In this document: one piece after another, positions 1 through 64,000 of the stretch
Position numbering within the stretch: the first letter of the stretch is position 1
Layout of the letters: every line of letters starts with the position of its first letter
Assembly: GCA_034440575.1 (NCBI GenBank)
Contig: JAOTOL010001218.1
Location: 261,001-325,000, forward strand
Direction: 5' to 3'
Origin: Imbricaverruca yamaguchii
Taxonomy: Eukaryota > Arthropoda > Thecostraca > Neoverrucidae
DNA length: 64,000 nt
Program-made: the position numbers and the translations under genes
Notes under the pieces: generated by a model
The model's input: the letters and a program-made list of their open reading frames with translations, nothing else
The model's database searches: none
What the model was told of the DNA's origin: nothing

Positions 1-30
1 CACATGGAAGGTGGCGTCCCTCCGGCCGGG

Positions 31-66
31 CTGTATGACCAAGGCAGTCGATGTATCCATAAGCCC
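31..66 (+). mobile_element. I-like LINE tail motif at the window edge
   Basis: A copy of the recurring hairpin/tail motif CTGTATGACC-A-GGCAGTCGATG followed by CCATAAGCCC. It matches the 3' end of the I-like LINE at 10266-10324 and the short insertions at 40153 and 42046. No target-site duplication could be found, so it may be a tail-only insertion or the end of a larger copy that begins before the window. Confidence 0.45.
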
Positions 67-703
67 TCCCCTCCCACACGGCCTGGAAAAGGCACCCCCC
101 TCCCCGAGGGGTTCGAGTGTATTCCCTCGTATTTTTCAGACAGGTGCTCCCCTGAGATATATATGCGCCCCTTCGGGAAGGGCCGAATGCACCCGCCCCA
201 TCCATTTTGTTTTAGCCAGCGACGTCCTTCCAAAGAAATGGCGCTAGAACAGACAAGTGCCCCTCCCCCAAAGCCCACCACCCACCCCCACCCTATGACA
301 ATTCCTGGATTCATCTCGGATTACAACATTGCTCTCTCGCTGGCATGAACTGCTGTTCATAAGATCGTGTGTATTTACGTGTGGCTTTTCTTGCAACTTT
401 GACTACTTTGTTTTACCATTGATAATATGGCGACGACTTTAAAAAAGGTTCTGTATTTCATATCTCTGGAACAGCAATGTGGCAGTGTAAATTAAAATCC
501 AGCAATGAGAGCACCGCCCGAGCAAGTTATGACATTTTTTTTTTGGGGGGGGGGGAGCTACTAGCGAAATCGCATTTGAATACGTGATATCATAATGGCT
601 GTAAACAAAAAGAGAACTTGCTCCTGTTACAAAATTGCATTCAATTATTGTACACACCGGACCTTCGACACCTTCGAAATTATTTCCATGTCTCAACTTT
701 CTC
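67..703. other. Non-coding stretch left of the I-like LINE
   Basis: No supported gene. The first ~250 bases are C-rich with homopolymer runs; the rest is AT-rich, with a T run followed by a G run at ~534-555. Short open frames here show no recognisable domain. Confidence 0.5.
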
Positions 704-715
704 ATAACGTACCAG

Positions 716-1375
716 CCCCCCCCCGACGAGGTACTACCTTTCCGTGGTGGGGGGGGGGATTGAGTGCCCCAAAGACACGGCGACCATCGTGCCGGCGAAG
801 GGTGAGACCAAGAGTGCCTCACTCATCCTTCCATCCATACGTTCCCAGTCTAATCACAATCTCATCCCCACATCCATGTCCTTCATCTGGCCCTGCAACA
901 CCAACTATCCCTACTATGAGCAGGCAGGGCAACTTCCCCGGCCCTGCCCACCAGCTCTGTTTTATCGGGGTAGCCGCGCCCCCTCGGCCCGTCCCCCGGG
1001 GTTGACGGAGTCCTGGAGGTTGAGGTCCCCCGTCGCACGGTGTGACGGGGGACCAACACACCTCTGGTCCTGATATTCCGGAGGGGCGGGTGGGCCCGCG
1101 GGGCCTCGCGCGGGCCAAGTGGCTGGTCGCCTCGGGCCGGGGACCTGGGATTCTTCCCAGTGCCCGCCAGCCCGGCCGGCCGGGGTCAAGGGGTGGGCGG
1201 CGCTAGATTCCGGTCGGGGTAGTGAGTCTCTCTCTCCCGGCCGGACGAAGGCGCCGCCTGCCCCGTATAGCTCCTCGGGCGCCTGGCGACCTCCCGTCCG
1301 CGGGACCCAGGCCCCCCCCCCAGTAGGGACCCTATGGGATGGGGCGCCTGAGGAGTCGAAACCAAGACACACTGC
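716..1375 (+). promoter_or_regulatory. 5' UTR (presumed internal promoter) of the I-like LINE
   Basis: GC-rich leader between the upstream target-site duplication and the ORF1 start codon. It is clearly homologous to 47650-48400 in the same window, with the same order of blocks (for example TCCCTACTAT-AGCAGGCAGG near 910, and the CCTGCCCCGTATAGCTCCT block near 1257). The promoter role is inferred from the family: full-length LINEs of this kind carry an internal promoter here. No individual promoter element was recognised. Confidence 0.6.
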
Positions 1376-2165
1376 ATGGCATCCACAAAACAAAAAACCA
1401 CTCCTGGTCACTCTCGTAGTGACCAGACCACTCGCTCACTCGGCGCTTACAGGAGCGTCACTGACTCCGGTACCTACGGAGACCAAGTCTCCCATACACC
1501 CCGTATTCTTATCTTCCGCGGACAGACGAAAAACCTCGCCACTCTTTCCCCTTTTCAAAGACGAGAGGGTTGTGATCGGCTCGGTAAGATCATTCGTTGT
1601 GAGAAGTTGAGGGACGGATCTTTGGAGGTGGAGTTTGCGGTAGCGAGGGAGGCGGAGAGAGCTTTGCAGACATCCGAGTTTGTATTCGGTGTAAGAAGGG
1701 GTGACAAGAGAGTGGATGAGAGAGTGCAAATAAAAGTAGAACCGCATCAAACCAAGAACACATCGCGTGGAGTAGTAAATTGTTATGATTTGAGGGACGT
1801 GCCAGAGGAGGAGATTGTTGACGGGTTGTGCAAGTTTGGAGTAACAGGAGCGAGAAAGATGAAGGTGAGGAAAGGAGCGGAGATGATAACGACAAACAAC
1901 GTAATCTTAACTTTTAATACAGCAGACCTACCGTCCGAGATACAAGTGGGCTACCTTCGTGTTAAGGTACGTGTATTTCTTCCCAACCCGATGCGCTGTT
2001 TTAAATGCCAGAGGTATGGACACACAAACACGTATTGCAGGAACCAACCAGCATGTGGTAGATGCGCTTCATCTGAACATGTCACTGAGCAGTGCACCTC
2101 TGAGACACTCAACTGTGTGAACTGTGGGCGAGGACAAGTTCCTCATGCCTCTTTTAACCGCACCT
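1376..2165 (+). pseudogene. I-like LINE ORF1 (gag-like), N-terminal part
   Basis: ORF1 nucleic-acid-binding protein, first ~263 codons. The central region has the gag-like pattern of these LINEs (KVEPHQ...TSRGVVNCYDL near residues 121-143). Two CCHC zinc knuckles follow: C208-x2-C211-x4-H216-x4-C221 and C227-x2-C230-x4-H235-x4-C240. A third Cys cluster (CVNCG) runs into the insertion site. The first ATG of the open frame lies just after a short leader and is taken as the start. The frame is broken at 2165 by the DNA transposon and resumes at 5254. The element at 47650-48816 has a degenerate relative of the same N-terminal region. In life it would coat the LINE RNA in a ribonucleoprotein. Confidence 0.8.
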
Positions 2166-2284
2166 GGGGCGTTCCACGACAGATCGACAAATAAAATTTC
2201 GATTTTGCACCCCCACATCTCAGATTTTGATGAAAATGAGTCTATAGGGTTATCAGCAGCCCTAAACACGCCTGTGACATTTTC
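2166..2284 (+). repeat. Left terminal inverted repeat of the Sola-like element
   Basis: Imperfect inverted repeat of 5141-5249. The first ~24 bases differ at only a few positions, a short stretch near base 25-45 differs in length, and then the blocks around GTTATCAGCA and AACACGCCTGTG match again. Confidence 0.8.
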
Positions 2285-3003
2285 AGGCCTCTCCGACTTC
2301 CGGTTTTCGAGCTACAGCCTGCGACATTTTTACATTCGATGCATACATGGCTTTGTTTGGCAGGATTTTTCCCTGCTACATTGAATGATAAGTAGGTGAG
2401 TTTGTACATCAAAATGATTGCAATCCCATGCAGAATGAACGTTTATCCCTATCGAAACCATAGCAATTAAATATATGTCAAATATAACACTTTAAAAAAT
2501 CCCAAGTTCTCTTGAGCAATTTTCCCCTTCGATATTGTGATTTTTGATATTTTTTAATGAAAGAGCGTTGATTATTACCTATATTTCATCAATAAAAAAA
2601 GTGGTTATCGGCTTATAAATATTTTAAACATAATTTCAAACACCAACCGCCCGGCCTCATTTTACCCAATACGGCGTCGTTCAGCAACGGCCGCGGCCAG
2701 CTGCTGCCAACGGGGGATAGGGGTGCTGGCGGCTGTCGTCCGCGGCCCCGTGGGATTGAGAGGACACTGCAGATTATTTATAAACACCAGGCAGGACGTT
2801 TTAGCACTTCATTTATTATTCACACAAATAACAAGCCGGAAAGTACATGTACATTTGCGAATGCTAACGAGATGGTACAATGAGCCTTATCAGAGGTACA
2901 AAATGCATAACTTAACATTAGCTCACTTCACATTGTAATTCGCACATAAACAAACGGAAATCAGCTGCCGATGTAGGTCACGCTAACCATTCAACCTAAA
3001 TCC

Positions 3004-4823
3004 TGTAGCAAATCAGGCCACCATCACTTCTCTTCCTTCACTTATGGCATTTTCTCGCACAACGACAATGTTTGCCTTCACTGGAGTTACCCTGTGTATT
3101 TTTAGAGTCCCTTTGACAGTTTTTGCCATTGACAGTCTATCGCCAAGCTCATGCCGTGTACGACTAACCTCTTCTTTCGCTACAAAGCAGCACTCGGTAT
3201 GCAAATTACCCTTGTCCTGTAGCACTTTACATAGCTTTTCCGCAGTAAGAATGTGGTCCGAGTGTGTCCGCGAAAGACTGGCGCTAGCTGCAACCCTTTT
3301 CAGTGTACCCCCAACACCGTCGCACGAATTTTTCCCATGCGACGTTGCAAAAAAATTCCAATCGCACTGGACTCCGAAATCCTCATCATGAAAACTCACA
3401 TTCACGAAATTAAACTTATTCTTGTACTGGGCAGCTGACCCATCCGAAAAAATTATGAATCTTTTTCAAGTTCGGGACTATGCCTTTCACTTTCGGTACA
3501 ATGTGCTGCAAGAATGTGTGCACAGCGACGGTGTCATGCTTCAGTTCGTTTGATAACACGCAAAACTGAGGCATTCAATCTTTCCAGCCTCTCGCCAATA
3601 AACAACAAGAATGTGGTCCGAGTGTGTCCGCGAAAGACTGGCGCTAGCTGCAACCCTTTTCAGTGTACCCCCAACACCGTCGCACGAATTTTTCCCATGC
3701 GACGTTGCAAAAAAATTCCAATCGCACTGGACTCCGAAATCCTCATCATGAAAACTCACATTCACGAAATTAAACTTATTCTTGTACTGGGCAGCTGACC
3801 CATCCGAAAAATTATGAATCTTTTCAAGTTCGGGACTATGCCTTTCACTTTCGGTACAATGTGCTGCAAGAATGTGTGCACAGCGACGGTGTCATGCTTC
3901 AGTTCGTTTGATAACACGCACAACTGAGGCATTCAATCTTTCCAGCCTCTCGCCAATAAACAACAAACGGATGAACGGTACACTGTGGTGCGTTCCAGTG
4001 ATATGACTGAATTTCGTCTTGAACTACAAAAGTGTAGTTTTCTGAAAAATATAATATGATCAGTGTTTCATGCTCAGGTAGCTGCTTTTTTAGATCGTCG
4101 AAATATTTGCTTTGATGCTGACTCGTGAAATGATGCCGAGTAAGTGTCACAATGGCGTCAGACAGTTTGTCAAGAAACTCGTCCATAGGAAGAACAATTT
4201 CGGTCAAAGTGCAACGATCCGTGCTTAGCCACTGACTAAATCTGACTCCGTCCACCAAGTCTGAGATTTCCCCTGCCTGCGCATTTAAAGTGTCGGTCAA
4301 ATATGACCTGACACCGTCCTGACCTGGACAGTTTTCACACTTTTGCAGCATACAGGCTTCCCTCCCGACATCACAAACCGCGTGCTTCAACAGGTCCTTG
4401 TAGGTAATGTCTTTTAAGCCCAGAGACGCTAACATTAGCTTAACGTTCTGGTGATAGCAACATACACAAACCGTATGAGTGCCGTTGCTTCCCAACAGGA
4501 CACAGTGTTTGGGGCGGAGGCTGGCGAACTTAGAAAACCCAATGCGCGGGTTGCTACCGTTCTCTTTATAAAGTTGGTAAATTTCCTGCAAATTACCTAA
4601 AATCAAACGTTTCTGCTTCTTTACTTTAACCCCATTCTCATCTCTTACCGTCACATAGTCTTTTTTCCAGGACATATTCTTGACATCCCACGCTCGGCTC
4701 CCCCTTCCCCTCCCCCTCCCCCCGGCAGGCGTATCGCGAGGCAGCGGCAGCGCGCGCGCCGGTCCGGTGAGCGCAGCGCCCACATTCACCGCATTTGATT
4801 CGTCTTTCCAAGTCGATAACCAC
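3004..4823 (-). pseudogene. DDE-type transposase, degenerate copy 1
   Basis: Reads right to left. The N-terminal third (from about 4675) has KKQKRLILGNLQ then FSKFASLRPKHCVLLG, followed by a Cys/His-rich segment (HTVCVCCYHQN...CENCPGQDGV). The catalytic-type region follows: a Y/DFSENYTFVVQDE block near 4045, a SDG-AAQYKNKF block near 3400/3770, and an EDFGVQCDWNFFATSHGK then CDGVGGTLKR block. Acidic residues in the first two blocks fit a DDE/RNase-H-fold triad; this is inferred from pattern. The same blocks occur at 17901-19470. Single-base frameshifts and an internal tandem duplication (3248-3967) make it non-functional. It lies wholly inside the inverted repeats of the 2166-5249 element, so it is a transposon gene and not a host gene. 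Confidence 0.75.
3248..3967. repeat. Two ~360-bp tandem copies inside the transposase
   Basis: 3248-3607 and 3608-3967 are nearly identical head-to-tail copies offset by 360 bases. They differ by a few indels in A runs (six versus five A after CCATCCG) and one A/C change near 3562/3921. The unit covers the catalytic SDG-AAQYKN and CDGVGGTLKR coding blocks. Confidence 0.95.
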
Positions 4824-5140
4824 TTTTTTTATTTATGTTTCTAGGGTAAAAAACTACGCTCTTTCATATGAAAGTGAGAAAAAATACGATATGGGAGGGG
4901 AAAAATGTTTTTATTTCTTTTCATTTTTTTATTTGGCTAGAGTCGGCAAAAATTACGTAATGAAAGTTTAAATGGTGGCATAGTCATATTCTTCAATGTT
5001 TTGTCTTCATTTTGACGTATAAATTTGTTCAGTTACTGAAAAATGACTCAGAGAAAATTAGCACCAAAGATAGTCATGTCAGTGCAAAATGTAAAAATTA
5101 TATAGTTCATAACTAGAAAACGGTAAACCTAAGAGACTTC

Positions 5141-5249
5141 AAAATGGCACAGGCGTGTTCAGCGATGCTGATAACCCTATAGAACCATTTTCATCAAAAT
5201 CTGAGGTGTGAGGGTGCAGGTCACATGTCGATTTGTCGTGGAATGCCCC
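5141..5249 (-). repeat. Right terminal inverted repeat of the Sola-like element
   Basis: Reverse complement matches 2166-2284, ending exactly at GCCCC before the ACCT duplication. Confidence 0.8.
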
Positions 5250-5253
5250 ACCT

Positions 5254-6060
5254 GTCTGACTTACATTAAGGAAAAGGAAGTAATCGCAATTAAACATACA
5301 CGAAAAATAACCTTCCGTGAGGCTAGGGACATATATGACCAGTCTCACCCTAAAACATCCTATGCGTCCAAAGTCCGAACCACCACATCAGTCCCAAAAC
5401 AGGCAGAGGTAAGCAAGACAAATGAACTGATCGCGCAACTATGTGCGCTCCTTCGCTCCTTCGGCGTACCTGTCGTCTCGCCAACGACGCCACCAAACCA
5501 GGTGACTGAGACCCTCTTAGAGGTAGAAACGCGCGCCGCTTCATCGCTACCGGCCTCTGAAGTCGCGGCACCAACGTCGTCAGATACAGCTCCGGGGAAA
5601 TGGCAACGAGTCCAACGAACTAAGAGGCCCGCCAGGCCCTCCGATAACCGCCGGAGTCCTTACTCACCATCTCCACCGATCCCACACCAGCCCAGCCCAT
5701 CCCTACACCATCCCAAACCACCCCAATTCTCCAACGCCCACCAACTAGTTCGAAGGAGCCCGGTGTGACCTCTCGACGGGTACCAGTGGTCGCTCCTCCA
5801 GCAACCCTACCACGTCTCACGGTCGAAGTCCGCAAAGGGGCGCCCGACATGGGCGCGTCTGGCCGGGCATCACGGACCGCCTCCAGGGAGTCTTCGCCGA
5901 GCTACCGAGTGGTCGGGCAACCCCCAAGGCGACACCCCCACAGTCCCCAATTATCAGAGCCAGTCCACAATGTACCCCAGAGACTGCGAGGATCATGAGC
6001 CCGCCGCCCACACCACCCAACGGTGGCGAGAAAGTCGCACCGTGACCTTCCCCGGCAGGG
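5254..6060 (+). pseudogene. I-like LINE ORF1, C-terminal part
   Basis: Continuation of ORF1 after the DNA transposon. The frame starts with TYIKEKEVIAIKH and then a basic, Ser/Pro-rich tail (KTSYASKV..., runs of SP and PP). A stop at 5766-5768 is followed by recognisable continuation in another frame to about 6060, so a frameshift has occurred. Low-complexity Pro/Ser tails are usual for ORF1 proteins of this type. No enzymatic motif is present. Confidence 0.65.
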
Positions 6061-6268
6061 CGTAATCGAGCTCCCCCGTGGACACCATCACCGCCCGGTG
6101 GGGAACGCCCCAAGTCTCGCCCGAGGGCTTCCGAAAACACGGATTTCGTCCCACCTCCATAGTGCACTGGGTTTTCATTTTGTTTTAGTCGGTCCCTCGG
6201 CAATAAGGCGCACACAGAATACCATACATAGCCCTTCTAGTCACTCCTCTAGTCACACCTAGACAACT

Positions 6269-9200
6269 ATGTCATCCCAAGTTTTACAATGGAACTGCAG
6301 AGGTGTGAGGACCAGTCTAGAAGAACTCCAAGTCATGACGAGTGTGCACATTCCGGTAGCGGTATGTCTGCAGGAGACGAAGCTTTTATCCGGAATCCCG
6401 TTTTATCTGAAGGACTACCAGGTTTTTCGAGAAGACCACCAAACCGACACAATTGCACATGAAGGCGTTTTGCTAGCTGTCCACCATAGTGCCGCCGCGC
6501 AACATCTGCCATTGAACACCAACTTGCAAGCAGTGGCGGTACAAGTATACATTGGACATCGCTACATCAGCATATGCTCCTTGTACCTCCCCCCGGGCAC
6601 ACATGTCCCCCCTGTGGAACTCGTGTGATTGCTTGAGATTCTCCCTCCGCCTGTCTTACTTCTGAGAGATTTTAATGCACATCACACGATCTGGGGATGT
6701 GCTTCCAGCAACGCACGTGGGCGACTCCTCGAGCGGTTTTTCATCGACGTATCACTGTGCATTTTAAATACGGGGGCACACACATATATCATTTCCGTCA
6801 GGTAGCACCTCCACGATTGACCTCAGTGTGGCCAGTCCGCGCCTGGCAGAGCATCTTGACTGGTTGGTCGACTCAGACCCCAGAGGCAGTGACCACCTTC
6901 CTATACTGCTTACATTCACACATGGCGCCATCCTTGGAGCAAGGCCACAACGATGGAAGCTTCAAAACGTTGACTGGGTGGAATTCGCAGCACGACTTCA
7001 AGATATTTTTAGTCTGTACGATAATGGTCTTACTGTGTCTGTAGAGGATTTTACATATCTACTTTTGGAATGTGCCACAGGGTGCATCCCACGCACCACT
7101 GGGAAGCCCCGGCGTGCACCGGCACCATGGTGGACTGAGGAATGCCGAGAGACGATTGGAGCCCGTCGACGCGCCTTCAGAAAATTTGACCGGGACAGTA
7201 CGACAGTCAATTTGATCTCCTTTCAAAAAGCCAGAGCGGCTGCACGGCGTACGATACGCGAAGCCAAGAGGGCGTCATGAAAAAATACGTGAGCACGCTG
7301 AACCGCTTCACCCCTGCTAGATCTGTATGGTCCCAGATAAGGCGAATATCTAGACGCTCTCACTCAACACCACCCCCTGTTTTGCGCGTCGGTGGCGATA
7401 CAATCGCTAATCCCATAGACGTAGCAAACACCATCGCAAGAGCTCTCGCTGACCGAAGTCGGAGCTGCGATCTAAACGCCAGTTTTAGGCAACGTAGAGT
7501 TCAATGCGAAGCCTCACCCATTAACTTCACAACACTTGAGAGGTACGCATATAACAAACCATTGCTACACTACGCAGCGTATCCGAGGAACCTGACGGTG
7601 TCCACAATGAGATCCTGAGACATCTCCCACCAAACGCACTCATAGTACTTTTGTCATGCTTTAACACTCTTTGGGAGAGCGTTGGGTTTCCGTCTTCTTG
7701 GCGAGACGCCACCGTAATTCCCATACTGAAGCCGAACAAGACTGGCTCTGACCCTCTGCACTATCGACCGATCTCCCTAACTTCATGTCTTTGCAAACTG
7801 ATGGAGAGGATGGTGAATGCGCGCCTCATGTGGTTCTTGGACGACCAGAACTTCTTCACCAGCGCCCAGTCTGGATTTAGAAAGAACAGGTCCACAGTTG
7901 ATCATCTTCTAACACTCGACACTCTGATTCGTAATAGTTTCATGGAAAGGCGACCCCTGGGAGCAGTGTTTTTCGATATTGAAGGCGCCTATGACACAAC
8001 ATGGAGACACGGCATACTTATGAAGCTCTGGGGGTGTGGTGTGCGTGGCGCTATGGGACGTTTCCTGCAGAACTTTCTAACCGATCGGACATTCCGCGTC
8101 CGTGTAGGAAACACGATGTGGGAACGGCTGACACAAGTCAACGGAGTGCCCCAGGGAAGTGTCCTCAGTGTTGCCCTGTTCGCGTTAGTTATCAACGATA
8201 TTGGAGACGACCTGCCCTGCGGTGTCGGCAGGTCGCTTTCTGTCGACGATGTCGCACTTTGGTGCTCCGCCTCACGTCCATCCTCTATGGAGAGACAGCT
8301 GCAGCTCGCTGTATCCCGTTTAGAGAACTGGAGTAACATGAGCGGCTTCCGCTTCTCTACTCATAAGACTGTTGGAGTGCATTTCTGTCGCCGCCGCACC
8401 TGTCAAGATCCGACAATTCACCTCTACGGACACCAGATCCCCTTTCAGTCATCAGCGAAGTTTCTAGGTGTCTTATTTGATTCCCGACTCACGTACAAGA
8501 ACCGTCTGACATCGCTACGGGACAAGTGCTGGAAAACATTGAATATTATGAAGTATGTCGCCCGCACTACTTATGGCGCAGACCGGGCTACACGTTTACT
8601 CTTGTACCGATCGCTTATTCGCTCGAAACTGGATTATAGCTGATTTGTCTACGGCTGTGCCAGTGCCTCCAGCAAGCGCATTCTCGACACTGTCCATCAC
8701 TCCGCCCTGCGCATAGCTACAGGAGCATTCCGCACCTCTCCAACAGCAAGCCTTCTGGCAGATGCTAATGAAGCACCGCTCACTCTGAGCCGGGATAAAC
8801 TGGGACTACGGTATGCCTGTAGGGTGAGACAGTCCCCCATGAATCCGGCATACGATGCCCTGTTCGGACACCATACGTTTGCGTTGTTTCGCGTTACACG
8901 TCGGAATTTTCTGCCTCCTTTCTGTGTGCGGTTACGTGAGCTGGTGGAAGGGAGCGGTATTCAGATGCGCAGCATTCGAAGGACGTATCGCTGCCAGCTC
9001 CCCCTTGGGAATTGGTACAGCCATCAGTGGACACGACACTGTCTGTGACCTCAAAGAACGAACTTGTCCCGGAATTGTTTCGGATTAAAGCCCTGGAACA
9101 CATCGATATCTACCACACATGTACTGCCACCTATACCGATGGCCCGAAAACTGCTGATGGTGTCGGTTGTGCTTTTATAAGCGGAGCCACGACCAGGTCG

Positions 9201-9978
9201 TTTACGCTGCCCCCTCACGCATCAGTTTACACCGCTGAACTCATGGCAATCACGAAGGCCTTATCCTTCATCGAAGTAGGGAGCGATGTCGACCACGTCG
9301 TATTTTCAGATTCCCTGAGTAGCCTCTGTGCGATAAAGACGTTTTATCCCCGTGACCCCATAGTTCAGGATGTTGTAGTGCGACTAACTAAGCTTAAACG
9401 AGCGGGAACAAATGTAACACTTTGCTGGATTCCCAGCCACGTCGGAATAGCGGGAAACGAGTTGGCTGACCAATCAGCGAAACGTGCTGCGCGAAGCCAT
9501 TACACCCGTTCGCTTCCTCTCCCAGCAGCACATATCGGCCAGGCAATCAATGTGTTCTTCCAGGACACATTGGCAACAAGTGTCCAAGTGGCAACAACTT
9601 TGGAACTCAAATGACGAAAGCAAACTGAGAAACATCAAGCCAAGTCTGGGGCGCTGGGAGTCGTCTTTCAGAGTTTCACGAAAGGAGGAGGTGGTACTCG
9701 CCAGGATTCGGATTGGCCACACCTATGCCACCCACGGCTACCTACTGCGGAATGAGGAGAGACCAATGTGTACCCGTTGTGATATCCCGCTGACAGTGCG
9801 ACATGTTCTTAAGGTGTGCCCTCGTTTCTTAGCCGAACGACGACGGTACTTTGGAAGAGAGGTGTCCACAATGATCATGGCAAACATTTTAGGCGATGGG
9901 TCATATGTGGTTCGGAGTGGACGACTATTCGAGTTTCTCTCACAAATACGATTTGCTGTCATCTATCCAGGGAGGTAA
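6269..9978 (+). pseudogene. I-like LINE ORF2 (endonuclease-RT-RNase H), decayed
   Basis: Starts at ATG 6269 (MSSQVLQWNCRGVR). Endonuclease: WNCRGV, CLQETK, then RDFNAHH where the family has GDFN, and GSDHLPIL near 6888. Reverse transcriptase: PISLTSCLCK, QSGFRKNRST, FFDIEGAYD, NGVPQGSVLS and LSVDDVALWC (near 8248), where the usual Tyr before the catalytic DD is Ser. RNase H: YTDG (9136), AELMAI, FSDSLSSL and GNELADQ, so all four acidic positions are present. The C-terminus has RIGHTYATHGYLL with CTRC...H...C. Stops or frameshifts at about 6628, 7280, 7618, 8641, 8820-9050 and 9614 break it into seven or more frames. In life it would nick target DNA and prime reverse transcription there. Confidence 0.85.
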
Positions 9979-10203
9979 TCGTATTCCACAATGCATTTCA
10001 CCCCATGACGTGTCTTTTTGACTGATTTTCGCTGCTTTCACTGTCTGATGGGCCATATGTGGTTCGGAGTGGACTGTTCGAGTTTCTCTTACAAATACGA
10101 TTTACTGTCACCTACCCAGGGCAGTAATCGTATTCCACAGTGCATTTCACCCCATTACGTGTCTTTCTGACTGATTTTCGCTTGCTCTCACTGTCTGATG
10201 ATG
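9902..10203 (+). repeat. Two ~152-bp tandem copies at the LINE 3' end
   Basis: The block starting CATATGTGGTTCGGAGTGGA at 9902 recurs at 10054 with a few substitutions. Both carry AATCGTATTCCACA and CACTGTCTGATG. The first copy spans the last codons of ORF2 and the start of the 3' UTR. Confidence 0.9.
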
Positions 10204-10265
10204 TGACTTCCATTCCAATGTCGACTGATGATGATTGCATCTCACTATTTCACTGATGATGTTAT

Positions 10266-10324
10266 GGGCGCTGCATGACCGACGCAGTCGATGCGCCCTT
10301 AATCTCAAATAACTAACTAACTAA
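10266..10324 (+). other. 3'-terminal stem-loop and tail of the I-like LINE
   Basis: GGGCGC (10266-10271) pairs with GCGCCC (10293-10298), and inner bases GCAT-GAC can pair with GTC-GATGC. A tail TTAATCTCAAATAACTAACT follows, up to the target-site duplication. The same hairpin plus tail recurs many times in the window as tail-only insertions and at SINE 3' ends. It is the likely recognition site for the LINE reverse transcriptase (inference from family biology). Confidence 0.8.
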
Positions 10325-10336
10325 ATACCGTACCAG

Positions 10337-10889
10337 GAGTGTAGGACTCTATTTAGTTAGGAGGGCTCCAGCCCCACCCCATAACTTGCAGCTGAACCGC
10401 TTCTGGACTTGGCATCCAGCCTCCCACCCCAATTTTGGAAGTCAAACCGATGAAAAATTCAAGCAATGCTACACAATGTCTGGTATGACATACTACTCGT
10501 GTTCAACCTAGGTGTGTATGATTGTCCAACATTTCTGAGTGGTGACGATATGTTCGCGGTTCTTTAGAATTGGTAGGTATTCTTTAGTAAGTATTATTTA
10601 GCATTGGTGATGATTATCCACTTTGATAAATTGAGTACAAGCAACCCAATTTTAAGTTTTCTCAAATCGATAATCACTCTGAACATTTAGCACTGATTGC
10701 TATCACATGATAGTTTTGCGCCATATTTGACCTGGTAAAATAATTCGTATGAGGGCTGACAGTGAAAACGATTTATTCAATTCCATGATTAGTCCTCTTA
10801 TTTACACTTTCTGGCGGATAAAAAATCCGGTTACCCGCTAGGCTCTGATGCACTTCACCTCTGGTTAATCACGCTCCCAGGTTACCGAT
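10337..10889. other. Non-coding stretch after the LINE
   Basis: AT-rich sequence, with a short C-rich segment at 10365-10430. I see no gene, no inverted repeats and no clear repeat family. Confidence 0.5.
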
Positions 10890-12060
10890 CCGAGTCCATG
10901 GCTCGTTCTTTTTTGTCCGTTGGGTTTTTCTTCATCTGCATGTGTTCTGCATCTGCATCTGCATGTAGGGCTCCAGCCAATTTCTGTTCGGGGCCCGGCA
11001 CATTTTTGAATACCGACTTGAGGGTTTGTTGCTTCTTTCCACCGATGCATGTTGTTAGGTGCCGGAACATTTTCGAATGCCCCGATGTGTTTATTTAGTG
11101 TCCGGGCCTTCTGTTCTTTTTATGACCATGTCGCTTCTCGCGAACCTCGGCATATCTTTGAACCATGGTCGCATGACCCCGGTGTGCTTTTTTAGAGCTC
11201 CAAATAAATATTTAAGGATGCAGCACATGTTTGAAGGCCCTGTCGATATTTGCGAGATTGTGCTTCGGAGAACCCGTTTCCTTTTCGGCCCCACCTTGTG
11301 CTCTTAGGGATCTGCTGTGATTATGTAGACGCACATCTGTGGGCCCCAGCACGACTTTGGGGTCCCGGCGCGAGTTCTCGGGCCCCGGAGCTTGGTTATG
11401 GGGACCAGACGCCAGTTTTATGCGCTGGACGCGATTTTTCGGGAACGTCTTCAAAATGGTTGCAAAAGCGAAATATCGGCCCGATTTGTCTGACCGATTT
11501 GGCGCAATATATTTGTGTCCTGCCGCGATTTTTCGAGCTTCGGGTACGTTTTTCAGGGCCGTACGCTATTTTTTAAAGGCATCTGGTGCCATGTTTGGGG
11601 CTCCAGAGCCGTTTTACTGGCTCGGGCGTTGTTGTTTTTTTTTTTTTTTGGGGGGGGGGGGGGAAATCTTTTATTATTTTGGAGAGCTTTGGCCTTATCT
11701 TTTCCGGGTCCCAATGCGATTTTTTGGCAACACTACTTATTTGGGGCCATCAACGCCAATTTTTGGGACTCTCACGGAAGTTTTTGATGCCCCGGCACAA
11801 CTTTTTGAGGCTACTGACGAAAATGTTTTGTCCCGAATTGGATATTTATTGGGGCGGGGGGGAGGTAGCTGGAAGTCGCGGGGCGCGTTGTACCTAGCTG
11901 GGGCCCGCGCGATTTTGGTGGGTTCAGGTACAATTTTTTTGTTACCAGCGCGCTTTCTGGATTCCACTTAATTTTTGGGACACCCTGGTCGAATTCTGGA
12001 GGTCCTGATGCGATTTTTTGGGGACCCAGCACGATTCTTGGGGGCCCATCCCTCTCAAGG
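10890..12060 (-). repeat. Diverged ~21-bp satellite array
   Basis: Degenerate head-to-tail units of about 21 bases, of the kind GTTTTTCGGGGCCCCGGNGCG, clearest at 11400-11620 and 11730-11900. It is the reverse complement of the array at 51656-53755. Because the period is a multiple of three, accidental long open frames run through it (for example 11339-11971); none shows a protein domain. A T run followed by a G run interrupts it at ~11633-11662. Confidence 0.65.
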
Positions 12061-12477
12061 TAGAGGGGGCATGTTCCACTTCGGTATGCTACTGTGGCTA
12101 TTTAAATAGTTTTTCCAGTCGATGGCACCCCCTAGAGTAGAAAAAGGCTCTTCAGATAATTTTCTTTCTGGGCTTGCTCTTAATATTCCAGTGATGCTGG
12201 TTGATTCGATCGAGCCGCTGTATGACTTGTGTGTAGTTCTTTTTTTAATACCACATGGGTGCTATTTTTGGCCCTGATACGATTCGTCAATCCGGGAATT
12301 TTGAGGAAGCTATCGCTTCATACTGGATTTAGCAAAGTTTGGGTGAAAACTAAGAGTGTGAGGTGACCGACGAAACCGGTTGAGTTGGATCTTGACAGCT
12401 GAAGTGGTCATGCGAGACCAATGTAGGCGCTTCCCGTGTATTCAGTACAGGCAGACGCGTTTGTGGTAATTGAACCG

Positions 12478-12585
12478 AACAAACCCGTCGCTGAATGCGA
12501 ATACGAATACCTCTCCGGCGAACTCGTCGCTGAATACGAATATGAATATAAAGGTTGACTTGACCTTACTTAAAGGCGTGCTTAA
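12478..12585. repeat. Dispersed repeat with GAATACGAATAC motif, copy 1
   Basis: Shares CGAATACGAATAC, ACTCGTCGCT and TTGACTTGAC-like blocks, in the same order and orientation, with 63609-63720 just upstream of the peroxiredoxin exon. It contains an internal short duplication. Family unknown. Confidence 0.5.
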
Positions 12586-12837
12586 ATGTCTGTTTACACG
12601 ACATAACACAACATGACACAATGTGACAAATTGATGTGGGAAAAAATATGCCAAATTTCGGCGCGCTGCCACGCGCCGTTCTTTCACTATCCGTGGAGAA
12701 CCTTATGGGGGTCGTCAACGACCCCGTTCGAGACGGCACGGGTTAAGATTCTGCCCGGCGAAGTGGGCCCGGCGAAGTGCGTGGCCGTGGATTAAGACCC
12801 CAGCGAAGTGGGCAGCACATAATTCACGGTCACGCAT

Positions 12838-13372
12838 TTGTCTACACCCCGCCAGGGATCATTTCTCAAGAATGTAATGTATTTCCTTCATAAGTGGCAA
12901 AATGCCTGGGATAGGAACACGAACAATAAACGTAATGCAATCAAGCCACACCTGGGACATTGGGCTTCATGCCTATGTAGGTCAAGACCAGAGGAAGTTG
13001 CACTTTGCAGGTTGCGTATCGGACACACATACGCTACTCATCGCTACCTCCTCTGTGGGGAGGGAAGGCCGCAGTGTCCCCCGCTGTTCGGAAACCTTAA
13101 CGGTGCGCCACGTATTATTCCCGTGTCATTAATTTGCATGGGAGCGGGGATTGTTTTACGGAAGAAACTTCAGTTGCATGACATATGAAGACATTCTGGG
13201 AAGCAATTCAAAGCTAGTGCATTCGGGGAACTTGTTCCGTTACCTTTCAGCGATTGAATTTAAGACCACGTAGGCACCGACGTAATAGTTCGCACAAGCA
13301 GTGAAGCACAATAAAGTGTTATTGGCGCGAATGATCAAAACTGGTCGAAGCGCCCTAAAGCCCAAATAACGC
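12838..13372 (+). mobile_element. 5'-truncated I-like LINE fragment (C-terminus plus tail)
   Basis: Encodes the C-terminal Cys/His region of an I-like ORF2: LGHWASCLCRSRPEEVAL, then RLRIGHTYATHRYLL and GEGRPQCP, with the continuation CSETLTVRHVLFPCH in a second frame, so one frameshift is present. It is a diverged relative of 9600-9830. The 3' end (13323-13370) carries the shared hairpin, GGCGC pairing with GCGCC, and AAGCCCAAATAAC. Unrelated or decayed sequence precedes it from about 12590. Confidence 0.7.
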
Positions 13373-13789
13373 CCTAAAGTCCTTGCGATAATGCCTTGCG
13401 ATAATGCAGACTTGTTGCCCAGCAGAGCACAATTTCCTGCCCAAGCGAAAACAGAGGATGGTCAAGGTTCATGCTATTGAAGAATTGCCTGGAAGCAAAA
13501 ATGTCTAACGTTTGCTCATTTGCCATTCGGATATTTTTTGGAGACAGATAGCCTGAGAAGCTCGTTGATTGGCTACATCGGCTTTTAATATTTTTGGTGA
13601 TTCTCTTGTATATATATTTTAACTCTATAAATGATTAAATATAATTTTGCGGCGATGATATCAGGCAGATGAGGATTTAGGGGACACGAAAAAAATGAGG
13701 ACAAATCGCCATTTTCAGTTTTTTTTGTGAGACTGGGGGAACATGTCCTCTCAGCCCCACAGCCCAAAAGACCCCCGGTGGTTACGGCC

Positions 13790-13972
13790 ATGGCGGACAG
13801 TACCCGTCGGGTCGGCTCGGAGGACAACGGTGCCAAGACGCGGGTGCCTGCTGGTTGCCGGCGGGACAGCAGCAGACAGCACCTGTCGGGTTGGCTCGGA
13901 GGACAATGGTGCGGATACATCGGTGCCTGCTGGCTGCGGGTGTGACAATAGCGAGCAGTACAGGCTCAGAGG
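13790..13972 (+). repeat. ~79-bp tandem repeat, 2.3 copies
   Basis: Units beginning at GACAGTACCCGTCGGGTCGG and GACAGCACCTGTCGGGTTGG are offset by 79 bases. A partial third copy (GCAGTACAGGCTCAGAGGAC) follows. Open frames through it have no domain. Confidence 0.8.
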
Positions 13973-15660
13973 ACATTTTCAAATCCACACATTTGCAAAA
14001 GACTTTCAACGTCTGGCTGTTTTCATAACATCGGCTCTCGAGATTCCGGTTGGCGACGCAAATTCCGCAAACAAGGAGGTTGTTGTAGTATTCCTCGTTA
14101 CGCTATTGTGGTTGCGGTGACGTAAACGCTTCATTACTAAATAGAGGGGTTTTATAAAATATCTGCAGTTATTTCCTCTCACACCGTCAAGTAAGGCCAA
14201 CATTATTCGAAATGAGCAAATTTAGTGTTTGTTGAGACTGACCAACGATGACTACGATCTGTAGCCTTGCTAACACCAAGGTAAAGTTTCCATGGCCTCC
14301 AATCAACCCCGGAAGTTTCGTCTCGCTAGGTAGCCTTTGAAATCTCTAGCTTTTGAAACCTCAATGGGAGACAGAATATCTTCTTCCCCACGGTGCGTCA
14401 TCAACGGAATCGACCACTGACCGATGGCTTCAACAAAAGCGTCTGGGACCCAAGAAAATCCAAGGGCAAGCTTCAAGCATGATGTTAAACCTCCAGTACT
14501 CCAAACGGCCCTTCCAAAAACTTTCCAAGGCTCCGGAGCTCCCACATACGGCTTGGAATCCTCGCTTCTAGTGACAAAGCGGTTTTGAGGACGCCTTTGT
14601 ATAAATCCAGTGGGGTTGTCACGAATGTAAAGGGGAATTAGAAGGAGGGGAGTGGTAACCGATGGTAGTTTTTAGAAGCACAAACTGCAAGCTATGGGAC
14701 ATGAGCCATTTTGGAGTCGATTATTTTTTCCTGTTCACGGCTCAGGGCAGAGACGATCCAAGGGTGGGGGACAAAAGAAGTGTGTGCCCTCCTCCCACGT
14801 AAATTCAGAACTCTACCCTAAAGTGATAATTTGGTGTTCTAGACGTGTGGTTGCATTTTCATCGTTATTTGAGTACAACAGCAATAGCAAATTCAGCCTA
14901 TCAGCAGATTAAGTGGCCTAAATTTAGTATGCAAACAATTGCGGGCGCTCACTTAACACGCGCGCAGGAGGGCCTCTGATAAAACGCGCACAGGAACGGG
15001 GATGATTCAGTCCCTACCCCTAAGATTTCGAAAACTACTGAAGCAATACGCACACAATTTGAAGGGATAGATGACGGATATAGTAACTCGCATCAGTACA
15101 AATTTCATGACCCTAGGTATCTAGGATCAAATGAGGTGATCGGCTGCCTAACCTCCGCGCCGCTCAACCTCGCCGACGAAGCCTTTGTGACCTTGAACGC
15201 TCACCGTCCGCCGCCCGGTCGGTGGAGCTGGCACTACGCAGTTCCTATATTTACTAACAATGTTTATATTCCATTACTTAGGATGCGCTGATCGAATAGT
15301 AACAAAATCACATGACTGCATTTCAGCATCCTAGCCCGTCTATGAGATAACGTCAAAAGACAGGAGAGGTGAGTGGATAACACCCTCACCGATGCGGGTG
15401 TTAAACAGCCACCTATAATGCTTACGTCAATCCTGTAGAACTTTGCCATCCGATCATTTTAATAAAACAACACCTATGACGCACACTATACAGTAAAACT
15501 TCTTTCACATAAATGTACACTTGCCTTAGTTTAGTACAACAAAGAATGGCTCTTAGATGCTTCTGGGTTTTAGACATTGCGTGAGAAATATACGACCTTC
15601 AATATACCAGGAGGTGCTGAGTTTGCATCAAAAGTAACGTTAAGTAATATAGTATCTTAC
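13973..15660. other. Non-coding stretch
   Basis: No supported gene, no repeat with definable ends and no RNA gene. Short open frames are uninformative. Confidence 0.45.
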
Positions 15661-16494
15661 TTAACCCGTCCCGTCTCGGGGGGTCTTCAACCGCCCTCCC
15701 CCCTCAGGTTTTTCGCGGATAGCGGACGAACGGCGCGCGGCAGCGCGCCCAAATTTGTCATACCTTTTGCCACATCAATTTGACATGCTGATTCAAAATT
15801 TGTAGGTCAGGTCATCTAGGGTCAACGAGTTCGTCAAGGTCAAGTGAGGTCACCTCCAAAAAAGTTCAACCAGTCGTCACGCTTTAACGGATAGAGATAT
15901 TTTAATGAAACTATCAGCGTTTGGTTATCTTTACGAATGCAACAAAACGTACGAGTTGATTTTTTTTCGTTTTTGTCTACATATAAATTTTGCGTATTTG
16001 CCATATTGCAGTTCAAACAAAGGATCCTGGCTAAAGTAAGCATTTTTTAATAGGGCAAGTTGACTCCCTACAACATTTTTCGGTCTACTCTACCCATTAG
16101 AGAAGGAAAATTAAAGAAAACTTAAAAACTCAAAATTTGGAAATTTCCCAAAAATATTTTATTTTTATTTTTGTGCGCCAAAAAATTATAGCCCTGGTCG
16201 ATTTCGCTCTCCTTTTCTCATTCCAAATAATTTTTGTTTTTTCATATATTCCCCAAAATTAACTCCCCAGAGTAAAAAAAACAATGCAAGTCGTGAGGAG
16301 TCGTGAAAATCTAGCTCCCTGGTGACGTCACTTATGGGGATTTTTTTTGTCGGTGGGGTGGACCCGGACCCTACTCGTCGAGCGCTTTCCGATGATACCT
16401 CTTTCGTTTTCGTGCGACGCTTAGTTTGGATTTTAGACGCGGGTCTCCAACCGCCCCCCCCCCCGAGACGGGGTGGGAGGATTTGACAGGAAAG
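15661..16494 (+). mobile_element. piggyBac-like TTAA element, copy B (right end altered)
   Basis: Begins TTAACCCGTCCCGTCTCGGG and is collinear with 53761-54447 over ~800 bp. Shared blocks include GAACGGCGCGCGGCAG, CTGGCTAAAGTAAGCATTTT, CTACCCATTAGA, CCAAATAATTTTTG, ACCTCTTTCGTTTTCGTGCG and CGAGACGGGGTG. The TTAA plus CCC start is the signature of piggyBac-type termini. Copy A keeps a GGGACGGGTTAA right end; here the homology stops near 16490 and different repeat DNA follows. No transposase is present, so it is non-autonomous. Confidence 0.55.
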
Positions 16495-16800
16495 ACGTCA
16501 CGATGACGTCATATACCGACTTTTCTGCTCATTGCAAATTTCAATGCGATATAACTCCGAGGTTTATAATTATTTTTCGTTCTGTAATATGTTTTGTAAA
16601 GTAGACCTAGTATGATATTGCATAATGTTTTTTTTTTATTTCTACATCCGTTTTATTATTTTTTGCATTATATATTTTACATATCATTTGTCGAAAAAAT
16701 GTATAATTGTCCATTTTCGAAAAACATCCATATTCTGATTTTCCGTGCAATTCTGTATACAAAACAATCAACGAGAGTGGGCGCACTCACCGTCAGAAAA
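16490..16800 (+). repeat. Dispersed repeat, second copy inverted at 22885-23190
   Basis: Starts at GACGTCACGATGACGTCATA (a CRE-like palindrome pair). It continues through CATTGCAAATTTCAATGCGA, TTTTCGAAAAACATCCATAT and CCGTGCAATTCTGTA. All of these blocks occur in reverse complement at 22885-23190. It abuts the TTAA element and may be part of a longer version of it. Confidence 0.7.
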
Positions 16801-16926
16801 AAAAATCGCAAAAAAAACATACCACCTGATGCTCCTTCATTTGGAGTAGCGTTGTGAAGAGCTGAGCATGAGAGTGGCTGGTGGATCCAGTGAGGGTGGG
16901 GATTACGCGGGGGTGTGGGAGAGGAG

Positions 16927-17153
16927 CATGGGCGTCGCCACCGTGGGGTCAGGGGGGTCTGACCCCACTTTGAAAATTAGGGGGAGGTCGACCCAAAAAC
17001 AACCGGTCAACGATACAAACACCGGACATCTGACATCGCTTCCCATTCCCCCCCGGTCGAGAAGTCCTGGGCCTGGACTGACCCCCTAAACCGAGTGGCT
17101 AGATCCGTCCCTGGGACCGACCCCCCAAATAAAAATCCGTGGCGACGCCCTTG
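16927..17153. mobile_element. 227-bp hAT-like MITE
   Basis: Ends CATGGGCGTCGCCAC and, in complement, CAAGGGCGTCGCCAC (15-bp inverted repeats, one mismatch). Flanked by 8-bp duplications GAGAGGAG (16919-16926) and GGGAGGAG (17154-17161), one mismatch. The 8-bp duplication and CA-start termini fit hAT. There is no coding capacity; the interior is rich in GGGGGG and CCCCCC runs. Confidence 0.7.
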
Positions 17154-17161
17154 GGGAGGAG

Positions 17162-17900
17162 ATCAGAGTTTCTGTGGGTTGCGTCAGTCGTGTACAATGA
17201 GTGGCATATTTATGGGAAGAGGGACTGAAGAGGGGGGGGGGTCAGGGCACTGTACAGTGTAGAATGGTGTCCCTTGCGATATAATAGGATGCCCCACGAG
17301 ACTGAACCGATAGAAATTCCGATTTCCTCTGGATTTTAAAATTTAAGGCATTCTCCGGGCTTCAAAGGAATCCGTCGTCGAAAGGTTTCTTTTCGATTAA
17401 CGGCAGTTTTCACTAGTTTGAATGTTGAGGTCCGCGAAGTCGCATATGCGGCCACCTGAGTGGCGCTTCTGGGCCGAAAACAGTGGAAGCTCCTCGTACC
17501 CTTCTCAAGTTTTGCTGAAGCGAAACGCTGCGACAACATCGTCACTGTTTTCTCGATGTCCGCCTGGGAGACGTAGATGAATTCGATCTCTGTTGGACGA
17601 AATTTTCATCAGCTCCTTTGCAAGTATTTATCATCCCGATCGCACAATCTTTGATCTTTTCAGCATTTCACATATGCAATGTTTTTACGAGTATCTAGAA
17701 AACGGGTAAGAAATGCACTACTTTCACTCACCCTTTTGACGGGTGTCATAGTGAACGAACTATTTATTTGTTTTTAAAGACCAGTTGTTGATCCTGGGTA
17801 TCTAGTGAAGGCTTAGGTATATTGAGCTGATGTGCCCTGAATACACAGAATCCCGCGAAAATTAGAATCTGACAGAAAATTGTGAAAAATGGCGCTAGGT
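17162..17900. other. Non-coding stretch
   Basis: No supported gene. Contains a G run at ~17235. The minus-strand transposase remnant begins at its right edge. Confidence 0.45.
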
Positions 17901-19470
17901 GGTGCTAATAAAAAATGATTTTTGCAATTAGGAACAGTACCTCATATGTGTCGAGCAGAAGTTCCACATAGCTTCCGGGGTCAATATATGGTCTCCATCT
18001 GGCCGCTGAATGCTTGACCTTGCCGTCGGGCGTTTCACAGCCCCACCTACGCCGTCGCACGGACCTTTTCCATGGCAGGTGGCAAAATAATGCCATTCGC
18101 AGTCAACGTTGAAGTCCTGCTTGTGCAGGCACATGATCCTTATATTATGTTCATTCTTGCATTGTGCTGCACAGCCGTCTGTAAAGTAATGCACCTTTCT
18201 GACATTTTCATTCTCGGATTTAATCCGTTCCGGAGCCTTTGTTTGGAACGCGTAAACTGGGGCTGTATTGTGGTGCAGATCGTCACTTATGATGCAATAG
18301 CTCTTGGTTTGCAGTGACCCGTCTGGGACTCGCGTTGTAACGACGAATGGATGGACAGTGGCCTGTGCGTTCTCCCAATGGTAGCCTTGTACTGCATCTT
18401 GCACCAGAAAGGTGTAGTTTTCGGAAAAATCTCCAGAGATAATGGCCTCACCCGCGGGTAGCTGTCCTTTCAGATCTTTTAGAAAGTAATTCCGTACGCG
18501 TGCTGTATAGTGGTGCCTGGTTAGCTTTGATATGCATTAGTAAGCCCCTCGATAAAATATTCAACGATCTGCGTCATGTTTACCATCGTGGTTCGATCCG
18601 TGCTGATCCACTGTCTAAATTCCACTGCGTCAGTCTCTGCCAAACTCGGCATACTGGTCAGAAAATTCGTGAGCTCGTTGACTCCGGGACACTTGTCACA
18701 TTGCCGAAACATACATTCTTCGTTTTCCATGGAGCAAACAACTTTCTTCATAAGATCAACGACAGACAAATCGTGACGTATGGCTTGAACCATGCATTTC
18801 GGGTTCTGATGATGAATGCATACGCAAACTGAATGCGTTCCGCTAGCGCCGGATAGCACGCACCAAGGTGGTCGTAGACAATAGAGGGTGGGGAAACCAA
18901 AAAATAAAGGGGTTTTTTTTTTTTTTTTTTTGGGGTTTTCTAATTCGAAAGGACCAGTCTCTTCTGGTAAGTTCGCCTTATGCCATCCTGACATCGCACA
19001 CTGACCACGTCTTTTTGTCCTGGTAGTGGTCTACTGATGTCGTCCTGCTGGCAAAAATTAATGACCTCGTCTTTTTTATTCTGGGAGAGAGCAGCAATCG
19101 ACAGTTTCCTGTCAGTTGTGCCCAAAATTCCATGCGTCGCTTTCACTTCCCGAGCTTTTCGCACCATGTACAGGGGGGCACCGAACTTTGCAGCCGTTTT
19201 GTGCATGGTAAATGGCGACAATGTCAAAATTTGAAGTTTCATTGCGTGCGAGGTGCTTGGGTCCTTGAGTTTGGCTACTAGTTCCTCCATCATGCTCTCA
19301 TGGAGTTCTAAATCTCTTACTTTTTCCTCAGCTTCCGGTTCGTTTATCTCTACCTGATACGTTTTCGATAGGAGTCGTTTCATTCCCTTTTTCGCTGAGT
19401 CAGACTTCTGTCTGGCCTCCTTTTGGCGTTGGCTTTCAGAAAGCCCACCTGAAAGAAATACCTAAACACC
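17901..19470 (-). pseudogene. DDE-type transposase, degenerate copy 2
   Basis: Right to left. The N-terminal segment (19470-18960; KRLLSKTYQVEINEPEAEEK, then KFGAPLYMVRKAREVK) is followed by GQKDVVSVRCQDGIRRTYQK. After an A-rich expansion come SGASGTHSVCVCIHHQN, CDKCPGVNEL and FRQWISTDRTT, then GDFSENYTFLVQDAVQGYHW, YFTDGCAAQCKNEHN and CEWHYFATCHGKGPCDGVGG. The Asp residues in the GDFSENY and FTDG blocks are candidate catalytic positions. It is more complete at the N-terminus than the copy at 3004-4823 and differs in many residues, so it is a separate lineage. A 22-base T run (18910-18931) replaces part of one segment and the frame changes several times. I could not find its inverted repeats. 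Confidence 0.7.
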
Positions 19471-19663
19471 CAAAAACAAACACCTAGAACACCCAAACAC
19501 CTAAAATAATCCCACCGGTGATATCAATCGGGAACGATCCCCCTGGACTCACAATTCCAATCTGGTCTGGTTACGGCTTGCCACATTTTATCACAATTTG
19601 GGCCTCGATGTTGAAATTGAAAAGTATTTCGAATGCATTTAATAATCTAGTGACCCATCTTTT

Positions 19664-20009
19664 CACTGGCGGCCGCAGACCGCGGATAAAGGGGGGAGTA
19701 GTGCAACTCGGCGAGGGCGCCGGGTGGATTCGAGAGGGCGCCGAGGCGATCCGAGGGGGGGGGGGAAAGGGCGCCGCTCTCCGATGCTGGTGGGGGCAAG
19801 CGTCCCTGACGAGGGTGAATCTGAGAGGGCGCCGTCAGATCCTGGGGCGTGGGAAGCGTGCCTCGGCGAGGGCGCCGGGTGGATTCGAGAGGGCGCCGAG
19901 GCGATCCGAGAGGGCGCCTCCTGAACCAAAGGGGGGCCAAAAGACATGATGGCCCCCCTTTCGGAGCCAAGGGGGCATGGCCCCGTTGCCCCCCCTGCGG
20001 CCGTCAGTG
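19664..20009. mobile_element. 346-bp hAT-like element with 21-bp internal repeats
   Basis: Begins CACTGGCGGCCGCAG and ends with the complement of CACTGACGGCCGCAG. Flanked by 8-bp duplications CATCTTTT (19656-19663) and CTTCTTTT (20010-20017), one mismatch. The inside is built of ~21-bp units such as AGAGGGCGCCGAGGCGATCC and CGAGGGCGCCGGGTGGATTC. No coding potential beyond repeat-driven open frames. Confidence 0.7.
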
Positions 20010-20017
20010 CTTCTTTT

Positions 20018-21033
20018 ACAACCATTACAACTGAGCTCTATGTTTTACAAAGATAGGCGTGACGTATGTGTAATATTAGTATATAGCACTGAAATTACCT
20101 GTGCGGATTGGCGTTTCTCCAACCGCCGACATAACACGGCAAAGATCGTCAGTGGCTTGTCTGTCGGGAGAGACATCAGTTGCTGGTCGTGAGGGTGACG
20201 ACGATGATGATGTTTCGGCTTCAGCGGTATCCTGTGTCGGGCTCTGGGGCCGACTATGCTAAGCACCTGATGTATTGGGCTGTGAGGGATCTGCAATTTG
20301 CTGATCTTTCCACGGCACTTGCTTCCTGCATGTGGTGGAAAGGCTTGCCCCTGGATGCAACACACCTGTAATACTGGAACGTTTGTCGATGTATTCTTGG
20401 GTTGGTGGTCTCAAACTTATTCTCTTATGCATTGGGTGTGAATGGAAAGGATTCGCACAAAATGTTGCCACTAACACCCTGTGTGTCATTTTTCATTCGC
20501 TTGCGAAGCCTCACCAATGTTACACAAAGCACCGAAGGCTACTGACGACTAACTAGGACGTCAGACCCCAACAACGCCGCCGCTACATCTCATCCTGCGA
20601 ACCGCGTCTCCGTTGTCAAGACGCTCGTGTTTCCATGACGCCCGTATTACGTGCTATGCGGCCTCGCCTAGACCCGTGTTTTTATGACAGTGATCGAATT
20701 GTACGCGCAGTACGGTCATTTCGCATCTATCACAGACAGTGAGTCTGTGCCCCCTGAGCCCCCTGAGGGAAGTAAGTTATACTAGATCTGTAGCGATTTT
20801 GTGAGAGTATGGGCAAGCCAGGCACGGCTTCCCAACCCCTCCCCCCGCCCCGCTTAGCAACACATCAGCCACACAGGCGTGCTCACCGACATCCCTCCCC
20901 CCCCCCACCCCCAGTCAGCAACACTTCCGCCGCCAAGGAAGGTTTGGTACCCTATTGGAGCTGACCTTGGGCCCTTTTGGTGAGATGCCCCCCTGACAGA
21001 GTTCCTGTCTACGTGCCTGCTCACAGACTGCTG
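20018..21033. other. Non-coding stretch
   Basis: No gene recognised. There are C runs at 20840-20910. The only defined neighbour is the CR1 copy starting at 21040. Confidence 0.45.
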
Positions 21034-21039
21034 CGTATG

Positions 21040-22480
21040 TAAAGACATAAAAGATTAGTGCAACTATGAGCCACAAGGGCCCTTCTCGGCTGCATTGCAC
21101 ACTGAACCAGTTGCCCACCAAATCTGTCAATCAGAACTCCCTGTAATACTGAAAAGCAAGCCCCCTATTCTTATGATGATTGTCTATGCTGTTTTTAAAG
21201 ATGTTCAATGTGTTGCTACTGACAATGTTTTCTGGCAGCTGGTTCCAGTGTTCTACTACCCTGTTGGTGAAGAAAGTCTGCCTTAACCTTGTTCTGTTGT
21301 GGTGAACTTTAATTTTGAATTTATGACCTCTAATTGCATCATTTCTGTTCAATTCAAACATTTCCCCAAGATATCCCCTCTCCAGACCATGGACAAATTT
21401 AAAGACCTCAATGAGATCTCCTCTCAGCCTTCTATATCTAAGTGAAAACATATTCAATTTCTTCAATATTTCCTCATATGCCAGGTTGCTTATGCCATTA
21501 ACCATTTTTGTAGCCCTCTTTTGTACTCTCTCTAAAAGCCAACAATCTTTTTCATAGCTAGGAGACCAAGCTTGTATGCAGTATTGCAAATGTGGCCTGA
21601 CGTATGCACAGTAAAGCTTCCTGATCACTTCCTCACTTCTGTATGATACATTCTATTTATTGCCCCGAGCATTATCAGTGCCTTCTTCCTGGCTTCCTTG
21701 GTCCGTTCTGATGCCCCCAGTTTTGTGTTTAGAATAACACCTAAGTCCTTCTCCTGTTGAGTCACTGATAGCACTTGGCCACTCATCAAGTATGGAGCCT
21801 TCATATGCTGCTTACCTACATGCATGATTTTGCACTCATCAAAATTAAATTTCATTTGCCATTCTTCGGACCACTTCATAAGTTCGTCTAAGTCTTTTTG
21901 CAGCGAGATATGCTCATCTTGACCTGTTATTGCCCTAAAGACCTTCAAATTATCCGCAAATTTCAAAACTTTACTGCTTATGCCACTTTCAATGTTATTT
22001 ACAAATATAATGAACAGTAGTGGCCCCAGTACTGACCCCTGGGGGCTCCACTAAGAACATTTTGCCATGATGACTTTGTACCATTTAGCATCACTCTTTG
22101 CTGTCTGTCTGAAAGCCACGACTCTATCCATTTTAAGATGCTACCTGCAATACCATGGGACTGAAGCTGTATCATTAACCGTTTATGGGGTACCTTGTCA
22201 AAGGCCTTACTAAAGTCAAGATATGCTACATCAACCTGATTTCCCTGATCAAATTGTTCTGTGGCGAAGTTAAAAAAGTCCAAGAGGTTTGTGAGACACG
22301 ATCGTCCTTTTCTAAACCCATGTTGAGCATCTTGAATCAATCTGCTACCTTCCAGATAATTAACTATTCTATCCTTGATAATTGATTCGAGTACCTTGCA
22401 GACTAGGGATGTGAGACTTACCGACCTATAGTTTTCAGCTTTCCCTCTTTCTCCTTTCTTGAAAATAGGAACTACATTTC
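21040..22480 (-). mobile_element. 5'-truncated CR1-like LINE with 6-bp duplication
   Basis: Minus-strand CR1-like element, 1441 bp, flanked by CGTATG at 21034-21039 and 22481-22486. Reading right to left it covers reverse transcriptase from VVPIFKKGERG through QHGFRKGRSCLTNL, VAYLDFSKAFDKVPHKR and KFADNLKVF (the active-site FADD is FADN here). It then covers the C-terminal region ([28 protein letters not shown]). The 3' end is a short TTTATGTC repeat. Frameshifts, for example at ~22050 and ~21640, inactivate it. It is very similar to 58619-61122 and to the tail at 25682, so the family was recently active. Confidence 0.85.
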
Positions 22481-22884
22481 CGTATGGTCTACATTCAGAA
22501 GAATGAGTGACAGGTTACGTAAAACCGGATGTATATTTTATATATTGCATGAAATGTAGCGCGTTTTGAATTGTTCTGTGCTGCTATATCATTCTATGCC
22601 ATTCTCGACTGCGGTCGCAACTTGATTATTCTTGGACAACCGGAAATTCCCACCGTATAAACACTACGGCGCATTGCCCCCCAGCCCCCCTCCCCCCACT
22701 AAATACATACGGTGCTGATTGGAGATGACCGACGCAGCCCACCTCAAACCTGAACCTTACCCCCACCCTGGATTGCATCCAGCAGCGAGGTTCTCGCCCA
22801 TGGTTCCATTGTGCATAGCGCTGCTGCAACAGCCAGGACAGAGGCATGTGCTATGTTATAACAATTTTTCTGACGGTGTTCCAG

Positions 22885-23190
22885 GGGTGCGCCAATTCTA
22901 TCCTTGATTGTCTCTAATACAGAATTGCACGGATAATCAGAATATGGATGTTTTTCGAAAATCGATAGTGATACATTTTTCGAAAAATGATATTATATAA
23001 AACATATAATGTAAAAAATAATAAAACATGGAGTATAAATTCATACAAATATTATGAAATACCATATTACGTCTGCTTTGCAAAACATTTTACAGAATGG
23101 AAAAATAATGATAAACCTCAGAGTTATATCGCATTGAAATTTGCAATGAGCAGAAAAAGTCAGCATATGACGTCATCGTGACGCAATAAC
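22885..23190 (-). repeat. Inverted copy of the 16490-16800 repeat
   Basis: Reverse complement shares the CGTCACGATGACGTCATA end, CATTGCAAATTTCAATGCGA and TTTTCGAAAAACATCCATAT blocks, with scattered differences. No target-site duplication seen. Confidence 0.7.
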
Positions 23191-23833
23191 CGTTAGACCT
23201 ATGGACCTAAAAACCTCAGATTCGTGTTCTCGGACCTAGACAACCCCATACACAAACTTGCATGGGAATCCGAAGTGGTGCTGTGTTATCGAGGTGTCAA
23301 GTTTCCATAGAATGACCCCTATGGCAATCGGTGCCTATGACTCGATAGGCCTTGGCAGTGGCGTCGCCACGAAATTCTTCCAGGGGGGCAAGATCGAAAG
23401 GGGGCCTCCTGCTCCCCGAAAAGGGGCCTTCATTGTGTTAGGCCCTCCTATTGTTTTTATGCCCTTAGTATGGTTCGGGAATGGGAAACATCATTTCATA
23501 TTAATGTACTGTTTGTTCTTGGCATGGTGCATTACTTACTCCACACGCAAAAGCAATAATTTTTTTTCGCTGAAAACTTGAACTTACCAAGGTATAAATA
23601 GGTAATATGTGGATAAATACCTAAGCGTCAATACCAACCAACGTCTCAACGCTTTCTCGAACAGAAGAATCTTCCCGCTGGCCTCTAAATTGCAAGGAAT
23701 GCTGATGTGTAGCGAGTCTGTGGCATCCTTGTCGTCCTGGGGGCCTCCTTTTCGTTCTGGGGGCCTCCGTGTCACTGTTTAGCACTCTCTTGATTTCTGG
23801 GGCCTCCTACCCTCTGCTAGGTGACTTCTTTTT

Positions 23834-23869
23834 CAAATTATGGGCCTCCTCCTGGAGGCCCATAATTTG
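23834..23869. other. Perfect 16-bp-arm palindrome in the hAT-like element
   Basis: CAAATTATGGGCCTCC (23834-23849), loop TCCT, then its exact complement at 23854-23869. Weaker versions occur at about 24060-24095, 24233-24255 and 24401-24433, one per ~100-bp segment. Confidence 0.85.
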
Positions 23870-24449
23870 TAAAATCTCACTTTATTCCTAGGGGCTTCCT
23901 TTTCATCTTGGGGGCCTCCTTTTCGTCCAAAGATCTCCTCGTCTTGGGGGCCTCCTTCGCATCCTGGGATCCTCCTCGTCCTGAGGCCTCCTTATCGTCC
24001 TTGTTGGCACTCTCTTGATTTATTGGGCCTCCTACTATCTCCTAGGTGACTCTTTTTTTCTCAAATTATGGGCCTCCTCTTGGTGGCCCATAATTTGGAG
24101 AATCTCCTTTCCGTCCCGTGGAACCTCCTTTTCGTCCTGGGTGCCTCCTTTTCGTCCTGAGGTCCTACGTGTCAATTTTTGGCACTCCCTTGATTTCTGG
24201 GGCCTCCTACACTCTCCTATGTGACTTCTTTTTCAAATTATGGGCCTCCTAGAGGCCCTTAACTTGTAGAATCTCCTTTTCTTCCTTGGGGCCTCCTTTT
24301 CGCCTTGGGGGCCTCCTTTTCGTCATGGGGGCCTCCGTGTCAATTTTTGGCACTCTCGATTTCTGGGGCTTCCTACCCACTCCCAGGTGACTTCTTTTTC
24401 ACATTATGGGCCTCCTGGAGGTCCCTAATTAGTAAAATCTCATTTTCTT

Positions 24450-24735
24450 AATGGGGGCCTCCTTTTCGTCCTGGCGGCCTCCTTTTTATCCTGGAGGGCT
24501 TCCTTTTCATCCTGGAGGGCCTCCTTTTCATCCTGAAGGGCCTCCTTTTCGTCCTGGGGTCTCTTTTTCGTCCTGGGGGTCTCTTTTTCGTCCTGGGGGC
24601 CTCCTTTTCGCCCTGGGGGCCTCCTTTTCGTCCTGGGGACCTCCTTTTCGTCCTGGGGGCCTCCTTTTCGTCCTAGGGGCCTCCTTTTCGTCCTAGGGGC
24701 CTCCATTTCGTCCTGGGGCCTCTTTTTCGTCCTGG
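24450..24735. repeat. 21-bp minisatellite, about 13 units
   Basis: Consecutive units of GGGGGCCTCCTTTTCGTCCTG with minor changes (CTCTTTTTCG, CTCCTTTTCGCC). The open frames on both strands here are products of a period divisible by three, not genes. Confidence 0.95.
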
Positions 24736-24836
24736 AGGCTTCCTCAAGTTTCAGGGGGCAGCGCCCCCAGTCTCACGACAGGAGGGGCAATTGCCCCCGC
24801 TGCCCCCCCCCCGGTGGCTACGCCCCTGGGCCTTGG

Positions 24837-25680
24837 CCTATGGAAGCTTTTGCGATTTTACGCGGGCGGATATAGGGGAGGGGAACTAGGTACATGTGGG
24901 ACAGTCTGTACTGCGTTGTCGTCTATATAGATATCGTCCCTGTCCGGCACAAAATATTTCAACGAAAGCTTAGAATGAAGGCAACTTTTGTTCTCTAGCC
25001 GGAACTTGCGAACAGCATACCTCGAAATACGCGAAGTTTTCCACTGTTTCCTATAATTATGTATGGACTTTATATTTGCTAGCCTCTACTTCTTTTCTTG
25101 CTTCTTGTACATCTCGCCTTTTACCAAACGTGTTCTTGTAATTGTTTGGGAGCCCGGAGAGGAGTTGGGGCGATTGGCTTGAGCTACGGCCTTGGGTAGG
25201 ACAGCGTGTTATCTTCCATTTCGCGCCATTACACGGAAGTGTCCATTCTATTCGTAACACAATAATGTTGCAATGAAGAAAGTGAACTTACATTTGGAAC
25301 TCTTATCCTGAATATAATCTCAAACCAAGTCTGCAGCACAGTTTTGTGACGGCGTGGCGAGGACGCATGTCCGAACAAAAGGTATGGGGCTGGTATGTGA
25401 AGTTATTATACGTATGTAATGAATAGTGTATCGATACCTTTCCTCAGCATCTAACAAAAGTAACATGCCTCATGTGTTATGGTGTACGATTCATTCACAG
25501 AAAAGACTAAACTGGCGCATTGGCATGAAAAGTAATGCTAATAAATATGTAGGTAAAACATGAGGCGGTTTTTCCTACAGCGGCAATTTGCTCCCCCATA
25601 AGGTCACTTTAGATACTTCCAGCCATTCCTGATTTCAACTAAAACATTAGGCAAATTTGTCTTCAAAGGTGTTCTTCTCT
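24837..25680. other. Non-coding stretch
   Basis: Nothing supportable: no domain-bearing frame and no repeat with ends. Confidence 0.45.
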
Positions 25681-25681
25681 T

Positions 25682-25838
25682 AGACAATCATTATAAGAAT
25701 AGAGGGCTTGCTTTTCAGTATTACAGGGAGGGCTGATTGACAGATTTGGTGGGCAACTAGTTCAGTGTACAGTGAGTGCAACCAAGAAGGGCCCTTGTGG
25801 CTCATAGTTGCACTGATCTTTTATGTCTTTATGTCTTT
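25682..25838 (+). mobile_element. CR1-like LINE 3' end fragment
   Basis: Matches the last ~155 bases of the CR1 at 58619-61122, from AGACAATCATTATAAGAAT to the TTTATGTC repeats, with few differences. It includes the final codons and the block AAGGGCCCTTGTGGCTCA. No duplication could be assigned. Confidence 0.85.
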
Positions 25839-26971
25839 GATTTTGTGAATTTTTTCTTTGGAATACCATGTTTATGAAGGTGACTAAGATGATGGGACCA
25901 CTTATTTTCTGTGCAAATGCTTCCTTTTCAGGTTGGAAGTAAAATAATGTCAAAAATGGCTTTGAGTTAGGTAGCATAGCATAGAAAGAAATGTTTCAAA
26001 TACAATACAAATGAATCAACCAAGCCTAACCTAGCTTAGCCTACCTTTGGAGAAAATAATTCCCAAAAATTGAATTGGAACAATATATTTTCTGAAGGTT
26101 CTCAATTATTAATCAACCTAACCCACCTGAACCTAACTTACCCTTACCTTACCCTCTAACCTAACTTACCATTACCTAACTTACCCTTACCTTACCTACT
26201 TTAAGCTCCTTGCCCCAATATGTGAATATGTCATAACAAAAGTGTCATACTCATGAGATGTCTTGTAAATATTAATTAATTGTGGTGTATGAACATGTGA
26301 GTACCAGGTATGGACATGTGAACTTGGTTGATATTAATTGAAGTATACTTTTGTTGTCATTTAATCTACTGTTGCTCATAACATTGGGTTATGTCTTGCT
26401 AATTTTATATTAATTAATTGTAAGCTAAGTGCAGTCTCCATGTAAATTAGAAACAGTATTTTTATTTGCTGATGATAATAAGCTCAATTCTACTTATTTC
26501 GGCAGTATTAATAGTAAAGGCTATTTTTTATTGAAACTGCTGTGTGAATTAGAACCAGTCATCAATTATAATTTATGGAGATCATCATGCCAGGCCTCTT
26601 CTTGTTCCTCAGTCCACATTACTGGGGAGGAAAAAAGCCTCTAAAACTACCTTTGGTATCACCAATCAGCATCACATCAGGGATGTGCTCTGACATGTTC
26701 CACTTGGTGCTGTGGTGTGCATTAGCCAATGCCATTATTCACCAGTTAGGTTTCACCAAGAATGTGTTACCTTGCAGATTGACTAATGGCTAACCAATAG
26801 TCTGCCAACATGTAATTATGTGCAGCAAAATCATGGAGGTTGCAAAATGACCATATATTTCTATGTGCCCCTAAACTCCAATCCACCATCACCACATCAA
26901 AATCATGGATGCTAGAGGGTTGTACCTGAGGCTTTTTATATTCATCCATTAGCACTGGTTATAAAATTGAC

Positions 26972-27073
26972 TTAGAATCAGCCTGAACAGCAGTAAACCT
27001 GGATGGAAAACTACTAGTGACATTAGAATCAGCCTGAACAGCAGTAAATCTGGATGAAAAACTACTAGTGAAA
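26972..27073 (+). repeat. 51-bp tandem duplication
   Basis: TTAGAATCAGCCTGAACAGC starts at 26972 and 27023. The copies differ at a few sites and end at CTACTAGTGA. Confidence 0.9.
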
Positions 27074-30000
27074 ATGATCAATAGCTAGGCATATTTTTGT
27101 TCTAGCTCATAGGCATGTATACCTATCTTGCTTAGTGTTTTATTTTTTTAAAGATTGGTTGACACTTATGCTATTGAAGAAGCTCTGAGATAATTTTGAC
27201 TCAAGCTTGTTTTCTGCACACAAACAATGTGCACACTGCACATTGTTTTCTGATATGATTTGAACCAGTTTTTCATATTGTTGGTCATTATGTAGAATAA
27301 ACATCCCCAGGCCAATTTTTAGTTAAATGTTGGTTTTTGTGGTATTTTCTGATGTGAGCTGAATGCATTTCATATTGTTTTTTTGTTTAAAAAAGATGTA
27401 GCATGACATAGCCTACCCCAGCCTAACACAACATGTAAGAAAATTTAAAGCATTGGAGCATTATTAAGGAACTGTTGTAAAAAAAAAATTGAAAAAGAAA
27501 AACATTTCCTCAGCCTGATCTACAATAGCCTTACCTGTTTTTGAAAAGCAATGCCTTTTTTGGAACAATTCCCCAGTATCTAAAAATTGCCTTATTGGAA
27601 ACCTTACATGACCTAGCATAACCAAACCAACCCTTCTTTTTGCTTTATTGAGGTTAAATGTGTAAAACCTGTCATGAGCACCTTAAAACATAATCATATC
27701 AGTTGGTGTCAGGTATGTCATTAAGAACAATGTTGGATAACCAATAATTTAATACAATCTAACCTAACCTAATGAGATCTTGGGTTGCCTAAAGCCTACT
27801 AATGTTGGATCACCTAAAACTGATTGATGTTGGGTTCTCTAAAATCATTACACCAACAGAGGGGTTCAAATGAGCTGCAAGATCAGTGTGAAGTGCATGA
27901 TATTAAGTGGTGAATATCTTGCTCATATATTATTTCCAAAAGAAATGGTACAGGAAGAAGCATGACATGGTATATGGAATAAGAAGAAAAGGAGTATGTT
28001 AGGTAAGTCTCAACAAGTTCAACTCGTAGCTTTATTTTCCAACTTGCACTTGGGGGCTTCTCTTGGGAAATGACAACTTTTCAAGATGCGAACAATCCAT
28101 GTTAAAATATTTATATCTTGATAAGCAGTCATTTCACCAAAAATAAATATGAAATTCACTGAAGCAACAGAAAACTCAAACAAAGCAAATTTGCAATAAT
28201 GCAAATACTTGGTATCCCTCCTCTTGAAGAAAGTATGAAAAGTGTACAGAAAAGGTTTTTTTTATGTGGTAATATATGATTAAGAATAATGCACAATTAC
28301 ATTTTTTGAAACAGCTCAGCATAACTTAAACCTCACGAAACCTACTGATGCGGGATTGAAAAAATATGCTCATTTTTTGCTGCATAATATTAGGTCACCA
28401 ATGGAGTCAGCTGCCTCATTGATGCTCAGTGCATTATTTTAAACAGTGAATATCTTGTGTTTTGCCAAAGGAATTTTAGAGGAAGAAGTTGCTAAGTAGG
28501 GTTCAGCAAATCTAGTATATATATGCTTCCTGAATTTATGCCCAGGGGCTTTGATATTGATACCAGAAATCAAAGTTGAAGATGCATATGAACCATTTTT
28601 ATCATGCAAACATTTGTAGTCAGTGAGTGTGATGGTGGGTTGTTGTTTCAGGTTGTTTGGCTATTTGGGTCATTCTCCACTCATCAGTGAGTGCTAGCTA
28701 GTATTGAGGAATACAGCTAATTTGTTCTGTCCCTAAATATTTACATGTACAGCATGCTTCATATGTTACTACTTATACACTAATAGTCAATTGTAATGCT
28801 AGCCTTCATTCACATCTAACTGTATTCATGCATGAACAGTATTTATCACTTCTACCTCTTCCTACTCTCACATGAGTTTTTGTGTTGTACCAGTGCATTA
28901 TCTTCAGCATCTTGATTCACCATGTTTTGTGCAAGTAGAATGGTGGATAGTAGTGTTTTTGAAATTTGATTCATGGAAATTAAACCATACAGGATGTTTC
29001 ATACTGGTTGTCATAATACAATGGAAGGACTTCTACTTTTTCTGTAAAATATTTCAGGCCAAGTCCCAGTGAAAATATGTACTAAAAACTGTTCATGCAT
29101 GCTCTGACATTACTTTGAACACTGCAGTCAGCTGGTGCTTTCATGCAACATGTCATGTTCTTCTTTCCTCTTATTCAAAATGAAAGAAAAGCCATCATGC
29201 ACTGCAAATTGATTATCTGTTGGGTAGTATTATAATATAGTGGTCACCAAGCAAAGTTGGGGAGAAGTGTATGTGTGTGTGTGCTTGTGCTTGTGCTTGC
29301 ATGTTTGTGTGTTGGAGGTATGTCAAACTTTGATGCATGCTGTGCTGAAAATGCTACCCAAAATTTCACTTGTGATGTGCATGATTAGCTAATGTGTGAA
29401 AGTTAAAAGGTAAATCATTCGATTTTGTCACTCTGATTTATTTGTGACCTCACCTTCAAATTTATTAATATTTTGTGGATATCAAGCTTGGATTTGCATT
29501 TTGAAACATATAAAACAAAATTGGAAGAAAAATTGGGGGTCCTGCAAGTTGCAGAGCTCAGTTCTTCCTGTTAGGAATGTCAGGGACCCGCTTTGTATTC
29601 TGCAGCGAGGTTTGGTCCTTTTCATAGAGGAGTAAGCTTACAGTTATGGAAAAGCACCGTTCAGCCTTTTAATAAAAAAATTAAATACTATGTTTATGAA
29701 TCGTTGGTGTGTTTGGATGGATGGGATTAATGCTTTGCATGACAAAACTTCCAGGCTGTGCTATTTTTTTCAACCCTGGGCAAAATCTACCCACTCTGCA
29801 TTCCACACCCATATATACATGCAGTAATTGGCATAACCTAGCTGCAATTGAATATGTTTAAGTCACCAGAAGAATCAGTTGGAGCAACTTGATAACAAAC
29901 TTTTGAGGAGCTCATTGCTTTGCAGTGACATGTATTTGGCACTGATACATGTTAAGTAGTGTCAAAGCATTTGGACAAGGGAGGGCAAACATGCCTATTC

Positions 30001-31054
30001 ATTGGTTATATGCAGCACCTATCCAATTATGGTTTGCAGGTTGCTAAAGTTTGAATGAACATTGAAGTTTTAGAGCATATGGACTACTTGGATCATTTGG
30101 CAGTATCATTTACCCTCAAATAATTGTACTGTCCATTACTATTCTCAATGAACTGAACATATTTAACATATTTTGGGAATTTAATCCCAGCTATAAGTAA
30201 AATAGCTTTAGTATCTTACTATCAACACATGAATTTCTATGTGCTTTCAAAGAAAATACCCCTCAGCAGGATGAGACTAGGGTCACCCTTCTCATCATTT
30301 ACTTATAGCATGAGTACTTCAACCAGCTTTCATGATGTGTAACTTTTTATGCAAACCAAATTAGATACAAACCTAGAGATGTCAGCTGAGAAATGATTGC
30401 TAAGATTTTTCAACTTGCCAGATTTATGAATTTTAAATACTTATGGACTTAGTTCAGTTAACCCTTCTACCCTTAACCTGGATATGCTTTGGATCAGTTT
30501 GCCAAAATTCGTCATGCTAAGTGCTGGTTATAAATATATTGTTGTATGTCAATACAAATTTCCATTTGTATCCATAGTTTCTAATAAATCAGAAGAAATA
30601 GCATGCAGCATGCACAGGCAATTCATTGAAACCACAACACCACATCACGCCATATCTGATGCAAAGAAGAAAATTTATTTGTATTTAGATGTATTGTTAG
30701 TAGGTAAAAATGCAAAAAATGTAAATGCTGCAGTAGATATAAATTATCTAGTCAATATGTGAATGTTAAGATGAAAAACAAGCAGGATAACTGAAAACAT
30801 CATTCATATGATTTTTAATGTGTGACACAAGTGTACCATTGCAATCATTTTGACTCAAGTAATTATTTTTGGTCAATTTCGAGAGTTGGTGAACATGCTA
30901 AAGCTATGCTATGGTTTGTAGAATTGACAGTAATTTCATGAAGTGGGCATGCAGGTCGGTTCAGCCCCCAATATTGCAGGAGTGGACAGATCACCGGTCC
31001 GGCATGCATAAGTGATCTGCCGTGGGCAGTGTTGGATTTTCACTTTTCGGTCTT

Positions 31055-31170
31055 GGATTCGGAGTGTATAATTTTTTGGCTTGCCAAAGTATGGAGTGTA
31101 TAATCTTGAGAAGCACTATGTTATATGGTGTATAATTTCCCAGTTTGCCAAATTATGGGGTGTATATTGA
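31055..31170 (+). repeat. Loose ~31-35-bp repeat, GGAGTGTATAATT type
   Basis: Four imperfect units starting GGAGTGTATAATTTTTTGGC, TGGAGTGTATAATC, TGGTGTATAATTTC and GGGGTGTATATTG, with TTGCCAAA spacers. A related pair lies at 34350-34395. Too diverged for a firm unit. Confidence 0.5.
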
Positions 31171-31262
31171 AGCACCAAGTAACTGAGTATATGTATTTTA
31201 TAAATAACGAAGTGTATACATTTTGAAAAATGCTGTGATGTTTTCTGGAATGAAGAATAAAA

Positions 31263-31428
31263 ACCCAGTGGCCTCGGTAGCTTAGATGGTGGAGCGTGGG
31301 ACTCGAATCTCGCGGCCGGCGGCATTTGCAGAGTCCACCCACGACCAATCGGTGTGATATAGGTTGGCGACGCTATACAACCTTGCGGTTGAATGCGTCG
31401 TAAAATAACCCGATAATTTTTATTATTC
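31263..31428 (+). mobile_element. tRNA-derived SINE with LINE-like tail
   Basis: A 166-bp insertion flanked by a perfect 10-bp duplication AAGAATAAAA (31253-31262 and 31429-31438). The head resembles a tRNA with an A-box-like TAGCTTAGATGG and a weak B box GACTCGAATC. The body contains CCCACGACCAATCGG and GGTTGGCGACG. The 3' part CTATACAACCTTGCGGTTGA then ATGCGTCGTAAAAT matches the I-like LINE tail family. The stem survives as CGACGC with GCGTCG. Confidence 0.75.
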
Positions 31429-31438
31429 AAGAATAAAA

Positions 31439-34400
31439 CGCCTTCAAGTCATTTGTTAGGTTCTTATCATAGTGTCTCACAGACAACCAGATGGGGTCCA
31501 CCACACATCGTCGTCTGAAGTCATCCACGTTACGTGAATGACTTATAAGGCAACTTCCTGAGCAATGGTAGAGAAAATAATCACAAAATTATACTTATTC
31601 GATTTCAACCAAGTTCATATAGCAATACCTGCCACTCCTAGGATACCAACACCGCACAACTAATACAAATTCACAACATACCGAGAGAGCAGGACGTTCG
31701 TGCACCGACTGGGTCTAAAATGGGAGGGTCTAAAATGTTACTTCGGGATATGGGTTTCGGAATATATAATGGTTTAAGGAAAGTTATACTAAAACAATCC
31801 GTCTAAAATATTTTATTCTCTCGACGATTAAATTTTCTTTCTTTCAAATGAGATAGCTGAAAAATATTCAAGTCAATTCTTATTAATATTAAATATATTT
31901 CGATGCACTTTTTGGTTCATGTCTGGAATGCTTAGTGGAAGCAAGGAATGACTTGGAAGGCTGAAAAGCGACTAGACGGGCGGGCAAATTGCCGCTGGAA
32001 AACAGACTATCGTCACGGACAAGCGGAAATTAGCGTCTCATTTCGCACCATGATTGCTATGAAATACCAAAAATTGAAAATAAGTTAGAGAAAACTGCCA
32101 AGAGAATTACAGGGAACTTTTTCTCAATTAATAATAATCAGGATTATGGGAAGAAATTAATCATTGGATCAGAATGAGGTTTATAAGAGTGTAGAGGATT
32201 AGGTCAACACACGTAAATCTGAATTTGTCCGGAGTGGGGAAACCTCGCGGTCGGAGTGGCATGAATACAACTATTCCCGCTTGTTGATGAAATTTGGAAA
32301 CAATATAAGTCATGAAATCGAAAGAAGGTGAAATTTCTGGTTCTATGGATCTTCATTTTGGAGCAAAGTGTTAGCAGGTTTTAGGAACGTTTTGGTACCA
32401 TTACGGCAATTTTCATGGGGAAAATCGTCCAGATATCTTTTATGTATATCGCTCCTGACTGCTTAATAATATAAATATGAACGGTTTTATCCATCCCAAT
32501 TGATGCAGAACATATCATTCTCCAAGGAACCAAGAAGAAATGCATTATCCTTGGCTTTTCGTGGCAATGGTTTAAATAGCTCCGGCCGGAGTGGGAGACG
32601 GAGAGCGGTGAACTCATTGAATCCAAGAACGGACCATCCTACGCGGTCGGGCTGGTAAAGGTGAATTCCTATATTTGGTTAGCGGAGCGTAGTGGTTTTT
32701 TTACTCAACGAAGGATTTTCTTTAAAGCTCTTCGCTGGAATTGACTGCGTGTTTGGCTCGAGGTATGAGAGTTTGTAATATCTGACTTTGTAGGTACCTA
32801 CCTACTTACCTATATCAAATATCTTCGCGGTAATTCGAGTTATTAATTTGGATAAACCAAAGCTGTAGGCTTGTGTTGTGTGACGGGATATTTTCAGATA
32901 ATACAAGGAGCAGGACATGATAATATTAATTGCTGCGATGTTTTGCCCACAAGCGTAGTAATGAACAAAACTGATTGCTTTGATTTTGTCTGGAAAATCC
33001 TGTTTTCACTTTCCACATTTTGAAGCGTGAATGTTTTTCTTTCAAAATGGGGGCTGGGCCTCTTCAGTGCACATTGACTGCAGATATTATAGATATGCAT
33101 GCATTCAAGCATTATTTGTGCATTCATGATATGTTCAGGGAATTGTTAGGTGCATCCTGTCCCCATTCTCCATTGAATGCCATTATACTTTTAACATTTC
33201 TGGTCTCTGTCTTTCTGAATGGACAAATTTGCAATTTAAGGTGATTTGATTTCTTGAAATTTAATTTTTGTGCAATGATTATGAATGTGTTCATAATGTA
33301 GGTACTTACATGATGCGACCACACATTTTTTTGGCAAGTGCAGTTGGGTAGCAAAATGACACCAAAAAAAGTTTCTTGGGTTTGGTTGGGAAATATACCA
33401 TGAAATGTAGTGTTAAAAATGAAGAAAAAGCTGCAGCCTAACTGGATGCAAGAAAGCCTTTTTAATATAAATTTTCCAAGCAATTTTTTCCTTCCAAAAA
33501 TCAAAAGTAAATGGCCTATTTTAACCAAACAGCCTATGCTAGCCTGAGTGTTTTTTGTTTAATTGAAAAACTTCTTTTTTATAATCCTGAATTATTCCGA
33601 AAGGAATTTGATAAATGGATAACTTACAAAAAAAATATAGCATAACTTAGCCAAAACTAATACCTTTGTATGCTTCATGGAGGTAAAATGTGTGTAAAAC
33701 GTGTGGAAAAGTAATAGTGCCCATGAAAATTCCTATGCTGTGGCAAAACATGGCTCATATCCACCAGTATTTTGGGGATTTGGGGAAAGTGCTACACTTT
33801 GTGGCTTACCAGTTGTGTGGATGCCACTCTAGCTCTTGGTGTTCATCCACACATTCTTCTGGGCACATCTGGACTGTTCTGAGGTTTGTCCACAGATGGA
33901 GAACATACATATGAATGCATTGGTGGCTGTTTATTAATTCACCTGCACTTCACCAGATATCACACATACACAAATGGAATGTTATGGAATGATATGGAAG
34001 ATGGAATGTTATGAAATGTGGAATGTTCAGTGGCATTAAGATCATATTCAGACTGCAGTGATCCATATTTTGCCATCCATTGACATCTGTTGTACTTGTG
34101 CATGCTAGCAAACTGATATTCTTCCAATCTGGCTGGCATCTCATTTTCGGCTCCACTCCTGCCTCCTCTTGGAATGTGCCTACAGATGACCCGAAATAAC
34201 AAATGTGTATTATCCTCAATTATACTGGAAACTTTATGTGGTAGGGGACCCAGTATGACTGAATCTTCCTCTCCACCCAAGTTATCATTATTGTATAATG
34301 ATATCTAGCTGTCTTGCTAGTTAAGCATGTCTTCATCCAGCAATGCAAGGAGTGTATTTTTTTCCGGAGTGTATAATTCTTTGGATTGCAAAAGTTCCAA

Positions 34401-34582
34401 AAAAGGGCCACTTTTCCAACGCTGGCCGTGGGTGACGTGCAACATGGGTCACATTATGCAAGTTAGCCTGATGCAAGCATTGAAACTGCTACATGCAATG
34501 CAAGCACATACAAAAGTATATATGCACAGGGAAGGCTCTGGTTTTATGCACTTTTGAGTGGCCATTGTCCATAGGAGCTCAT
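31439..34582. other. Gene-free stretch
   Basis: No supported exon or repeat with ends. AT-rich, with short uninformative open frames on both strands. Confidence 0.45.
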
Positions 34583-34973
34583 GAGTGTTGGGCCGTGGTG
34601 CCGCCTATGACGCAACGACGTGTGACCAGGATTGGGTGGTGGCCAGGTTGAGTGTTGGGCCGTGGTGACGACTAGACGCAACGACGTGTGACCAGGATTG
34701 GGTGGTGGCCAGGTTGAGTGTTGGGCCGTGGTGACGACTATGACGCAACGACGTGTGACCAGGATTGGGTGGTGGCCAGGTTGAGTGTTGGGCCGTGGTG
34801 ACGACTATGACGCAACGACGTGTGACCAGGATTGGGTGGTAGCCAGGTTGAGTGTTGGGCCGTGGTGACGACTATGACGCAACGACGTGTGACCAGGATT
34901 GGGTGGTGGCCAGGTTGAGTGTTGGGCCGTGGTGACGCCTATGACGCGATGCTGTGTAGTCAGGATTGGGTTT
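34583..34973 (+). repeat. 67-bp minisatellite, six copies
   Basis: Units start at 34583, 34650, 34716, 34783, 34850 and 34917 with GAGTGTTGGGCCGTGGTG. Inner copies are nearly identical; the first and last carry a GCCTATGACG variant, and the last decays after GCGATGCTG. It lies ~470 bp upstream of the first proposed coding exon of the FBXW7-like gene. Confidence 0.95.
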
Positions 34974-35441
34974 ATTCCTGACATTTGTACATATGGGCTC
35001 TGTGACTACTTTGTGGCCATGGAAGCAGTAATTTTACTTTGCACTGAATACAAATGGTTTTATTTTTATGGAGGTTGATTACTCATTTTAAGTTATAGGT
35101 GATCAAATGTAAGCTACATAAACAAAATCATTGGATTTGTGGTACAGCCATGATCTTCGTCCACGATGTTGTCTTGATTCATTACGAGAAAGGAGGCTAC
35201 TAACAATGACCCACAAGTTTGGATAGGTATTTGCAAGGGTAGTGAGTTTTGATCAGTTCATTTTAATCATGTCCGTGCAACTTCCCAGCAAATACGGAGT
35301 TAGCAATATTCTGGAGAGCATGCTGTTTGTGATAACAAACATTGACGCATGTCCAGGACAAGGGTGGTTTTCCAACGATGTCTGCATCTGTGTGTGTGGT
35401 CAGGTGCGGCCCCGCATGTGCTTCCGTCCACCCGTCTGGTC
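34974..35441. other. Region upstream of the first proposed FBXW7-like coding exon
   Basis: No clear core promoter. An AG at ~35402 after a TG-rich stretch could be a 3' splice site, in which case a 5' UTR exon lies further upstream. Confidence 0.4.
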
Positions 35442-35555
35442 ATGTCCAGAGAGCCGCCGGCGCCCATAGATATCAACGAGGCCAGTCTGCTCGACTTCGA
35501 GAACTCGCTCAATATCGACCGCGCCCAGTCGGCCGCCGTCATCGCTAAACGCGAG
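35442..35555 (+). CDS. Exon 1 (proposed): first half of a helix-hairpin-helix module
   Basis: Opens at ATG 35442 (MSREPPAPIDINEASLLDFE) and ends at GAG before the donor GTGGGT. The peptide IDINEAS-LLDFENSLNIDR, then AVIAKRE, has the layout of a ComEA/EEPD1-type helix-hairpin-helix unit: I-N-AS, helix, hairpin, helix, RE. Exon 2 supplies the second half (GGFQSLSSLLLIPGIT), and the join falls where the family has RE-x-x-GGF. Such modules bind DNA non-specifically or mediate protein contacts; the role here is unknown. The GC-rich coding sequence contrasts with AT-rich flanks. The link to the FBXW7 exons rests on splice phase only. It could instead be a separate upstream gene. Confidence 0.6.
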
Positions 35556-36350
35556 GTGGGTGCCGACGCGCCGGTCCCGCCGGCTGTGGCGGTGGCACCG
35601 TGTGGTGCGGATTGCTGTGCGCCGGGCTATCATGAACACACTGCGAGGAGATATTAGGCGGCGGGCGGGTCGGCAGTTATTGCTGCATTGTTACCTTAAA
35701 AAAAAACTTGCCCGAAAATGTCTGGCCGACGTAGACGCAGTGCCGAATCACGCTTTGAATAATTTTACTTATGAATATTAATGATCAGTCCAATATATTG
35801 TGATGTGCGCGTGAATATTGCGAGCCGATTACCGCTTACGTCGTGGAGGATATCAAAGGAAATTTGTCGTGCCGGTGAACACGTTAGTTATGGTTTAGCT
35901 GGTTGTTCTTTAATCATGCATCCTTGTGTGCGTTGTATTCTCTTCCGGCAAGGGCTGCGACCGGGTTAACAAGAGCTAGGCACATATCGGTCTCCAACTG
36001 GGACGCAGTGGACAGTGGTTGGTGGGTGGCGATTACTCCAACTCTGGCCTTGTCAGTAGAACTTTTGGCGGGCTGTGCTCTGACTGGAGCTGGCTCTGGC
36101 TCCGCTCCCCTGCCAGAAGCTAGATGAATTCCAGTTTGGCTGATTCTGGCTCTGGTCCCTCTGGTAGAAGTTTTGTGGGGTCCTGTCTGACTCTGACCCC
36201 GCCATCAGTTGAGTGGGTTCCAGTTTGACTCTGGCTCTGACCCTGTTGGCAGGAGTTAGGATGGTTTAGGTTTCGCTAAGGCTGCCACCTGCCTCCTGTG
36301 ACTGCCATCAGGAGTTGGACAAGTTTGACCGGCTGTGGCTCTGCCTCCAG

Positions 36351-36463
36351 GAGTTGGGCGGATTCCAGTCGCTGAGTAGCCTGCTGCTTATCCCGGGCAT
36401 AACACCGCAGTTGATCGAACGGCACCGAGCCTGCATATCATGCCGCGTCACTGATAGCTGCGG
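36351..36463 (+). CDS. Exon 2 (proposed): second half of the helix-hairpin-helix module
   Basis: Acceptor CTGCCTCCAG, then GAG TTG GGC. It encodes ELGGFQSLSSLLLIPGITPQ followed by LIERHRACISC. It ends before a strong donor GTAAGT, leaving two bases (phase 2). The IPGIT segment is the hairpin of a second HhH half. The next exon at 37205 begins with one base that completes the codon as Gly, giving an uninterrupted frame into the acidic FBXW7-like exon. I know of no HhH module in vertebrate FBXW7, so this would be unusual. A premature stop in this frame just after the donor supports a real splice site there. Confidence 0.55.
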
Positions 36464-37204
36464 GTAAGTCTGTGGGAGACCCTCCGGACCGCGGGTCATG
36501 TGGGAAGGTATGGAGACGCTGCTGGCTTAGATCACTGGTAGTATGTTGGCGTTGACAGTTCTGTCAGAGCTGATCCACATGTACAGCTCTGACGGGACAA
36601 AATATGTATCCAGTTGAATTTCGTGATGCGTTGGTGGTGCATCGCGATCGGCAAGTTATGTTCCAAGTTCCTTGCTATATGAACTGCATTAGCGAGTATA
36701 ATTCGTCTAGTTTGGACGAATTCAAAGGATAGCATAGCAATTATATCTGGGATTTGGTTTGAGACATTTGGTATGAATCGATTATATGGCAAGTTGTATT
36801 TTGATAAGTCTTCAACTTCGACTTTTAATTGTTTCGGACTGACAAGTGTAAGCCATTGCTTCCGGTATGCTGTATACCACTATTTTGTAGCTCATGGAGA
36901 CAAATAATGGAGATAAGTCTATATGACCTCTGCAAATAGTGTCGGTAGAGGGCATCGCAGGAGAAGTTTTGTCACATAGTAATGCAGTGTGGAAGTTTTA
37001 GAATACAAGTTTGCTGTACAAATATAATTTGGAAGTGTTTGCAGTAAAAGTAATGTCGCTTGGAGGTATTGGGCACCTGAAGAAGGATTGCAGTGTGGAT
37101 CTAAAGTGGTCTGCTGTAGAAATCGTATCACATAGCAGGGAAATGGTTGGAGTGCATGCTATTTATATTGCGTGCTGACGATCTGATGGTACACCCTGCT
37201 ACAG

Positions 37205-37463
37205 GTCGTCGCTACCGTCGACGGAGGAGCTGGTCGATGATGACTCTCTGATGGAATCGCCGGCGTCGCGGACCACCGCCCCGGACCTGCCGCCCGCTCC
37301 ATCCTCTCCGGCAGCAGTGCCGCCCGCTCTCGTCTTCTCCCCCGCTGCCGCCACCTCCCCTGCTCCGGCCACCTCCCCCGCTCCCGCCACCTCCGCTGCT
37401 CCCGCCACCTCCGCTGCTCCCGCCACCTCCGCTGCTGATGACATCGGCGACGCGGGCACGTTG
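37205..37463 (+). CDS. Exon 3: acidic and Ala/Pro/Thr-rich N-terminal region
   Basis: Acceptor ACCCTGCTACAG, donor GTGAGT. It encodes SSLPSTEELVDDDSLMESPA and then a low-complexity Ala-Pro-Thr-Ser segment, in which an 18-base unit (SAAPAT) is repeated, ending ADDIGDAGTL. FBXW7 proteins have long, poorly conserved, acidic and disordered N-termini ahead of the F-box, so composition and position fit. It enters in phase 2 and leaves in phase 0, matching exons 2 and 4. Minus-strand frames over the same bases (37199-37690) are shadows caused by the GC-rich repeat. Confidence 0.65.
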
Positions 37464-38299
37464 GTGAGTGTAACGCTCCATTGTATGTCAACGGTCGTGA
37501 TGGCCCAGCTCCGCATTACCCCACCGGCATGAGTGTCACGCTCCACCTTACCCCGCGGCATACTACAGTCACGCAATAGATGCATCGTGGCAGTAATTGT
37601 AATGCTCCAATAATATAAATACATGTAATTGTTCAAGTGTATCGCAGTTAGGACCAAGGTCATATATAATGCATTGCTATGTAATATCAAAGCAAGGAAC
37701 TTGCACTTGCAAATTGTATGTCTTACCTTAATTGCATTACGTTTCTGCCTTCAACCTTTATATGTTTTCTACTGTAGGCAATGCCAATGAAATCGATGCT
37801 AAATATGTTAATAGTTATATAAAAAAAATACAGTGAAGCTCTAATGAAGCTCATAATTTTTTTACACAAATCAATTCAATCAAAAAATCAAATCTGAGTT
37901 TTCAAGTTTTATTTCATTTTCCTTTTCTAATATGTATAGCGGACCGAAAAATGTTGTTCGAAGTCAACTTGTTCCAATACAAAATGCTTGCTTTAGCCAG
38001 AATCTTCGATTTTAACTCTTACAGGCAAATATACAAAACTAAGTAGTAATCAAAAACGGAAAAATTACAAACTCCTCTGGTGCATTTTGTTGCATCCCTA
38101 AAGATAAACAAATGCTGAAAGTTTCATTCAAATATCTTCATCCTATGAATGCGACGTGATTAGGAAGACTAGCGAAAATATGTTTATGGTTTTCGGGTGT
38201 CTGTATGTCAGAAGCTCAGATTCAAGAGCAATATTTATGTAGGCTTTCCCAATCACGTCGTATTCGGAAGTTTTGCTGCTCATGCAGACCAGGTATATG

Positions 38300-39003
38300 A
38301 CGACCTGGTGGCTCTAGACGTGGTATATGGCGACTCAGCGGCTGTAGACGTGGTATATGACGATCCAGCGGCTGTAGACGGGGTATATGACGATCCAGCG
38401 GCTGTAGACGGGTGTATGATGACCCAGCGGCTGTAGACGGGGTATATGACGATCCAGCGGCTGTAGACGGGTGTATGATGACCCAGCGGCTGTAGACGGG
38501 GTATATGACGATCCAGCGGCTGTAGACGGGGTATATGACGACTCAGCGGCTGTAGACGGGGTATATGACGACTCAGCGGCTGTAGACGGGGTGTATGACG
38601 ATCCAGCGGCTGTAGACGGGTGTATGATGACCCAGCGGCTGTAGACGGGGTATATGACGATCCAGCGGCTGTAGACGGGGTATATGACGACTCAGCGGCT
38701 GTAGACGGGGTATATGATGACCCAGCGGCTGTAGACGGGGTATATGACGATCCAGCGGCTGTAGACGGGGTGTATGATGACTCAGCGGCTGTAGACGTGG
38801 TATATGACGATCCAGCGGCTGTAGACGGGTGTATGATGACCCAGCGGCTGTAGACGGGGTATATGACGACTCAGCGGCTGTAGACGGGGTATATGACGAC
38901 TCAGCGGCTGTAGACGGGGTATATGACGACTCAGCGGCTGTAGACGGGGTATATGACGACTCAGCGGCTGTAGACGGGGTATATGACGACCCAACGGCTG
39001 TAC
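38300..39003 (+). repeat. 30-bp minisatellite in intron 3, about 24 units
   Basis: Units of CGGCTGTAGACGGGGTATAT followed by GACGACTCAG, with 29-bp variants (GGGTGTATGATGACCCAG). It lies ~95 bp upstream of exon 4. Period 30 keeps frames open on both strands (a 296-codon frame on the minus strand), but there is no domain or codon signature and I do not call a gene. Confidence 0.95.
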
Positions 39004-39098
39004 TAGTGAGCGCGCAATATAGCCGAAGCAGCTGACGTGCCCGATAATCCCAACTGCACACATTGTTTTGACCCGCTACCCGGCCTGTGCTGCCGCAG

Positions 39099-39245
39099 AT
39101 GAAACGCAAGTCCGACGGTGCTAGCGGCCGTTCTCCTGACAAGAAGCGCTGCAGGAAGGTTGCTGGGGACGGCGAGCTGCCTGCCGAGTGGGACCCGAAC
39201 ACCGAGGTGCCGGCAGGCCTGCACCACTGGGTGGACACATACCTG
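39099..39245 (+). CDS. Exon 4: pre-F-box region of the FBXW7-like protein
   Basis: Acceptor CTGCCGCAG, donor GTGAGG, 49 codons, phase 0 at both ends. It encodes MKRKSDGASGRSPDKKRCRK, then a segment ending PAGLHHWVDTYL. The MKRK...KK-C-K basic motif and the GL-W- segment correspond to the nuclear-localisation and dimerisation-proximal part of FBXW7 just ahead of the F-box. This is knowledge of the family; the alignment is by eye. The exon's 3' end and its donor are tandemly repeated just downstream (39231-39370), which creates competing donors. Confidence 0.75.
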
Positions 39246-39370
39246 GTGAGGGGCCACTCCGGACCCAGATGTGCCGGCAGACCTGCATCAATGGGTGGAT
39301 ACGTACCTGGTGAGGGGCCACTCCGGACCCAGATGTGCCGGCAGACCTGCATCAATGGGTGGATACGTGC
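39207..39370 (+). repeat. 64-bp tandem repeat spanning the exon 4 donor
   Basis: GTGGACACATACCTGGTGAG at 39231 recurs as GTGGATACGTACCTGGTGAG at 39295 and GTGGATACGTGCCTGGTTGT at 39359, exactly 64 bases apart. The intervening sequence (CACTCCGGACCCAGATGTGC) is identical between the copies. Confidence 0.95.
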
Positions 39371-39622
39371 CTGGTTGTGGGGGTCCGCTGCGGACGCCGA
39401 GTTACCGTTCCGCGTCTGTCGGCTCCACGGTATAGGTATGCTTCCGATGATGTGTGTCGGCACCCTCGAAGGTGCTTCCGATCAGTCCGTCAGCCGCAAC
39501 CGCAACCGCAACCTTAGCGCGAGCTGATGTTCCGTCAGGTCAGCTGTGCGGTGACCCATGTGTCCCTGACGCTGTATCGACCTTGTCGGCTGTGTACTGA
39601 CTGCGGGTGGTGGCGGCGGCAG

Positions 39623-40036
39623 GCCTGGAACGGCGACCAGCGTCTGGCGGCGCTGGACCAGCTGCTGGACGTGTCGGACTCGGCGCAGGTGCGCCACATG
39701 ATGCAGGTGATCAAGCCGCGCTTCCAGCGTGACTTCATCTCGCTGCTGCCGCGCGAGCTGGCGCTGCACGTGCTGGCGTTCCTGCCGGCCGGCGCCCTGC
39801 TGCGTGCCGCACAGACATGCCGCAGCTGGCGCCAACTGGCCGAGGACAACCTCCTGTGGCGCGAAAAGTGCCGTGAACTGCAGGTGGACGACCTGCAGGA
39901 GCTGATGGCCGTGCGGCGCCGGCATGCGGCACCCGCCGAGCCGACGGAGCCCGACTCGAGCGTCTGGAAACAGGCCTTCATCCGCCGCATGAAGATCGAG
40001 GCTAACTGGCGTAGTCGCGATCTACCCCAGCCAAAG
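39623..40036 (+). CDS. FBXW7: Exon 5: F-box domain of the FBXW7-like protein
   Basis: 138 codons, phase 0 at both ends; acceptor GCGGCGGCAG, donor GTTGGT. It encodes AWNGDQRLAALDQLLDV, then QVRHMMQVIKPRFQRDFISL leading into the F-box LLPRELALHVLAFLPAGALL and AAQTCRSWRQLAEDNLLWRE. The region after the F-box ends FIRRMKIEANWRSRDLPQPK. The order and wording match FBXW7/archipelago closely. The F-box recruits SKP1 and thereby CUL1-RBX1, and the preceding segment is the dimerisation region. Two donor-like copies of the exon's last bases (CCCCAGCCAAAGGT) lie downstream. Very GC-rich, as in the WD40 exons. Confidence 0.9.
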
Positions 40037-40152
40037 GTTGGTGCGATGACGTGACTGCTGATATCCTCTGCCCCAGCCAAAGGTGGGTCTCTTGGTATCT
40101 CTCGCTGCTGACATAGTTATGCATGTTGACTTCAGCTGCCGAAGCCAGAGGT

Positions 40153-40204
40153 CGCTGTATGACCGAAGCAGTCGATGCGCCCTTAAGCCCAAATAGCCAA
40201 CTAA
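40153..40204 (+). mobile_element. 52-bp tail-only LINE insertion in intron 5
   Basis: Flanked by a perfect 14-bp duplication CCGAAGCCAGAGGT (40139-40152 and 40205-40218). The insert is CGCTGTATGACCGAAGCAGT, then CGATGCGCCC and the tail TTAAGCCCAAATAGCCAACT. It corresponds to the 3' stem-loop plus tail of the I-like LINE and nothing else. Confidence 0.85.
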
Positions 40205-40246
40205 CCGAAGCCAGAGGTGGGTCTCCTGGCGTATGTCACCGCAAGC

Positions 40247-40412
40247 GAGGCGTCGATAGCTTCAGTGCTTAATTTGAACGTCTGGCAAGCCAGAGGTGTG
40301 GGGTTCGATTCTTCGTGGTGCCCGATCTTCCTGTCAGGGTGAGAAGCAGGCGACGGTATGCGGCCTCAGCTGTTGAGTGCATCGTAGTCACAAGCACGAT
40401 CTTTTTTCCTCG
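40247..40412 (+). mobile_element. tRNA-derived SINE, second type
   Basis: A tRNA-like head has TAGCTTCAGTGC (A-box-like) and GGTTCGATTC (good B box). The 3' half GCGACGGTATGCGGCCTCAG then CTGTTGAGTGCATCGTAGTC parallels the tail of the SINE at 31263. The T run at 40403-40408 resembles a pol III stop or SINE tail. Ends are approximate; no duplication was assigned. Confidence 0.55.
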
Positions 40413-42045
40413 TTTTCTAATTGTTAAAATCAAGAGTTAGTTCATTGCATGCTATGCGTCCAACTTGAGGACGTGGGCGACAAATTGCACGGTGTTTTCT
40501 ACATCAATACGGTACAAGAACAATCGAATCACAGTAGTCTCGGACACAACAGTAAAAAAGGTAACTTGTCGCCGCGCAACAGTAACATGGATATTTAGCC
40601 AACTAGGTGCAATTACCATATTATTAGAAGGTACCAACCGTCAGTGGGTCATTCTGCTGAATTTTTGGAACAGATCCCAGCATTTCCATAAACGCTTTTT
40701 ACCCTCTTTCGAACTATGCAGCTATATATCTCAATCTCAGTGTATTTTTACGCCTACTTAATAAACCGTTGCTTAGTTATAAGTGCCTTTTTCTCGTTGT
40801 ACATCCGCGTGAACTGTTTCCCAGCATGTTTAGTGTTCTTGTGTTTATAGGATGATCAGTTCGATCAGACGCGGCGAAAATGGCATTGTGTCATTTTGAC
40901 ATTGTCCCTGGTTTTGGCTTTAGGGTGCATCGACCATGTTGATCATATAGTTTGTCCCTGGTTTGGCTGCAGAAGGCATTTATTGTCGTGCCAGACTAAT
41001 TACACTGGCGGACAATGCCAGAGCAAGTGTGATATAGTTTCAGTAGTTGGACATAGACTATATTTATCACTGGCGGTAATTTGTCTGCGTTTTCCGTAAT
41101 AATTATCTTCATGCATTTGTAAGCCAACCGTCGCGTCCTTACATCATCCTTGGTAAAATGTACCCGCTGCGATATTTTATTCCAAGGTAATGGGCTAGCA
41201 CCGGAGCCTTCTAGTCGATTATGATGGCAGCTTTCTGGCCTTACATTTGCGCTGGAACTAATTAATATGAAATGCGCCTATTGAGCAGATTGTATCAGTG
41301 TCTGATAATAAAATGTGTGATTCATCGTGTTCTGGTCACATGTGGTTGCATATCAAATTTTGTCTCCATACCATTAGAATGGCTCGTACCGTTGAACAAG
41401 CTGTCATTACATGGATTGTATATTCAATGAAATTGTGTTGCGCTGTCTTCTCTAGTGGGCTATGCAGATCTCATATATGTGTAAAACCCATTCTACTTCA
41501 CTTTTACTAGGGATCTGGATATTCTTCTCTGAAGGTTTGTTTCTATTATCCCATAATATTTCGTTTCTAACGTTTCTTGCAGAAATTGCCATGTATTCCA
41601 TTGCTTGAAACCAAGCTGTACATCCCCTCGCGAAAAATAAATGTATGATGCTCGGCTAAAACCTGATCTTCCTTGCAGTGAATATTTGTGTTTCATTTCC
41701 GAGGCTGACACTATTCTTTTTCTTTATTTGCTTCCATTTTGCTTGGCAGTTTTTGTCTGAGGAATATTTTGACAGAATGTTTTCAAGCTTTTGCACTGTA
41801 TTGGTACAATCAGACACTGCTATCCCCGTCTATACATTTACTGTGTAGCATCATTCGTGTAATGCGATCTTTTCGTGCACCCCAAATAAACTGAAACAAA
41901 CTTTTCAATCTTTCGTTTTGCAAATTTCGTGCTGGCTCAGGGCGGCACGGTCATTAAGTATAGTTGACACACAGGTGCAGACTTAAGTAAGTGTATTCTA
42001 CCGAATGGCGCTAGGCTTCTCATTGCGGAAGTTCAAGACGATCTT
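40413..42045. other. Intron 5 sequence, no gene seen
   Basis: AT-rich intronic DNA between exon 5 and exon 6. No frame with a domain and no repeat with definable ends apart from the small insertions listed. Confidence 0.5.
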
Positions 42046-42097
42046 GGGGGCTGTATAACCACTGCAGTTGATGCGCCATAAAATCCCAATAACTAAC
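42046..42097 (+). mobile_element. 52-bp tail-only LINE insertion in intron 5
   Basis: Flanked by 13-bp duplications TCAAGACGATCTT (42033-42045) and TCAAGACGAGCTT (42098-42110), one mismatch. The insert GGGGGCTGTATAACCACTGC, then AGTTGATGCGCC and AAATCCCAATAACTAAC, is the hairpin plus tail. Confidence 0.8.
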
Positions 42098-42477
42098 TCA
42101 AGACGAGCTTTGAATCTTACACATTTGTCTTGTGGTATTACATCACCTAAAAATAGATTGTATAACCTTTAAAATACAATATGTTCTCCAATGAATACAC
42201 CGTTGATCGAACCCGTCTGATCTGCGTTAACAATAGACCAATAGACCAAAGCCACACAATAAACAGCTCACTTCTCAATAGTGAACAATGAACACTTCGC
42301 AATAGCCCAAAGCGATTAACTTCGTTATGATTATACGATTGCTATAGTTACGGTTATACGAGTCATTCGTATAGCCATAATCATAATTAACATATGTGAA
42401 CCATAATTCACATATCATTCTTGCACACTTCGAAAGTTGAGATAGTGAAACTAGAAATTCTTGAGCGAAGAAACTTT

Positions 42478-42544
42478 ATGGACGCTACGTAACCAGTAGC
42501 AGTTGAAGCGCCCCAGAGCCCAAAATAATCAACAAATCAACGGG
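42478..42544 (+). mobile_element. 67-bp tail-only LINE insertion in intron 5
   Basis: Flanked by GAAACTTT (42470-42477 and 42545-42552). The insert starts near GGACGCTACGTAACC, carries AGTTGAAGCGCCCC (stem GGACGC with GCGCCC) and ends CCCAAAATAATCAACAAATC. Confidence 0.65.
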
Positions 42545-42837
42545 GAAACTTTGAGTACGTTTGGTGTATATTTTTATGAAATGATTTGCTCTTCTTTAGC
42601 ATTCAATCAGTTGTATTTTTATGGAGTGCCTTCTCACAACCACCATGTTAGTGGTTTGCTACAGTCAGACGTGAGTCTGCTGACGTCACCGTCGACATCA
42701 ACATTGAGTGCCGAGTGACTGAGTCGGCGCTGCCTCCTCCGGTGGTGACCACGGTCACGTGACTGAGCCGGTGGCGCTGTCTGCGGCGGCTACGCCGGCC
42801 TGGCGTCTGAGCCGGTGGTGTGCTCTCCGGTCGGCAG

Positions 42838-43133
42838 GTGCTCAACGGCCACGACGACCACGTGATCACGTGTCTGCAGTTCTCTGAGCAGCGGATCGTG
42901 AGCGGCTCTGACGACAACACGCTCAAGGTGTGGTCGTCCTCGTCTGGCCGGTGTCTGCGCACGCTGGTGGGACACACGGGCGGCGTGTGGAGCAGCCAGA
43001 TGGACGGCGCCACCGTCGTCTCTGGCTCAACCGACCGCACCCTCAAAGTGTGGAATGCCGACTCAGGCCAGTGCCTGCACACGCTCTACGGTCACACCTC
43101 CACCGTCCGCTGCATGCACCTGCACGATAAAAA
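42838..43133 (+). CDS. FBXW7: Exon 6: WD40 blades 1-2 of the FBXW7-like protein
   Basis: Acceptor CCGGTCGGCAG; the donor GTAGGT follows two bases of a Lys codon (phase 2). It encodes [62 protein letters not shown] and [16 protein letters not shown]. These are GH...WD-type blades nearly word for word as in FBXW7. The Arg in STVRCMH (codon 43108-43110) corresponds to human R465, one of three phosphodegron-contacting arginines (family knowledge). The WD40 propeller would bind substrates carrying a Cdc4 phosphodegron. Minus-strand frames here are shadows. Confidence 0.93.
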
Positions 43134-43222
43134 GTAGGTGTCGGCCGCACTTCCCGTCTCGGTGTGCGTGGGTGGATGTGTGGGTCCACCGTGTTGGAAG
43201 GTGTGACTGGTTGTGTCGCCGG

Positions 43223-43277
43223 ATAGGCGCTAAATACCTCTCAGTCGGCGCACGCTTAAGCCCAAATAATCGATCAA
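43223..43277 (+). mobile_element. 55-bp tail-only LINE insertion in intron 6
   Basis: Flanked by a perfect 14-bp duplication GGTTGTGTCGCCGG (43209-43222 and 43278-43291). The insert ATAGGCGCTAAATACCTCTC, then AGTCGGCGCACGCTTAAGCC and CAAATAATCGATCAA, is a diverged hairpin plus tail. Confidence 0.85.
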
Positions 43278-43505
43278 GGTTGTGTCGCCGGCGTGCTGAT
43301 ACCACGTGCAGGTGCTGCCAGCCATTGCCGTGTCGGGCTGCTGGATCTGATCCGGCCGCACGCAACTGTGCCAAACTGGTGTCTGATGTTGACGGACGGC
43401 GACTGATGGCGCCTGGCCGTCTAGCCGGAAGTGTCGGGCTGCACGCTGCTCTCCCATGTGACTGTGGCCACGCCCAGCCGTGCCTGACTGTGCCCACCGC
43501 GCCAG

Positions 43506-43731
43506 GGTGGTGTCCGGCTCACGGGACGCCACGCTGCGGGTCTGGCACATCGAGACCGGCGAGTGCGAGCACGTGCTCGTTGGCCACGTGGCCGCCGTCC
43601 GCTGCGTCCAGTACAACGGCAAGCTGGTGGTGTCTGGCGCTTACGACTACATGGTCAAAGTGTGGAATCCAGACCGCGAGGAGTGTCTGCACACGCTGCA
43701 GGGACATAACAACCGGGTCTACTCACTACAG
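43506..43731 (+). CDS. FBXW7: Exon 7: central WD40 blades of the FBXW7-like protein
   Basis: Acceptor ACCGCGCCAG; the first base completes the Lys codon from exon 6. The donor is GTCAGT after Gln, phase 0. It encodes [49 protein letters not shown] and [12 protein letters not shown]. The Arg residues in SGSRDATLR (43522-43524) and AAVRCVQ (43600-43602) correspond to human R479 and R505. With the one in exon 6, all three degron-binding arginines are kept, which argues for conserved substrate recognition. Confidence 0.93.
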
Positions 43732-45445
43732 GTCAGTCGGCCTCGACACTCGACCTCGATTGCAACTAGGAAATACCAAGCCGGCGAATCGGCAGCTGAC
43801 GCAAGATTGATGAACTTCTTGTGGTTCGGTATTGTGAAACGTTATCTTTACTGCAATCTGAAATTGTTAAGTTATGATTGGCCCACTATTCTCTCTGTTA
43901 TTATTTTGTCTTTGGTAAGTTCGTGGTTGTAATCGAAAAATACGTGGTCTGTTCAATTTATATGCGCCTTGGTGATGCTTCTACAGCTTTGTTATATGAA
44001 ATTCCAGGGCGTTTGGGACTTCTGATTGAAGGTTCTTGTGATAAGAGACGTCGTGCAATATTGTATGGTAGGCACGTGTTTTCTTTGTCGTTGCGTAAAC
44101 TAATGCTAAGTACCAATGTTGTTTAATTGCAATTGCACTTGAAATTCGTTAGTGTTAACACTTGAAGCACACAGTATGCGTGTACAGCATTTCCTCTTGT
44201 CGGATGAATCATTGGTATTCGTATCATTGGTACTGCAGATAGGTATTTATGCACACTGATCAAATTGGAGAAGAAAAAAACACTGCGACGCAAAAGGGCG
44301 AGGAGGGGGACGCGTTTTGTCATCACCTGGCTCCATTTAATATAAAATAGGATCCAATCAAGACCAAGTTGAAAAACCTGGTCTTGCTGAATGCACGTGC
44401 AAAACCAAGGCACACTGGTACGGACGCATGCATTTTGTAGTTATGCTGTGTAAATGGTCGGATGTGCTACCAGGAATAATAGCAGTAATATTCGGGTAAA
44501 TAATACATCTCGCACGTGTGGGGGGTTATCTAAACGAGAAACCACACTTACTAAATCCGGGTGAAAAAGCACAAAGCGGTCTTAAGCGGTATTCAACAGC
44601 CGAACGGTACCTAAGTATCTTCGGTACAACTATCCAACACTTCAAGCTTCCGAGACGGTTACTAGCTTTCATCATGTCGCGACAACTATAGCATAGTTCA
44701 AATCCATTCCACTCGAGGTTCTCGAAAGCGACTGACTGGTAATGTGCATATTCCAAAGGACCAATGGATATGGTTTGTTCAAATGTGACTAGTTACGGTG
44801 CACGCGGTGTTGGTAATAATCGGAGCACTGTTATTGCAAAGATTGAGCATGCCCTTTCAACCACTTGCTTGTCATGAAGTGCATTGCCCAAGGAAGCGTG
44901 TATTTATCACATTGCTGCTGAGCTGTATACGTCGGAGCCTATTGGCGCTGGTGGAATTCCGACTGGAGTATCTGGATCAGAAATCCAATATCGCCATCTA
45001 CGGTACTCGGGGCAATATGGATATTATATAAGAAGTACATATTACTCTGTAGCACTATTGTTTTCTAGAGCACTAGCCAGATCGCCGAACTGATCATGCT
45101 TATTTTCCCGGTGGGATTAATTACCGGAGCGTTGTGTGTCACTGTTTGGATGCTGTGCAGCTTCTGACTGGAATCTACCTCCAGGGCGATGGTGTTATCC
45201 CGTCATGGCAAATGGCTGCTGTCTGATCAGGGGTAGTTGGCAACGCCCCGTCGCACACGGTCGTCTAGGGTAGCTGCTGACGTTTGTTCCTCCACCCTGA
45301 CCCTACCCGGCCAGATGGCAGCTACCTGCCATCGTGGAACAGTACAAGCATGCTGAAGATGGAGCCGCACCAGACGCCACGCACGACCAAAGAGAAGCAA
45401 ACAGTGCAGAGCACTAATCCCACGAGCAAGCCAAGCACAGCCAGA

Positions 45446-45508
45446 CATGGGCGCTCTGATACACACAGCCGATGCGCCCCTAAACTCCAATAACCAACCA
45501 ATAACCAT
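45446..45508 (+). mobile_element. ~63-bp tail-only LINE insertion in intron 7
   Basis: Core duplication CAGCCAGA (45438-45445 and 45509-45516), with similar bases following on both sides. The insert carries GGGCGCTCTGATACACACAG then CCGATGCGCCCC (stem GGGCGC with GCGCCC) and ACTCCAATAACCAACCAATA. Confidence 0.65.
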
Positions 45509-45559
45509 CAGCCAGATGTGGCCGCCAACGTTTCTTCTTAAAATTCAGCTGGTCGGAAT

Positions 45560-45725
45560 AATACACGCTTCTTACAAGATTAATCGTCGCCCTGAGCAGC
45601 GCAGCTGGTAATACGTTTCGTCGCCAATCTGACACTCGGGTTGGTCGCGGGCAAAGCGTAGCGATAGGTGGGGCCCAAACCCACGACCTTTTAGTTTGTT
45701 CTTCCAGCAGACCATCCTTTATAAC
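45560..45725 (-). mobile_element. Probable tRNA-derived SINE, minus strand
   Basis: On the minus strand a tRNA-like head (GGTCGTGGGTTTGGGCCCCA as a weak B-box region) leads to CCCGCGACCAACCCGAGTGT and TTGGCGACG. These are the same body blocks as in the 31263 SINE (CCCACGACCAATCGGTGTG, TTGGCGACG). The tail CAGCTGCGCTGCTCAGGGCG resembles the second SINE. Ends are approximate. Confidence 0.5.
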
Positions 45726-46145
45726 CTCACTTCCTTCCTAGTCTACTTTACTGTGGTAGATATATCACTGTTAATGTGTTCCATTCTACTTCATATTGAC
45801 ACGAAACGTGGTTAGGACATTGACCTACATTGTGTAAGGCTTGCTTGTAAAGCGTCGATATTTTATCCCATGAAGGGATTGGTAATGTCTCAACCCTTCC
45901 GACACGCTTCAGCGCCATCACTGTACCGTGCGTCCTAAGACCGCATTCAGTCTCTCATGTGCCACCGAAAGACGAAAGCAATCAAACAGTAAACCAAGTC
46001 TATACCTTTAAAGGGAATCGATAAATACATGGATCAACCAGTGCAACTTGCTTTGAGTGAGAGACTGTGAGTGGCTCACTGGATGTGACTGGTGGGTGTG
46101 TGTCTGTGACTGGACTGTGACTGACCGCCTGTGCCCGGCCGGCAG

Positions 46146-46625
46146 TTTGATGGAGTGCACGTCGTCAGCGGGTCACTAGACACCAGCATCCGCGTCTGGG
46201 ACGTGGAGACTGGCCAGTGCAAGCACACGCTCATGGGCCACCAGAGCCTCACCTCCGGCATGGAGCTGAAGAACAACATCCTGGTGTCGGGCAACGCCGA
46301 CTCGACCGTCAAGGTGTGGGACATTGTGTCGGGCCAGTGTCTGCAGACTCTGTCAGGCGCCAACAAGCACCAGAGTGCCGTCACGTGTCTGCAGTTCCAG
46401 AACAATTTTGTGATGACCTCGTCCGACGACGGCACCGTCAAGCTGTGGGACGTCAAGACGGGTGACTTTGTGCGCAATCTTGTGTCGCTGGACTCTGGCG
46501 GCGCCGGCGGCGTGGTGTGGCGCATTCGCGCCACGCGCACCAAGCTCGTCTGCGCAGTCGGCAGCCGCAACGGCACTGAGGAGACCAAGCTGCTCGTGCT
46601 TGACTTTGACCCGGACCATAAGTGA
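46146..46625 (+). CDS. FBXW7: Exon 8: last WD40 blades and C-terminus of the FBXW7-like protein
   Basis: Acceptor GGCCGGCAG, then [20 protein letters not shown]; stop codon at 46623-46625. It encodes [72 protein letters not shown] and the hallmark C-terminus [20 protein letters not shown] then [11 protein letters not shown]. The eight exons join in phase into about 682 codons, close to the ~700 residues usual for FBXW7. The product is a substrate receptor of an SCF ubiquitin ligase that in other animals targets Cyclin E, MYC and NOTCH. Coding sequence looks intact, so this is a functional host gene. Confidence 0.93.
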
Positions 46626-47649
46626 CAGGCGCCGCGCCGGCCGTACCATCCAGTCTGTGATGTGATGTGTTGATACGGGTGTGGCGGACCACGACCGTTG
46701 TGCACGCGCGCCCGCGCGTATGTGTAGAGACGGCATTGAGCGCGGCATTGACGGAGGCTGACCGGACCCAGTCGCCACCACACCCTTGCCAGTACAGGGA
46801 GCGGCGCGCGGCCAAGAGCATCTTAGCTCGGCCGCTCCCGTCGTCGAAGGCGGCGCTGCTCGGCGGCGACAAGGTTGCTCAAACGGTTTTAGCGTCTTTT
46901 TGAGAGCGCCACCCACCGTGAGATATCGCTTGCGATGTACGACTTAGTTTACTTTTTACTTAAGGTATGGAACGTCACAATAATCGACATGCAATTTATA
47001 AGAATAAATTTCCGTCACAGGGGTGGAGTTTGTGGTCCGAGATGTCACGTATTCAAGTTGTGAGTTGAACCACACACGCCTACCTGGGACGTTTTTTTCC
47101 CGCCAAGACACGAGCACACGTGGAGAAACCTGCGGCGCCTCAGTGCAGGAAAGATGAAATGTTATTCGTCATGATTTGCGATCGCTGGTGCGTCGGAATG
47201 TCGCGATGTCAACGTATAATTAGCCAGCTCCAGGTCACACCCTTTCACACCGAAAGCGCAACACCTTCACATACCCGTGCAACATACATCTAGATACTGG
47301 CTAACTGGCCGAATGGCGACCCTCACGTGGCACATGAGGGCACACGTGGGCTTGTCGCATTTGCTGCTTGCAGCACAGCTGTCGAGACTGCTGCTGCTGG
47401 CTGTACGACAGCTGCCCCAGCCATTACTGACCCAGACATTGTTTCCGCACGGCATTCTGCTACTAACGTTGTTCCCAACATTATTTGGTGCCTTCATTCG
47501 GAGTAGTTGCAGCATGGCAATACCAAGCACAAACCACGGTATTATTTTATCAAGACGCAAAATTGTGTTGTCTCAGTTTTCGAAGGAAGGCCAAAATATT
47601 GCCGGAAGGCCAAGTTCCGCGTTTTTTTTACCATATTAAATCGTGAAAA
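46626..47649. other. 3' UTR and downstream spacer of the FBXW7-like gene
   Basis: No further coding signal. GC-rich to about 46920, then AT-richer. It contains a candidate polyadenylation signal at 47003. Confidence 0.5.
47003..47008 (+). terminator. Candidate polyadenylation signal
   Basis: AATAAA 378 bases after the FBXW7-like stop codon, the first good match downstream. Cleavage would fall 10-30 bases later. No transcript evidence. Confidence 0.45.
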
Positions 47650-48816
47650 TCCCCCCGTGGAGGCACCACATTTCCGTCGTGTGCGGGAGGCCTGGTGGGG
47701 GTGGGGTTAGTGCTCCAGTGATCTGTCGGACTAGTCCAATGGTAAGGGGTCAGACTAAAAATTCCTCACCCATTTTACCGGTGAGGTGTGAGACTAAGAG
47801 TGCTTCACTCGTCATACCATCCATGCGCTCCCATTCCAATGTCCACCCCACCCCAGCATCCATGTCTTTCACCTGGCTCGGCAACGATGCGCCCCTAAGT
47901 AGCCAATTATCCTGGCTCGGCAACACCAACTCTCCCTACTATTAGCAGGCAGGACAACTTCCTCGGTCCTGCCTTCCCGCTACGTTTTGTCGGGGTAGTC
48001 GCACCCCCTCGGCCAGTCCCCGAGGTTGGCGGAGTCCTGGAAGTTGAGGTCTCCTTTCGTACGGTGCTAGTTGTGACCTAGGAGCAACACGCCTTTCTGG
48101 TCTCGATATCCCAGAGGAGCGGGCGGGCCCGTAGGGCCCCATACGAGCCAAGTGGCTTGCCGCCTTGAATTTATGGTCTGTTCCTCAGTCCCGTGCCTGC
48201 TGGCCTGGCCGGCAGGGGTCAGGGGGCGGGCGGCCCTAGATAAAAGTCTGGATGGTGAGTCTCCTCCCGGCCGAGGGGTGGTATCGCCCGCCCCGTACAG
48301 CTCCTTGGGTGCCTGGCGTCCTCCCGCCCGCGGGATTCAGGCGTCCCCTCGGTAGGGCTCCTATGCGATTAGGTGTCACTGAGAGGAGGACGCCAATCAC
48401 ACTGGCAACCTCATGCATAACAAACAATTCACCTGTCCCCTCTAGCAGGGGACACACAAACCTACACATCATGAATCCCGGCGTGGCGCGTGTGAGGCAC
48501 AGTCCGCATCCCGTCTTTCTGCTCCTCGCATCCTCATCATGAGGTCACTAGAAAATGAAAAAGAGCCTATCGCGGCTCACACCATAACGGAGAAAAAAGC
48601 GGGTCAGGCTAGGGGTGATGCTGATATGCGAAAAGCATAGGAATTGTTTGGTAGAAGTATAATCTCAAAATACCGATCCTGCAAGCAGGGCGCAATCGAA
48701 CTAACTTGTAGCGCACGACATGAAACTGGCAGACGAATCGTCACCGTACCCATCAAAGTTTGACCAAACAATACTAAAAACGGCTCAAAGGGGGTCATCA
48801 ATTGCCGTCATAGGCG
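47650..48816 (+). mobile_element. I-like LINE 5' fragment (5' UTR and start of ORF1)
   Basis: Collinear with 716-1780. Shared blocks include TCATACCATCCATGCGCTCC versus TCCTTCCATCCATACGTTCC, the GTCCTGGAAGTTGAGGTC block, CCCGTACAGCTCCTTGGGTG, and an ORF1 remnant near 48690-48815 equivalent to the IKVEPHQTKNTSRGV region. Homology ends near 48816. ORF1 is broken by stops. It belongs to a related but distinct subfamily. A 25-bp tail insertion lies inside it at 47886-47910. Confidence 0.75.
47886..47910 (+). mobile_element. 25-bp tail-only insertion, shortest in the window
   Basis: Insert GATGCGCCCCTAAGTAGCCA plus ATTAT between perfect 14-bp duplications CCTGGCTCGGCAAC (47872-47885 and 47911-47924). 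The homologous sequence at 880-910 has a single uninterrupted copy of this site (CTGGCCCTGCAACACCAAC), which acts as an empty site. Confidence 0.85.
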
Positions 48817-49275
48817 TAGGAACAGGGGCCAAGGTTCCATGGCCCTCCCGACTTCTCAAAGTGTGGGGGGGGGGGACAGCAATGGTAGCTGGTGCCCCAC
48901 TTTTGAGACATTCAAGTTAAAAACGCAGCATGCACCAGTGTTAAATTAATTGTCTTTCGTTAGGTGTGGGATTTCGAAAAAAGCACCGTAGGATGTCGAA
49001 ATTTCTCATGGAGACATGCCAATTAAAAATAGTTGCAGTCCTTCAAACTCAATCTGGCCATTGTGTACTCATAAGTGATTCTTTTCTTTTTTTTTTAAAA
49101 AAACTAAAATTCAATGCTAATGATTGCAATATCATCCTATCAACAGATGACATTGGTTAACAAACCACATGACAGGTAATCTCCGTAGCTAGAACTGTGT
49201 TATTAGGTGCTTGTCTATAACCATCCATTAGGGTAAGCATAAGCATGCGGATTTACACGAAATACTCTTCAAAAC

Positions 49276-49333
49276 ATGGGTGCAATATAAACCAATGGGG
49301 TTGACGCACACTAAAACCCAAATAATCATCATC
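49276..49333 (+). mobile_element. 58-bp tail-only LINE insertion
   Basis: Flanked by 14-bp duplications ATACTCTTCAAAAC (49262-49275) and ATACTCTTCGAAAC (49334-49347), one mismatch. The insert ATGGGTGCAATATAAACCAA, then TGGGGTTGACGCACAC and AAAACCCAAATAATCATC, keeps the stem as GTGC with GCAC. Confidence 0.8.
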
Positions 49334-50504
49334 ATACTCTTCGAAACGAGTCGTGAATACTTCATAAGCACCCAATAAGCACGATGTGGATACTTCCTGG
49401 GAGAGGATGTCTACATGCTCAAAAGTGGAATATTTCACTCTATTTCGCGAAGAATTTATAACCGGCATGTACACATTTTAATTTGTGAAAAACTCTCCAA
49501 TCCATAACTACGTAAAAACTGCACATATCATAACGTATCACTACATTTTTAACTCATGCACACTTGGACATGCCCTTACAACGCAACTAATTCAGGAGTT
49601 CGTGTAATGCAACAGATGTGTGGATATTCCAAACATATATTATGTTATGAAAAGACTAAAGCAGATAATGTGTCAGCCAGTATCCAAATACATTCATACT
49701 AAGGTTTCACGATGGTTCTATGACTGTTAACATATTTAGCGTCGATTTCATTAATATTGTCTACAGTATAAAATTGTAAGGGCTGAATGAAGGCAGTGAC
49801 GTAACACAATCAAGGTAAGATACAGTTCGAAAGTGCAGGTTCCTTACCTTGATATTACATTTTCATGTATTACATGTGGCCTTGGTTGCTATACTTCAAC
49901 ATTTATGTATATTTTGACTATTGAAGCATACAAATTACTTCACGATACCTCCATTGCTTGACTCAAGTATGGAATAGAATGCACACATTTCCATATTTCA
50001 ATGGATTTCCACAGTTGTGCAAAGCACACAGGTGTCCAATCTTTTGCGTGAGATGCCTGGTATCATCGGTACTGACATCCAACATAGCAAAACACTTATT
50101 TCCATCATTCATTATGGTAGCATACACACGATAATAAAGTTCACACCCTATTATATGAACTTCAAGTGCGAGAACGCATTTCACAATCTCAGAATCCCTC
50201 GAGAGGATTAGGCGTTCGTGATGCGACCTGACAATATCACATAAGGGGTGATATGAAGAGTGATGATACGAGTGACGGGTGATGCTTGTCATGCGACCTG
50301 AAAATGCTCATGACGAGAATGGCAACTGACCCGAGTGTCTATTTAGCTGGGTAACTGCGTGGTGGCATTCACAACACGGCATATAGTTCATTCAAATTAT
50401 GTCGTTCAACAGAAATGGTTCGGTCAGATGGTGGGCTCATGGTATACGTAACATCTGCTGAGCAAAGACTCATCCCAGAATATGTTCAATAAAGACATTT
50501 GGAT

Positions 50505-50548
50505 TGATAATGAGTTTTGGGGCGCATCGACTGCGTCGGTCATGCATC
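50505..50548 (-). mobile_element. 44-bp tail-only LINE insertion, minus strand
   Basis: Flanked by a perfect 13-bp duplication AAGACATTTGGAT (50492-50504 and 50549-50561). On the minus strand the insert is GATGCATGACCGACGCAGTC, then GATGCGCCCC and AAAACTCATTATCA. It matches the hairpin of the full-length LINE at 10271-10298 almost exactly. Confidence 0.9.
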
Positions 50549-51026
50549 AAGACATTTGGATGAAAAGTATTAAAACACATAATTACAACGGGGACTACCA
50601 GGGGTGGCGATTTCTATCCCTTTGTGAAGGTCATGGCCCCACCAATGTTGATCTTGCCCCCCACCCCAATGATGATTTGGACCCCCAATAACCTATGCTG
50701 TTTTTATACTGAGAAGAAAGCTAAAGGAAGAAAAAAGAAAAACACCATGCTCCATAGAAAACATATTTTGTACTGTAAAGAAACAGATTGAGTTTAGATG
50801 GTGTATTTCCCGACCCTGAACTCGCCCCACCAAAACGATGGCTTCGTCCCTCTCTAATGTTAGGCACTAAGGAAATGCATTCACTTATCGCCATCATAGC
50901 TCAGGCCGGCTGTGCTCCAATGCTCCATCAACGTCGGTGTGTCTCAACTCTCTCAACCTGCATATGGGCGCAGAAATGTTTTATTTCAGCCGTTGTGTGT
51001 TTATTGGTGTTTGGAGTGAGGGGAGG

Positions 51027-51082
51027 GTGACGGTGGCGTTGACGTTGACGTTGACGATGACGATGACGTCGACGATGACGAT
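51027..51082 (+). repeat. GACGTT/GACGAT microsatellite
   Basis: Runs of GTTGACGTTGACGTTGACGA and GATGACGATGACGTCGACGA. A simple six-base period. Confidence 0.9.
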
Positions 51083-51655
51083 GGACCCGGGTACACTTTA
51101 TGACACTGTAGTCGCATGCTACGACCCACAGTTTTTACGTTGACATGCACGGTGCACTGCTCTTTTGCTTATGTGACTTGACCTGTTACTGGACGATTTT
51201 TCCGTTGGCGAGGATGCCTAATAGACATAAACATAAACATCGTCAAATAAAAATCAGAATGATTGAGGTTTCAAAATATAGTGGGCGAAATCCGAGAAAT
51301 ATTTGGTTGGGGAGGGGTGTTCAGTACACTTCGCCCCCAACCCCCACCCCAATGTTTTCAAAATTCGACACCCCTGGGAACTACTATGAAGGCTTTTCAT
51401 CGTCGAGTGATGTGTACGTCCAGGCTGAAATTTAGGAACCCAAATATACTTGAGAATACTATAATGGATGCATTTATGCTAATTGAAGGGTGTATATTTG
51501 GAACATTACTTGTGGTGCAAACAATTAAATGGGCACAGGATAGTCGATATTGTGCGATGTATTCCATCGACGTCATTGTTGGCCTATAAAATAATTTGAA
51601 CATGCGAAGTGGCGTATTGAAGGCAAGCACTGGAGCAACCCTCCCCTTGAGAGGT

Positions 51656-53488
51656 TATGAGTCCCCAATTACCGCGCTGGTGTTCTGAAAAATAGCGCTA
51701 GACTCCCCAAAATCTTGGTGACTCAAGCAATCGCATCGGGGCCCATAAAAATAATATTTAGGTCTAAAAACGTCACGCAGGGGCCCCTGAAAATGACGCT
51801 GGGCTCCCAAAATCCCACCAAGATCCACGAAAATCACATTGGGGCCTAAAAGAATAGTTCCGGTACCATAATAATAATGCTAAGGACTTCAAATTGTGGG
51901 ATTAGGCTCATGAAAATACCGTTTGACCCCACAAGAAGTCGCGCCGGGCCCCCGAAAAGTCGAGGCAGGACCCCACAAAATCACACTAAAGGCTTAAAAG
52001 GTCCGGCCTGGTCCCTGTACATAAAGCCGGGGGTCAAAGGGACAGGCCGAACCCTCAAAATCACGCTGGGTCCCAAAAGGTTGGGCCGGAGCCCCTGATA
52101 ATCGCGCTAGTGTCCCAAAAAGTCGGACCGGGGCCCCGGAAAATCAGGCTGGAGCACAAAGAAGTCGTGCCATGATCCTAAAAAAAAATCACAATGGGCC
52201 CGCAAGAAGACGGGCTGGGGCATTTCCCACCTGTAAATCACGCTGGGAGCCTCAAAAGTTCGCGACTGGGCCCAGAAGATCACGCTGGGGCCGCAAAACG
52301 TCGTGGCAGGGTTCTTGAGAATCACAACAGGGATCCCAAAATGTTGGGCCGGGGCTCGTGAAAATCACGCTGAGCCCGAAGGTACCAAAACCTGACGCCT
52401 GGGCCCTTGAAATTCACGCTAGGGACTCGACAGGCCGCACCGTGGTCCCAAAAGTGTTATCGGGAACACCCAATGAATGAAGCCGGAGGAACGACAAAAC
52501 AGTCCGGATTTGGAAAATAACTATATGGTCTCGGCAATCGCTCCAAAAGACACTAAAACATGTGCCCCCAAAGACGTGTCGAGGCCACTAAAACTCATGA
52601 TAGACATCTCAGCAAATGGCGACATGGTAAAAAGATCGCATATAGATCCAAAAACGTCGCGCCGCTACCCTTTGAAATCACACTAGGGTAAAAAAAGTAA
52701 CGCCGGAGCCCCACAAGTCTCAGCTGGCTTCTAAAACTAGATCAAATCAAAATAAAAAATAAAAAATCGACATTCCTGCTCGGAATGTTACAATTCACAC
52801 TCCGGGGCCAGCTACAAAAATGACGTCGACGACCCCAAAACTACGTCAGGCCCCGGAAAAGAAGCACTTGGGAGCACTGAAAAAGGAGACACTGGGAGCC
52901 CGAATAATCGCACCGGCGTCCAAAAATATTTCACAGGAGGCTTACAAAAAAATCAAGCCGGACCCTCCAAAAAAAGAGATTAATACAAATATCCGAGGCA
53001 TGAAAATCGCTCCTTAGCCCAAATATATCACCAGATGCCTTAACAAATCACATACGGCACCAAAAACGTAAGTAAAAAGCGTTAAAACGCCAAAAAATGG
53101 CAGTGGGACGCGAGAACGTGTCGCCGGGGACAGAAAAAAAACAGGGCTTGGCTCGGACTTTATATAATTCAGAAGTCACCAAAAATTGCATCGAGCCAAG
53201 AAAGCCGGCGTCGGATCCCCGAACCATCGAACTATGCGCATTGGTCTGAAAATCGTGACGGGACCCCGGGAGCACCCATATTGTGTTCAGGTCCTACAAA
53301 TTTGAGTGAGTAACCACAAGTGAACACAGCAGGACCCTAAGAACACGATTGGAGAACGAAAATGCACCGGGCCCTCTAACGCGTACGGAGTTTGATTAAA
53401 TGTGACAGGGCCTTAAACCAGTTGCAGCCCTAAATAAATGAACCGGGAGGTTAAACACACACACACACACATGCACACACACATACAC

Positions 53489-53524
<36 letters not shown>

Positions 53525-53755
53525 ACATACACACGAATGGCCCCTCAAAGCACACCGTGGTTTTGAGACCGCATGGGTTTCAAATACAACCTGGGCCCTT
53601 AAAAATCGACATGGTCCTGGATAAAGAACAAAAAACCCGGCATCAAATAAACACTTCTGGGTCTGCGAAAACACGCCGATACATATAAAAATATCGTCGG
53701 TGCGCACAAAAGCGCAAAACCATATAAAAAAGACCAGGGGTCAGAAAAACGTACC
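51656..53755 (+). repeat. Diverged 21-bp satellite with 42-bp alternation
   Basis: Units of ~21 bases alternate between an A form (CCCNNAAAATCACGCTGGGG) and a B form (CCCAAAAAGTCGGGCCGGGG). They are clearest at 52020-52400, where at least five successive units are exactly 21 bases. It is the reverse complement of the 10890-12060 array. Decay is heavier after 52700. A CA microsatellite (53454-53534) lies inside. Confidence 0.75.
53454..53534 (+). repeat. CA microsatellite
   Basis: AC dinucleotide run interrupted by single T or G changes. Confidence 0.95.
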
Positions 53756-53760
53756 GGCCT

Positions 53761-54447
53761 TTAACCCGTGCCGTCTCGGGTCTTAAACGGCCCCCCTAAG
53801 GTTTTTCGCTGATAGTGAAAGAACGGCGCGCGGCAGTAGAGCCGAAATTTGACATACCTGTTCCAATCAATTTGGCACGCTGTGTCAAACTTTTGAAGTA
53901 AGGTACCGTTTTTGATTACTTATTATTTTTGCATATTTGCTTGTTAGAGTCGAGTTAAAATCGATGATTCTGGCTAAAGTAAGCATTTTTATAAGAAGAA
54001 GTTGACTTTAAGCAACGTTTTTCGGTCAGCTCTACCCATTAGAAAAGGATGATTAATCAAAAATGGAAAACTAAAAATTTTTGGAATTAAAAAAAGACAA
54101 TTCTTGGTGGCAAAAATGTTGTATAATCCTGGTCGATTTTGCTGTCTTTTACTGATTCCAAATAATTTTTGCTTTTTCAAATATCCCCCAAAATGAACTC
54201 CCCAGAGCCAAAAACGTGATGCAAGTCGTGAAAATCTAGGCCCCCTAGTGACTTGTTGTCACTTGTCACTTGTTTATTTTTTTTCAGGGGGAGGGGGAGG
54301 GCGGCGGTCCTACTCGTTGAGCGTTTTCCGCTGACACCTCTTTCGTTTTCGTGCGATGCCTAGTTTGGATCTTAGGGGGGTTCCTATCAACCCCCGAGAC
54401 GGGGTGTAAGGATCTGACCGAAGAGACGGGTTATAGGGACGGGTTAA
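53761..54447 (+). mobile_element. piggyBac-like TTAA element, copy A
   Basis: 687 bp bounded by TTAACCCGTGCC and GGGACGGGTTAA: TTAA duplications with inverted CCCGT-CC termini. Subterminal CCGTCTCGGG and CCCCGAGACGGGG form a second inverted pair. It is collinear with 15661-16494. There is no transposase, so it is non-autonomous. It abuts the end of the 21-bp satellite. Confidence 0.6.
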
Positions 54448-57400
54448 CACACATTGGCTATAAACATAAAACACATCCGGGGACAAAGTAAAACGGAAAG
54501 GTAAAACAAGATTGTCTGACTAGAACCTCAGTTCGGTAGCCTATTTGGGAGGGTATTTAATCAATGGAAGAAGGTGAATCAGAGCTCAGCGGATATCAGG
54601 ATTTCTTAGCCACCAGAAAACGTTGGAAGAATAGAACTGATCATCGAATTTAATCAAGGATGGGCCCTTTTGGTTCTTAAGTCTGAGCACGTTATGACTT
54701 TGTGAGGTGCCGTGTGTTGTCACCCGACAGCTATTTTGAACTGAATTGCTGGTCCACAAAATATGTGCTTCCGTTCCGTTTCAATATATTTAAAGTGACG
54801 GATATTTTAAAGTTCAAGATAGAGATGATTGAGGTGACCTATCACCTATCTGCCAGAGTTAGGCCCTCAGGACGAATAGTATATCATGCATTGTTATTTA
54901 TTACGTTCATACTCACCAGAGGCTCCGCCCCAACCAACGTCGAATGGTGGAAAGTGGACTAAGGCTCAACGCATTAAGAGACCGGCTTAGTACTCTCCAC
55001 CGAATCCTGTCCCTCCCCGTCTACCACATCGCTTACCTCGATATCCACGTCTCTCAATTCCCGTCCTTCCTCCAACCCCCATCACATCTTACACACACCA
55101 CATGAGGGATTGGACACCCCTCATTAACTTGTGCTTGGTGTGAGACAGAGACAGCAAACGGCATGATAAAGTTCCATCCATAAACCTTCAGAGGTGTTTA
55201 GCACACTTTGTCTACCTTTTGGTTGACCGTGCAGGTTAGATTCATTTGGCGCAGATTAATGCGCTCATGTCGGAGCGCAGCCATTCAAATTGTCTTCATG
55301 TAGTTTTCGGACTCTGGCCGTTACAATAAAGGATTCCATGCCTTGCTATCGATAATATACAAACTAATGCCTCAGTTTACTCATAAATGCAAATGTCAAG
55401 TTAAAGTTTTCTGAAATATCTGATAAACTGCTCAAGCTGACAATTTTATAAATAATTTTTGCTGAAGGAGATATGAGCGTTGCTGATTCAGAACCATATT
55501 ATTCCTTTCTTTTTGAATTGTGAGCTAAGCAACCTCCAGCTTGAAAAAAAAGTTGAAAAAAAGGTCTAATCATTTCAGGCACGGAATCGGTAGGAGAAAA
55601 AAAAATGTCCTGCTCTATCATGCTTGCTGTTCGTAATAGGCCATATTCAAGCATACGGAGCGCCTGCGATTTCTGTAGTTTCGAAATGTTTCAGGTGATA
55701 GCTTAGTGGCGTGACCTGATGTTTGCGTGACACCTGGAACACTATTATAGAATATTATTTACTATTATGTATATTCAAGATTTTCGAGGAAAAAAATAAC
55801 TTCGTCACAAAGTGATACACACGAAATATGTATTTCCAGCTTAAACCTCCGTTGGACCTGGTGATCTGGCCTGAGGTTACTTGTATTTCTACTTTTGTCT
55901 TTTATCATTTGTGTATGCTTTCTTTTTCAGTTTTGACTGTACATTGTGCGATTTGTTCGTAACATGCTCCAATGTACGTCTAAAAGCGGCAAAATGGTTA
56001 ACTACATGGTGGCCTGACTATGACATGCTCTAATACTGATAATCTAATAGGCTGAGGCACCATTCTTGAAAATTGGTGTGCTCATCAGTGTTCGAAAGGA
56101 ATGGAAAATGTAAAAGCAACATCTTGAACGGTTCTGGAGTTCTCATAGGGCGCCACAGGAAGAGGTCACATTGATCCTCCTCCTACATTGCGAGAGTTGA
56201 GAAGCTGCACCTTCACAATTTTGTGTGTAAATTAGTTCACTATAGCTCCAGGAGGAATTGTTATAATTACACTGTTGGCCAAGTATGCATATAAATATGG
56301 GAACTGAAACTTCATTTTATGTATTCAAAAGCCTGAGGCTTGGGAAGGAAGTTCACATTTCTCCACCCCTCCCCCACTACGCCTTGATTCGCTTTTGATT
56401 AACGGTCAGTTCTGTTGTGAGCTGCTATTCACTTCCATATCACATTTCTCATCACGTACATGACCTCACATTCACTTGGGAGAGTGAATGTTTATAACTT
56501 TTGGTGTACAATTTGCAAACCATTCGATCGAAAGTCTTGCCAATGGCGTTGATTCAAATGACATCTGAGAACGCACAAAAGTCCTTCCATTGGTACCAGA
56601 AACGTGTGATATGTGACCTTGGCGTCGCCGACAATTGGCTGCACTGGATTACAGTTCTGAGCCTTGGTGACGCCCTTGTTCGATATCATCGCATCAGTGT
56701 TGTGCGCAACGCAGCGAGCGGCCAGCGGCGAGCAGCATATAAAGCTTCCCGTTTCGCCCTCCATCAGATCGGACCAATTGTACGACAAACTGATAGCCGC
56801 TTCGGCTGTTCACAGTATTACTAATACGTTCGGGTGCAACAAAGCGTGAGTTGATTGAGGGCTCTCATAGCGCACGGCCCTCGTCATCGGGAAGTAGGTT
56901 CGTCAGAAAATTCGTTCCCCACTCGATCACATTTACCCCGGTAAAAAGCTTACATGTCCTCGAGCATGCAGCCAGGCGCAAACAATATGGCATTAGAGTA
57001 AGGGAGACACAAATTGTGCTAGACAGGTGCGCTTCGGGTTGCATTGATAAATTAAGCATGTGGCTACCAATCAAAGCAACATAAGTTGTGGACTAAATGT
57101 TGCAGTCACTTCCACTGCATTGTGATTCCAAAACCTACAGCAAGTCATATAGTCATAGTGCTCAGACTCAATAAATGCCGCAGGGAACATCCGGGTTAAG
57201 CCTGTGAAGGGGAGATGCAATAAGCCTGTAAAACAAGGCACTCCTCACCCCAGCCAATACCACATTCCCATATTCCAAAGAAACTATCACCAACATCCCA
57301 CACACCCATCAATACCAACCTAACTTACACATCCAACCCTATTCACTCGGTCCCGCATAACACTAGTGCATCGAGTGCCCTAGCAATAGTTTGAAACTAC

Positions 57401-57590
57401 ATCAAAGCCTGCGTGAAGTGGCATGCACCGTGTCCACCTAGTAGGATAAATCTTACACCATCGACCAAATTAGACCTGATAAAAAAGAATTTCTAGCCTA
57501 AGAAATTGTCTACTATATTTTCTAATACATTGACTGAGGGATTTCCCAAAACAATTTACTCCAGTAGGCCGTATGTTCCGTTCATCGACT
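54448..57590. other. Gene-free stretch
   Basis: No supported gene, RNA or mobile element. Open frames (for example around 56492-57084 on both strands) lack domains and splice context. Confidence 0.5.
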
Positions 57591-57599
57591 ACCTTTCAA

Positions 57600-58618
57600 C
57601 TGAAAACCTGTTGTCGTTTAGCTGTCCTACACCTTGACTTGTCTAGGTATAGACCAACGTGTGATTATCCAAACTGAAGGGAATCATTCAGATTTACCTT
57701 ATCTAACCTTTGAACGCTTTTATGCATTTCAATTATATCATCCCTTAATCTCCTATACATGAGTGAATGCATATCCGATACCGTCAGCCTTTCTCCATAT
57801 TCTAAGCTACCTAATCCACTGATGAGTCTAGTCGTTTTGCGCTACACTCTTTTGAGCATATGTATATATATATATATATATGTGTATATATCTTTTGGAG
57901 TAAGGGATCCAGTCCTGTGCAGAATATTCCAAGTTGGATTGCACATTGGCTAAAAGTACAGCTTCTCATGATCTCCTTGCACATGTACCTCACACTCATA
58001 TTAATTATTCCAATCATTCGAATTGCCCTGTTACTAACTGAGGTACACTGTTTTTGCTGCGTTAAGGTCATTTGAAACTAGCACACCTAAGTATCTTGCT
58101 TTACAAAAATGTCATTAATTTCTCTACCTCCCATTGCATTTATGAAAGTCTCGCCTCCAGACACCAGATGCATTACATTACACATTTCATTGATGGAACA
58201 CGTATGCCATTGCTCTGCCGCATTTTTGGATCCTTCAAATCTAGGTGAATATTTCTACATTGGTTACTATTGCTAGCCACCCCTAGCAGCTTCATGTCAT
58301 CAGCAAATTTGAACACCCGGTTCCTCAACCCCATCTCAATGTTGTTCGCAAAGATGACAAAGAAAAGTGCCATAAAATAGCCCCATTTGGCATTGCACTC
58401 AGAACATCCCTACATTCAGGTATACATCCATTTAACATTGCCTCTGTATCCGTGACATTAAGTATGCTTCAATCGAACAACTTTTCATCAATCCGATTCT
58501 GCTTTAGTTGATGTATTAAACGCCCGTGTCGAAATATATAAAAAGATTTGCTAAAGTCTAATTGCACAATACCTATCCTGCTTTGGCTGTCTACTTCTCG
58601 GGCTACATACTCAATTCA
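57600..58618 (-). mobile_element. Older CR1-like LINE, 3' part, split by nested insertion
   Basis: Minus strand. RT core begins at the right edge (VDSQSRIGIVQLDFSKSF near 58550-58600), followed by FVIFANNIEMGLRNRVFKFA with the FADD active site near 58300. The decayed C-terminal region is NRAIRMIGIINMSV near 58020. Its upstream half continues at 61123 on the other side of the younger CR1. Much more diverged than the 21040 and 58619 copies. The 3' end is approximate. Confidence 0.75.
57859..57892. repeat. TA microsatellite
   Basis: TATATATA run with two TG interruptions inside the older CR1. Confidence 0.9.
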
Positions 58619-60990
58619 AGAAACTTTAAGAGGAAGTGCCTTATTCTCGGTGACTTTAATCTAAAAGGTTATGAAAATGCTGGTGTTGGCTCCCATCATG
58701 CAAAATGTTCAGGAAATGCCTTGAAGAGGACCTGTTCTTACACCAGTTTGTATCGGAACCTACCAGGCATGGTTCATTCTTGGACCTTGTATTCTCGGAT
58801 TTAAGTGACTTGGTTCAAGACTTGACTGTAGGCGAAACTCTGGGAAAAGTGACCATAACATAGTTAGATTCAAGGCACATGTAGGAGAAACTATCAAGGA
58901 TAATTTGGTAAAGGTTCCAAATTTCAACAAAGCAGACTTTAACGGCATGAGAGCGGCTTTAAGTGCCATCAGATGGGAAGAAGAATTCTCCAATTTAAAT
59001 GCCTGTGAAATGTGGGAAAAGTTCAAATCTTACTTAAAGGAAACTCAGATTAGACATGTCCCCCAAAAGCAAAGACGCAAAAGAAGGGTAGGAAAGCCAG
59101 CATGGCTTACACCAGACGTGATAAAAGCAATTAGGGCTAAGAAAACTGCATTTAGAGTTTTTAAAGAAGCCTCAAATGTCATTAATCTAAAGGCGTATCG
59201 AAAAGCTAGAGACACTGTGAAGCAAAAAACCAGAGCAGCAAAGCGAGCAAAGGAACTGGATTTAGCTAGAAACTGTAATGGGGACAGTAAAAAGTTCTTT
59301 AGTTTCTACAAGCTGAGTAAAGTTTCTAACACAATTGGTCCACTGGAAGTAAACGGGACTACATTGGGTGAGGATAGTGAGATGGTTGAGGAGCTGAGCA
59401 AGCAGTTCAAATCAGTGTTTACATTGGAAGATATGACCAATCTGCCGACCGTACACCAAAGTTCAGATACATGGGATCTGACAAATGATGTTGATTTCAT
59501 TGGTAGTGATGTTGTTTACAATCATATCAGGAAAATAAAGCCAAATAAGGCAGCAGGACCTGATGACATTTATGCTAGGGTGTTGCGGGAAACTGAAAAG
59601 GAACTGGCATTTCCACTTAGTATAATATTTTGTAGATCAGTTTCACATAATGAAATTCCAACCGATTGGAAAAGGGCAAATGTAGTTCCTATTTTCAAGA
59701 AAGGAGAAAGAGGGAAAGTTGAAAACTATAGGCCAATAAGTCTCACATCCCTAGTCTGCAAGGTACTCGAATCAATTATCAAGGATAGAATAGTTAGTTA
59801 TCTGGAAGGTAGCAGATTGATTCAAGATACTCAACATGGATTTAGAAAGGACGATCGTGTCTCACAAACCTCTTGGACTTTTTGAACTTCGCCACAGAAC
59901 AATTTGATCAGGGAAATCAGGTTGATGTAGCATATCTTGACTTTAGTAAGGCCTTTGACAAGGTACCCCATAAACGGTTAATGATACAGCTTCAGTCCCA
60001 TGGTATTGCAGGTAGCATCTTAAAATGGATAGAGTTGTGGCTTTCAGATAGACAGCAAAGAGTGATGCTAAATGGTACAAAGTCATCATGGCAAAATGTT
60101 CTTAGTGGAGTCCCCCAGGGGTCAGTACTAGGGCCATTACTGTTCATTATATTTGTAAATAACATTGAAAGTGGCCTAAGCAGTAAAGTTTTGAAATTTG
60201 CAGATGATTTGAAGGTCTTTAGGGCAATAACAGGTCAGGATGAGCATATCTCGCTGCAAAAGACTTAGACGAACTTGTGAAGTGGTCCGAAGAATGGCAA
60301 ATGAAATTTAACTTTGATAAGTGCAAAATCATGCATGTAGGTAAGCAGCATATGAAGGCTCCATACTTGATGGGTGGCCAAGTGCTATCAGTGACTCAAC
60401 AGGAGAAGGATTTAGGTGTTACTCTAAACACAAAATTGGGGGCATCAGAACAGACCAAGGAAGCCAGGAAGAAGGCACTGAGAATGCTCGGGGCAATAAA
60501 TAGGAATGTATCATACGAAGTGAGGAAGTGATCAGGAAGCTTTACTGTGCATACGTCAGGCCACATTTGGAATACTGCATCCAAGCTTGGTCTCCTAGCT
60601 ATGAAAAGATTGTTGGCTTTTGAGAGAGTACAAGAGGGCTACAAAATGGTTAATGGCATAAGCAACCTGGCATATGAGGAAAGATTGAAGAAATTGAATA
60701 TGTTTTCACTTAGATATAGAAGGCTGAGAGGAGATCTCATCGGGTCTTTAAATTTGTCAATGGTCTGGAGAGGGGATACCTTGGGGAAATGTTTGAATTT
60801 AACAGAAATGATGCAATTAGAGGTCATAAATTCAAAATTAAAATTAACCACAGCAGAACAAGGTTAAGGCAAACTTTCTTCACCAACAGGGTAGTGGAAC
60901 ACTGGAACCAGCTGCCAGAAAACATCGTCAGTAGCAGAACATTGAACATCTTTAAAAACAGCATAGACAATCATTATAAGAATGAGGGCT
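58619..60990 (+). pseudogene. CR1 ORF2 (endonuclease fragment, RT, C-terminus), broken
   Basis: From LILGDFN, through PAWLTPDVIKAIRAKKTAF, IRKIKPNKAAGPDDIYARVL, KRANVVPIFKKGERG and RPISLTSLVCKVLE to QHGFRKDD. A one-base loss in an A run near 59850 shifts the frame (the paralogue at 22300 has the longer run). VDVAYLDFSKAFDKVPHKR and LKFADDLKVF (intact FADD) follow. Further single-base losses near 60258 and 60512 shift it again, before the C-terminal FFTNRVVEHWNQLPENIVSS. Function in life: target-primed reverse transcription. Confidence 0.85.
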
Positions 60991-61122
60991 TGCTTTTCAG
61001 TATTACAGGGAGGGCTGATTGGCAGATTTGGTGGGCAACTGGTTCAGTGTACAGAGTGCAACCAGAAGGGCCCTTGTGGCTCAGAGTTGCACTGATCTTT
61101 ATGTCTTTATGTCTTTATGTCT
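58619..61122 (+). mobile_element. Young CR1-like LINE nested in the older CR1
   Basis: A 2504-bp, 5'-truncated CR1 flanked by AATTCA at 58613-58618 and 61123-61128. It starts inside the endonuclease (LILGDFN at 58640-58660) and runs through the complete RT to three TTTATGTC repeats at the 3' end. Deleting it with one AATTCA rejoins the older minus-strand CR1 exactly in register. It is highly similar to 21040-22480. Confidence 0.9.
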
Positions 61123-61620
61123 AATTCACTCCAGTTGGTTCGTTAAACATGGTCTCCCATATCGAAATTCATGTCCAGCATCCCTTACAAGATGATGCCT
61201 ATGTAAATGAGTGAACATTCTCTTTCACCAGTTTTTTTCCCAGGTACCTCGCAAACAAATGAGGTCAGACTGACTGACCTTTGGTTTCCTTCACACATCA
61301 TACTTCCCGTCTTGAAAATTGGTACTACATTTGCATTTCGCCAATCTTCAAGTACTTTCAAATACTCCATAGATCGTCTGAAAAAATGATGCCTAGGGGA
61401 AACACTAACGATATAGAACATTCGACTAAGATCCTGGCATGTATATTATCCGGTCTAGCAGCTTTATTAGGATTTATATTCTTCACTTGTTTTTCTATAT
61501 CTTCTGTAGTTATCTTAAAATTGTCCAACCTATCACCTGCATGAATGGGTGTATGCATGAATAGGTTGATTGGGGTGTGATCATGTACTTTTCTAGGATC
61601 TGTTCTAGATAGGCTTAACC
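61123..61620 (-). mobile_element. Older CR1-like LINE, upstream half of the split copy
   Basis: Minus strand: ITTEDIEKQVKNINPNKAAR then PDNIHARIL, WRNANVVPIFKTGS, SVSLTSFVCEVPGKK and finally HEFRYGRPCLTNQLE at the junction. These are RT blocks immediately upstream of those at 57600-58618. The left limit, near 61620, is approximate. Confidence 0.8.
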
Positions 61621-63608
61621 CTTAGTGGCCTAATAAGTGCCTTTGGCTGAGCACTTTATGATTTTATGACTTTTAGTGTGTGCGCGAAGAATATAGTTAC
61701 AATTTATGAGACTCTGTCTCCATACAATGTGACGCGAAGTGCATTTATGAAAGTCAGCTTGCCTTCCGACGTCAATGCCACTGTCACTTACAGTGATATA
61801 TGTCGCATATTGTTACTTTGCGTATTTCCTTCGGAAACTACTTTTCACCATAGCCGGCCGGCCGCCGGCGGCGACGCCTGCGGCCCGCGGCCTGTCCCTG
61901 ATCGCCCGTTATTTATAATGTGGCGGGGCGCGGAACCATACCCTGAATGCTAATGGTCCCCAAACGCCAAGGTTACAGGCAGATTTTCAGATTTGAAACG
62001 ATGAGTAATGTGCCTGAAATGAGGTCCGCCACACAGGAGTTGAGGCCGACAGGTTTTCTCTATATTGTTTAAGGACATTACGTTTATAGGCGTTGAATGG
62101 AGAGAATGCATCTACAACCGTGAATTTCTCCTATACCAATTTGGCGTGGCAGAGCGGATGTTGCTTAGTGTTGTTGAAGGGTGGAACTTTACTTTTTGTC
62201 GTGCCACTGCCTGGCGGTCCTTAGGATACTCTAGGCAGCAACCGTCGGCACTTGACGTGCATCAAGCTATGCCAGAACCTCAATAATGCCGGAAAACTTC
62301 ATACAAAAGACAAAAATGACAGGGTTGGATATCTGTCAAAGTAGTTGAGAATGGAATCAGAAAGCAGATGATGTTATGCCGGTTTATTTGAGACCATTGG
62401 AAACTATTTCGCTAATGTAGACCATCCGATATACAATTTAACACGTGCCCTGGAGGGGGGGGGGGGCGAAATCCGCCCACCCCTCCGGTTCTTCGAAGAT
62501 AACTCCAGGTTTTACCCGCCGATATACGCCATTGTTTGTGTACCTGCTTGGAAATGACAGGCGCATTGTTTAAAGCAAGAAAAATGAAAATCAGTCGAAC
62601 ATTTTTCAAGTTACCGGCCGTTAAAGTAAAAATAATTCGCAGCGCCAGACCACTAAAATCGGCGCTGATGCGCTTCCCGTAAATTGGGAAAAGGGAAGTG
62701 CTCTTGACAACACTAGCGACTTGTTTGATGCATATTGTTATGCTATATAATTTAAATGTCATGTTATGTCGCCGAGGTCAAGTCAGGTCAAATTCATGAC
62801 AGGTTAATGGAACCAAACTTGACAGGGTTGATGATGTCAAAATGTAGCACGTTCAATTTTCGTTTATTTGAGAACATTGGAAATTGTCAGCACATCACAC
62901 AGAAGATGTATCACGCGTTTTTATTAGACGATGTGTAGTGGCCAATTATTCCCATTTCACTGGGAAAATTGACAGGGTGGAATGATTTGATAATAGCACG
63001 AACATAACATCACAAGAGAGCTTGTTTCAATGTTGTTCAAATTTGACCATTGGCAATTACTTACACCGTCTCTAGAAACTAGAATATAGCATCAATCATG
63101 GCAAGCCCAATCTGGTGGTGTTCCTTCAAAAACCTACCACCAGAGCGACGCCACTGGTACTATGTCCGCTCTTGACGCCTAACGTGGGCAAGTTTGGGCG
63201 AAAGAAAATGCGAGACGACTGTTGAAATCAGTTTGACCTTTGACTTTTAAAATGAATTCGATCACTCAACTTTCTGATGACGCATACGCCATGTTGAATA
63301 AAGCCTATTTCATGGCAATTGAAACGGTAGCAACCGAACGTGACGCCGTCGAATAACTCGAGCTAAATTTTGGTCTCGGGGTTTGATCTTGACATGTTCC
63401 GGATTGAAAAGTTTTTTGAGGGTTCACCATGAGGTATCGCTTGATACCAGATTTGGTGAGGTTTGGGCGAAAACGAAAAATGCGACGTGATCGAAGAAGC
63501 CGGTTTGCGTTGGACTGGACATTGACCATTAAAGTGGTTGTGTGATACCTACCTTGTTGCTTCTGGCGTGCCCAGTACAAGCACAAGCAGCTGCGGCAAT
63601 TGGTTTGA
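61621..63608. other. Gene-free stretch upstream of the peroxiredoxin exon
   Basis: No supported gene. A GC-rich patch lies at 61855-61930 and a G run at ~62455. No repeat with clear ends. Confidence 0.45.
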
Positions 63609-63720
63609 ACAAACATTAACATTGTATACGAATGCGATTACGTCTCTGGCTAACTCGTCGCTAAATGCGAATACGAATACGATGCTCACTTGACGTACGT
63701 GGTTAAGGCTGCCTCAGGTA
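63609..63720. repeat. Dispersed repeat with GAATACGAATAC motif, copy 2
   Basis: Shares ACTCGTCGCT, GCGAATACGAATAC and CACTTGAC blocks with 12478-12585. It sits 140-250 bases upstream of the peroxiredoxin start codon. Confidence 0.5.
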
Positions 63721-63823
63721 CCACTCCATGGTTTTGCTCGGGTCCTGCGAGACATCGATGACAACCCAGGTTGCTTGAGCAGCTGACCATTTTGCCGACG
63801 AATCCAAGGTCCCTCTTTTCGCA

Positions 63824-63829
63824 TATAAA
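63824..63829 (+). promoter_or_regulatory. Possible TATA box of the peroxiredoxin gene
   Basis: TATAAA 32 bases before the ATG. If functional, the 5' UTR would be only a few bases, so the real promoter may be elsewhere. Weak. Confidence 0.3.
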
Positions 63830-63860
63830 TGAGAGTCGGATGTTCACAGCAGAACCCGGC

Positions 63861-63946
63861 ATGGTGCTTCTAGGAGAAGTGTTCCCAAACTTCGAAGCAG
63901 ACTCTACCGAGGGACTCATGAAGTTTCACGACTGGCACAGTGGATC
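63861..63946 (+). CDS. PRDX6: First coding exon of a 1-Cys peroxiredoxin (PRDX6-like), partial
   Basis: ATG 63861 opens MVLLGEVFPNFEADSTEGLM followed by KFHDWHSGS, and a donor GTAAGT follows after two bases of a Ser codon. The pattern L-LG-V-PNFEA-(S/T)T-G---FHD is the N-terminal beta-strand region of PRDX6-type peroxiredoxins, whose next segment normally carries the catalytic PVCTTE cysteine; that part lies beyond the window. The enzyme reduces peroxides in the cytosol. Only 28 codons are visible, so the assignment rests on this short match. Confidence 0.75.
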
Positions 63947-64000
63947 GTAAGTATTCTGCGCCTTTCCAGGGGACATGAGGCCAGCGACTGAAACGCGGGC

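Follow-up and report, generated by a model that had tools for sequence, protein, structure and literature searches.

Insertions that consist of little more than the 3' hairpin and repeat tail of a LINE are abundant in the genome of Imbricaverruca yamaguchii, are flanked by target-site duplications (TSDs), and start predominantly within a few nucleotides of the hairpin base, suggesting that the usual template for insertion is a short piece from the end of the LINE RNA. We give about even chances to the fuller proposal that a ~57-nt protected 3' footprint of degraded or cut LINE RNA is the main retrotransposition substrate of this LINE clade, responsible for ~1e5 promoter-less hairpin-only insertions.

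Hairpin-tail insertions in the window and the genome

All coordinates are positions within the window, the whole 64,000-nt stretch analysed (contig JAOTOL010001218.1). A sequence-only reading of this DNA had described seven sites and a probable eighth as discrete insertions with TSDs of 8-14 bp, and re-measurement confirmed all eight. Seven lie on the forward strand: 40153-40204 (52 bp, starting at +3 of the stem; nhmmer E=6e-17; TSD CCGAAGCCAGAGGT, 14/14, at 40139-40152 and 40205-40218, in a flank within a local repeat array where a rival direct repeat scores 15 vs 14), 42046-42097 (52 bp, starting at the stem base; TSD TCAAGACGATCTT vs TCAAGACGAGCTT, 12/13), 42478-42544 (67 bp, starting with ATGGACGC at -2; 8-bp TSD GAAACTTT), 43223-43277 (55 bp, starting with ATAGGCGC at -2; 14-bp TSD GGTTGTGTCGCCGG), 45446-45508 (59-63 bp; TSD of 8 exact bases or, if the insert is read as 45450-45508, CAGCCAGACATG vs CAGCCAGATGTG, 10/12), 47886-47910 (25 bp; 14-bp TSD CCTGGCTCGGCAAC) and 49276-49333 (58 bp, starting with ATGGGTGC at -2; TSD ATACTCTTCAAAAC vs ATACTCTTCGAAAC, 13/14). 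The eighth, at 50505-50548 on the reverse strand, is 44 bp long, starts inside the 5' arm and has a 13-bp TSD (AAGACATTTGGAT). The accompanying claim that each copy contains only the LINE stem-loop and tail needs qualification: 47886-47910 comprises the 3' arm and tail only and 50505-50548 is without part of the 5' arm. Two copies absent from that reading were added, one at 40915-40951 (37 bp, reverse strand, part of the 5' arm missing; TSD 13/13 at 40902-40914 and 40952-40964; nhmmer E=3e-8) and a diverged one at 26838-26897 (60 bp, forward strand, starting at the stem base; TSD CAAAATCATGGA, 12/12). Hairpin-like forward-strand matches at 28-66 and 39010-39057 (both nhmmer E=2e-6) are doubtful, the best flank repeat being 6 nt in each case with no convincing TSD.

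Joined flanks of 65 sites were compared with all sequence examined, and gapless junction-spanning matches were found for four of them. The 47886 insertion has a paralogous empty site at 831-956 on the forward strand, in a different copy of its host repeat (126 nt, 81% identity, no gaps across the junction), and the others are locus L077 (empty at window 843-970; 128 nt, 91%), L135 (empty in L056; 129 nt, 88%) and L115 (empty in L060; 81 nt, 88%). Matches for L080, L117, L127 and 49276 contain 1-3 gaps and are therefore weaker, and the match for L099 is to other LINE copies.

Across the 767-Mb genome, a 23-base motif covering the 3' arm and tail has 3,468 occurrences, and its reversed control has 0. 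When the window was combined with 200 kb of sequence drawn from random places in the genome, a hairpin-tail profile gave 42 matches at E<0.01 (0 in the same sequence reversed), and from this sample we extrapolate ~1e5 genome copies, many of them near-identical. Exact motif matches numbered 0 in each of viral_contigs and GTDB genome_contigs, neither being an animal collection. The genome-wide motif search and flank scoring that the sequence-only reading had proposed bear it out: a TSD score of at least 9 is reached by 63 of 80 copies vs 6.65% of 2,000 mismatched flank pairs, a null that is conservative because related flanks are included in it, so that duplications are well above the ~7% expected by chance. 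These 80 copies, on small contigs (C63-C363), were selected by the motif alone as the first 80 of 100 matches listed among the 3,468, and are biased to young copies because an exact 23-mer match was demanded. An earlier test at best-hit loci gave 35/41 vs 6% by chance; sites 42478 and 45446, with a score of 8, fall under the threshold. The commonest TSD length is 14 bp (19 of 63 copies). A MITE identity was rejected, given a hairpin on the 5' side only, a 3' end that is a repeat tail, and TSDs of 9-19 bp in 58/63 copies.

A pooled set of 108 copies leaves out L017, L030, L032 and L033 (flanks common with other loci), TSDs that exceed 22 nt or have a score below 9 (hence 42478 and 45446), nhmmer matches with E>=0.04 (hence 47886) or near an end, and other search hits that differ by more than 3 edits or lie too close to an end. 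It includes one SINE (L044, 4290), the window row 40150, in which a local tandem repeat was taken as the TSD, and rows with flanks common to L028, L080 and L117 and to L127 and L135, at least three rows being non-independent.

5' ends, hairpin structure and parent LINE

The 5' start falls at -4 to +3 of the hairpin base in 43 of the 63 TSD-defined copies (mode -2/-1) and in 74/108 of the pooled set, and the first templated base is exactly -2 or -1 in 30 of 57 copies with an assigned template. Starts near the stem base, which the sequence-only reading had contrasted with random 5' truncation, are thus a genome-wide feature, the main cluster lying within 8 nt rather than being spread evenly along the LINE 3' UTR. 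In a set of 85 TSD-defined copies whose 5' ends lie between -12 and +3, the bases inserted are those of the LINE at -1 (T, 60/63) and -2 (A, 30/40), with no clear match at -3 (T, 6/17) or -4 (T, 6/14); LINE-shared bases mostly end at -2/-1. Most TSD-defined copies hold both hairpin arms and end ~1-2 nt past the 5' arm, main-class inserts being ~50-70 bp long and typically ~55 bases. At main-class junctions a single non-templated extra base is present in 9/39 cases, and microhomology averages 0.85 vs 0.33 for random sequence, with at least one base in 12 of 26 clean junctions. Starts inside the hairpin account for 16/55 main-plus-inner junctions and for 18/108 pooled copies, one of the latter being the SINE.

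Two-sided changes in 6 of 10 pairs, with 93% of cells pairing vs 32-47% when slid, identify the hairpin as a conserved RNA structure. Folding energies of four hairpins compared with shuffles are modestly lower for three (z -1.7 to -2.1) and lower for the fourth (z -3.3). When seven LINE-length 3' ends were folded, one of them, L089, paired an upstream GUUAU with AUAAC of the tail in its minimum-energy structure.

Hairpin and tail of the insertions match LINE 3' ends at window position 10266 and in L019, L093 and L098. The window LINE, delimited by ORFs and Pfam domains at 5200-10321 on the forward strand (outer borders approximate), has a broken reading frame and ends in a hairpin (10266-10298) and a (CTAA)n tail; it encodes RVT_1 (E=3.8e-29) and RNase_H (E=4.9e-11), both above the Pfam cut-off, and an Exo_endo_phos_2 match below it (E=1.7e-4). 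A related piece at 12823-13370 on the same strand, which across 64 aa shares 56% identity with the LINE at 9580-9771, also ends in a hairpin (E=2e-8) and tail. By its domain content the parent LINE would be I-like; its few named relatives among the 120 of 1,720 matches listed carry generic names (Araneus, Trichonephila, Plakobranchus). The 39 main-class copies belong to hairpin subfamilies A (16), B (10), C (9), D (3) and F (1), and A, B, C and, in fewer copies, D have nearly identical 5' ends, making a single master RNA unlikely. A and C clearly have LINE-length relatives; for B and D such relatives are unsure. For subfamily A we count 5,062 hairpins vs 399 LINE-length 3' ends, a ratio that presumes a single LINE 3' UTR as the source of all A hairpins.

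An internal comparison comes from a tRNA-derived SINE, ~155 bp long, whose hairpin shares this architecture. Blastn against the sequence examined found the SINE body at all 14 classical SINE-type hairpins (five on one stretch, L044), and this hairpin is read through by reverse transcriptase (RT). Its sequence differs from that of the LINE hairpin and is without the GTTAT that usually precedes the latter, so a sequence-specific stop in the LINE is still conceivable, and the SINE may be mobilised by a different LINE.

Origin of the hairpin-bounded copies

We favour run-off copying of a LINE RNA end-fragment of ~57 nt over abortive reverse transcription or a dedicated gene, although in absolute terms it stands at no better than an even bet. 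On this view the LINE would generate the insertions through its own target-primed reverse transcription, usually copying a 3'-end piece instead of the whole LINE RNA; this piece would comprise the hairpin and the tetranucleotide-repeat tail, with its 5' end 1-2 nt upstream of the hairpin. Most likely the RT binds the hairpin, as is known for other stringent LINEs, and 5' trimming or cleavage may shorten the LINE RNA as far as the hairpin so held; the bound protein would remain able to nick DNA, to prime at the tail and to copy until it runs off the template. We prefer this reading because 5' ends cluster at -4 to +3 with the first templated base often at -2/-1, because A hairpins so outnumber LINE-length 3' ends, because the SINE hairpin is read through and the hairpin is structurally conserved, and because of the extra untemplated base at 9/39 junctions, comparable to the untemplated bases that R2 RT is reported to add at template run-off (PMC2718515). 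Against run-off copying, junction microhomology exceeds random and is also seen in truncated R2 copies, the folding advantage of three of the four hairpins over shuffles is modest, and the 16/55 junctions inside the hairpin imply that some copies were terminated by another route.

Because RT travels along RNA in the 3'-to-5' direction, it encounters the 3' arm before the 5' arm, and copies produced by stalling at the hairpin would lack the latter. The suggestion in the sequence-only reading that reverse transcription stops at the hairpin is disfavoured by this geometry, both arms being present in most copies, and by the SINE read-through. Its other suggestion, a ~50-nt RNA as the mobile unit, is the better fit of the two, as a LINE-derived end-fragment rather than a demonstrated independent element. 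The RT may instead drop off right after the hairpin has been copied. In this abortive form of target-primed reverse transcription, grip on the full LINE RNA would be lost once the bound hairpin is copied, the aborted cDNA would integrate, and the 5' end would mark the release point. Such abortion makes a special RNA unnecessary and accounts for 5' ends just beyond the hairpin across several subfamilies, for microhomology at some junctions and for the extra stops inside the hairpin, but the SINE with a like hairpin is read through in 14/14 classical cases and LINE sequence is gone within ~2 nt, more sharply than loss of grip suggests; we regard it as less probable than run-off copying.

One or more dedicated genes for a ~57-nt RNA moved in trans by the LINE, in effect a minimal SINE lacking any head of tRNA, 5S or 7SL type, would explain the clustered 5' ends, the very high extrapolated copy number and the many near-identical copies. 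However, hairpin-only copies derive from each of subfamilies A, B, C and D, so several genes would be required, A and C clearly have LINE-length copies too, no Rfam match reached the gathering score in the window, and inspection by eye revealed no consistent internal Pol III box, all of which makes such genes unlikely. It is more improbable still that the 3' end of an initially longer cDNA forms a DNA hairpin and the overhang is cut back to the hairpin base before second-strand synthesis: the hairpin cDNA is self-complementary and trimming would yield a uniform end, but SINE cDNA should be trimmed too, yet all 14 classical SINE hairpins keep their body. Ordinary random 5' truncation, with the hairpin start as an accident of detection, is refuted by the 5'-end distribution, for although very short truncated copies must occur and 18/108 pooled starts lie inside the hairpin, random truncation of a ~5 kb LINE would not put 43/63 5' ends in an 8-nt interval, and the selecting motif is confined to the 3' arm and tail.

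Relation to known retroposons and significance

The insertions resemble truncated R1, R2 and other LINEs in their fixed 3' end, TSDs and 5' junctions with microhomology or untemplated bases, and ancestral R1 insertions in the 14-bp TSD mode (PMC2718515). They differ in that 5' ends of truncated R1 and R2 copies lie at various positions over the element and here fall on a few nucleotides beside the 3' hairpin; truncated LINE copies are given as 100-1,000 bp long in a review (PMC3747384). In the stringent-type LINEs UnaL2, ZfL2-1 and ZfL2-2, likewise, a few nucleotides separate a conserved hairpin from a tail of short tandem repeats, although protein binding was experimentally tested there and is surmised here, and the present LINE has an RNase H domain (PMC4176376). 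The covarying 3' stem-loop, together with a SINE ending in a similar hairpin, agrees with a stringent-type LINE. Like SINEs with a LINE-derived tail, the insertions are non-autonomous, TSD-flanked and end in the LINE hairpin and tail; unlike them they have no head or evident promoter of their own, since a start at the hairpin base in inserts of this size leaves no room for a tRNA, 5S or 7SL head, and the window holds 0 tRNAs and 0 Rfam matches. Tailless retropseudogenes of mammals, mentioned in PMC3747384, also arise by retroposition of pieces of short RNAs, but are without a tail and use L1, whereas these insertions consist of the LINE's own tail. Searches of the open-licence PMC literature listed no prior description of hairpin-only LINE insertions, which does not prove their absence from print.

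The cause of LINE 5' truncation is considered open between RT failure, RNA degradation and early second-strand synthesis (PMC2718515). Clustered 5' ends, with a SINE bearing a like hairpin as internal control, make these causes separable by simple RNA and enzyme assays. Ordinary repeat annotation probably misses inserts as short as ~55 bp, and a TSD-flanked insertion class of this size may be overlooked in other genomes with stringent LINEs. If the proposal is true, the footprint RNA makes one of the smallest retroposons, and its insertions would preserve in the genome a trace of how RNA decays or is processed.

Hairpin-tail insertions in the window

The eight sites reported by the sequence-only reading are indeed discrete insertions; direct reading with re-measured borders gives 25-67 bp for each, flanked by direct repeats of 8-14 bp. 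We found two additional insertions in the window, one at 26838-26897 and a minus-strand one at 40915-40951. Once joined, the flanks of the insertion at 47886 align gaplessly to window 831-956, a further copy of the repeat hosting the insertion, which represents the empty site. Among 65 joined sites compared, gapless empty-site matches were also obtained for three loci fetched from elsewhere in the genome, L077 (window 843-970), L135 (locus L056) and L115 (locus L060), and four further sites match with 1-3 gaps. The empty site was provided by the neighbourhood of a dispersed repeat present at 887-996 and 47912-48021 (85% alike), other copies of which carry hairpin insertions (L077 and, by eye, L121).

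Six of the ten insertions flanked by target-site duplications (TSDs) in the window fall between the outermost of the open frames presumed to be exons of an F-box/WD40 gene (39072-46622; WD40 by Pfam for 46125-46622), which we take to resemble Fbw7/archipelago. The window also holds another reverse transcriptase (RT)-bearing element in two copies of opposite orientation, at 21040-22514 (minus) and 58809-61121 (plus), ~90-98% alike in stretches, and tandem arrays at 38292-39002 (unit 30 bp), 34582-34947 (unit 67 bp) and 24452-24744 (unit 20 bp).

Hairpin anatomy, parent LINE and abundance

The typical element reads (AT)GGGCGC-NNNAT-RAYC-loop-RGTY-GAT-GCGCCC, then YWAARCCCAAATA, then a tetranucleotide-repeat tail that varies by subfamily (CCAA, CTAA or TCAA). 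Outer stem and inner helix covary, with 6 of 10 pairs changed on both sides in 13 representatives, which were picked for variety rather than at random. In their alignment 93% of cells pair, as against 32-47% after shifting the partner by 1-3 columns; seven of the 13 lack the innermost pair, and one of five covariation measures (further pair types) did not rise above shuffles (156/500). With RNAfold, 9 of 11 sequences kept in their context have the same outer stem in their minimum-energy structure, the exceptions being L062 and L111, the latter differing only in its minimum-energy fold; all 11 form it if the 35-nt hairpin is taken by itself. Relative to simple shuffles, four hairpins gave z = -1.7, -1.8, -2.1 and -3.3.

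A broken LINE at window ~5.2-10.3 kb, which has RT and RNase H domains and an endonuclease-like one, carries this hairpin and tail at its 3' end (10266-10321), and the 3' end of a truncated relative lies at 13370. Among the best 120 of 1,720 matches, those RT relatives that bear names belong to spiders and a sea slug. Elsewhere in the genome, the sequence preceding the stem in LINE-length copies is mostly RTTAT|GGGCGC. About 12 of 80 copies fetched by motif look LINE-length (shared upstream sequence or LINE-like pre-stem), and those with both flanks in common (L066 and L103; L089, L090 and L107) may each represent one duplicated copy. Three subfamily C loci (L062, L065, L078) have their upstream sequence in common and differ downstream, which is expected of LINE-length copies; the evidence for putative LINE-length relatives of subfamilies B and D is weaker. 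One of the fetched copies, L131, resembles a longer unit headed by tRNA-like sequence.

We searched the assembly (767 Mb, 1,430 contigs) and found 3,468 occurrences of an exact 23-mer spanning 3' arm and tail (reversed control 0). The subfamily A hairpin core has 5,062 matches, and the A LINE 3' UTR extending ~20 nt beyond the stem on its upstream side has 399 (both with up to 2 mismatches; controls 0), so that roughly 8% of A copies would be LINE-length if this is the sole A-type 3' UTR. There are 435 exact matches to the string running from -2, counted from the stem's first G (0), to the last base of the 3' arm. A hairpin profile gave 29 matches at E<0.01 in 20 randomly placed 10-kb stretches, and 42 once the window is added (reversed sequence 0). 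Three of the 29 are tails of a SINE; the remaining 26 per 200 kb extrapolate roughly to ~1e5 copies per genome, old and LINE-length copies included.

Position of 5' ends and junctions

In 80 copies fetched by the 3'-side motif alone, 63 have a TSD score of at least 9, which 6.65% of 2,000 mismatched pairs reach. Their 5' ends are clustered, with 43 of the 63 first inserted bases at -4 to +3 (-4, 2; -3, 3; -2, 14; -1, 13; 0, 4; +1, 4; +2, 2; +3, 1), bearing out for these motif-selected copies the claim that most begin at or near the stem base, unlike random truncation. Of the other 20, nine start between +5 and +24 and 11 lie at -5 or farther upstream, several of the latter being tandem-repeat-flank artefacts or LINE-length copies. 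Pooling this set with best-match loci and the random sample gave 108 TSD-defined copies, 74 starting at -4 to +3, 18 inside the hairpin and 16 upstream. Among 85 copies whose 5' end lies between -12 and +3, the insert agrees with the LINE at positions -1 (60/63) and -2 (30/40), no longer clearly so at -3 (6/17) and -4 (6/14).

Subfamily templates could be assigned for 57 of the 80 copies, in 30 of which the first templated base is at -2 or -1; 39 begin at -3 to +1 (A 16, B 10, C 9, D 3, F 1), 16 at +2 to +23 and 2 further upstream. Nine of the 39 main-class junctions carry one untemplated base and four a filler of 4-21 bases. At junctions without extra bases, mean microhomology is 0.85 in the main class (n=26) and 2.3 in copies starting inside the hairpin (n=10), versus 0.33 at random. 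Where copies start at +3/+4 (L011, L012, L035, L040 and, partly, window 40153), TSDs end in GTC or GT beside the hairpin's GCTG or CGCTG; together with an existing GGTCGC variant of the 5' arm (L022, L026), this suggests microhomology joining. In L139 a second 5' arm fragment (GGCGCTACAG + TATGGGCGC) precedes the copy around position -13, suggestive of a template jump or nested insertion, and in L006 TSD and hairpin are separated by filler that repeats the TSD in inverted form (CCCTCAGTACCG ... CGGTACTGAGGG), as in a snap-back event.

Origin of the hairpin-only copies

A tRNA-derived SINE of ~155 bp (L047, L044, L041, L055, L057, L058, L004, L120) served as an internal control; its terminal hairpin (CGACGC...GTGTCG) shares the architecture of the LINE's. 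In a ~350 kb sample, the SINE body lies directly upstream of 14/14 classical SINE-type hairpins, and another three have a related variant of the body ('GAGTCCACC...'; L050, L053, L058), one of them scoring below the automatic-split threshold. For this reason the automatic split reads 16 with and 4 without body; the remaining three of those 4 are LINE-type hairpins. Hairpin-only copies of the SINE type were absent from the ~350 kb sample. As the classical SINE hairpins in this sample all carry their body, such a hairpin alone does not stop RT.

Ends 1-2 nt past the 5' arm better fit a template that ends there, or an RT that lets go once it has copied the hairpin. Read-through of the SINE hairpin and the sharp 5' end favour run-off on a short template, and it is this part of the original interpretation, a short RNA as mobile unit, that gains support. 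The template RNA would end 1-2 nt beyond the 5' arm, and RT would run off it, occasionally adding extra bases. Its 5' end might come from 5'-3' trimming that halts at the protein-bound hairpin, or alternatively from cleavage at the U|A step preceding the hairpin. A Pol III SINE RNA, carrying a 5' triphosphate, would escape such trimming. Release of the template by RT at that point is the less favoured explanation; the junction microhomology and the stops inside the hairpin speak for it. The other part of the original interpretation, that reverse transcription stops at the hairpin, is disfavoured, because RT travelling from the RNA's 3' end should stall before the 3' arm, whereas most copies extend 1-2 nt beyond the 5' arm and the like SINE hairpin is read through.

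Passages of published accounts describe stringent LINEs with a protein binding the 3' stem-loop (ZfL2, UnaL2; PMC4176376), 14-bp TSDs and junctions of like type in R1 (PMC2718515) and SINEs that borrow LINE tails (PMC3747384). In contrast to these, the dominant class here has nothing but hairpin and tail, and its 5' end falls within a narrow range; a literature search of open-licence PMC articles showed no description of such a dominant class among the papers listed. The hairpin-tail observation is confirmed and extended, its interpretation partly supported, and the proposed mechanism of hairpin-only LINE-driven retroposition is directly testable.
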